From Candidatus Iainarchaeum sp. (lineage in GTDB: Archaea > Iainarchaeota > Iainarchaeia > Iainarchaeales > DTGL01): a stretch of DNA of 35,069 nucleotides. The notes below the pieces were generated by a model. That model made no database searches, was not told the DNA's origin, and was given only the letters and a program-made list of their open reading frames with translations. Location of the stretch: positions 1 through 35,069 of the forward strand of contig JAPLVS010000012.1 of NCBI GenBank assembly GCA_026396995.1, written 5' to 3'. Both the position numbers and the translations under genes were made by a program. Shown in pieces: positions 1 through 35,069 of the stretch (position 1 is the stretch's first letter; every line of letters starts with the position of its first letter).

Positions 1-3000
1 CCATCGACTGCAATTGCACGTATCTTGACATTGAGGGGCCTTCGGCGAAATCCGTTGTTTTATGAGTGAAAGAGAAGCCTGAATACTGGCTTGCTTTCCC
101 GAGCCTGTCCTGCACTGTTTCGATGCCTTTTATTTCCGGTGGCGCGAACTCAAGCGCTTTTATGTATAAGTCGAGAGGGTATTCGCTGCAGGTTTCCATT
201 TCGTACACTTCTGTGTCGATTTCCTCGGGTATAAGGGATACGGTGAACACGAGCGGCGCGTCCATCCTGCCGCCGCGCGAGGAAGGGAGATAGCTCTGCG
301 AAAAATTCAGCAGGCCGTCAAGCAGCAGCATGACCGAATCCTGGTCGCCGTCAGCATTCCTTCTCTTGGTCTGGTGGAAATAGGGGTGGGCAAAGCATGC
401 GCGTGCCTTTGTGAATCCCAGTATGCGGCCGATTATTGCCGCGGAAGTGTGCGGCGCAAGCCCGAGCGCAAGTTCTCCCACCAAATCATGCCTTGTTTTT
501 GCATTGAAATGTCGGTCCATGCCGTAAAATTTTTCAAGCTCTTCGTCCAAAAACCTGCTCACTTTCACGAAAAATTCGCCTGTGTCCTCGTGCAGTATGA
601 GGTCCTGCGGGAACAGTTCGAGCACCTGCGTTTTTTCTGTGAGCGGTTTTCCAAAGATGTCTTGTTCGTATCCTAATTCCTTCAGTTTTTCGATGCCTGT
701 GTCGATTTCCGCAGGCTTGAAGTGGGTGAGCGGGTTGTTTATCAGCTCGTATCTTATCGTGCCGTCCCTGAAAATGTGCAGGTCCTGTCTCGCCCTGAGC
801 AGTCCTTTCCCTATTGGTTCCGCGATTTTTTCCGCATTTATCATGCCCCTTACGCCTTTCACGAGCTCAGGGATTTTTATGCCCATCCTGTCGGCTTCGT
901 TTTTCACGAGCACTTCGATTTTTTCCTTCCTTTTGCTGAAGGCTTTTGCAGGCGAGCCGCATTTCGGGCATTTTTCTGTTTTGAGCATTGTGCCGCATTT
1001 CTGGCATGCGTTGACCTTTTCCGCCCTCCCCCCGCATTCCGGGCAGCGCGCGAAAGGCACAATCGAATTGCATTTCCTGCACTTGAAGGCGCTCACCTCT
1101 ATTTCTATTCCGTCGCCCTGCTCGGAGAGCGCCATTGCCTTGTTGAGGCTCCTTGTGCTGCCGCCGTAGTTGCCTATCGGGAAAAGCATGTGCGGGTTGC
1201 CCTTCATTTTCCTCGGCGTTGACGCTTCAGGCCTTCCCATCCTCACCCCGATGAAAGAACCGCCCTTGTCCCTGAGCCGCAGGCCGCTCGCTTTCCTCAG
1301 TATTGCAATTGCATCTTCCCCTTCAAGTGCAGGTTTTTTTTCGTTCAGTGCGCCGAAAACCGCAAGGAACGCCTCGGCGTGTTTTTCATTGACCATTATT
1401 TTTTTCCCCTGCACTGTGTGCTCCAGACCGATTTTTTCAAGCAAGGATTTTAGTTTAGGGTCCATTTCAAGGAGCGCTTCTGTTATTTTCCAGTTCTCTT
1501 CTTTTTTTTCGGCTTTGGCGCATTCTTTAATCAGGAAAATTGCCTCTTCCCGGGAAAGTGTGGAATAATATTGCGTGAATGCCGGATGCAACGGAATGTT
1601 TAATTCCCTTGAGAGTTCAAGCGCTTCATGGCAGTTCACTGACAAGGGATTTTTTGCGGCTTTCTCCAGATCGATGCCTGCGGTTTTTTTGCCTTTGGAC
1701 GCTTCCTTTAATTCCAGCGCCCACCATTCCTCGTTATAGCCGGCAGGCATGAGCTTGTGCGCGCTGTACTTAAAATCCCCATATGCCACTGCAAGGTCCC
1801 CGAGGAATAATATTTTGTCAAGCCTCGGGATTATCTGCTCGGCTTCCCCTGCAGAATACAATTGTTTCACTTCGCCGTCTTTCAGCAAAACAATCGGGCC
1901 TTCAATCGAATCGCATGCGCTTATGCCGCCTGCCTTTCCGGGCCGCTCGACTTTTATCTGGGTGCCTATTGCAATGAAATCGTCAAGGATTTTCATTGTC
2001 GCAGGGTGCACTGCCTTGCACATTATGCCCATTGCCCTTGTCCTGGCATACCTCAGCCTGAATCCGCCGAAGCGCGAAGGATAGGAGAAAATAGGCCTGC
2101 CTGCTGCAATTCCCTCCAGATATTTGTCTTTCGGCTCAAGGCTTTCGCCTTTTTCCTTGCCGTGCTTTATTATCTGCTCAAGCCAGGACCAGTCCAGGCT
2201 GAGCATTTGCGCAAATTTTAGTATTTTTCTTGCCTTGAGCGCAATGCCTTCGCTTATCACAAGGCACATTCCGCCGCGCACCCTGTTGTGTGGGATTCTG
2301 TCCAAATCCCTGTGCACTGAAACTTCGCGTTCTTCGGTGGGTTCGCCGTTGATGCATACAGGGCAGCCTTCCTCGATTTTTCTCACTTCTTCTTCTGTTA
2401 TCCTGTACTGTCTGCTCACAATCCCTTCATATATCTGGGTTTCCTCAACGTACCTTTCCACTTCATCTTTTGTGGGCCTGTAACGGTCCAGGCCCATGAG
2501 TTTCCTTGCGTAATCCCCGAGGATGAGCGGCAATACCTGGGAGGTTCCGCCGGCTGCCCTTATGGGGCCGGCGTAATAAATGTCGACATAGGGGCTGCCG
2601 TCCGGGTTTTTTGAAATAATGACTTTCGGCACGCCGTCAATCGGCGCTACAACAACGCCCTCTGTGTTCAGCACAAGCGCTGTCTTGATTGCCTGCTCTA
2701 TCCTTTTCGAGTCGTCGGGGATAGAGCACCATTTTTGCGCGATGATTTCCTCGAAAAGCGTGAAAATGACCTTGATTCTCTTGTTGTCGCCCTCGGCTTT
2801 TCCGATCAGTTCGCGGTATCTTTTTGCAATGCCTTTCGGGCCTATGATTGTCTCAGCGCGGTCAGCCAGGTCTGCCACAGGCACTGTCTCTATTGAAGTG
2901 CTTATGTCAAAGCCTTTCCCCTTTGCCTCTGAGGCAATCCCCACCTGTTCGGAAACCTTTTTTTCAAGGCCTGAAAAATATTTCTGCACTTCGGGGGATG

Positions 3001-3016
3001 CTGCAATGTTTCTCAT
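1..3016 (-). CDS. polC: DNA polymerase D large subunit DP2 (3' end outside window)
   Basis: Catalytic large subunit of the archaeal replicative polymerase PolD; it works with DP1, encoded just upstream. The frame is open from an ATG at 3016 to the left edge, giving 1005 residues without a stop; full-length family members have about 1100-1300, so the C-terminus is missing. The double-psi barrel active-site motif NADGDQD lies at residues 887-893, with Asp889 and Asp891 as the expected metal ligands. A Cys-rich zinc module with CxxC pairs (CRKC, CPEC, CQKC, CPKC) lies near residues 645-690. I traced the protein through and found no intein and no frame break. The start is supported by AGGTG seven bases upstream and lies 10 bases after the DP1 stop, so the two subunits are co-transcribed. 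Confidence 0.96.
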   Translation of the reverse strand, partial: MRNIAASPEVQKYFSGLEKKVSEQVGIASEAKGKGFDISTSIETVPVADLADRAETIIGPKGIAKRYRELIGKAEGDNKRIKVIFTLFEEIIAQKWCSIPDDSKRIEQAIKTALVLNTEGVVVAPIDGVPKVIISKNPDGSPYVDIYYAGPIRAAGGTSQVLPLILGDYARKLMGLDRYRPTKDEVERYVEETQIYEGIVSRQYRITEEEVRKIEEGCPVCINGEPTEEREVSVHRDLDRIPHNRVRGGMCLVISEGIALKARKILKFAQMLSLDWSWLEQIIKHGKEKGESLEPKDKYLEGIAAGRPIFSYPSRFGGFRLRYARTRAMGIMCKAVHPATMKILDDFIAIGTQIKVERPGKAGGISACDSIEGPIVLLKDGEVKQLYSAGEAEQIIPRLDKILFLGDLAVAYGDFKYSAHKLMPAGYNEEWWALELKEASKGKKTAGIDLEKAAKNPLSVNCHEALELSRELNIPLHPAFTQYYSTLSREEAIFLIKECAKAEKKEENWKITEALLEMDPKLKSLLEKIGLEHTVQGKKIMVNEKHAEAFLAVFGALNEKKPALEGEDAIAILRKASGLRLRDKGGSFIGVRMGRPEASTPRKMKGNPHMLFPIGNYGGSTRSLNKAMALSEQGDGIEIEVSAFKCRKCNSIVPFARCPECGGRAEKVNACQKCGTMLKTEKCPKCGSPAKAFSKRKEKIEVLVKNEADRMGIKIPELVKGVRGMINAEKIAEPIGKGLLRARQDLHIFRDGTIRYELINNPLTHFKPAEIDTGIEKLKELGYEQDIFGKPLTEKTQVLELFPQDLILHEDTGEFFVKVSRFLDEELEKFYGMDRHFNAKTRHDLVGELALGLAPHTSAAIIGRILGFTKARACFAHPYFHQTKRRNADGDQDSVMLLLDGLLNFSQSYLPSSRGGRMDAPLVFTVSLIPEEIDTEVYEMETCSEYPLDLYIKALEFAPPEIKGIETVQDRLGKASQYSGFSFTHKTTDFAEGPSMSRYVQLQSM

Positions 3017-3026
3017 CAAAACACCT

Positions 3027-4559
3027 TTATTCTTTCTCCGGCTCGCTTTCAATAAACTGCTTTTCGATTATATTCCCTGTTTTCAGGTTTATCACAGGCA
3101 CAATGCCTGGGGTTGGAATATGGCCTAATCTCACCTGGTAGTCCGTGCGGCCCTGCCATGTGCTGTTGTCTATTATCATTGTGCCGCGGTAGCATGTGTA
3201 TCCTGAATGGTGCAGGTCCCCTATGAAAACAAGGTCCGGCTCTTCCCTTACAAGCATGTAGTCTTTTTTTTCAGGCACATAAGTGTGGCCTATGCCATAT
3301 GCGGGCATCAAATCCCTTTTCTTGAGCAATTCCACGATTGCGTACTGCGGCTCGAGATATGATAAGCCGGAAACATTCGAAAAAAGCGTGTGAAGGCCCG
3401 AACCATGGTAGAGCAATGTTTTGAATCCTTCGATTTCGACCCAGCTCGGCGAGCCCATCAAATGCACGTTTTCGGCTTCATAGAGTTTGGGCGCAACCCT
3501 TTCCGGGATTGCGGGCTGCGGGTCGGCCCATCTCACCGCATCGTGCTGGCCCGGTATTATAAATATCTGGATGTCCTTCGGAATCTGCAGTATAAGGTCT
3601 GAAAATTTCGCGTACTGCTCGAAAATGTTTTTTATGCTGAGTTCATTGAACTGGTTCGGGTAAATTCCAATCCCGTCAACGTTGTCGCCTGTAACCATGA
3701 GATATTTTATTTTTTTTATTTCCTGTTTTTCCTTTTCGTCGCCTATTTCCCCGTTAATCCATTCGATGAATTTGTGGAATGGGGTTTCCAAAAAAAGCCT
3801 GCTGCCAACGTGCATGTCCGAAATGCTTGCGACCCTCACATCGTGTTTGCTTCTTTTCATTTTCCGCTGCGGCATGTCGGCCCAGAACAATTCCTTCACG
3901 ATAACCATTTCATCGCTTATTTTTTCCACTCTCACTCCTATAACGTCGTCAAGCATGAGCTTTTCCCTTGCAGGCTCGAGCGACCTTTCGTTTTTTGAAA
4001 TCACTGCAATGCAGGATTTTTCCATGTCCTCGAGCTCTATTGCAGTGTGGCCGTTTTTTGTCTGCCATTTCCTTGCAACCATGCCTATCAAATCGAACTG
4101 CTCTTTTTTCGGCATTGCCTTCAGCCTGCTTATCGGCCTCGGTGAAAGTGAATGGTGCAATTGGACCATTTTCCGCAGGGTGAGGTATTTGTCCTGGAAC
4201 AAGTTGATGAAATCCTGCACTGTGCCCTGTGAAAAGCTCTGGTTTGTGACATCGTATTCGCTCATGATGCGGTAATGCAAATCAGAATCCGCTGTTTCTC
4301 CGCCGGATTTTTCTTCAGGCTGGTGCCCGGCCGGCTGTTCGTGCTCTTCCTTTTCCACAAGGCCTATCTTTGTCCTCACGATTTTCTTTTCAACGCTCTC
4401 CGGCTTTATGAAAAATTCGTTTTCCTTGATGCACTCCTCTATTATTTCCTTCCAGTCTTCCCTTGCCGCGAGGATTTGGAGCGCCTCGTTGCCGATGAAT
4501 GCCCGTTTTTCGCCTACAAAACCGAGGATTTCCTTTTCCCTCACGCTTTCCTGCCCCAA
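3027..4559 (-). CDS. polB: DNA polymerase D small subunit DP1 (proofreading exonuclease)
   Basis: Small subunit of PolD, which supplies the Mre11-like 3'-5' exonuclease and binds DP2. The protein has 510 residues. The N-terminal 60 are helical, residues 60-110 form an acidic linker, an OB-fold region lies near 150-230 and a calcineurin-type phosphoesterase fills 240-490. Visible metal-site motifs are DMH (248-250), GDN (291-293), GQHD (337-340), HGSG (385-388) and GDLH (447-450). The third motif has Gln where this fold usually has Asn (GNHD). The start codon is TTG, preceded by GGGGA at a good distance; it begins 8 bases after the UPF0147 stop. DP2 follows 10 bases downstream, so UPF0147-DP1-DP2 is a tight operon. 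Confidence 0.95.
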   Translation of the reverse strand: MGQESVREKEILGFVGEKRAFIGNEALQILAAREDWKEIIEECIKENEFFIKPESVEKKIVRTKIGLVEKEEHEQPAGHQPEEKSGGETADSDLHYRIMSEYDVTNQSFSQGTVQDFINLFQDKYLTLRKMVQLHHSLSPRPISRLKAMPKKEQFDLIGMVARKWQTKNGHTAIELEDMEKSCIAVISKNERSLEPAREKLMLDDVIGVRVEKISDEMVIVKELFWADMPQRKMKRSKHDVRVASISDMHVGSRLFLETPFHKFIEWINGEIGDEKEKQEIKKIKYLMVTGDNVDGIGIYPNQFNELSIKNIFEQYAKFSDLILQIPKDIQIFIIPGQHDAVRWADPQPAIPERVAPKLYEAENVHLMGSPSWVEIEGFKTLLYHGSGLHTLFSNVSGLSYLEPQYAIVELLKKRDLMPAYGIGHTYVPEKKDYMLVREEPDLVFIGDLHHSGYTCYRGTMIIDNSTWQGRTDYQVRLGHIPTPGIVPVINLKTGNIIEKQFIESEPEKE

Positions 4560-4567
4560 TTTTTCCC

Positions 4568-4840
4568 CTATTCCTTCAGTTTTTCCTTCGCGCCCTCAAG
4601 CCTGCTTATCATTGTCCAGATGCTTGTGCGCGTGTGCGAGGGAATGTTGATGTCGTTGCTTATGTCGTCAAGAAGGTATATTGCGTTCGAAAAATCGACC
4701 CCGCTCGGGGCTTCCTTGCAGATTTTGTCCTTTGCGTCGCTTACTGCCTTCCTGATGTTTTTCGGGACAGAGCGGTCGTCCATGACTTCTTCCATTATTT
4801 CGACCGCTTCATCGAATTCTTCTTTCGCTTCTTTCAGCAT
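4568..4840 (-). CDS. UPF0147 family small helical protein
   Basis: A 90-residue, all-helical, acidic protein with the hallmarks of archaeal family UPF0147: a VPKNIR segment near residue 25, AIYLLDDISND in the middle and PSHTRT near residue 70. The function of the family is not established. The ATG has a strong ribosome-binding site (GAGGGGAG). As first gene of the operon it precedes both DNA polymerase D subunits with an 8-base gap to DP1, so its expression is tied to replication genes. That is context only and does not prove a replication role. Confidence 0.9.
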   Translation of the reverse strand: MLKEAKEEFDEAVEIMEEVMDDRSVPKNIRKAVSDAKDKICKEAPSGVDFSNAIYLLDDISNDINIPSHTRTSIWTMISRLEGAKEKLKE

Positions 4841-4936
4841 TTTCTCCCCTCTCTGTTCATTTTTACGGCAGCCCCTCCCGCCATCGCGGCTTTGGGGGCA
4901 CGCCGAAACAGTTACAGTATACTGATAGTAAAAGAA

Positions 4937-4966
4937 AACAAATTTAAAGCTAACAAATTTAAAGCT
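4937..4966 (-). promoter_or_regulatory. Tandemly duplicated TATA-like element upstream of the UPF0147-polD operon
   Basis: A 15-base unit (AACAAATTTAAAGCT) occurs twice back to back with no mismatch. Each copy holds the palindromic AAATTTAAA, a good archaeal TATA-box match on the minus strand. The copies lie about 100 and 115 bases before the UPF0147 start, which would give a leader of roughly 70-85 bases. The surroundings are GC-richer, so this AT-rich island stands out. It is a promoter prediction only, and which copy is used cannot be told. Confidence 0.5.
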
Positions 4967-5017
4967 AAAGCGGGGTTTCCCGGAGGCCGGTGCAAGCGCT
5001 TCTTCCCGCTCCCTGCC

Positions 5018-6013
5018 CTAGTTTTCCCAGCCTTTTTCTTCCAGCGCTTTCCTCTTTTCTTCCCTGTAAAGTATGGTCCAGAGCATTTCTCTTATCTCCT
5101 GGGCTTTTTCTTCAGGGAATTCCACAGCGTTTTTTCCGGCAAAGAGTTCTTTTGCGCGTTTTTTCTGCTCTTCTGAGGAAATGTCAAGCTTGTTTAAAAA
5201 AACCAAAAATTCCTTTTTCGCGAATTCTTTTTCCAGCGCCGCAAAGAGCCCTTTTTGCTGTTCGAGCCCGCAGGCCTGCTCAGCGCAGTCCGCTACAAAG
5301 CCGATAATGCCAGGCAGCAGGCCCAATGCCAGCGCTGCCTTCCTTTCGATTGAGTTTCTTTCCCTCGGCGGCCTGTCAAGCAGCCCAGGCGTGTCAATCA
5401 CCTGTATTTTCATGAATTTCTGCTCGAAGTAACCCACATTCAGTTTTTTTGTGGTGAAAGGGTATGCCGCGATTTCAGGCTTCGAGCCTGTCAGCCTTTT
5501 CAGGATTGTCGTCTTGCCGACATTGGGATAACCGGCAAGCACCAGCGTTTTAAGTTTGGCGTCAATGCTTGGCAGCTCTTTAAGATTTTTTTGCAGTGAA
5601 TTGAATTCTTTTATCGTTGTTCCAAGGCTTTTCATTATCGAAGCGCTTCTCCCTATAAGTTCCCTGAATATTTTTGCGCTCCCGACCTTGCTTGCGCGCG
5701 TGGTTTTTATCGCATCCCTTCGCCTGTAAGCGAGAAGCCTCCTGACAGTAAGGAAATGGTTTCGTATAGTGGTTATTTTTTCCTCGCTTTCAAGCGTTTT
5801 TACGAGCTCGAAATGGAAGGCGCTCATGCTTTCCCTTGTGGGGGTGGCCCTTATCGCCTTGTCTATGCTTTCAAGCAGGTAATTCGAGAACGTGGTTATT
5901 TTTTTCTCCGCAAGAAACTCCCTGTCGCCCAAGCCCGAGGTCCTGCCGGCAGCCCTGTCAAGCGCTGTTTCGACAAGTTTTTCAGGCTTTTCAAGGCTTA
6001 TTATTTTTTTCAT
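5018..6013 (-). CDS. nog1: NOG1-family GTPase
   Basis: Predicted GTPase of the archaeal/eukaryotic NOG1 family (COG1084), whose eukaryotic members act in 60S ribosome maturation; a ribosome-assembly role here follows from the family. The N-terminal 150 residues form the helical NOG1 domain. The G domain follows with P-loop GYPNVGKT (about 161-168), DTPG (about 207-210) and NKLD (about 274-277). The length of 331 residues is normal for the family, which in archaea lacks the eukaryotic C-terminal extension. I chose the ATG at 6013; an in-frame GTG at 6022 adds three residues and would suit a leaderless transcript from the AT-rich stretch near 6040-6052. It is transcribed divergently from secF. 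Confidence 0.88.
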   Translation of the reverse strand: MKKIISLEKPEKLVETALDRAAGRTSGLGDREFLAEKKITTFSNYLLESIDKAIRATPTRESMSAFHFELVKTLESEEKITTIRNHFLTVRRLLAYRRRDAIKTTRASKVGSAKIFRELIGRSASIMKSLGTTIKEFNSLQKNLKELPSIDAKLKTLVLAGYPNVGKTTILKRLTGSKPEIAAYPFTTKKLNVGYFEQKFMKIQVIDTPGLLDRPPRERNSIERKAALALGLLPGIIGFVADCAEQACGLEQQKGLFAALEKEFAKKEFLVFLNKLDISSEEQKKRAKELFAGKNAVEFPEEKAQEIREMLWTILYREEKRKALEEKGWEN

Positions 6014-6022
6014 CCAAGGCAC

Positions 6023-6168
6023 CGATTGCCCTACTGCAAGGGTTTTTAATTGTTTTTTAGCACGTTTTTATAATTGTTTTTGGTTGAATGTCCTTAATTG
6101 CTTTTCCTTTTGTTTTAGCGTGCATTTCAAAGATGTTCTGCCTAAAGTTGTTTGTTTAAGGTGTTCTT
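6023..6168. promoter_or_regulatory. AT-rich divergent promoter region between nog1 and secF
   Basis: This 146-base spacer separates two divergent genes and is much richer in A/T than the flanking coding DNA. It holds several AATTGTTTTT-like runs. TTTTTATAATTG near 6064-6075 is a candidate TATA element for secF, and the run near 6040-6052 one for nog1 on the other strand. No RNA gene or ORF is apparent. The assignments rest on composition and spacing only. Confidence 0.4.
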
Positions 6169-7254
6169 TTGAAGATAATGGATTTGGCGGTCAGGATTTA
6201 CGGCGAGAAATCCTACAAGCGCTATCTGGTGATTCCGGCAGCGGTTGTCCTCATATGCCTTTTCCTGGCTTTCGTGTTTCCGGGAATAGAGCAGGGCATT
6301 GACCTCAAGGGCGGCACGCTTGTGGTTGTCGGCTCAAAAACGCAGGTCGACGCCTCTGCTATCGAAAGCGCGGTAAGGTCGCAGTTTCAGCTTACAGACC
6401 TGAAAGTCATTCCTTTCCAGGGCGGAGTGCAGGTCCAGTACGGCGCGAACCGCGCCCTTGAATCTGCAAAAACCTTATTGGAAAGCGCCAAATCATCGGT
6501 TGCAGGCAACGAAGCCCAGGCAATGGCTTCCTGCCAGTCCGCAATCGGCTCCCTGAAGGCATTCCTTGAACCTGAAAAAACCTCTTTTGACAGCGCTTCC
6601 TCATGCATTGAGTTTGCTTCGGAATTTTATGATTCCGCTGCTGCAAAATTCGACAGCCAATTGCAGGCGCTCTTGGTTTCAAAAATAGGGCAGGAAAACA
6701 TAAAGGAAGGCGGTTTCACAAGAACCGAGATTTCGCCTGCGCTCGGGCAGATGTTCTGGTCTACGGCCCAGCTTATTTTCCTGATGGCGATAATCCTGAT
6801 AATCATTGTTGTGTTTGTTAGTTTCAGGGCGTTTGTGCCGAGCGCGCTGGTAATCACCTGCATGGTATTCGACATGCTTGCCGGCCTCGCGGGAATGGCG
6901 ATTTTCCACATAAGCTTTTCGCTTGCATCGATTTCCTCGCTTTTGATGCTGATAGGTTATTCGATTGACACCGACATAATGCTTACCGCGAGGCTCACAA
7001 AGCGCAAGTTCAGGAACATGACAGACAATGCCGCGGACTGCTTCATCACAGGGCTCACCATGACCGGCACGGCATTGGGCGCCCTGATTGTCATGCTTGT
7101 GTGTTCGTGGTTCTGGAACATCGATACAATGTTCAGCATTTCCGCGGTTTTGTTCTGCGGCCTTATCGGCGACATCATTTTCACGTGGTTTATGAATGCA
7201 CCGCTGCTGATGTGGCACCTGGAAAGAATTGCGAAGAAGAAGGCAGGAAAGTGA
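6169..7254 (+). CDS. secF: Protein-export membrane protein SecF
   Basis: Subunit of the SecDF complex, an RND-type membrane protein that assists Sec-dependent export after SecYEG. The protein has 361 residues. TM1 lies at about 20-40, followed by the signature GIDLKGGT, a roughly 145-residue outward-facing domain and five further membrane segments. The TM4 signature GYSIDTDIMLT corresponds to the GYS-D motif of SecF. The external domain carries an Ala/Ser-rich helical stretch (about 95-165) that looks longer than in bacterial SecF. The start is taken as TTG at 6169 because AAGGTG lies five bases upstream; an ATG at 6178 is the alternative. Order is secF then secD, with a 4-base gap. Confidence 0.92.
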   Translation: MKIMDLAVRIYGEKSYKRYLVIPAAVVLICLFLAFVFPGIEQGIDLKGGTLVVVGSKTQVDASAIESAVRSQFQLTDLKVIPFQGGVQVQYGANRALESAKTLLESAKSSVAGNEAQAMASCQSAIGSLKAFLEPEKTSFDSASSCIEFASEFYDSAAAKFDSQLQALLVSKIGQENIKEGGFTRTEISPALGQMFWSTAQLIFLMAIILIIIVVFVSFRAFVPSALVITCMVFDMLAGLAGMAIFHISFSLASISSLLMLIGYSIDTDIMLTARLTKRKFRNMTDNAADCFITGLTMTGTALGALIVMLVCSWFWNIDTMFSISAVLFCGLIGDIIFTWFMNAPLLMWHLERIAKKKAGK

Positions 7255-7258
7255 TTGG

Positions 7259-8881
7259 ATGGCTAACCTTTTGAAAAGCTGGCGCATCTGGGTCCTCTTT
7301 GCAGGCATATTGCTGGCTGCAGGCCTTATCGCGTTCAAGGGAATAGATTTCGGCATAGATTTCCAGGGCGGCACGCTTTTCCAGGTCCATTTGTCTGAAG
7401 ACGTGAACGACATGGAGCCTGTAATACAGGTAATAGAGAGCAGGCTCAACTGGAGCGGCCTGAAAGACATAAGGGTTTACGGCGCCCAGAAACAGTTTGT
7501 TTTTGTCATAGTGCCCGAAACAAAAGAGGATGACATCCTGAGGATAGAATCGCTTATCAAAAAGCAGGGCAATTTTGAGGTCGTAATCGACGGCAACGTG
7601 ATGTTCACAGGCGATGGGATAATCAACGTGGACCAGGGCGGCGGAGTGCTCCAGTTTTCGCAGGCAAGCAAGGAGGCCTATGAGTGGCGGCTTCCCTTCA
7701 TGCTCAAAATGGATGCCGCAGAAAGGTTCCGCGACTTATCCTTCCACAAGTGCAGCCTTGTAAGCTTTGAAAAAGCAGAATATGACTGCGCCCTCACGTA
7801 TTTCTATATGGACAGGCCGAAAAAATCCGTGCTTGTGCTTTCACAGGGGCGCTTTGACGAGGACAAAAGCATTTTCCTGAACGGCGCCCAAAAAATACCG
7901 CAGAACACCGGCATCCAGGACATTATCCTGAACAGCGGGACAAAGTATTTTGCGGTCTCAGACAACGCTTTTTCCGCAGAGCAAATTTCCAGCCTTAAAA
8001 AAGAGTTCGCAGCCGGAAACAAAACAGCAATAGTGCAGGCGGATTTGCCTGAAGAGCTCAAGAAAGAGATAGCCTCGCTCGGTTTCACTGTAAGGGAAGT
8101 GGCTGCATTGAATGCGGAAACGCCCTGGCTTTACACTGCCACAGGCCTGAAATCAATTGTAAGACTGAACCCGGAACTCACAGGGAACAAGCCTTATGTG
8201 GAAAGGCCTGAAGATTCAAAGGCAGTCCAGGACCTTATAATCACAGGCGCTGAATCAGACCCTGTCCTTTCAAAAGCCCTGGAAATGGCGAAAGCGGAAA
8301 GGAATGAAACAAAAATTTTATTGAATTCCGGCTCGCTGCCTGTCTCGGTTGAAAGCATAAGCCATTTCTGGACTTCACCCACGCAGGGAAGGGAATTTTT
8401 GGTTGACGCGGCAATCATGGGCTTCCTGGCGCTAATCGCTGTTTCACTGATAATCTTTTTCAGGTACAAGCAGGTAAAACTCTCAATGGCAATCATTTTC
8501 ACAGCAATAGTCGAAGCGTTCTGCACGACCGCCTTCACTTCAGCGCTCGGCCAGAGCATCGACATTGCTGCCATTGCCGGGGTAATTGCCGCAATCGGCA
8601 CAGGCGTCAACGACCAGATAATAATCACCGATGAGCTCCTCAAGGGCGGCACAGAGGAAGAGCAGACCTCGGTTGCAAGGAGAATCAAGCGCGCCTTTTT
8701 CATGGTCATTGCTGCAGCCGCCACAATGCTTGCGACAATGGTGCCACTCATAATCTTCGGCGGGGCAATGGTAAAGCTCGTCGGGTTTGCAATAGCGGTC
8801 GTAATCGGCGTGCTTGTAGGCACCATGATAACAAGGCCAGCCTACGGCGAAATAGCCAGATACCTGATGGGCGAATACTGA
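7259..8881 (+). CDS. secD: Protein-export membrane protein SecD
   Basis: Partner of SecF in the Sec accessory complex. The protein has 540 residues. TM1 lies near the N-terminus, followed by GIDFQGGT, a large external domain of about 330 residues, then five closely spaced membrane helices. The TM4 signature AIGTGVNDQIIITDE is close to the consensus SecD motif with its conserved Asp. The ATG at 7259 follows the SecF stop by 4 bases and has AGGAAAGTGA upstream, so I preferred it to an in-frame TTG at 7229 that would overlap secF. This local SecDF fits the many exported proteins encoded in the next 20 kb. Confidence 0.93.
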   Translation: MANLLKSWRIWVLFAGILLAAGLIAFKGIDFGIDFQGGTLFQVHLSEDVNDMEPVIQVIESRLNWSGLKDIRVYGAQKQFVFVIVPETKEDDILRIESLIKKQGNFEVVIDGNVMFTGDGIINVDQGGGVLQFSQASKEAYEWRLPFMLKMDAAERFRDLSFHKCSLVSFEKAEYDCALTYFYMDRPKKSVLVLSQGRFDEDKSIFLNGAQKIPQNTGIQDIILNSGTKYFAVSDNAFSAEQISSLKKEFAAGNKTAIVQADLPEELKKEIASLGFTVREVAALNAETPWLYTATGLKSIVRLNPELTGNKPYVERPEDSKAVQDLIITGAESDPVLSKALEMAKAERNETKILLNSGSLPVSVESISHFWTSPTQGREFLVDAAIMGFLALIAVSLIIFFRYKQVKLSMAIIFTAIVEAFCTTAFTSALGQSIDIAAIAGVIAAIGTGVNDQIIITDELLKGGTEEEQTSVARRIKRAFFMVIAAAATMLATMVPLIIFGGAMVKLVGFAIAVVIGVLVGTMITRPAYGEIARYLMGEY

Positions 8882-8937
8882 GCCCAGCAAAAGCCGAAAA
8901 CCTTATTCTTGCAGATGGCCTGATGGGCGAATACTGA
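8863..8937 (+). repeat. 19-base direct repeat of the secD 3' end
   Basis: The last 19 bases of secD including its stop (8863-8881) recur exactly at 8919-8937, 56 bases downstream in non-coding DNA; an AGAT just before each copy extends the likeness. The second copy encodes the same Leu-Met-Gly-Glu-Tyr-stop but has no open frame leading into it. It looks like a small tail duplication in the convergent secD/archaeosortase spacer (8882-8962), which otherwise holds nothing recognisable. Confidence 0.8.
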
Positions 8938-8962
8938 TTGTGCCAATCAAACAGGAAACCGC

Positions 8963-9442
8963 TCAAAGCAGCTCCGAGAACTCTTTTATCTTGGCCAGCC
9001 TTTTTGTAAGGTAATACCACAGCAGGATGATGAAGCCAGACATCACAAACCAGGAAATAGTGTGCAGGGTTTCGGCTGTATTGCCGCCGAAAGCGATTCC
9101 GGCCAGGAGCACAAAATAAACCCGGCCGAGGTTTATGAAAAACAATGCCGCCGCCCCAAGCATAAAAATCCGGATTTTCTGTTCCAATGGCGGCTTCCTG
9201 AGTGAAAAAACAATCGCTGCAAGGATTGAGGCCGAGACAAGCCCTGTGCAGTAATTTGTTATTGTGAAATTAGAATCCCCTGCCGCCAGTGTGCTGCCGT
9301 TCCTTTCAATTGAAAGCGCCCAAGACTCTATTCCTGCAATCCATTCGTTCAGGGGCTGGATTTCCGCAAACCAGAGAATGCAGTACAGCACGCTGAAAAT
9401 CACGAAAAATTTTGCCAGAAACAAAGCGCTTTTCCTGTCCAT
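8963..9442 (-). CDS. Archaeosortase/exosortase-family transpeptidase
   Basis: Polytopic membrane protein of 159 residues that matches the exosortase/archaeosortase family. These enzymes recognise C-terminal tripartite tails (short motif, TM helix, basic end) of secreted proteins and, in haloarchaea, direct C-terminal cleavage and lipid attachment. The expected Cys-Arg-His triad is visible: Cys65 in NYCTGLVS, Arg107 in NLGRVYF and His127 in ETLHTISW, spread over about four to five TM helices. It is short for the family, with only the core. The ATG at 9442 has GGGGGAA upstream; an ATG at 9463 overlapping the carS stop would add seven residues. It follows carS 14 bases downstream, which suits lipid anchoring. 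The specific subfamily cannot be assigned. Confidence 0.8.
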   Translation of the reverse strand: MDRKSALFLAKFFVIFSVLYCILWFAEIQPLNEWIAGIESWALSIERNGSTLAAGDSNFTITNYCTGLVSASILAAIVFSLRKPPLEQKIRIFMLGAAALFFINLGRVYFVLLAGIAFGGNTAETLHTISWFVMSGFIILLWYYLTKRLAKIKEFSELL

Positions 9443-9456
9443 CCGATTCCCCCGGC

Positions 9457-9981
9457 CTACCATGGCACGCTTTTTATTTTGCACTTGAAGGCCGCATAAT
9501 TGGCAAGTCTGTGCATTGCAAGCGTCAAAACCACGATAATCACGGCTTCCTCGATTGAAGGAATCCTCATCCATGCTGTAAACGCAAGGCCGCCGGCAAT
9601 AAAGTCAAGCTGGTCAAGGAGCAATACAGGCCGGCCCTTCTCCATGCCGAAACGCCTCTTCACAAAAGAGGCGGCAATGTCGCCTGAGAGCGCTCCGGCG
9701 CAAAGCAGTGCGCCGAACAAAAGGAAGTTTTCATGCACGAGCAGGGTTTGCTGCCTGAAAAAAAAATCCAGCATTAAAACTGACGCCATGCCAACTGCAA
9801 AGCCGGCAAAGGTCCCCTCGATTGATTTGCCTTTTCCGAAAACAGGCTGCCCGAAAAGCTTTTTGCCGAAATCAAGGGGGTGCTTTCCCCCGAAAAGGAG
9901 CGCACTCGCATTGGTTATGTATAAAGGAACAAGGTATAATGCCACTATTATGGCCGTCTCCAGCAGTTCCACCAATGCCAC
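9457..9981 (-). CDS. carS: CDP-archaeol synthase (CarS, DUF46 family)
   Basis: CTP-dependent enzyme that turns 2,3-di-O-geranylgeranylglyceryl phosphate into CDP-archaeol, the precursor for all archaeal phospholipid head groups. The 174-residue protein has about five membrane helices and the family's conserved cytosolic motifs: FGKGKSIEGT near residue 48, GDIAASFVKRR near 100 and LLDQLDFIAGG near 120. The first codon is GTG at 9981. No ribosome-binding site is obvious, but TATA-like DNA at 10003-10012 lies at the right distance for a leaderless transcript. It heads a two-gene operon with the archaeosortase-like gene and is divergent from sppA. Confidence 0.92.
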   Translation of the reverse strand: MALVELLETAIIVALYLVPLYITNASALLFGGKHPLDFGKKLFGQPVFGKGKSIEGTFAGFAVGMASVLMLDFFFRQQTLLVHENFLLFGALLCAGALSGDIAASFVKRRFGMEKGRPVLLLDQLDFIAGGLAFTAWMRIPSIEEAVIIVVLTLAMHRLANYAAFKCKIKSVPW

Positions 9982-10002
9982 CGTTCAATTAAAAATTGTT
10001 TT

Positions 10003-10034
10003 TATTTTATATGGTGTTATTCTATTTTAAATAT
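10003..10034. promoter_or_regulatory. Divergent carS/sppA promoter pair
   Basis: Two TATA-like elements point in opposite directions. TATTTTATAT at 10003-10012 read on the minus strand sits about 26 bases before the carS GTG. TTTTAAATAT at 10025-10034 sits 20-35 bases before the sppA start codons. Both spacings predict transcripts that begin at or next to the start codon, which is common in archaea. Confidence 0.5.
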
Positions 10035-10060
10035 GTTGAATCCGTTGGTCTGTGAAATCC

Positions 10061-10963
10061 ATGAAAGCGAGCACTGTTTTGGTTGTGGTTGCTGCGTGCA
10101 TCCTGCTCCTGCTAGGCCTTGCCGTGGTCCTTTCTTTGCTTTTTGCAGGTTTCGGCACTGACATGGCACTTTTTTCAGGCGGGCAGGCTGCCCTGATTGA
10201 GCTCAAAGGCGATATTTCGAATGATTCAGGGCTTCTTTCCGCGAACTCTACTGCCGAAGAGACAGCCGAACTCATAAGCAAAGCCGACTCCGACCCTTCG
10301 ATTTCCGGCATTCTTCTTGAAATAAATTCCGGCGGCGGCTCTGTTGTCGCTTCAAAGGAAATTGTAAAAGCGCTCAGGGAAGCAAAAAAGCCGAAGGTCG
10401 CATTGATCAGGGATATCGGGGCAAGCGGCGCATACTATGCAGCCTCTGCATGCGACTTCATTATCGCCGACCCTGATTCCCTCACAGGCTCGCTTGGCGT
10501 TATTTCCATAAGGCTCAACCTTGCGGATTTGAGGGATAAAATCGGCATAGGCGCGGATTCCTTCAGCAAGGGCGAAAACAAGGGGATGGGCGACCCGTTC
10601 TCTGAACTAAGCGGGGAAGAGCGCGCAATAATGCAGTCGATTGTCGACCAGGCCTGGCAGGGCTTCAGGGATGATGTCCTTGAATTCAGGGGAACCAAAC
10701 TGAACAGTTCGAAAATGGATGAAATCTTTGACGGCAGGGTTATGAGCGGAAAGCAGGCTCTCTCCTACGGCCTCATTGATGCGACAGGCACCAAAGAAGA
10801 TGCAGTCAAAAAGCTCGGCGAACTCACAGGCATAGAAAACCCTTCCCTTAAAAAATTCAATTCTGAAAAATCGCTCCTTTCAATGCTGGGCCAGATGGGA
10901 TACTCGTTCGGCACAGGATTCAAGCAGAGCCTTTCAAGCGGGGAAATAACACTTCAATCCTGA
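10061..10963 (+). CDS. sppA: Signal peptide peptidase SppA-type membrane serine protease
   Basis: Membrane-anchored peptidase of family S49, which degrades signal peptides left in the membrane after export. The N-terminal membrane helix covers about residues 6-30 of 300. The protease fold follows, with the nucleophile Ser in GASGAYYA (Ser122 from this start). Lysines in the segment SKGENKGMG, about 45-50 residues later, lie where the Ser/Lys dyad base is expected; which Lys is catalytic is not certain. The GGGS segment near 91 is also typical. The single-domain length is that of archaeal and Bacillus SppA. I used the ATG at 10061, with GTGA upstream; a GTG at 10052 would add three residues. 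Confidence 0.9.
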   Translation: MKASTVLVVVAACILLLLGLAVVLSLLFAGFGTDMALFSGGQAALIELKGDISNDSGLLSANSTAEETAELISKADSDPSISGILLEINSGGGSVVASKEIVKALREAKKPKVALIRDIGASGAYYAASACDFIIADPDSLTGSLGVISIRLNLADLRDKIGIGADSFSKGENKGMGDPFSELSGEERAIMQSIVDQAWQGFRDDVLEFRGTKLNSSKMDEIFDGRVMSGKQALSYGLIDATGTKEDAVKKLGELTGIENPSLKKFNSEKSLLSMLGQMGYSFGTGFKQSLSSGEITLQS

Positions 10964-10983
10964 AGCTGCAGCTTTGCCTTTGC

Positions 10984-12009
10984 TTATGCCTGCCTTATCG
11001 TGAACTCGTTTGAATGGGCGGTCATGCCTTCATTGCAGGAGGAACTGGCGGAAATATACAAGGACAGCCTGTATGTGCCTGGCTTTGCACCGTATTCTTC
11101 GATGTACTGGCAGGCATTTCCGTCGGCCTTGCCGTTGACTTTGTCGCAGGTTTTCATGTCCCAGTTCCATGAGTATTTCCCGAGTTTTGAGCATCCGGGA
11201 GGCCCGAGTTCCTCGCAGGGCACCGGCCAACCGGTGTTGCAATCAATGTCGCCGCACGTGAGAGCGCAGCCTTTCAACACTCTTGCCCACCTCCCGTTTT
11301 CCAGCATTTCAATCCAGATTTTCGGGTTATTCCCGTCGCTTGAAGACGGGTATCTTGTGGAGTCGTAAAAATATTCCCTGCCATCGGCACTTGCTTCCAC
11401 TTCGGCCCTGATTGTTTCGCCCTGCGCGTATTCCGTCTTGTCGGTTTTGATTTGGGGTTTGGGGCAAGTACAGGAGCACACGCCGTTTTCACAAGCGATT
11501 TCAGGTTCAGTGCAATCGGTTTTAGGGCATTCGCTGTGCTTTCCAATGCACTCGGCATTGGCCTGGCATTTCCTTCCAATAGCATCGCAGCTTTCTTCTA
11601 TGCATTTTCCGTTATCGCAATGAGATAAGCATTGCGAAACTGAATTCTCCGGGCAGTCTGCGTCTGTTTCGCATTCTTTGCCTTCTGAGGGCACCAACAT
11701 GCAGGCATTGTTCTGGCAGGTGCATTCCATTTCAGGCTTCTTGCACTCATACAATGGGCAAAGCCCAGGCATTTTTACCGGCAGGCTAGAATGGAATTCG
11801 AGCATATTCACGTCCTTGTTCACGCAGAACGGCCTGCACATATAGGAGAGGCCCATGCCGCAGTCCTGCGCTGTACTGCAGGTTTTGTCCAGTTTTCCGA
11901 TTTCCTGCTGAACATAATCCGCGTATTGTTCGCAGGTCATCGGTTGGCTGCAGCCGCTCAAAAAGAAAACCAATCCGGCCAACAGAATTATCCGGGCTAT
12001 TTTTTTCAT
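10984..12009 (-). CDS. Cys-rich secreted lipoprotein, last gene of the surface-protein operon
   Basis: Unrecognised 341-residue lipoprotein. Its signal peptide ends in a lipobox (LSGCS, Cys20). Two parts can be seen. The first, about residues 25-185, is Cys-rich, with DCG...C pairs and a CTCQNNACM segment resembling one in the first protein of this operon (CSCKNNTCT). The second, 185-341, is a beta-rich domain that starts at IKTDKTEYAQGE and ends at SNEFTI; the same frame of residues, with GPPGCSKLG and a Trp/Cys core, is found in the lipoprotein encoded just upstream, so they are paralogous domains. The ATG has a strong GGAGGGGAT site and lies 25 bases after the previous stop. It is probably exposed on the cell surface; function is unknown. 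Confidence 0.8.
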   Translation of the reverse strand: MKKIARIILLAGLVFFLSGCSQPMTCEQYADYVQQEIGKLDKTCSTAQDCGMGLSYMCRPFCVNKDVNMLEFHSSLPVKMPGLCPLYECKKPEMECTCQNNACMLVPSEGKECETDADCPENSVSQCLSHCDNGKCIEESCDAIGRKCQANAECIGKHSECPKTDCTEPEIACENGVCSCTCPKPQIKTDKTEYAQGETIRAEVEASADGREYFYDSTRYPSSSDGNNPKIWIEMLENGRWARVLKGCALTCGDIDCNTGWPVPCEELGPPGCSKLGKYSWNWDMKTCDKVNGKADGNACQYIEEYGAKPGTYRLSLYISASSSCNEGMTAHSNEFTIRQA

Positions 12010-12034
12010 TCAATCCCCTCCGCTCTATGCCGAT

Positions 12035-13564
12035 TCAGCTCCCTGTCCGCCATTTTTGCAGGCAGCCGCTGCATGCCGCATTGTAATCCCTCATGAAGGA
12101 AAGGGCGCTTTCGCAGTCGGTTTCCATCAGGCGGCCTTCGGCCAGCACTTTGTAAACCGAGGGCCTGAGGCAGGAGCACGCGTTTGTGCTGTGTTCGCCC
12201 ACAACCGCTGTTTTGAGGATTTCCGGTATGTAAAGGTAAAGGTTGTTTACAGGCACCATTGCCTTTTCAACAAGCCGCGAATCATAATAATAGGCGTCCT
12301 CCCAGTTGTGCATGCACCTGCTGGCCTTGCCAACGCATTCTGGGTCTGCCATTATCACTTCCGCATCCTTTTTTTCCTTTTCGCAGGATGCAATGATGTC
12401 CGCAGGCGCCTTTATTGTGAATTCGTTGGATTCGATCGTTTGCGAGGTTCCCTGGCAATGGCTGTCAGTAAAATATAAAAGCGAAAACACATAGGTTCCT
12501 GCGCCTGATTTGAGGTCCATATTGCACACAGGCACTGCGCCCTTTTTCGCGACAGTTTTCCACTTGCAGTACGGAGTCCTTGAAATGCATAAGCCCTGGT
12601 CCCATGCCGAAAACAGGCCGGATTCGATTTTTTTGCAGGGTGGGCCTACTAGCTGAACCACATCCAAGAAGTCTTCGCAGGGCAGGCTTTCACCGCAATC
12701 GTGCTCCGAGTGGCAGTCCCCCCAGGCATATACCCAGCTTTCCCCGAATTTTTTGAGGAGTGTTGCTCCGAGCAAATTGTAGAATTCCTTTTCAGCCGAT
12801 GCGCTCAGCTTTACGGTTTCTCCTTCGGCATATTCGAGTTTGTCTGTTTGAATCGAGAGCGGCACCCTAATCGTTATCTCTTTTTCCGCAAACTTTAATT
12901 CCGCAGGTGTTTCGGTCGGTTCTTTCTCGTTTATCTGCAATGCATACTCGAAGCGGATTTTGTATTTTCCGGAAGGCGCCTGCACCAGCACTGCGCAGTC
13001 CCTTTCCGCAATCTTCTCCGAAACGATTCTCTCCCCGATGCGCTTTATCTCCTTGCACTTGAAGGTTTTTGACTGCAATACAAGCGATTGGTTCCAAGCA
13101 AATTCCATTTTGCCTTCAATTGCCGCCCATCGCGGCAGTTCCTGTTCGAGAAAAATTTGCGGAGGGCATTCTTTTATCACCGTGAAATTCACGTCCTTGC
13201 ACTCAGGCAGTCCGATTTCAGTGCCGACAAACGCGAGCTCGCCTACCGTCATGTCCTTCCATTCACCCTGTTCCAATTTCTGCACCGACCAATTCGGGTT
13301 TACTGAAGGGTCGGTGGAATAAACCTTCCCGCTGTATTCGAGCCAGGCCTTGATTTCTTCGCCTGCCCAGTATTCTTCCTTGTCGGTTTTGACCGCGATT
13401 TGCTCTTGCGGGACAGGGGTTGCCGAAGGCGCTGGCGTAGGCGTTGGAGTTATGGCTGGCGTCGGTGTAGGCGTGCCGCCCCCTGCCGGCTGCGTGCAGC
13501 CGCTGAAAGCCGTTATTGTAATCAGCCCTGCCAGCAAAATAACAGCAAAATAAAATTTTTTCAT
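12035..13564 (-). CDS. Secreted lipoprotein with Thr/Pro linker and two EYxxGE-type beta domains
   Basis: Unrecognised 509-residue lipoprotein. The lipobox FSGCTQP (Cys22) is followed by a Gly/Thr/Pro linker to about residue 55. Two beta-sandwich-like domains begin at VKTDKEEYWAGE (about 58) and IQTDKLEYAEGE (about 238); each ends in an FTI/ITI strand. A C-terminal Cys-rich helical region (about 390-509) follows. The second domain is clearly related to the C-terminal domain of the next gene (shared GPPC and SNEFTIK). The TDKxxYxxGE opening resembles Ig/macroglobulin-like domains. The start ATG overlaps the stop of the upstream gene as ATGA, so translation is probably coupled. Function unknown. 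Confidence 0.82.
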   Translation of the reverse strand: MKKFYFAVILLAGLITITAFSGCTQPAGGGTPTPTPAITPTPTPAPSATPVPQEQIAVKTDKEEYWAGEEIKAWLEYSGKVYSTDPSVNPNWSVQKLEQGEWKDMTVGELAFVGTEIGLPECKDVNFTVIKECPPQIFLEQELPRWAAIEGKMEFAWNQSLVLQSKTFKCKEIKRIGERIVSEKIAERDCAVLVQAPSGKYKIRFEYALQINEKEPTETPAELKFAEKEITIRVPLSIQTDKLEYAEGETVKLSASAEKEFYNLLGATLLKKFGESWVYAWGDCHSEHDCGESLPCEDFLDVVQLVGPPCKKIESGLFSAWDQGLCISRTPYCKWKTVAKKGAVPVCNMDLKSGAGTYVFSLLYFTDSHCQGTSQTIESNEFTIKAPADIIASCEKEKKDAEVIMADPECVGKASRCMHNWEDAYYYDSRLVEKAMVPVNNLYLYIPEILKTAVVGEHSTNACSCLRPSVYKVLAEGRLMETDCESALSFMRDYNAACSGCLQKWRTGS

Positions 13565-16191
13565 TTCAGTTTCCCATGCCTTCCTTGAGCGCTTTTTTTA
13601 TTCCCGCTTTTCTTCTGCGCTATTGCCAGCACTGCAATCGCTATCAGTGCCACCAGCCCTGGGTGGATTTCCGGCGTGAACAATGCCGGTGTTTCAGTTC
13701 CGACCGCAATGTTTGTTGTTTTCGGGCAGTTCCCGCATGCCTCGCTCGTAATGGCTGCCCTGACAAGGTAAATGCCTGAATCAGGGAATATTTTTGTTTT
13801 TTTGGCCGGCGTCTGGCCGCAAGGCATGTTGTCCGGCAACAGCACCGGGGCGCCGTCCTTGTCAAGGTATTCGATTTTCACGTTCGCTATGCCCCTGTTG
13901 CAGGCAATCGTTATTTCGGCGGCTTCGCTTTTGTTTTTCGGGTTGGTTGCGGTGAAAGCAGAAATTGCCGCGAGTTCTTTTGCATTCAGTGTTTTTTCAG
14001 CTGAAACAGGGTCGTTGTATGGGTCTTTCACTGTAAGCCTTACGGTGACTGTTCCAGGCATCGCATAAACATGCGTCACTTCCTTCAGCTGGATGTCGAC
14101 CGCAATGCCGTCTGCAGTGTTGAAGTCCCACCAGTATTGCAGGGTGTCGCCTTCTTTGTCGGTCGAAGTGGATTTGAATCCGACAGTGAGCGGGACGAAG
14201 CCTTCCAAAGGGTCAGCTGTAAAGGACACTTTCGGCGCCTTGTTGCATTTGTTGCTAATGCATTTTCCGGCAGTGCAGGTTCCGCAGTTGAGTGTTGTGC
14301 CGCAGCTACCTTCGGTTACAGTGCCACAGTCGAATCCGAGCTGTGCGCATGTTTTCGGGGCGCAGCACGTGCCGCTGATGCATACTTCTGAGCCGGTGCA
14401 GTTGCTGTTGCAGTTAATTGTTCCTCCGCAGCCGTCCGAAATGGAGCCGCATTGCCCTGGAAAGTCAGCGCATGTTTTTGGAGTGCAGCAATCGTGGCTG
14501 ATGCAGACTGCTGTTCCAGTGCAGCCCCCGCTGTTCCCGCATGAAATTGTAGTATTGCATCCTGTTTCTGTTCCTGTTCCGCATTCCCAGCCCATTTCAG
14601 TGCAGGTTTTTGGAGTGCAGCATTTGTTGCTTATGCAGGTTCCGGCAGTGCAGGTTCCGCAGTTGATGCTTGTGCCGCAGTTTGTTTCTGTGCCTGTCCC
14701 GCAGTCCCACCCCATTTGCGTGCATGTCTTCGGCAGGCATTCGCATTTGTGGGTGGAGTTATTGCATGTTTTTCCGGCGGGGCAGGCAGGGCAGGTGAGC
14801 GAGGTGCCGCATTTGTTTTCTGTTCCGCTTCCGCATTCCCAGCCCATGTCACCGCATGTTTTCGGCGTGCAGATGCACTGGTGGCCTGTGCACTCGGAAT
14901 AGCCTGTGCAATTTGGGCAGGAAAGATAAGTGTTGCAGTTTGTTTCTGTGCCTGAACCACACTGCCACCCCATTCCGGGGCAGGTTTTCGGCACGCAGAC
15001 AGGATTGCACTTGCGGGTTGCAGTATCGCATGTTTGCCCTGAAGCGCAGTTCCCGCAGGAAATTGCGGTGTTGCAGTTTGTTTCTGTTCCTGTTCCGCAG
15101 CTCCACCCCATTTGCGAGCATGTTTTCGGGCTGCACTGGCACTGGTGGTTCGAGCAGGTATAGCCTGACGGGCATGTTCCGCATGAGAGTGTTCCTCCGC
15201 ACCCGTTGTCTCCAGAGCCGCAGCCCCATCCGTTGCTTGAACAAGTCGAGGGGGTGCAGTTGCTTATGCACTGGTGGTTCGAGCAAGAGTATCCTGATGT
15301 GCACGATCCGCAGTTAAGTGTGTTACCACAGGAGTCTGTTCCTGATCCGCAGCTCCACCCCATTCCAGAACATGTTGATGGGGTGCAGTTGCTTATGCAC
15401 TGGTGATTTGTGCAGGTATAGCCTGACGGGCATGTTCCGCATGAGAGTGTTCCTCCGCATCCGTTGTCCCCTGTGCCGCAATCCCAGTTGTTCCCAGAGC
15501 AGGTTGAGGCTGTGCAGCTTGGAACGCAGGAATGGTTTGTGCATGTATAGCCCGAAGAGCAGGACCCGCATGAGATATAACTGCTGCAGTTTGTTTCAGT
15601 TCCGGAACCGCAGCTCCAGCCCATGTTTGCGCAAGTGTACGGGGCGCAGGCAACGCACTGGTGATTCGAGCATGTCTGCCCCGAAGGGCAGGTCCCACAG
15701 GAAATAGTTTTATTGCAGTTTGTTTCTGTTCCTGTTCCGCAGCTCCAGCCCATTTCAGAACAGGTTTTTTTGACGCATGTGCAGCTGGTGCAGACTTTTT
15801 TGACGTGCACGGTTTTTGTGATGGAGGCGGTCAGGCCGGCCGAGTCTTTTACCGTGAGTGTTATCTGGACATCAACTTCGAGTGTTCCGCTTGACGGGAC
15901 ATCATAACACCAAAAGCTGTTTACAACAGGCGAACCAGTGACTTTCGGGCTCCACCAGCTCGTATAGTGGTGGCAGGAACCAGGAACCGATTGGTCTAAA
16001 ATCACCCAAGTAAAGGCATCCGTGACATTGGTTCTTCCATTCGGGAAAGTGCTTGAACTCGCGTCAAGCGTGAAAGAGCCGTTGTCTGTGCCGCTGTAAG
16101 TGAAATTTGCTGTCGGGGCGCCAGCCGCCAGCACCGTCGAGAACAGCAGTATTGCAAAAAGCATTGTCGTTAACCAAAGCGTTTTTTTCAT
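13561..16191 (-). CDS. Surface protein with twelve Cys-rich repeats, PKD domain and sortase-like C-terminal tail
   Basis: Secreted protein of 876 residues, not assignable to a named function. In order: a signal peptide (to about 22); a beta domain (about 23-125); twelve tandem repeats of about 40-45 residues (about 130-640) of pattern C-PKTC--MGW-CG-GTETNC---ISCG-C--G--C--H-C; a PKD-like domain (about 645-735, WWDFNT and HVYAMPG); another beta domain; and a C-terminal helix (HPGLVALIAIAVLAIA) followed by a Lys/Arg-rich end. The repeats have a regular Cys pattern that implies many disulphides; similar repeats occur in secreted proteins of myxobacteria. The tail looks like an archaeosortase signal. 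The ATG at 16191 overlaps the upstream stop (ATGA), and its own stop overlaps the next gene. Confidence 0.87.
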   Translation of the reverse strand: MKKTLWLTTMLFAILLFSTVLAAGAPTANFTYSGTDNGSFTLDASSSTFPNGRTNVTDAFTWVILDQSVPGSCHHYTSWWSPKVTGSPVVNSFWCYDVPSSGTLEVDVQITLTVKDSAGLTASITKTVHVKKVCTSCTCVKKTCSEMGWSCGTGTETNCNKTISCGTCPSGQTCSNHQCVACAPYTCANMGWSCGSGTETNCSSYISCGSCSSGYTCTNHSCVPSCTASTCSGNNWDCGTGDNGCGGTLSCGTCPSGYTCTNHQCISNCTPSTCSGMGWSCGSGTDSCGNTLNCGSCTSGYSCSNHQCISNCTPSTCSSNGWGCGSGDNGCGGTLSCGTCPSGYTCSNHQCQCSPKTCSQMGWSCGTGTETNCNTAISCGNCASGQTCDTATRKCNPVCVPKTCPGMGWQCGSGTETNCNTYLSCPNCTGYSECTGHQCICTPKTCGDMGWECGSGTENKCGTSLTCPACPAGKTCNNSTHKCECLPKTCTQMGWDCGTGTETNCGTSINCGTCTAGTCISNKCCTPKTCTEMGWECGTGTETGCNTTISCGNSGGCTGTAVCISHDCCTPKTCADFPGQCGSISDGCGGTINCNSNCTGSEVCISGTCCAPKTCAQLGFDCGTVTEGSCGTTLNCGTCTAGKCISNKCNKAPKVSFTADPLEGFVPLTVGFKSTSTDKEGDTLQYWWDFNTADGIAVDIQLKEVTHVYAMPGTVTVRLTVKDPYNDPVSAEKTLNAKELAAISAFTATNPKNKSEAAEITIACNRGIANVKIEYLDKDGAPVLLPDNMPCGQTPAKKTKIFPDSGIYLVRAAITSEACGNCPKTTNIAVGTETPALFTPEIHPGLVALIAIAVLAIAQKKSGNKKSAQGRHGKLK
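15154..15459 (-). repeat. Two exact 48-base copies inside the Cys-rich repeat array
   Basis: Bases 15154-15201 and 15412-15459 are identical over 48 bases and lie 258 bases apart. That is 86 codons, or two repeat units, and they encode the same part of repeats three and five. The other units have diverged at the DNA level. This fits a recent duplication of a two-unit block, or gene conversion, in an array expanding and contracting in frame. Confidence 0.8.
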
Positions 16192-17891
16192 CCGTAACAC
16201 TCCGCTACAATTTTATTATAGTATTTTGCCGCCGGCGAAAGGTTTTCCGAGCGGTTGTAGTAAATGGCAAGGCGGTTGCATTGGCGGTAAAAGTCAAGCG
16301 TGAAGCGGCCGTCTGTTCCAGCCAAATCCTGCAGCGCTTTTTCCGTGCAGTTGTTTTCGTATCCTAAAAGGTCGCCGCAGTATTCGGAGTAGCCGTCAGC
16401 AATCGTTCCAGAATTTTCAATCCAGCATTTTTCCATTTCCGCCCTTATGTCTTCGCATGTTATTTCATTTCTTGCGATTGTAAGGCTGCATTCCTTTGAC
16501 CAGAGGTTTTGGTCGTCAGGGCTTACCTGCCAGTAGTATTCGCCGTCCCCGAGCGGTTCGCCAGGCCTGAATTGCCCGCTCATTGTTTCCTCGGCTTCGA
16601 TTGCAATAAAGTCAGGCGTCCCGCGCCTGCTTACCCTTATTATATGCTTTTCCGGGCTTGCAGGCGTCCATGAAAATGAAACCTGGCCTTCAGTTGTTTC
16701 AAGGCCGCAGGCAGGCGATTCAGGCTGTGCCGCCTTCTTTTCCTCTGTGCAAGTGTTGTTTTTGCAACTGCATCCTGTTTCAGGCTTTGGCATCATTACC
16801 TGCGGGCAAATAGTATCAGGCAGGCATTTCAAGCCTGATTGTGCGGCATTGATGCACTCCCATTGCGCTCCGGCTGTTTCAGGGCAGCAGTTTGTGCTCA
16901 CCCATCCGCAGTCAGCGTTTTCAGTGCATCCTTTTTCAATTGTTTTTTTCTCTTCGGCTGTTGCAGGCAAATCGAACAAAACCCATAATGCCCTAAGTGT
17001 TTTCTTCGGTTCAGGGCTGAATTCCAGTGAAATCCTTTTGTCGATTTCTTCGGCCGGCAGCCTGTAGGAGAGCCTTGCGAATTTCCCGTAGTTTTTCGGG
17101 AAAAAGAAGCTTTCCTGCCAGAGCGCGCCGAATGATTCGGATTCCTTTTCAGTGAATCCTGCGGCCATCATCTGCTGCTTCAGGTCCAGGAATTCCGCAT
17201 TCTCCTTCAGCGCCAGCTCTTTTTCCTCGCCTGCTTTCAGCTCTCCGATCGAGCCTGTGAGGGCGCTGAAGGAAGTTGGCGCCATGGCTTTGCTGTTTTC
17301 CTTGCTCACGGCGACCGCCAAATCGTAAACCGCATACCCTGCATTGTTTTTCACTGTTGCTTTTCCTGTCGCGGTGTTGTATTTGGCTGAAATTTTGTTT
17401 TCAAAAGGCATTTCGCCTTCATAAAACAAAAACCTTGCCTCTGTCCCTTCGAACTGCAGGCAGGCGGAATCCACATCGTTCAGAACCGGTATTATTGATT
17501 CGAGCGGCACAGGCTCAAAGCCCTTTGTAAGTGGGGCGTTTTCTTCCGCTTTCAGGCAGTTTTGGAGCACCTTCACTTTTTTCCATTCGGCCGAATCTTC
17601 GGTCATTGCGGTTGAAGGGTAGGTCATTGTAGGCGCGCCTGCTATAAAGTTCACCCGCAAATCGAATTCGTTCAGGTCTTTTGAGTGAATGTATATTACC
17701 GGCTGTTTTACAAGCATTGCCTGTTCAGGCCTTGAAGTCAGCAGGAACTGCCCTGATTCGCTGCAGCCTGCCATGACGCCCCATTCGTGCACTTCGAATT
17801 CCGCTTTCATTTCAGCCGGATTTTCGGTGCAGCCGCCCAAGAACGCAAGCAGGGCTAAGAGCAAAACAAAAATGATTGTCGCTTTCTTCAT
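16188..17891 (-). CDS. Secreted lipoprotein, first gene of the surface-protein operon
   Basis: Unrecognised 567-residue lipoprotein with a lipobox LGGCTEN (Cys21). An N-terminal domain (about 33-330) opens with FEVHEWGVM and has PVIYIHSKD near residue 65, resembling the HEWG segment of some secreted bacterial proteins of unknown role. A Cys-rich segment near 330-400 (ADCGWVSTNCCPE, CSCKNNTC) follows and resembles one in the last gene of the operon. A fibronectin-III-like domain (about 405-480) and a short helical, two-Cys-pair end complete it. The ATG has GGTGA upstream and a TATA-like element at 17931-17944, so this is the operon's first gene. The stop overlaps the next start as ATGA. Function unknown. 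Confidence 0.83.
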   Translation of the reverse strand: MKKATIIFVLLLALLAFLGGCTENPAEMKAEFEVHEWGVMAGCSESGQFLLTSRPEQAMLVKQPVIYIHSKDLNEFDLRVNFIAGAPTMTYPSTAMTEDSAEWKKVKVLQNCLKAEENAPLTKGFEPVPLESIIPVLNDVDSACLQFEGTEARFLFYEGEMPFENKISAKYNTATGKATVKNNAGYAVYDLAVAVSKENSKAMAPTSFSALTGSIGELKAGEEKELALKENAEFLDLKQQMMAAGFTEKESESFGALWQESFFFPKNYGKFARLSYRLPAEEIDKRISLEFSPEPKKTLRALWVLFDLPATAEEKKTIEKGCTENADCGWVSTNCCPETAGAQWECINAAQSGLKCLPDTICPQVMMPKPETGCSCKNNTCTEEKKAAQPESPACGLETTEGQVSFSWTPASPEKHIIRVSRRGTPDFIAIEAEETMSGQFRPGEPLGDGEYYWQVSPDDQNLWSKECSLTIARNEITCEDIRAEMEKCWIENSGTIADGYSEYCGDLLGYENNCTEKALQDLAGTDGRFTLDFYRQCNRLAIYYNRSENLSPAAKYYNKIVAECYG

Positions 17892-17930
17892 GAAGTCACC
17901 GGTTTGGCTGTTAAATTATAGGCTTTTCCT

Positions 17931-17944
17931 GCTTTAAATATTTC
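17931..17944 (-). promoter_or_regulatory. TATA-like element of the surface-protein operon
   Basis: GCTTTAAATATTTC, read on the minus strand as GAAATATTTAAAGC, is a strong archaeal TATA match about 45 bases before the ATG at 17891. It predicts a leader of about 20 bases that still includes the GGTGA ribosome-binding site. It is the only clear promoter candidate for the four genes that end at 10984. Confidence 0.55.
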
Positions 17945-17961
17945 CTTTTAAGCGGAAATGC

Positions 17962-18639
17962 CTAGCGGAGCAGGCTTTTCAGGAGGATTGCGATTGTTGT
18001 GCCTGACGCCGAACCCAAAAAATTCACCTGTGCGTTGTTCAGCATTTTTTTCAGTTCGAATGCCGCCCCGAACACTGAATCCGCTATCGAGCCAAAAAAT
18101 CCGCCGAGTATTATCACCAATGCAATGGCTGGTTCCTGGAATTTGAGGAAATGGAATATTCCGATCATTGCCGCGCCGAACAGCGCGGCATAGCAGCCCA
18201 AAGGCGTTATTCCGCCGTCAGTGCCGTGCTCCACTTCCTTTAAGGTGGTGACAAGCCTCGGCTTTTTTTTGGAAAGCATGCCTATTTCAGAGGAAAGCGT
18301 GTCCGCAAGCGCGGCCGATACCGCGGCATAATACCCGAAAGGCGAGGCAAAGTACAGGGCGAGTATGGCGGCGGCGCTGTTGCCGATGATGTTTCCGGTG
18401 GTCCTTTCCTCGTGCTGGTTTTTGGACTGTGACCTGCCGAATTTGGTTGCAATTTCAGCGGCGACAAAAAAGAACACAATCAAAAAAAAGCATTCGAGGC
18501 CGCCCATCAGGTAGATTGTTATGCCGACAATGGCCGCTATGAGTATGCCGTCCCTGTCAAGGAGCCTTTTCCTGAAAGAGACAATGGAAAAAATAGAAAG
18601 CGCTAATAGGAGGACTAGGGCGTTGGCCATCTGGTCCAT
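17962..18639 (-). CDS. DUF92 family integral membrane protein
   Basis: Membrane protein of 225 residues with about six TM helices. It has the conserved core of the DUF92 family: RTTGNIIGNS near residue 80, ADTLSSEIG near 112 and the cytosolic TLKEVEHGTDGGITPLG near 131-148. The plant relative VTE6 is a phytyl-phosphate kinase, and archaeal members are suspected to act on prenyl phosphates; that is family knowledge, not shown here. The ATG at 18639 lies 2 bases after the eS1 stop, so it is the last gene of the uS15 operon. The ribosome-binding site is weak, and an ATG four codons in is possible. Confidence 0.88.
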   Translation of the reverse strand: MDQMANALVLLLALSIFSIVSFRKRLLDRDGILIAAIVGITIYLMGGLECFFLIVFFFVAAEIATKFGRSQSKNQHEERTTGNIIGNSAAAILALYFASPFGYYAAVSAALADTLSSEIGMLSKKKPRLVTTLKEVEHGTDGGITPLGCYAALFGAAMIGIFHFLKFQEPAIALVIILGGFFGSIADSVFGAAFELKKMLNNAQVNFLGSASGTTIAILLKSLLR

Positions 18640-18641
18640 TC

Positions 18642-19220
18642 TTATTTACCTTCCAGGATTCTGGTTTTGGATATTTCTATTTTCCTGAGCCTGTCGATGT
18701 CCTTTGTCCTTTTTATGATTTTTGCGGTTGTAATCCCGAAAATCAGTTCCTGGACAAGCTGGTCGAAGGTTTTTTTCTGGATGTCCGAAGCCACGGTTTC
18801 GATTATGCCTTTCCTTATCTCCTTTTCCTTCCTTTTTTCCAGCTTCCTGCTTGAAATCGCAATCACTTTCACCCTGGCCTTCTTGCCGTCCTTTGTGGTG
18901 TCGGTTGTCACTGTTTCAATCTTTGTAATCCTTCTCCTTATCATTCTCCTTATGTACGACTGGTTTACCTCGAAGCCGACCGCTTCAGTGAACGCCTTGG
19001 ATTCCTTGACTTCTGTTACCTTGAACTGCACCGCAATGTGCCTTAATTTCCTCTGGCCTGTGAGCTCGTCCACGGTGACCCAGACTGTCCTGCCGACAAC
19101 TGCCTTCCCTTTTTCTGCAGGCGTTTCGCCTATCACCCTGTTTTCGAATATTTTGGGCGCTACCAGTTCGAACCATTTTTTCTTTTTCCATTTGTCGACT
19201 GTTTTCTGCACTGTAGCCAT
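18642..19220 (-). CDS. rps3ae: Ribosomal protein eS1 (S3Ae)
   Basis: Small-subunit protein eS1, found near the mRNA exit of archaeal and eukaryotic ribosomes. The 192-residue protein matches the family through WFELVAPKIFENRVIGET at the N-terminus, the FKVTEV strand, the IRRMIRRRITKIET basic segment and the C-terminal RTKDIDRLRKIEI region. Length is normal. The ATG at 19220 begins one base after the stop of the 41-codon ORF; an in-frame GTG at 19229 would overlap that ORF by eight bases. It belongs to the operon uS15, small ORF, eS1, DUF92. Confidence 0.96.
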   Translation of the reverse strand: MATVQKTVDKWKKKKWFELVAPKIFENRVIGETPAEKGKAVVGRTVWVTVDELTGQRKLRHIAVQFKVTEVKESKAFTEAVGFEVNQSYIRRMIRRRITKIETVTTDTTKDGKKARVKVIAISSRKLEKRKEKEIRKGIIETVASDIQKKTFDQLVQELIFGITTAKIIKRTKDIDRLRKIEISKTRILEGK

Positions 19221-19221
19221 T

Positions 19222-19347
19222 TCACTCACATTCCTTCAATGCGTTTTCAATCATCCTGTCGCCTGCAGCGAGAACAAGGCCTGAGGGAGCGTCGCCGCAT
19301 TCCTCGGTTTTTTTCCCGCAATATTCAAGCGTTATTGAGTATTTCAT
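19222..19347 (-). CDS. 41-residue small ORF between uS15 and eS1
   Basis: Reads from ATG at 19347 to TGA at 19222, giving 41 residues that I do not recognise: an N-terminal MKYSITLEY strand, three Cys (CGKK, ECGD, KECE) and a C-terminal helix. Its ATG directly follows the uS15 stop (TGAATG), and its stop lies one base before the eS1 ATG, so it exactly fills the gap. That packing argues for a real, coupled gene. In many archaea the uS15-eS1 interval holds a RecJ-like gene and/or the KEOPS subunit Pcc1; this product is too short and shows no convincing Pcc1 likeness. It could be a lineage-specific protein or a deletion remnant. Confidence 0.6.
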   Translation of the reverse strand: MKYSITLEYCGKKTEECGDAPSGLVLAAGDRMIENALKECE

Positions 19348-19833
19348 TCATTTCACCAAAAGCTTTGCCTTTTCCTCTGTGAAATTCCATTCCCCGGGCA
19401 GCAACCCTTTTTTCTTGTAGTATTCGACAAGTTTCCTTATCTTTGAAACAGTCATCTGGTAACCCCTTTTTGCCGTCATGTCCTTGGGGTTTGGGCCCAT
19501 GTGCTCCTTTATGGTGACGCTTCTCCTGATAAGGTTCATTAAGTCTTCGGGAATTTCTTCCCTGGTTCCCTGTTCTTTGAGGATGTCAGAAACAGTTTTG
19601 CCTGTAATCGCCCTTACTTCCGGAATGCCGTGCTGGTCCCTCAAAATCATGCCGATTTCGCTCTTCGGCACGCCCTCGTTTGAAAGCTTTTTTATAAGCT
19701 CGATGATTTCTTCGGGCTTCATTTCAACCCAGTCAAAGGCCTTTTTCTTCCGCGAATGCTTTTCGGGCTTTTCGCTCTTCACGGTTTCCGCAACCTCTTT
19801 GATTTCCGCGGTTTCTTCGTTTTCTTCAGCCAT
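19348..19833 (-). CDS. rps15: Ribosomal protein uS15
   Basis: Primary 16S rRNA-binding protein of the small subunit. From the ATG at 19833 it has 161 residues. The archaeal uS15 core is clear: KPEEIIELIKKL, GVPKSEIGMILRDQHGIP, a helix with LMNLIRRSVTIKEH, and KDMTAKRGYQMTVSKIRKLVEYYK near the end. Instead of the usual basic N-terminus with MHxRRKG it has about 30 acidic residues (many Glu) before the SRKKKAFDW segment. I chose the ATG because AAGGT lies about eight bases upstream; a TTG at 19851 would add six residues. It heads the operon that includes eS1. Confidence 0.95.
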   Translation of the reverse strand: MAEENEETAEIKEVAETVKSEKPEKHSRKKKAFDWVEMKPEEIIELIKKLSNEGVPKSEIGMILRDQHGIPEVRAITGKTVSDILKEQGTREEIPEDLMNLIRRSVTIKEHMGPNPKDMTAKRGYQMTVSKIRKLVEYYKKKGLLPGEWNFTEEKAKLLVK

Positions 19834-19875
19834 TCCAAAAACCTTTTTCAAAAGACTTTTTGATTTTTTTTAGCA

Positions 19876-19902
19876 CTTTTCCAACCTAACGGCCTGGAAA
19901 AG
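19876..19902 (-). promoter_or_regulatory. Hairpin in the uS15 mRNA leader
   Basis: Two perfectly complementary 8-base arms (19876-19883 and 19895-19902) enclose an 11-base loop with GGC and AGG elements. The hairpin lies 43-69 bases before the uS15 ATG, within the expected leader if transcription starts from the TATA-like site at 19941-19951. Bacterial S15 represses its own mRNA by binding a leader structure; a similar role here is only a suggestion. Confidence 0.4.
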
Positions 19903-19924
19903 AAAAACTCCTAACAAGATAATA

Positions 19925-19951
19925 AACCCTTCCAGGAAAGGTTTAAATAGG
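19925..19951. promoter_or_regulatory. Near-palindrome overlapping a two-way TATA element
   Basis: Bases 19925-19943 form a 19-base palindrome with one mismatch (arms AACCCTTCC and GGAAAGGTT around an A). It abuts and slightly overlaps GTTTAAATAG (19941-19950), which reads as a TATA box on either strand. This spacer separates the divergent uS15 operon and the repeat-protein gene. An operator for a dimeric regulator is a reasonable guess. Confidence 0.4.
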
Positions 19952-20014
19952 TTTCACCGGGTTCAGTCGACCTTGCAAACCTTTGATCTGCCAGGCATCT
20001 TGGAGAATGAAAGC

Positions 20015-20025
20015 CTTAAATATAA
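20015..20025 (+). promoter_or_regulatory. TATA-like element for a leaderless transcript
   Basis: CTTAAATATAA is centred about 26 bases before the GTG at 20046. The spacing is what a leaderless archaeal mRNA starting at that GTG would need, and it favours this start over the ATG at 20007, which would lie upstream of the TATA box. Confidence 0.5.
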
Positions 20026-20045
20026 CAAAGAATATAAGTGTAATT

Positions 20046-20531
20046 GTGAATTTGAATAAAAAATATCTCCTAGGCGCTCTGGCTTTAATAGCGGTCTTTG
20101 TCATTGCTGGCTATTTTTATTTGAACCAGTTGCCTCCTACATTTGCAGATTGTGATAAAATCGAACGCCAAGTGGTCAAAGATGAATGCTATTTCACGGT
20201 CGCTGTCGCCGAACAAGACCTTTCAATCTGCGACAAAATCCAAAACCCATACCAAAAAGGAGACTGTTATGGGTATATTGCCTCAAAAAAACAAGACCTT
20301 TCAATTTGTGACAAGCTCCAGGATCAGAGAGATAGGTGCTATGTCAAAGTTGCTGTTGCCAAACAAGACCTTTCAATTTGCGACCAAGTCCAAGATCAAA
20401 ACGTAAAAGACGGATGCTACACTGAAATCGCTGTAAGAAGAGAAGACCTTTCAATTTGCGATCAAATTCAAAATCAAGAAAACAAAGATGCTTGCCGGCT
20501 ACAGGTTGATTCTTTAAGAACTATGATCTAA
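20046..20531 (+). CDS. Membrane-anchored protein with LSICD-type Cys repeats
   Basis: Unrecognised 161-residue protein. It has an N-terminal membrane helix (about 6-26) and then a predicted extracellular part of four to five repeats of 24-26 residues with pattern C-xxxAV-xQDLSICD-IQ-Q--KD-C. The DNA of the repeats is very similar: AAGACCTTTCAAT recurs at 20215, 20293, 20365 and 20443, at 72-78-base spacing. Similar helical Cys repeats occur in many archaeal and candidate-phylum proteins; their role is unknown. The gene is clearly AT-richer than its neighbours. Start chosen from the upstream TATA spacing. It faces bud32 at its 3' end. Confidence 0.72.
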   Translation: MNLNKKYLLGALALIAVFVIAGYFYLNQLPPTFADCDKIERQVVKDECYFTVAVAEQDLSICDKIQNPYQKGDCYGYIASKKQDLSICDKLQDQRDRCYVKVAVAKQDLSICDQVQDQNVKDGCYTEIAVRREDLSICDQIQNQENKDACRLQVDSLRTMI

Positions 20532-20600
20532 TTCTTGAATGCTAATCGTGTGCTTCATCCGGGTATCTGCCGCCTTTGGCTTAATATTTGCTGTTGCCTT

Positions 20601-21206
20601 TCAGGCATATCTTCCCCGCCTTTCAATCTCTTCAATCTTGCCTGCAATGCCCTTGCAGCCGCCTGCTGCAACGTATGCCTTCAGTATCGCCTTCCATTCT
20701 TTTTTCAGGGAAGCATCGCCTGCGAGCAGGGTTTTCTTCAGGTTGATAAGGTCGACTGCCTTGTCCTCTTCCTTGTTCGAATTGAAGCCAAGGCCAAAGT
20801 CAATGAATACAATGCGGCCTTTCCCTGCGGCAAGAATGTTGTCTGTCGTGAGGTCGCCGTGGATTATTCCTGCGGAATGCAGTGCTGCAATTTGTTTTCC
20901 GATTTCCCTGCACAATTTCAGGTTCCCTTTCACCGAGAATTTCGCATTTTTTCCTTCAACGAATTCCATAAAAATCGATTTTTTTTCCTGGTCAACGGCA
21001 AGAACCAAAGGCGTCCTTACCCCTGCGCTTTTCGCCCTGTGCAGGAGCATGGCTTCAAGCCTTGTCCTTTCAAGCCTTATTTTTTCGTCCAGTTCCCTGC
21101 ACCGGTAGCCTTTTGCAAGCCTGTGCTTTTCTATGGCCTTTGCCCCGCGCAGCCCTGATTCGAGGATTTCAGCTTCGGCGCCTCTTGCAATTGCCCTTTC
21201 AGCCAC
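20601..21206 (-). CDS. bud32: KEOPS complex kinase/ATPase Bud32
   Basis: Small atypical kinase of the KEOPS complex, which with Kae1 makes the t6A base at position 37 of ANN-decoding tRNAs. The 201-residue protein starts with ARGAEAEI, has IFMEFVEG in the hinge, the catalytic loop HGDLTTDNIL (about 120-129) and the metal-binding IDFGLGF (about 135-141), all classic Bud32 features. It is a separate gene, whereas some archaea fuse it to Kae1; Kae1 lies at 27205-28236 here. The start is GTG at 21206 with AGG about seven bases upstream. An AT-rich spacer (21207-21289) separates it from the divergent regulator gene. Confidence 0.95.
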   Translation of the reverse strand: MAERAIARGAEAEILESGLRGAKAIEKHRLAKGYRCRELDEKIRLERTRLEAMLLHRAKSAGVRTPLVLAVDQEKKSIFMEFVEGKNAKFSVKGNLKLCREIGKQIAALHSAGIIHGDLTTDNILAAGKGRIVFIDFGLGFNSNKEEDKAVDLINLKKTLLAGDASLKKEWKAILKAYVAAGGCKGIAGKIEEIERRGRYA

Positions 21207-21289
21207 AAAAAAACCTGTTTAAAAAATTTAATTATTTATGGGATTCTTTAATCAAAATCTTTTAATGCCTTTCCGCTCTCTTCTATTGT

Positions 21290-21706
21290 ATGCCAGCACG
21301 TTCTTTTAGGATTACCATACGGAAAATCGAGCCCCCGTTCTCCCAGAATGCAGAGGAGGAATTCGCTTTCCTTTGCCGTTCCCTCGGCTTTTTTGAGGAA
21401 ATCGACAAGGAAAAGACAGCGAGCGCTATCTTCAGGCTGATTGTTAAAAACTATGACAAGGGCAAAAGGCTCACTTCTACAGACCTTGCGGCACTGGTCA
21501 AAATGAGCCGCGGTTCCGTGATAAACCATTTGAACAATTTAATCACTGCGGGCCTTGTCCTAAAGGACGGCCGGTATTATGTGCCGCGCTCCAGGAGCGT
21601 TTACCGCACTATCACCGAAATCGAGGAAGACATCGACAGGGTCTTCCGCAGGATGCAGGAAACAGCGAAAAGAATCGACAGGGAATTCGGGTTAAGGCTG
21701 GAATAA
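21290..21706 (+). CDS. Winged-helix transcriptional regulator
   Basis: Protein of 138 residues with a winged helix-turn-helix. After an N-terminal RSFRITIRKIEPPFSQN segment, the DNA-binding domain spans about 40-98: helix LTSTDLAALV, recognition helix SRGSVINHLNNLI, and a wing at LKDGRYY. A C-terminal helix (about 106-135, TEIEEDIDRVFRRMQ) is likely a dimerising coiled coil. I know closely similar proteins from other small archaeal genomes but no assigned target. It is divergent from bud32 and could act on the shared spacer; that is speculative. Start ATG at 21290. Confidence 0.82.
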   Translation: MPARSFRITIRKIEPPFSQNAEEEFAFLCRSLGFFEEIDKEKTASAIFRLIVKNYDKGKRLTSTDLAALVKMSRGSVINHLNNLITAGLVLKDGRYYVPRSRSVYRTITEIEEDIDRVFRRMQETAKRIDREFGLRLE

Positions 21707-21711
21707 CCTGC

Positions 21712-22092
21712 TCAAATCCAGCCTTCGTGGTGCTCAATGTAGTGCATTATCAGGTCGGCGCACGTTTTCAGCACAAGAAACAAAATAACACTCTGCACTT
21801 CAGGGCCCGTGGTCCAAATGGCGCCGCCGACCATTAAAAAATGCATCGGGATAATCCTGGCGTAAGGGTAAAAGAAGATGGTGCCGATGTTGTGCTTTTT
21901 CTTAGATGGTTTGTTTTTGTAGTACACATATGAATAATAGTGGTTTGCCAAGAATGCCAAAATCGAAACCAGCATCCAGGGCAGGACACTTAAAGGCAGG
22001 GTTGGAGTCCAGCCCTGCGGATTGTCACTTAAAGGTCTATTCGGGGGCCGATTCTGTGAATATGCTGCAAACATTTCTTCTTCACTCGGCAA
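21712..22092 (-). CDS. C-terminal part of a split DUF6498-like membrane protein
   Basis: The open frame has 126 codons from a TTG at 22092; an ATG six codons in (22074) is possible. It shows two to three membrane helices, ANHYYSYVYY, a FYPYARIIPMHF segment and a terminal LKTCADLIMHYIEHHE, which resemble the C-terminal half of DUF6498-type membrane proteins. The N-terminal half with VYWFQSVIIG is in the adjacent ORF (22082-22282), offset by one base. Read together they look like one protein broken by a +1 shift. Neither ORF alone has the usual domain. No strong ribosome-binding site precedes this ORF, which again favours a frameshift. Confidence 0.55.
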   Translation of the reverse strand: MPSEEEMFAAYSQNRPPNRPLSDNPQGWTPTLPLSVLPWMLVSILAFLANHYYSYVYYKNKPSKKKHNIGTIFFYPYARIIPMHFLMVGGAIWTTGPEVQSVILFLVLKTCADLIMHYIEHHEGWI

Positions 22093-22282
22093 AATTATCG
22101 GTTGAAAACTCTTTGAGGTTGAGTATCCTCAGATAATTGAACACGCCGATTATGACGCTCTGGAACCAGTAAACCCAAAGCAATTGAAGCAGGCCCCAGC
22201 CCTGTGTCACGGCAATGGCTATTGTAAACAGGTTGGCCGCCAATAGCGAGATGGCGGTCGGAGCGTAGCCCTCAAATTTCAT
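22082..22282 (-). CDS. N-terminal part of a split DUF6498-like membrane protein
   Basis: ORF of 66 codons from ATG at 22282. It holds two membrane helices (ISLLAANLFTIAIAV and LLQLLWVYWFQSVIIGVF) and ends LRILNLKEFSTDNF before a stop at 22082. WVYWFQSVIIG followed by a KEFSTDNF-like segment is typical of the start of DUF6498 proteins, and the rest of such a protein is in the next frame. The overlap is 11 bases. An AT-rich TATA-like stretch near 22310-22320 could drive it. It is either a truncated gene or, more likely, one gene with an extra base near 22085-22096. Confidence 0.55.
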   Translation of the reverse strand: MKFEGYAPTAISLLAANLFTIAIAVTQGWGLLQLLWVYWFQSVIIGVFNYLRILNLKEFSTDNFAE

Positions 22283-22346
22283 GCAATATATTATTCCGCC
22301 CAGAGAATTTAATTCTTCCCCCGCCAACAGGCCCTGGATTCCCCGC

Positions 22347-22360
22347 AAAAAATATTTATA
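22347..22360 (+). promoter_or_regulatory. TATA-like element for the 22386 gene
   Basis: AAAAAATATTTATA is a strong TATA match centred about 30 bases before the ATG at 22386. This predicts a leaderless or nearly leaderless transcript, consistent with the absence of a ribosome-binding site before that ATG. Confidence 0.5.
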
Positions 22361-22385
22361 CTGGAATGCCCCTTGTAATAGCTGT

Positions 22386-23024
22386 ATGCCTAACTGGAAA
22401 ACCGCAAGGGCGATGAAGGCAAAGCCTGCGCCTGAAAAGCTTGGCAGGAGAGCGCTCCTGGTTATTGCGATACAAATCCTTCTCGTGGTGCTTTTCGCTT
22501 TCGAATTGTTTGATGCAGTTAAAATCGGCTGGAAAGAGCGCACCATTGATTTTTCGCAGGACCCATCTGTTTACATCATGCTGTGCCTTATAGCGCTGGC
22601 CCTTTACTCTATAAATTTTGTCGCCAAGAAAAGGAAGGCCAAGGTTTACGGCCTGCAGGCCGAAGTGCAGTCCCTTATAAAAGACACAGCACAGGCCAAA
22701 ATCAGGCGCTCGAGGGAAAACCCGTTCACAATTGCACTTTTGATGATTGAAATCGTTTATGTCCTGGTCCTTGCTGGCGCGATATACCTTTATTTCGACC
22801 CAGACCCAAATCTTAACAACGACTGGCTTTTGGGCTGGCTGGTTCTCCTGAGAAAGTCGGGCGCCGACGTCCAGCCGCCGCTCAGCGATGCCCTGAAAAT
22901 CATTACTTTTGCTGCAATAACAGGTCTTTTCCTTTACATGCACAGCCATGCCTTGAAATTCGACGCCCTTGACAGGCATGCCAGAAAAAGAAAAATAGAA
23001 GAAAAAAAGAAAAAGAAAAAATAA
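22386..23024 (+). CDS. Polytopic membrane protein of unknown function
   Basis: Unrecognised protein of 212 residues with four predicted membrane helices in two pairs: about 20-42, 58-75, 112-135 and 170-188. A basic cytosolic loop (RKAKVYGLQ to RRSREN) lies between the pairs, and the C-terminus is a Lys-rich tail. The start follows from the TATA element at 22347-22360; longer readings from 22281 would run through the promoter. It is divergent from the split DUF6498-like gene, which has similar membrane architecture. Its last codons are A-rich, which makes the opposite strand T-rich where the converging operon ends. Confidence 0.65.
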   Translation: MPNWKTARAMKAKPAPEKLGRRALLVIAIQILLVVLFAFELFDAVKIGWKERTIDFSQDPSVYIMLCLIALALYSINFVAKKRKAKVYGLQAEVQSLIKDTAQAKIRRSRENPFTIALLMIEIVYVLVLAGAIYLYFDPDPNLNNDWLLGWLVLLRKSGADVQPPLSDALKIITFAAITGLFLYMHSHALKFDALDRHARKRKIEEKKKKKK

Positions 23025-23055
23025 AAAAAGAAAAAGCCGCTTGCTTTACAGCGGC
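22984..23055 (-). terminator. Hairpin plus T-tract terminator of the minus-strand operon
   Basis: On the minus strand, complementary 6-base arms (23050-23055 and 23036-23041) enclose an 8-base loop and are followed at once by about 50 bases made almost only of T with few interruptions. The hairpin includes the last codons and stop of the small lipoprotein gene. It looks like a classic intrinsic terminator. The T-tract is the complement of the Lys-rich end of the plus-strand gene. Confidence 0.65.
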
Positions 23056-23237
23056 AGTTCAGGCGGTGCCCCTTCTTCTCCTGTGTCTGTCGGCATCGGG
23101 ATTTTCCCTGAGTCTGCTTCGCCGCCTGCCGGAGTTGGCGTAGGCGTTGGTGTTCCGCCGCCTGTTGTCATGCACCCGCTGAACGCTGTTATGGCAATCA
23201 TGCCGATTAAGATTATTGCGATTAATTTCCAGTTCAT
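23046..23237 (-). CDS. Small lipoprotein with Thr/Pro linker
   Basis: A 63-residue lipoprotein. The signal peptide ends in FSGCM (lipobox Cys22), followed by Gly and a Thr-Pro repeat and then an acidic Pro-rich end without a folded domain. The N-terminal half resembles that of the lipoprotein at 12035-13564 (FSGCTQ, GGG, TPTP). The ATG directly follows the stop of the 1200-residue secreted protein and has a strong GGTGGGG site, so the two are co-expressed. It could be a short membrane-anchored partner, or the remains of a longer lipoprotein. Confidence 0.75.
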   Translation of the reverse strand: MNWKLIAIILIGMIAITAFSGCMTTGGGTPTPTPTPAGGEADSGKIPMPTDTGEEGAPPELPL

Positions 23238-26200
23238 TTACCCCACCTCCGGGAGCGCTGGCAGTTCAGGAATGTCAGGAATGGGCGTGTCGGTGCCTGC
23301 AAGGATGCACTTGTCTTCGGCGTAAACAGCAAGCGCTTTTCCAAGGTGTTCTGCTGCAAGCGTTGTCTCAAGCGCGTTCACCCACTGTGTTCCTTCGGTG
23401 TCGTAAAAGAAAGCGCCTTTCAGTTTGCAGTCGCCCATTTTCCCTATCTGTTTTTCGAACATGTCCTTGAGCACAGGCACGAAATTCCATCCTTTTTGCA
23501 ACGGCTTCAGTTCAAACAATGAGGTCGGCGCTACGAGCTCTGCCTTTATGGTGCAGGCTTCTTTTGGATTATAGAGCCAATAGGCCTTTCCTGCTTCGGC
23601 CTTTTTGGCTTTCTCGAACTTGCCTTCCTTGTATTCGAAGAGCCTGAAATCGCCAAGGCTGCAGTTGCTCATTTCAATGGTTTTTATCTCGCCTGGAATC
23701 GAGAACAAATTCCAGCCTTTTGCGATTGAGATTTTGAATTCAAGGCCTGTGCCTTTCTCGGTCACAATGAATTCGGCGTAATCCGACCAGATTGCCTTTG
23801 CTGTGATTTCAAAGTCGCCGACTGTGACCGACTGGCCTTCCTGCAATTTGTATATCTGGAACGGCATAGGAATCTCTATCGGCGCAACCGGCTCAGCCTT
23901 CTGGGGCTGGCTTGCGGATGTGGCACCGCTTATGGCTGCAACCAGTGGAACCGGCATAGTTGCAGATGCTTGGCCTCCCGAAGTCGTACTGCCTGAATTC
24001 GATTCGATGATTGAGCTTTTCGAGTTTTCCGAAATCTGCTGGCTGCTTACTGTTGTCCCCATGCTTCCCTTTTCAAAGAGGTAATTGCTTACGCCGATTT
24101 TGACTGTCGGCGTCGAAGTGCAGGTGCTGCTTGTTTCGGCGCAGGCAATGTCTTCTTCGCCTATGCCGAGCATGTCTATCAGCATGTTCGCTTCAAGCAC
24201 CCTTGCCTTCATGTTTTCCTTCAGTTTGAATTGTTCGCCTACCTGTACATTGATTGTGTCGTCGCTGTACGGCAGTTCTTCAGCCAAGAACTTGGCGCTG
24301 CCCCCGGCAAGGCCGAGCAGTGAAAGCTTTATCTCGTAAATCTTGAGGCTTTCGCCGAGCTTCAGCACATAGGTTTTCTTGTAGAACACTGCGCCGCTTG
24401 AGCCGCCGCTTATAGCCGGCATTTCCTGTGTGCTGCTTTGCACTCCGGCGGTTGCCATATTTTCCTTTATGGTGTCGGTTTTCTGCTTTGCCTCTTCAGT
24501 CAAAGGCAAAGGCACGACGCCCCAGCCTTTCTTCCAGACAGAAACGATTGCATAACCGTCTTCAGAGGCTGCAACCGATTGCTGTAAAGTGACAAAGATG
24601 TCCCTGTCTATTATCAATGCGGTCTGACCGTCTGCCAATTTGAATTCTTCGCCGAGCGCAACCTTGATGTAGTCGATGTCGTCCTCGATTTTGTTCACCA
24701 CAAAGACCGCGTTGTTCCCGTTAAGGCCTGCGAAGTAAATCTTGTATTCGCCTATGTTCTGGGTTTCGCCTTCACTGATTGCAATCGGCGTGACCTTGTA
24801 TTCCCCGCCTATGCAGTTTGTTTCCCCGATGCAGTTGGCTCTGACCGGAATGCTCACAAGCAGTTTTGCCCTTGCCCTCATGTCGCACCATATCTGTATG
24901 CATTTCCCGCTTTCCTTGCATTTTTCCTGCACCGGGCAGTCTGCGGCCATATCGATGCCTTCGAGCATTATTTTCATCAGTTCTTTCTTTTCAGGCGAAA
25001 GGATTTTTGCGCTGTCACCATTGCCAATTTCGAATTTGTCGCCGAGGAATGCGGTGATTGCATTGCCTGTTTCCGCCTTTGTTATTGTCAGGTTTGCGTA
25101 AGGCTTTCCCCCGATGCATTGTGTCATGTTTTCTGTTCCGTCTGTCGTGGTCGTGCACTGTGGGAAAAGGACGCTGTTCAAGGTTATGGTGTGATCGAGG
25201 ATGGTTGCGCTTTCCCCTGCTTTTATTTTCACCCACTGGTCAGAACCGTATGTTGCGCCCCTGACTGAAAGCTTTACGGTATAAGATTCGACGTCCATGC
25301 CTTCAAGTTTTGCTGTGAGGCCTGTTTCGCTGACTATTGCTTTTTCCCCGAGGGAAAGATTGAATGGTTCGCCCAATTTAACCCATTTCTCGGTGTCATA
25401 ATTGCTTTCTTCAAGCAATTGCCTCCATTCTTCGATCATTTTGAGCGCGTAAGTTATTGCTTCCGGCTCTTTTGCCAGAAGGCACCAAGCAACACTGTTT
25501 TCCTTTGGTGAAATGGCGTACATTTTTTGTATCGGCATGTCCGCGCCGCACTGCATGGTGCCATTTTCGAGCGTGATGCAGCAGCTTGTATCGCTCAATT
25601 GGAGCTCGAAAAAGCCTTTTGCGTCAAGGTTTTTCAGGAATTCTTCCGCCTTTTCGCTGCTTGTGTAGCCTTTCTTTTTTGACCTCTGCCCGTTCAGGTA
25701 AGTGGTTTCCAAAATCAGCCCGCTTTTGTACAATTCAAGGGTTTTTTCCGAGTATGCCAGCCCGCCTGCCGAAGCATAATAGAAAACAGGCATTTCGTCA
25801 GCCGGCTCTTCAGACCCGCCCTGGCAGTCGTAACCGACAATGCATTTTTTTCCGTTTATTTCCCCGTATTTGGGTTCTATTGTGCCGTTCGGGCAGAATT
25901 CCGGGGATGGCGTTGAAATGAGCGGGCACGAGCTGTCTGTTTCCTCCTCGCATTTCCCACTCACGTATTCTACAACCAAATCGGTTTTTGTGGATGCAGC
26001 GCATGCAGCGCAGGCGTTGCTGAAAGTCTTTTTGTATTTTGTGTAACCGCCGTCAGTATTGAACTGTTCTATTGTCGCGCAGACAGGCGCGTATTCCTGG
26101 GTGCAAATTGTGGGCTGGGCTTTTGCAGAGCAGGCCCCGACAGAATAAACCGTTGTCGTGCTGGCGCCCCCTCCCATTGTTGTTGTCGTCTCTGTCGAAA

Positions 26201-26840
26201 CAACAACATTCGGCTGCGTGACAGTTTTGCATTCTGAGGTGGTTTCTTCAGGGCATGGCTTGAATTCGCAGTTGTTGTTGGGGTCCCTTGCGACATATGA
26301 GCCGTCGGAGCAGATTTTGGCTTCCTGCGTGCAGGCTACCGGCGAAAGCGCTTTCACGCATTCTTCCTTTGTTTCGAAGGTCTGTAGTCCATAATACATG
26401 TAGAGGCCGCAGAATTCCTTGTAACCGCATTCCTTTGTGGTGCTGTCGAACCAGTAAAGGTTTTTGCATTCGCTTTCAGGCGTTGGCGTCGGAGTCGGCT
26501 GCACTGTCGGCGTGGATACCACAATGCAGGTCACTTGCGTCGGGAATAATTTGACCACAGTGCATTTTTTTGAAGCGCAGTTCTGGCAGGGGTCGCCGTA
26601 ATAGCAATAGGCTTGTTCCGAATCCTCGAACTTGTAGCATTTCAGGTTGGCGCTGCAGTTTGAAGCAGCATCGCAGTACTGCCTTTCAGGGCATGGCTTG
26701 AATTCGCAGTTGTTGTTGGGATCCCTGGACACGGATGTCCCGTCCGGGCATTTTTTCGAATCTGATGTGCAGGAAGCTGCAAAAACAGCCCCTGCAAACA
26801 AAACCGTTAAAGCCAAAATTACCAATAGCCCTTTCTTCAT
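23238..26840 (-). CDS. Giant secreted multidomain protein with Kazal-like segment
   Basis: Secreted protein of 1200 residues, function unknown. After the signal peptide (to about 22) come two copies of a Cys module ending RDPNNNCEFKPCPE (near 30-55 and 180-200), Thr/Pro linkers, and a Kazal-like segment (about 245-300: CTQEYAPVCAT, TFSNACAAC, YVSGKC), a fold typical of serine-protease inhibitors. The middle has several beta segments of type VxLGExFxLxxGxxA (near 490, 720 and 880). A Ser/Thr-rich region near 930-980 is followed by two GWNLFSIP/GWNFVPV segments with GKAYWLYN. No C-terminal membrane anchor is visible. The ATG at 26840 has a strong AGGTGG site; longer readings are unlikely. It is followed directly by a small lipoprotein. 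Confidence 0.82.
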   Translation of the reverse strand: MKKGLLVILALTVLFAGAVFAASCTSDSKKCPDGTSVSRDPNNNCEFKPCPERQYCDAASNCSANLKCYKFEDSEQAYCYYGDPCQNCASKKCTVVKLFPTQVTCIVVSTPTVQPTPTPTPESECKNLYWFDSTTKECGYKEFCGLYMYYGLQTFETKEECVKALSPVACTQEAKICSDGSYVARDPNNNCEFKPCPEETTSECKTVTQPNVVVSTETTTTMGGGASTTTVYSVGACSAKAQPTICTQEYAPVCATIEQFNTDGGYTKYKKTFSNACAACAASTKTDLVVEYVSGKCEEETDSSCPLISTPSPEFCPNGTIEPKYGEINGKKCIVGYDCQGGSEEPADEMPVFYYASAGGLAYSEKTLELYKSGLILETTYLNGQRSKKKGYTSSEKAEEFLKNLDAKGFFELQLSDTSCCITLENGTMQCGADMPIQKMYAISPKENSVAWCLLAKEPEAITYALKMIEEWRQLLEESNYDTEKWVKLGEPFNLSLGEKAIVSETGLTAKLEGMDVESYTVKLSVRGATYGSDQWVKIKAGESATILDHTITLNSVLFPQCTTTTDGTENMTQCIGGKPYANLTITKAETGNAITAFLGDKFEIGNGDSAKILSPEKKELMKIMLEGIDMAADCPVQEKCKESGKCIQIWCDMRARAKLLVSIPVRANCIGETNCIGGEYKVTPIAISEGETQNIGEYKIYFAGLNGNNAVFVVNKIEDDIDYIKVALGEEFKLADGQTALIIDRDIFVTLQQSVAASEDGYAIVSVWKKGWGVVPLPLTEEAKQKTDTIKENMATAGVQSSTQEMPAISGGSSGAVFYKKTYVLKLGESLKIYEIKLSLLGLAGGSAKFLAEELPYSDDTINVQVGEQFKLKENMKARVLEANMLIDMLGIGEEDIACAETSSTCTSTPTVKIGVSNYLFEKGSMGTTVSSQQISENSKSSIIESNSGSTTSGGQASATMPVPLVAAISGATSASQPQKAEPVAPIEIPMPFQIYKLQEGQSVTVGDFEITAKAIWSDYAEFIVTEKGTGLEFKISIAKGWNLFSIPGEIKTIEMSNCSLGDFRLFEYKEGKFEKAKKAEAGKAYWLYNPKEACTIKAELVAPTSLFELKPLQKGWNFVPVLKDMFEKQIGKMGDCKLKGAFFYDTEGTQWVNALETTLAAEHLGKALAVYAEDKCILAGTDTPIPDIPELPALPEVG
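26247..26720 (-). repeat. Perfect 36-base direct repeat within the giant secreted protein gene
   Basis: Bases 26247-26282 and 26685-26720 are identical over 36 bases, 438 bases apart (146 codons). They encode the shared end of the two RDPNNNCEFKPCPE modules. Third codon positions are identical too, so the copies come from recent duplication or gene conversion rather than from protein-level constraint. Confidence 0.85.
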
Positions 26841-27008
26841 CAAACCACCTGCCAATTTTCTAAACAGAATGCAATCCATTACGCATTCATTGTATTTATT
26901 CTTAACGCATTCCAGGCTAAAAAGCCTTTTGGAAACGTTCGGCTTTCTGCGAATCCGGCGAAAGGAGCATTTTTATTTTTTTTCTGCCCTTTTCTTGCGG
27001 TGATGTTT

Positions 27009-27182
27009 ATGAAAAGGGCTTACAAGGAAGTAATGGACCAACTCATTGAATGGGAATACCACGAATTATTGGAGCAGCACACGCTGGCGGAATTGAAGGC
27101 GCTACAGAAAAAATTCGAAAAGCACAGGAAAGAATTACTGAAAGCGCTCAAAGAAAAAGAAAAGCACGGCGAAAGGGATTAA
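27009..27182 (+). CDS. Small charged helical protein
   Basis: Unrecognised 57-residue protein that is almost entirely helical and highly charged (KALQKKFEKHRKELLKALKEKEK), probably a short coiled coil. I used the ATG at 27009, with GGTGA just upstream; in-frame GTG at 27000 and ATG at 27003 are alternatives, and a T-rich TATA-like run near 26969-26982 would suit these leaderless starts. It stands alone, divergent from the giant secreted protein gene and convergent with kae1. Confidence 0.6.
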   Translation: MKRAYKEVMDQLIEWEYHELLEQHTLAELKALQKKFEKHRKELLKALKEKEKHGERD

Positions 27183-27204
27183 GAAACGAAAGTGATTAGG
27201 AAAA

Positions 27205-28236
27205 TCAAATCCATTTGACTTCTGTCTCTTCGACCCTGAAGTCCTGCCTTACAGCGCTCTCCGCGATTTTTGTGCGCTTTCCGTGGGCGAATTCAAGCAA
27301 TCCCTGCCAGGCAATCATTGCGCCGTTGTCCACGCAGTACTGCATTTCAGGCACAAACAATTTTGCACCGCGCTCCTCGCACATTTTGCCGAGCATTCCC
27401 CTCAGCGCTTTGCTTGAAGCCACGCCGCCGACCAAAAGCACTTCTTTGCGCTCTGTGTGCGCGAGCGCCCTCTCTGTCGCCTCGCAAAGCATTGCGAAGG
27501 CCGTGTGCAAAAGGCTGTAAGCCAAATCCTTTTCAGGCACTTTCCCTATCTTTCCTTCTGCTGCTGTCTGCAATCCTGCAAAAACCAAATCAGTGCCTTT
27601 GACAGAATAAGGCAATTCGATGTAATTTTTTCCCTCGAAATACCATTCGTCCAGCACTGGCCCTGCTGGGAAACCAAGCCCCAGTTTCCGCCCGAAAGAA
27701 TCGAGCAGGTTCCCTATCCCGATGTCGAGGGTTTCGCCGAAAACCGCATAATGTTTTTTTGTGAGGCCGATTATCTGCGTGTTCCCGCCGCTCGCATAAA
27801 CCACAATCGGATTTTTTGCGCCCGTGAGCAGGCGGCCGATTTCGATGTGCGCGATGCAATGGTTCACTCCAACCAAAGGCAGGTTATGTATAAGGCTCAA
27901 TGTGCGGGCTGCAGTTGCTCCGACTTTCAGTGCCGGCCCCAATCCTGGGCCCTGCGCAAAAGCGACCAGTGAAATGTCTTCAATTTTCAGGCCGCTTTTT
28001 TCAAGCGCCCTCGAAATCACCGGCACCGCATTCTGCAGGTGGAAGTCGGCTGCCTCCTGCGGCCTTATGCCGCCTTCTTTTGTCCTGAATGCGGAGCGCT
28101 CGTTTGCAAGGATGCAGCCTCTGCTGTCGGCGATGCCTGCGCTGAAAGTATGTGCCGTTGACTCAAGGCCAAGGCAGACAGTTTTCTTGGCCTTCCCAGG
28201 CCTTTTTCCTGCGGTTTTCTTGCTTTTTGCGTGCAT
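27205..28236 (-). CDS. kae1: tRNA threonylcarbamoyltransferase Kae1 (KEOPS)
   Basis: Catalytic subunit of KEOPS, which transfers the threonylcarbamoyl group to A37 of tRNA. The protein has 343 residues with an ASKHA fold. Metal-binding histidines sit in GVNHCIAHIE, and the nucleotide-binding elements are YASGGNTQI, GGVASSKALR and DNGAMIAW. A basic N-terminal extension of about 20 residues precedes VCLGLESTA. The segment usually written GIHPREAA reads GIRPQEAADFH here. The ATG at 28236 lies two bases after the CPBP protease stop; a GTG at 28245 would overlap it. It is the last gene of the large translation operon, and Bud32 is encoded separately at 20601-21206. Confidence 0.95.
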   Translation of the reverse strand: MHAKSKKTAGKRPGKAKKTVCLGLESTAHTFSAGIADSRGCILANERSAFRTKEGGIRPQEAADFHLQNAVPVISRALEKSGLKIEDISLVAFAQGPGLGPALKVGATAARTLSLIHNLPLVGVNHCIAHIEIGRLLTGAKNPIVVYASGGNTQIIGLTKKHYAVFGETLDIGIGNLLDSFGRKLGLGFPAGPVLDEWYFEGKNYIELPYSVKGTDLVFAGLQTAAEGKIGKVPEKDLAYSLLHTAFAMLCEATERALAHTERKEVLLVGGVASSKALRGMLGKMCEERGAKLFVPEMQYCVDNGAMIAWQGLLEFAHGKRTKIAESAVRQDFRVEETEVKWI

Positions 28237-28238
28237 TT

Positions 28239-28808
28239 TTACCACATTAATGACAAAAATATGATGAAATTATATGCCATATGTGCTAAAATATTGATTG
28301 TGAGGTTTTTTGAGCGATAATAGAATGCAGCAAGCAAGGCTCCAAGGGCGAGTGCCCCGATTATTTCCCCGATTGAGCCGTAGCCATAGTGGGCAAGCGC
28401 GAACACAAGCGATGAGCCTATTATGCCGATTGCAGGCCCGGATTTGCTTAGCTCCCGAAACAGGAAGCCGCGGAAGAAAATTTCCTCGCATGGCACCCTT
28501 ACCAGGAGGATGTATGCCGCAAGCAGTGGCACTGCAAGCACTTCCAATGCAGTTTTTTCAACAAGCGCGGTATCGTTCAGGCCTAAAAGAGTCAGGGGAA
28601 TCCCGAGCAGGAATGCTGCAAGCAGTAGAAACCCAAGAAGCGTGGCTGCCTTTTTCAGGGTTGCGATTGCATTTTCTTTCCTGAGCCCAAGTTCCCTGAG
28701 AAGCGCTCCGGCTTTCTCTTTTGAAAGCGGCGGCTTAAGGCCTTTTTCTATCCAGAGCCATGAAAGCGGAACGAAAACGAAAAATATGTCCAAAAGCCAG
28801 TAGACCAT
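28239..28808 (-). CDS. CPBP-family intramembrane metalloprotease (CAAX protease-like)
   Basis: Membrane protein of 189 residues with about six helices and the three motifs of the CPBP/Abi family: the Glu-Glu pair with Arg in CEEIFFRGFLF, FALAHYGYGS, and NILAHMAYN, which together bind the catalytic metal. Members cleave prenylated or membrane proteins, but the substrate here is unknown. The ATG at 28808 follows the eS31 stop by seven bases; a longer reading into the eS31 gene has no support. It sits between a ribosomal protein and Kae1, where a protease is not usually found. Confidence 0.85.
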   Translation of the reverse strand: MVYWLLDIFFVFVPLSWLWIEKGLKPPLSKEKAGALLRELGLRKENAIATLKKAATLLGFLLLAAFLLGIPLTLLGLNDTALVEKTALEVLAVPLLAAYILLVRVPCEEIFFRGFLFRELSKSGPAIGIIGSSLVFALAHYGYGSIGEIIGALALGALLAAFYYRSKNLTINILAHMAYNFIIFLSLMW

Positions 28809-28815
28809 GGGAATG

Positions 28816-29019
28816 CTACTTTGTCCATTTGGTGTAAGAGCAGTGCCCGCAAACCAGCCTGTCCTTGTGCTCTGCCAGGAAAACCCCAGGACCGCACTTC
28901 GGGCATGTTTGTTTCTTTCTTTCAAGCCTGCCTTCCTTTATTTCGTAGTAAGCGGACTTCTTCATTTTGAGTTTTTTCTTTTTCTGCTTTTTCCCTGATT
29001 TTTCCCCTTTTTCAACCAT
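28816..29019 (-). CDS. rps27ae: Ribosomal protein eS31 (S27ae)
   Basis: Zinc-ribbon protein of the small ribosomal subunit, 67 residues. The ribbon is complete: CPKC and CGHC pairs separated by [14 protein letters not shown], ending YTKWTK. It lacks ubiquitin, as archaeal forms do. The N-terminal 20 residues are extended and strongly basic. The ATG has GGTGA upstream. It lies between eS24 and the CPBP protease in the operon. Confidence 0.93.
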
Positions 29020-29040
29020 TTGTGCTCACCTTATTTTCCC

Positions 29041-29448
29041 TCACTTTTTCTCGGCTTTTTCCGCAGGCTTTTCAGCCGGCTTTGCCTCTTTCTTTTCAGG
29101 CTTTTCGCTTTTGGCCTCTTCCTTTTTTTCGGCGCCCTTTTCTTCCTTTGCCTCTTCTTTACCTTTTTTCTTGCCTTTTATTTCCCTTTCGGCAAGGAAT
29201 TTGGGCTCAACCAATTTGAACGTGCCTTCGTCGGAATAAATGAATGCCTTGCCTGTCGCCCTGTGTTCGCCGAAGCACTGCCTTTCCCAGTAAATCGAAA
29301 TCAGTTCTTCTTTTGCGTTTTTGAGGGCTGCAATCCTTCTCCGCAATTCGACCCTTGCCGGGGTTTTTTCCGCATCTTCTATCTCGAATTCTATTTCTGT
29401 CCTTTTCAGCAGCTTGTCCTCTTTTTCCCTTGTAATCTTCAAGTCCAT
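29041..29448 (-). CDS. rps24e: Ribosomal protein eS24
   Basis: Small-subunit ribosomal protein of 135 residues. The eS24 core spans about 1-95: MDLKITREKEDKLLKR, the helix VELRRRIAALKNAKEELISI and GKAFIYSDEGTFKLVEP. The last 45 residues form a low-complexity Lys/Glu/Ala/Pro tail, much longer than in typical archaeal eS24 (about 100 residues). I chose the ATG at 29448, which has AGGTGAGG upstream; an in-frame GTG at 29457 overlaps spt4. Confidence 0.93.
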   Translation of the reverse strand: MDLKITREKEDKLLKRTEIEFEIEDAEKTPARVELRRRIAALKNAKEELISIYWERQCFGEHRATGKAFIYSDEGTFKLVEPKFLAEREIKGKKKGKEEAKEEKGAEKKEEAKSEKPEKKEAKPAEKPAEKAEKK

Positions 29449-29453
29449 TTCCC

Positions 29454-29651
29454 TCACCTGCTAAGCCTGAGCGCGTGCTTCCCGATTGTGGAAACGCCCA
29501 TTTTCTGCGCAATCTCGGAATTCTGCGGGTCGAGTATTGCGACATACCCGCGCCAGAATGTCGTGAAAGAGGTGCTTCCGCAGACCGGGCACTCCTTTCC
29601 CTTCTCTATTATTTTCCTGCAGTTCCTGCAGGCTTTTCCCTTGATCGTCAT
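29454..29651 (-). CDS. spt4: Transcription elongation factor Spt4 (RpoE'')
   Basis: Zinc protein of 65 residues that pairs with Spt5 to keep archaeal RNA polymerase closed and processive. The CxxC pairs (ACRNC and CPVCGS) and the body WRGYVAILDPQNSEIAQKMGV are diagnostic, and the length is normal. The ATG overlaps the Rpo7 stop as ATGA, so translation is probably coupled. The stop is within the ribosome-binding site of eS24. Confidence 0.95.
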   Translation of the reverse strand: MTIKGKACRNCRKIIEKGKECPVCGSTSFTTFWRGYVAILDPQNSEIAQKMGVSTIGKHALRLSR

Positions 29652-30298
29652 TTCTTGCCCCCCTCTCTTCTTGCTCCGCCCCTTCCCTGCTTTTCCATTT
29701 CTGGCTTCTTTGCCTTCACGGTTCTTTCGGTTTTCCTGGGTTTGCCTTTCCTTGTGTCCTTTATTTCCTGTTCAACCCATGCGTCTTTTCCGAGGAACGG
29801 CTGCCTCATTGTAAGGCCGAGCTTCGAGTCCTGCAAGGTGCCTTTCAGGCTTATGGTCACAATCCTTGCAAGAACCCTGTCCTCGACCTTGATTTTTTTC
29901 TTGCTTTCCTTTCCTGTGAAGCATGCGGCTTTTGAATCGTAATTGAGGTATTCGTCCATTATCTGGCTTACGTGGATAAGCCCTTCCATTGGCCCGACTC
30001 CCACGAATGCCCCGAATTCAGTTATTTCGCTTACCTTTGCCTCGACCAGTTCGTGCATTTCAGGCTTGAACACGAGCAGTTCAATGTCTGTTTTATAGTA
30101 TGCCGCGCCGTCCCCAAGGACAACCTTTCCTTCGCCGCTTTTCACGGCGCTTATCACTGCAACGATGACCCCGAGGTCCTCGTCTATCAGGCCTTCGTAT
30201 TCTTCCTGGGTCAGGTTGACCAGCGCTTCTTTCATCTGCTTGCCGAATTTTTCCGGCGGCACCCTCACAGTGTCCTTTATTTTCACAACCTCAAACAT
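29648..30298 (-). CDS. rpoE1: RNA polymerase subunit Rpo7 (RpoE')
   Basis: Stalk subunit of archaeal RNA polymerase, the homologue of Rpb7, which works with Rpo4 in open-complex formation and binds exiting RNA. Residues 1-80 form the N-terminal tip domain (MFEVVKIKDTVRVPPEKF), and 82-175 the S1/OB domain (EAKVSEITEFGAFVGVGPMEGLIHVSQI). The protein has 216 residues, longer than the usual 180-190, because of a basic Lys/Arg/Gly-rich tail after RQPFLGKDAWV. The ATG at 30298 has AGGTGG upstream. Confidence 0.95.
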   Translation of the reverse strand: MFEVVKIKDTVRVPPEKFGKQMKEALVNLTQEEYEGLIDEDLGVIVAVISAVKSGEGKVVLGDGAAYYKTDIELLVFKPEMHELVEAKVSEITEFGAFVGVGPMEGLIHVSQIMDEYLNYDSKAACFTGKESKKKIKVEDRVLARIVTISLKGTLQDSKLGLTMRQPFLGKDAWVEQEIKDTRKGKPRKTERTVKAKKPEMEKQGRGGARREGGKK

Positions 30299-30315
30299 TT
30301 TGCATCCACCTGCTG

Positions 30316-30717
30316 TCATTCGATTTCAATCAGTTTCCCTTTTTTCAAATAAATAATCCTTCCACCAAAGCCTTTAATTCTTTTCTTAAGCTCGCTGTCG
30401 CTTGTCGCCACAATGAAACCGCCAGATGCCTTTTCGGCAAGGCAGTCGTCAGCATTCGCGCAGCCGTTCTCGAGCGTTTTCACATTATTGGCCTTTAGGG
30501 CCTTCCTTACGATTTCCACATCCTGCCTTTTGCCTTTCCTTCCCTTCAATGTGTCCAGCTCCCTCAAAACGCTTTCAGTGACAAAAAACTCAGCATCCGC
30601 AACTTTTTCCTTTATGCCTTCGAAAACGCGCGCCTTGTTTTCGGGAATCGAAAGGAGCAGGCTGGTGTCGAAAACAACCCTATTCGGCCCTTCTGCGCTT
30701 GCCGCTTTGCCAAGCAC
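30316..30717 (-). CDS. PIN-domain protein, Fcf1/Utp24-like (COG1412)
   Basis: A single PIN nuclease-like domain of 133 residues. Acidic residues expected for metal binding are visible: Asp in VVFDTSLLL, Glu in TESVLRELD, Asp in NADDCLAE and Asp in VATSDSELKKR. The end, GGRIIYLKKGKLIEI, is typical of the archaeal Fcf1-like group, thought to act in rRNA processing. This gene commonly lies between aIF2-gamma and Rpo7 in archaea, as here. I chose the GTG at 30717, four bases after the aIF2-gamma stop; a TTG at 30744 would overlap that gene by 23 bases. Confidence 0.85.
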   Translation of the reverse strand: MLGKAASAEGPNRVVFDTSLLLSIPENKARVFEGIKEKVADAEFFVTESVLRELDTLKGRKGKRQDVEIVRKALKANNVKTLENGCANADDCLAEKASGGFIVATSDSELKKRIKGFGGRIIYLKKGKLIEIE

Positions 30718-30721
30718 CGCC

Positions 30722-31948
30722 TTACTCGACCTTTCCAAAGGCAATCAGCCTCCATTTCATTTTTTCCTTCCTGCTTACCGCGGCATTCTGGCCTTTTTCC
30801 GCAACCACTGCGCGCGGCAGCATAACCGTTATCTTGCCTGGCCTTGTCTCTTTCACGTTTGCAATCACTGTCATTGTGCCTATCGTCAGCACAATCGATT
30901 CGTTGATTTTTATTTCTCCGGGTGTTTCAGTTACCTGTCTTTCCAGCAGTTCGACGTCCAGTTTCAGGGTATTCCTTGGTTCTGGCAGCGAGTCCACTGC
31001 GCCTATGACCTGGCCTTTCATCTGGTCGTTCTGCGCATAACTCGGGTCGAGCAGTGTTTCAATCGCGATAAGGCCGCCCGGCTTTGCAATTTTCAATTTT
31101 CCGCCTGCGCAATTTATGTTCTGGATTTTTGTGACAATTTTTTTGCCTGCAAACCCAGGCGCGATTTCAACGCTGTCACCGACATTGAGCGTGCCCTGCA
31201 ATAATGTGCCGCCGAGCACGCCGCCCTTCATTTCCTCTGGCTTTGTCCCAGGCCGATTAATGTCGAAAGACCTTCCGCAGTACATTTTGTCCACAAGGTC
31301 TATCTTGTTCTGTGCGACCACAATGTTCCTTATGCCGACGATTTTCATCGCGTTAAGGTGCTCGACTGTCTGCGCCTGCGGGCAGAACTCGTTCGCCGCA
31401 ACGACCAGTACTGCACCGTTCATCATTGCAGCGCCGCTCAGCATTGTGGTCATGAGCGTTTCGTGCCCTGGCGCGTCCACAAACGAAACCTTCCTCAAAG
31501 GCACTCCTTTGGCCTTGCATTTCGGGCATTCCTCTTTCACGGAATAATTCAGGGAACAGGCAGGGCATTTATAGAATACAGTGTCAGCATAGCCTATCCT
31601 TATGGAAATGCCGCGCTTTAATTCCTCGCTGTGCGTGTCCACCCATTGCCCAGTCATCGCTTCCACAAGGCTTGTCTTGCCGGCATCAACATGCCCTATC
31701 ATGCCGATGTTTATTTCTGCCTGCACTGCTTCCTTTGCGGCCTTCGGTTCAGCCTTCTGCACGGCTTCCTTTGCTGCTTTCGGTTCTGCCTTGGGCGCCT
31801 TTTCCACAGCAGGCTCTCTCCTTTCTTCCAGTGGAACCTGCTTCTTTTTCGACGCCTTCGGCTCCTTTGCCATCGGCTCTTTCGGCAGCTTTGCCTCTTT
31901 AGGCTCTTTTGCTTCCTTTACAGTTTTTTTTTCCTTCAACAAAACCAC
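30722..31948 (-). CDS. eif2g: Translation initiation factor aIF2 gamma subunit, with internal deletion
   Basis: GTPase of aIF2, which carries initiator Met-tRNA to the ribosome. The core has GHVDAGKTS (G1), HSEELKRGISI (switch), a zinc knuckle (CPAC, CPKC), DAPGHETL (G3) and NKID (G4), then domains II and III to WRLIAFGKVE. Two oddities stand out. A Lys/Glu/Pro/Ala-rich extension of about 75 residues with two KAEPKAAKEAVQ copies precedes the G domain. After NKIDLVDK the sequence jumps directly to MYCGRSFDINRPG, skipping about 57 residues that in other archaea include the G5 Ser-Ala motif and the last helix of the G domain. The frame stays open. The GTG at 31948 is the likely start. Confidence 0.9.
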   Translation of the reverse strand: MVLLKEKKTVKEAKEPKEAKLPKEPMAKEPKASKKKQVPLEERREPAVEKAPKAEPKAAKEAVQKAEPKAAKEAVQAEINIGMIGHVDAGKTSLVEAMTGQWVDTHSEELKRGISIRIGYADTVFYKCPACSLNYSVKEECPKCKAKGVPLRKVSFVDAPGHETLMTTMLSGAAMMNGAVLVVAANEFCPQAQTVEHLNAMKIVGIRNIVVAQNKIDLVDKMYCGRSFDINRPGTKPEEMKGGVLGGTLLQGTLNVGDSVEIAPGFAGKKIVTKIQNINCAGGKLKIAKPGGLIAIETLLDPSYAQNDQMKGQVIGAVDSLPEPRNTLKLDVELLERQVTETPGEIKINESIVLTIGTMTVIANVKETRPGKITVMLPRAVVAEKGQNAAVSRKEKMKWRLIAFGKVE

Positions 31949-31959
31949 ATTCTCCGTGC

Positions 31960-32454
31960 TTATTTTTTCTCTTCGGCCTTCTGTTCTTTCTTGTGCTCGG
32001 CTTTCTCTTCTGCAGCAGCCTCTTTCTTCTCGTGCTTTTCGTGTTTTGCCTCTTTCTCTTCAGCCTTTTCCTCAGTTTTCTTTTCTTCGCCTGTTTTCTT
32101 GAATACATCGGAAAGCTTGTCAGGGCCGTATTCCGTTATTTTGAGGTTCAGCTGGTGGATGTCTTTTGCCACTGTGTTGCCTCTCACCCTTTTCCTGCGC
32201 CTTTCCCCCTTCATGAGGCCTTTCACGCCGATGCCTTTTGTCATCAGGATTTTTTTCCTGCCCTGGCTGTCGATCGAAGGCTTCATCGGGAAGCCGTCCT
32301 TGTCGCTTCCGCCTGCAATGACAGCCTTGTATCCCTTAAGGCCGATTATGTCGAGCGAAACAGTTTCGCCGAGTTTTTTTCCGATGAAGGCAGCTTCCTC
32401 GGTTTTTTTATTGTAGGCCTTGCCTTCCTTCGGGTCGCTTAAAACAATGTTCAT
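31960..32454 (-). CDS. rps6e: Ribosomal protein eS6
   Basis: Small-subunit protein of 164 residues. The eS6 core (about 1-120) is clear: MNIVLSDPKEGKAY, GGSDKDGFPMKPS, and GERRRKRVRGNTV near 84-96. The last 45 residues are a Lys/Glu/His/Ala-rich low-complexity tail, unlike the short end of most archaeal eS6. The ATG has a perfect GGAGGT site and overlaps the stop of the aIF5B C-terminal fragment as ATGA. Confidence 0.95.
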   Translation of the reverse strand: MNIVLSDPKEGKAYNKKTEEAAFIGKKLGETVSLDIIGLKGYKAVIAGGSDKDGFPMKPSIDSQGRKKILMTKGIGVKGLMKGERRRKRVRGNTVAKDIHQLNLKITEYGPDKLSDVFKKTGEEKKTEEKAEEKEAKHEKHEKKEAAAEEKAEHKKEQKAEEKK

Positions 32455-32723
32455 TCAACTACCTCCTCCGCTTCTTTTTCCTCCATTTTCCTGATTTCTT
32501 CGAGAAGCGCGCTCTCGCCTGCGCTGAGCCCTAGCGAGCCGAGTTTCTCGAAATTGTTTTCCGGAATGAATGTGAAAAGCACATCGCCTTCCTTTATGTT
32601 CCTGCCGACGACGCCGCCGTCCAAAGACAATGCGAGTTCCTCGCCTTCTTTCCCTTCGAGCGCGTCCTTGCCGTTGCACTGCAGCCCTTCGACCCTGCCT
32701 ATTTTCCTGCCTTTTTCATCCAT
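32451..32723 (-). pseudogene. Detached C-terminal end of aIF5B (last part of domain IV)
   Basis: The frame encodes 90 residues from ATG at 32723: MDEKGRKIGRVEGLQ, a central ELALSLDGGVVGRNIKEGDVLFTFIP and a helical acidic end. This is the second half of aIF5B domain IV, which contacts aIF1A. The rest of aIF5B lies in another frame upstream, and the two overlap by eight bases (ATGGATGA). Either this is expressed as a separate small protein by coupled translation, or the gene was one frame before a deletion of roughly 70-75 codons. I consider it a broken gene or an assembly fault. Confidence 0.7.
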
Positions 32724-33978
32724 GAGCCTCGTCCTTCGCGTAAGTGTCTGTATCCACATTAAACCCGAGAACAACGCCGTGCAATGGGTCGCTTATCCTG
32801 ACAGAATCGGCCTCAAGGACATCGTGCTTTGTGATGTTGCCAAGGTCTCCCTTTTTTATCGGGATGTTTTTCTCTGAGAAAACCCTTGTGAGCGCTTCAA
32901 GCGAGCCAAGCGTGTCCGCCTTTATGACAATGCCGCTTGCGCCCCTCACTTTGATTGATTCTATTTCGTTCAATATTTCGCTTTCCGCTTTCCCTTTTCC
33001 TGCGGCCATCCTTACAGGCGAGCCTGCGAGCGCCTCGTCAAGGCCTGGCGCTGCAATCTTTACCCCGCATGCCGCAACAGCTTCCTTGACTTTCACGAAT
33101 TTCTTTTTTGTGTCGCGCATTTCCTCGAGCGGCATCGGCTTCAGCAAAGCGCGCACTTTTGTTTTGATGATTCCGTTTTTTCCACCCAAAACTATGTCGC
33201 TTCCTGTGCGGATCTGCCCGTGGTACAATATCACGTCCGCAGTGGCACCGAAGCCTTTCTCTTCCTTTATCTCAAGAACAGTGCCTTTCATTTCTTCTTT
33301 TTCCGATACCTCTAATTCTTTTTTCAGGAATTTCTGGCTTAAGCCTGCCAGCAGCATTAATATTTCCGGAATGCCTTCGCCTGAAATGCTTGACACAGGC
33401 ACGATTGGAACCTGTTTTGTGAAATCCTCGCAGCGGTCAATCCTTTCCGATTCAAAGCCGTACTTGAAAAGCGAGGTGACAAGCGCGTAAATCTTTTCGT
33501 CCAGTTCGTGTTCTGCGCCGCTTGACTGGTTTTTCAGGTTTTCAAGGAAGGATCCTTCCTTTGAATTCCATTCCCTCAACCTGTCAATTTTTGTCGCACC
33601 CACAATGAACGGGGTTTTATAGGAGCGCAGGATTTCTATCGCTTCGACTGTCTGGTTCTGGAAGCCCTGCGTCACATCGACAATGAGCACCGCGAGGTCT
33701 GCAATCGAGCCGCCCCTTTTCCTGAGGTTTGTGAAAGCCTCGTGCCCTGGCGTGTCAATGAATAACAGGCCTGGAATGTTCAGCGAGAAGCCGAACCTTG
33801 CCATGAGTGTGCCGCTCAGTTCCTTTATCGTTTCAATCGGCACCTCTGTTGCGCCGATGTGTTGTGTTATCCTGCCTGCCTCCCTTTCAGCAAGCGCTGT
33901 GCCCCTGATTTTGTCAAGGAAAGTGGTTTTGCCGTGGTCGACATGCCCCAAAACAGAAATAATCGGTTCCCTAATCAT
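32716..33978 (-). CDS. infB: Translation initiation factor aIF5B, truncated by deletion and frameshift
   Basis: Ribosome-dependent GTPase that promotes subunit joining. Residues 1-230 form the G domain with GHVDHGKTT (G1), QHIGATEV (switch), DTPGHEAF (G3) and ATKIDRL (G4, with Thr in place of the usual Asn). Domain II follows (about 240-330), then domain III (VIKADTLGSLEAL, GVVLGFNV). It ends after KDEAHG at residue 420, where normal proteins (about 590-600 residues) continue with the end of domain III, a long linker helix and domain IV. The final 90 residues of domain IV lie in another frame at 32451-32723. The missing part is about 70-75 codons. The ATG at 33978 lies four bases after dut. 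Confidence 0.88.
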   Translation of the reverse strand: MIREPIISVLGHVDHGKTTFLDKIRGTALAEREAGRITQHIGATEVPIETIKELSGTLMARFGFSLNIPGLLFIDTPGHEAFTNLRKRGGSIADLAVLIVDVTQGFQNQTVEAIEILRSYKTPFIVGATKIDRLREWNSKEGSFLENLKNQSSGAEHELDEKIYALVTSLFKYGFESERIDRCEDFTKQVPIVPVSSISGEGIPEILMLLAGLSQKFLKKELEVSEKEEMKGTVLEIKEEKGFGATADVILYHGQIRTGSDIVLGGKNGIIKTKVRALLKPMPLEEMRDTKKKFVKVKEAVAACGVKIAAPGLDEALAGSPVRMAAGKGKAESEILNEIESIKVRGASGIVIKADTLGSLEALTRVFSEKNIPIKKGDLGNITKHDVLEADSVRISDPLHGVVLGFNVDTDTYAKDEAHG

Positions 33979-33982
33979 AAAA

Positions 33983-34432
33983 TCACTTCAATCCTGTTGA
34001 GCCGAACCCTCCGGCGCTCCTTTTCGTTTCATTCAATTCCTTTGCTTCCTCTAGTATTGGGCATTCCACTTTTGCGAAAACAGCCTGCGCTATCTTCGAG
34101 CCCTTTTCAACCAAAAATTCCTTTTCGCTGAAATTCACCATTATCACTTTCACTTCGCCCCTGTAGCAGGAATCGATTGTGCCTGGGGTGTTCAGAACTG
34201 AAATGCCGTGGTTTATTGCAAGGCCGCTTTTCGGTCTCACCTGCGCTTCAAGGCCTTCAGGCATCTCCATTTTCAGGCCTGTGCTTACCAGCTTCCTTTC
34301 GCCTGGCTTCAATTGCACTGTTTCACTTGCGAAAAGGTCGAAGCCGGAATCCCCGCGGTGCGCCATTTCAGGCATCCTTGCGTCCGCGCTCAGTTTTTGC
34401 ACCTTGACAGTCGGGCATTCCAGCAAATTCAC
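33983..34432 (-). CDS. dut: dUTP diphosphatase (trimeric type)
   Basis: Hydrolyses dUTP to dUMP and pyrophosphate, which keeps uracil out of DNA and supplies dTMP synthesis. All five motifs of the homotrimeric family are visible in 149 residues: DSGFDLFA, VRPKSGLA, NTPGTIDSCYRGEV with the catalytic Asp, KIAQAVF, and the C-terminal SAGGFGSTG. The GTG at 34432 starts three bases after the eL24 stop; a TTG at 34426 has better spacing from GAGGT and is an equal candidate. It sits between eL24 and aIF5B, the position where many archaea have nucleoside diphosphate kinase. Confidence 0.93.
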   Translation of the reverse strand: MNLLECPTVKVQKLSADARMPEMAHRGDSGFDLFASETVQLKPGERKLVSTGLKMEMPEGLEAQVRPKSGLAINHGISVLNTPGTIDSCYRGEVKVIMVNFSEKEFLVEKGSKIAQAVFAKVECPILEEAKELNETKRSAGGFGSTGLK

Positions 34433-34435
34433 ACC

Positions 34436-34648
34436 TCACTTGCCTTTCTTCGCTTCCTTTTTCGCCTTGTCCGGCTTTTTTTCCGAGCGGAATGCTGCGG
34501 TCCATTTCTGCTTTGACGGCTTTCTCCCGAGCTTCAGCAGGTTTTTTTCGCATTTTCTGGAGCAAAAATTATGCCTCTTGCCTGTCTTGAAGACGAAAAT
34601 CATTCCGGTTCCTTCAAGGATATCGCTTCCGCAAAAAGAACATTTCAT
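34436..34648 (-). CDS. rpl24e: Ribosomal protein eL24
   Basis: Large-subunit zinc protein of 70 residues. The treble-clef site is complete: CSFCGSDI near the N-terminus and FCSRKCEKN near residue 28. The core RKPSKQKWTAAFR is followed by a Lys-rich tail. The ATG at 34648 has GAGGTGG upstream; a reading from 34687 is unsupported. The 58 bases before it (34649-34706) hold no gene. Confidence 0.93.
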   Translation of the reverse strand: MKCSFCGSDILEGTGMIFVFKTGKRHNFCSRKCEKNLLKLGRKPSKQKWTAAFRSEKKPDKAKKEAKKGK

Positions 34649-34706
34649 TCTTCCACCTCTTTTTAGAAAATTCCCGCGGCTCTGCAAAGCAGGGCCTGAC
34701 CGGAAT

Positions 34707-34913
34707 TCATTGTGCCTTGATTTCTGCCGCTTCCCTTTCGGTGTTCAGCAAAATCACGACATCGCCCTTCTGGACGTTGCCTTTCACGTTGCGCCTTTTG
34801 ACGCGGCCTTTTTCCGGGCCGTCCATTATCTCAAGCATTACCTGGACGATTTCGCCCTGCACGCCTGTCCTCTTCACTATTTCAACGACTTTTGCCGGCG
34901 TTCCCTGGTCCAT
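34707..34913 (-). CDS. rps28e: Ribosomal protein eS28
   Basis: Small-subunit OB-fold protein of 68 residues. The family's core is evident: [41 protein letters not shown] and the acidic end [14 protein letters not shown]. The length is normal. The ATG has GGAGTGA upstream and lies four bases after the eL8 stop, in the conserved archaeal order eL8-eS28-eL24. Confidence 0.95.
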
Positions 34914-34917
34914 GCAA

Positions 34918-35069
34918 TCACTCCTTTACTCCCTTCAATTCAGCCAGTTTTTTTATGAGGTCCGCGAGCTCTTTTTTTGCAACGCCAGGGTCGAGGATTG
35001 CAATGCTGCTTGTTCCCACTTCAATGCCTGCCTTTTCACCGAGCTCTTTCTTGGTTTTCACCGGGCAGT
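34918..35069 (-). CDS. rpl7ae: Ribosomal protein eL8 (L7Ae), C-terminal part (start outside window)
   Basis: The frame is open from the right edge to TGA at 34918 and encodes the last 49 or so residues: [28 protein letters not shown] and a final helix. This matches the C-terminus of L7Ae, which binds kink-turns in 23S rRNA and in C/D and H/ACA guide RNAs. It is the first visible gene of the long minus-strand cluster; the true start and the operon promoter are beyond the window. Confidence 0.9.

Follow-up and report, generated by a model that had tools for sequence, protein, structure and literature searches.

The four-gene operon A–D on the minus strand of the analysed window (the whole stretch of DNA, 35,069 nucleotides) is, judging from gene order, a lineage-specific insertion in a block of genes conserved across its order (Candidatus Diapherotrites). 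The operon probably encodes a secreted, surface-anchored, cysteine-rich set of proteins that are transcribed together, and the explanation favoured here, with somewhat better than even confidence, is that A, C and D are lipoproteins and B is an archaeosortase substrate held on an archaeol lipid, together forming a lineage-specific surface coat or stalk. The sequence supplies the gene content, the types of signal, the insertion, an enzyme with an intact triad and its linkage to CarS, and from these we infer cleavage, lipid attachment, assembly and any role in adhesion. The genes and the site preceding them are the following.

16188-17891, minus strand: gene A, 567-aa predicted lipoprotein, lipobox LGGC
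13561-16191, minus strand: gene B, secreted protein of 876 aa (104 Cys) in which 12 Cys-rich repeats are combined with a PKD domain and a sorting signal at the C-terminus
12035-13564, minus strand: gene C, predicted lipoprotein of 509 aa containing Ig-like domains, lipobox FSGC
10984-12009, minus strand: gene D, predicted lipoprotein of 341 aa, rich in Cys and with a single Ig-like domain, lipobox LSGC
17944-17931, minus strand: candidate BRE/TATA-like promoter before A, GGAAATATTTAAAG, about 40 nt ahead of the A start, judged by eye

Four secreted minus-strand genes, encoding three lipoproteins and an anchored protein with 12 repeats, had been reported in the first-pass annotation, and the open reading frames, lipoboxes and repeats were all confirmed; in A, C and D the signal peptide ends at the cysteine of a lipobox, from which their lipidation is predicted. 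The ATGA overlaps said to join the first three genes were found at the A/B junction, where the list of reading frames starts B with GTG at 16200 and the ATG at 16191 overlaps the TGA of A, and at the B/C junction (ATGA at 13564-13561), while the gap between C and D is 25 nt, and thus the coupling is limited to A, B and C. The single promoter proposed at 17931-17944 looks by eye like a good BRE/TATA-like site. It may not be the sole source of transcription, since DUF92 lies upstream and ends 70 bp before A, which leaves room for read-through from the S15-S3Ae-DUF92 genes. A sigma-70 promoter scan was set aside as uninformative, the host being an archaeon. Tight coupling had further been taken to indicate fixed stoichiometry; however, among 374 close co-directional pairs in 903 kb of this genome (67% of its 1.35 Mb assembly), 57 (15%) show a 4-nt overlap of the ATGA type, so two consecutive overlaps are unremarkable and the coupling was rejected as proof of stoichiometry.

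The site of the insertion lies between convergent genes for SppA and DUF92, with the following neighbours.

6169-7254, plus strand: SecF, best NCBIfam match SecF, below the length-specific cut-off
7229-8881, plus strand: SecD, best NCBIfam match SecD, below the length-specific cut-off
10052-10963, plus strand: SppA signal peptide peptidase (TIGR00706 over cut-off), left flank of the insertion
17962-18639, minus strand: DUF92 membrane protein (PF01940), right flank of the insertion, part of the conserved block
18642-19229, upstream of DUF92: S3Ae (PF01015)
19348-19851, upstream of DUF92: S15, by its match to S15

The search covered 75 genomes of the order, including the present one, which alone represents its genus. 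Across the order it comprises the DNA polymerase II small subunit, a GTPase, SecF-SecD, archaeosortase-CarS, SppA, DUF92, S3Ae and S15, with a rearrangement in genome G004 and with SppA absent from G004 and G046. The stops of SppA and DUF92 are here 6,998 bp apart, which is the extent of the four genes, while in the 26 readable relatives they overlap or are separated by 0–52 bp in 22 and by 263–750 bp in 4. In three genomes of one family (f3: G009, G010 and G012, loci L253, L242 and L239) the distance is 450–750 bp, which may reflect a further small insertion at this position. Taken together along positions 6169-10963 of the window and across the order, SecDF, archaeosortase, CarS and SppA have the appearance of an export and anchoring block. 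A further secreted protein encoded in the window (23238-26879, minus strand) has 1213 aa, 50 of them Cys, and gave no Pfam match.

Such a clean insertion, missing in all relatives, could also be recently acquired cargo without joint function. This is quite unlikely, as all four frames are intact, the G+C of the insert (0.49–0.545) resembles that of its surroundings, the borders carry no inverted repeats and its modules are also found at other places in this genome. Accordingly, base composition gives no sign of foreign origin, and the idea of mobile-element borders was rejected.

At the level of protein architecture, searches of A–D with Pfam and NCBIfam gave nothing above cut-off except PKD in B. 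Protein A consists of an N-terminal domain, here called HEWG (residues ~30–310), a Cys module (~315–390) and an uncharacterised C-terminal part, and its structure model is mostly beta (pLDDT 79.5). The HEWG domain (window 16932-17819, minus strand) is an unnamed secreted domain of archaea and bacteria without a Pfam match over cut-off; the 11 best Foldseek matches to its model were AP/COPI mu-homology domains with probabilities of 0.97–1.00 and TM of at most 0.42, and since TM lies below 0.5 a mu-homology function was not adopted and no function is assigned to the domain from the model. A sequence search of the PDB returned PKD-like matches only for B and nothing convincing for A. Protein B begins with an ordinary signal peptide, and at its C-terminal end lysines come after a hydrophobic segment. 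Its 12 repeats are listed here.

14227-15777, minus strand: 12 repeats of ~43 aa with ~8 Cys each (B residues 139–655), repeated in the DNA as well

The composition of the repeats suggests a disulfide-rich stalk; VKOR as a source of disulfides was not found in the family of this genome. The repeats and the C-terminal module of B are found in separate proteins, several per genome, and the module forms a multi-copy family with several paralogues per genome. Protein C has a match to Big_14 below cut-off and is paralogous to D (E 4e-6).

The first-pass annotation suggested a cell-surface complex of fixed stoichiometry, and the comparison of relatives does not support a conserved complex of this kind. 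Neither the other genera of the family nor the remainder of the order have the four genes at the site, so that the gene order that a conserved multi-gene adhesion complex would keep is not retained, in a comparison where this genome alone represents its genus. The N-terminal domain of A is also present in a sister genus and in genome G057, beside different neighbours, which are not B–D. Members of the A family were detected in Diapherotrites, Altiarchaeales, Thermoplasmata, Ignavibacteria, Zixiibacteriota, Planctomycetota, Verrucomicrobiales and Sandaracinaceae, and these wider homologues are without B–D at the loci inspected; a single-sequence search of genome contigs with A gave no match, while the alignment-based search did find homologues. 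No orthologue of D was found among the 74 other genomes of the order, and the sole match of C in the order corresponds to its C-terminal part (genome G024). In Altiarchaeales (L260 5763-9044; L258 5888-9044) a HEWG lipoprotein follows an N-terminally anchored protein of 475–512 aa and a short Cys-rich protein, with 25–32 Cys.

These data bear on the possibility that A–D make up a single complex of fixed stoichiometry for adhesion or host contact, as their common strand, two ATGA overlaps and one candidate promoter would allow, and as might be suggested by the HEWG protein of G057 (L011 757-2787, minus strand), which joins in one chain the HEWG domain and an Ig-like domain like that of C and D (E ~0.003). 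Such a complex is nevertheless improbable, because the set is conserved in no relative, the overlaps are common in the genome, A is found without B–D in many phyla, and C and D are paralogues. Given this paralogy and the multi-copy C-terminal module of B, the operon gives the impression of having been put together from surface modules that recur.

The earlier account described the secreted Cys-rich set correctly and overlooked two features, an archaeosortase located 1.5 kb beyond D and the sorting signal of B.

8963-9442, minus strand: archaeosortase of the exosortase/archaeosortase family, 159 aa when read from ATG 9442
9457-9981, minus strand: CarS, CDP-archaeol synthase (NF003114 over cut-off, PF01864), directly upstream of the archaeosortase
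13603-13695, minus strand: sorting signal of B, TPEIHP followed by a hydrophobic stretch and lysines, 53 bits with profile A1, in which B itself is included

The product of 8963-9442 is, by its sequence, a member of the exosortase/archaeosortase family with the triad intact: it scores 47.1 bits with TIGR04178 (cut-off 23) and 34.6 with PF09721 (cut-off 25.7), and it has the conserved Cys, Arg and His/Arg of the family in the membrane core, where all 49 homologous stretches compared keep C65, R107 and H127, a few genomes being perhaps counted twice. Among the named subfamilies (ArtA, C, D, E, pacearchaeo- and heimdallarchaeosortase) it falls well below every cut-off. PF09721 matches in 64 of the 75 genomes. 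Both profiles match in 57 genomes, and in 50 of these CarS immediately precedes the archaeosortase; tblastn added G025, G062 and G074, which gives at least 53 of the 75 genomes of the order. Long archaeosortase frames of 436–500 aa stand beside the usual short type in G017 and G018 (L068, L069).

The CDP-archaeol made by CarS is the activated precursor of archaeol-based lipid, and CarS supplies ordinary membrane lipids as well. A single CDP-alcohol phosphotransferase was found in this genome, nearest to archaetidylinositol phosphate synthase, below cut-off, and not PssA. Since CarS and the archaeosortase belong to a longer block with ribosomal and DNA polymerase genes, their adjacency may be partly historical. 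In the literature open to the search, mostly outside subscription journals, no description of a CarS–archaeosortase link was found, and Diapherotrites and archaeosortases were joined only in a list of phyla.

Profile A1, built from 14 C-terminal ends including that of B, matches 4 proteins in this genome and, at E<=0.1, proteins in 49 of the 75 genomes, the weakest of these matches being likely due to chance. Across the order the carriers of the signal are 33 distinct proteins in 18 ectodomain clusters, whose recognisable ectodomains include beta-helix, Calx-beta and PKD/Big_9, and at the loci read nearly all matches end a few residues from the stop. Placed at the very C-terminal end of proteins whose ectodomains are unrelated, the signal corresponds to tripartite C-terminal sorting signals of the general kind, and none of the NCBIfam C-terminal signal models, including PEF-CTERM, PGF-CTERM and PEP-CTERM, scored over cut-off, giving single weak sub-threshold matches. 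At E<=1e-3 the signal is present in 25 of the 53 genomes with the CarS–enzyme pair vs 4 of the 22 without it (Fisher p 0.02), a modest association in a test that ignores shared ancestry and incomplete genomes, and 28 of the 53 pair-bearing genomes are without a clear signal at this threshold.

Alternatively, an uncut C-terminal transmembrane helix may be what anchors B, with the PE motif reflecting common descent of the C-terminal module rather than sorting; most signal carriers of one family (f1) do share the preceding 200-aa module, and this genome does have simple C-terminal anchors. We consider this unlikely, given that 17 other ectodomain groups carry the signal as well, at the extreme C-terminus, and that the archaeosortase is present in nearly all genomes of the order.

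According to the favoured explanation, by which B is an archaeosortase substrate, A, C and D would be exported, cut at the lipobox and anchored by a lipid on the N-terminal cysteine, while B would be exported by Sec and its TPEIHP signal recognised and cleaved by the nearby archaeosortase. The new C-terminus of B would then be joined to an archaeol-based lipid, the precursor CDP-archaeol coming from CarS, and B would stand on the cell as a stalk of 12 disulfide-rich modules, PKD and a membrane-proximal domain, surrounded by the three lipoproteins. Such an assembly might act as a structural layer or in contact. That B is probably cut and joined to archaeol lipid is proposed by analogy with ArtA of Haloferax, whose processing requires PssA and PssD (PMC7157517).

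It is conceivable, though with a little less than even confidence, that an undescribed anchoring pathway operates order-wide in Diapherotrites, in which an archaeosortase coupled to CarS, sharing a gene block with SecDF and SppA and having a PExxP signal of its own, would attach diverse surface proteins to archaeol lipids, the operon being lineage-specific cargo beside the pathway. To our knowledge, the surface anchoring of proteins in minute DPANN archaea is largely unknown. A recognisable C-terminal signal would provide a list of predicted surface proteins for the whole order, and the constant neighbour CarS hints at the lipid used, whereas the four-gene operon alone is a modest lineage-specific addition.

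Among known systems, ArtA/PGF-CTERM of Haloferax volcanii is similar in having a multi-pass enzyme with a catalytic Cys, a tripartite C-terminal signal on surface proteins and a link to archaeal phospholipid synthesis, but here the ArtA model reaches 27 bits against 75, the motif is [TVI]PE[ITLM]xP and not PGF, and the partner is CarS and not PssA/PssD. In Methanosarcina artA adjoins pssA/pssD (PMC7157517), so that an archaeosortase gene is likewise next to lipid-head-group genes, whereas here the neighbour is CarS, one pathway step earlier and conserved across an order. The PEF-CTERM (TIGR03024) and PEP-CTERM signals share with the present one Pro-Glu near the signal start, a hydrophobic stretch and a basic end, although the signal described here reaches no curated model. 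Finally, pacearchaeosortase (NF033505), archaeosortase D (TIGR04175) and heimdallarchaeosortase (NF045528) represent the same superfamily in other archaea, while the enzyme of the window scores with them 26 of 80, 31 of 125 and 21 of 130 bits, respectively.
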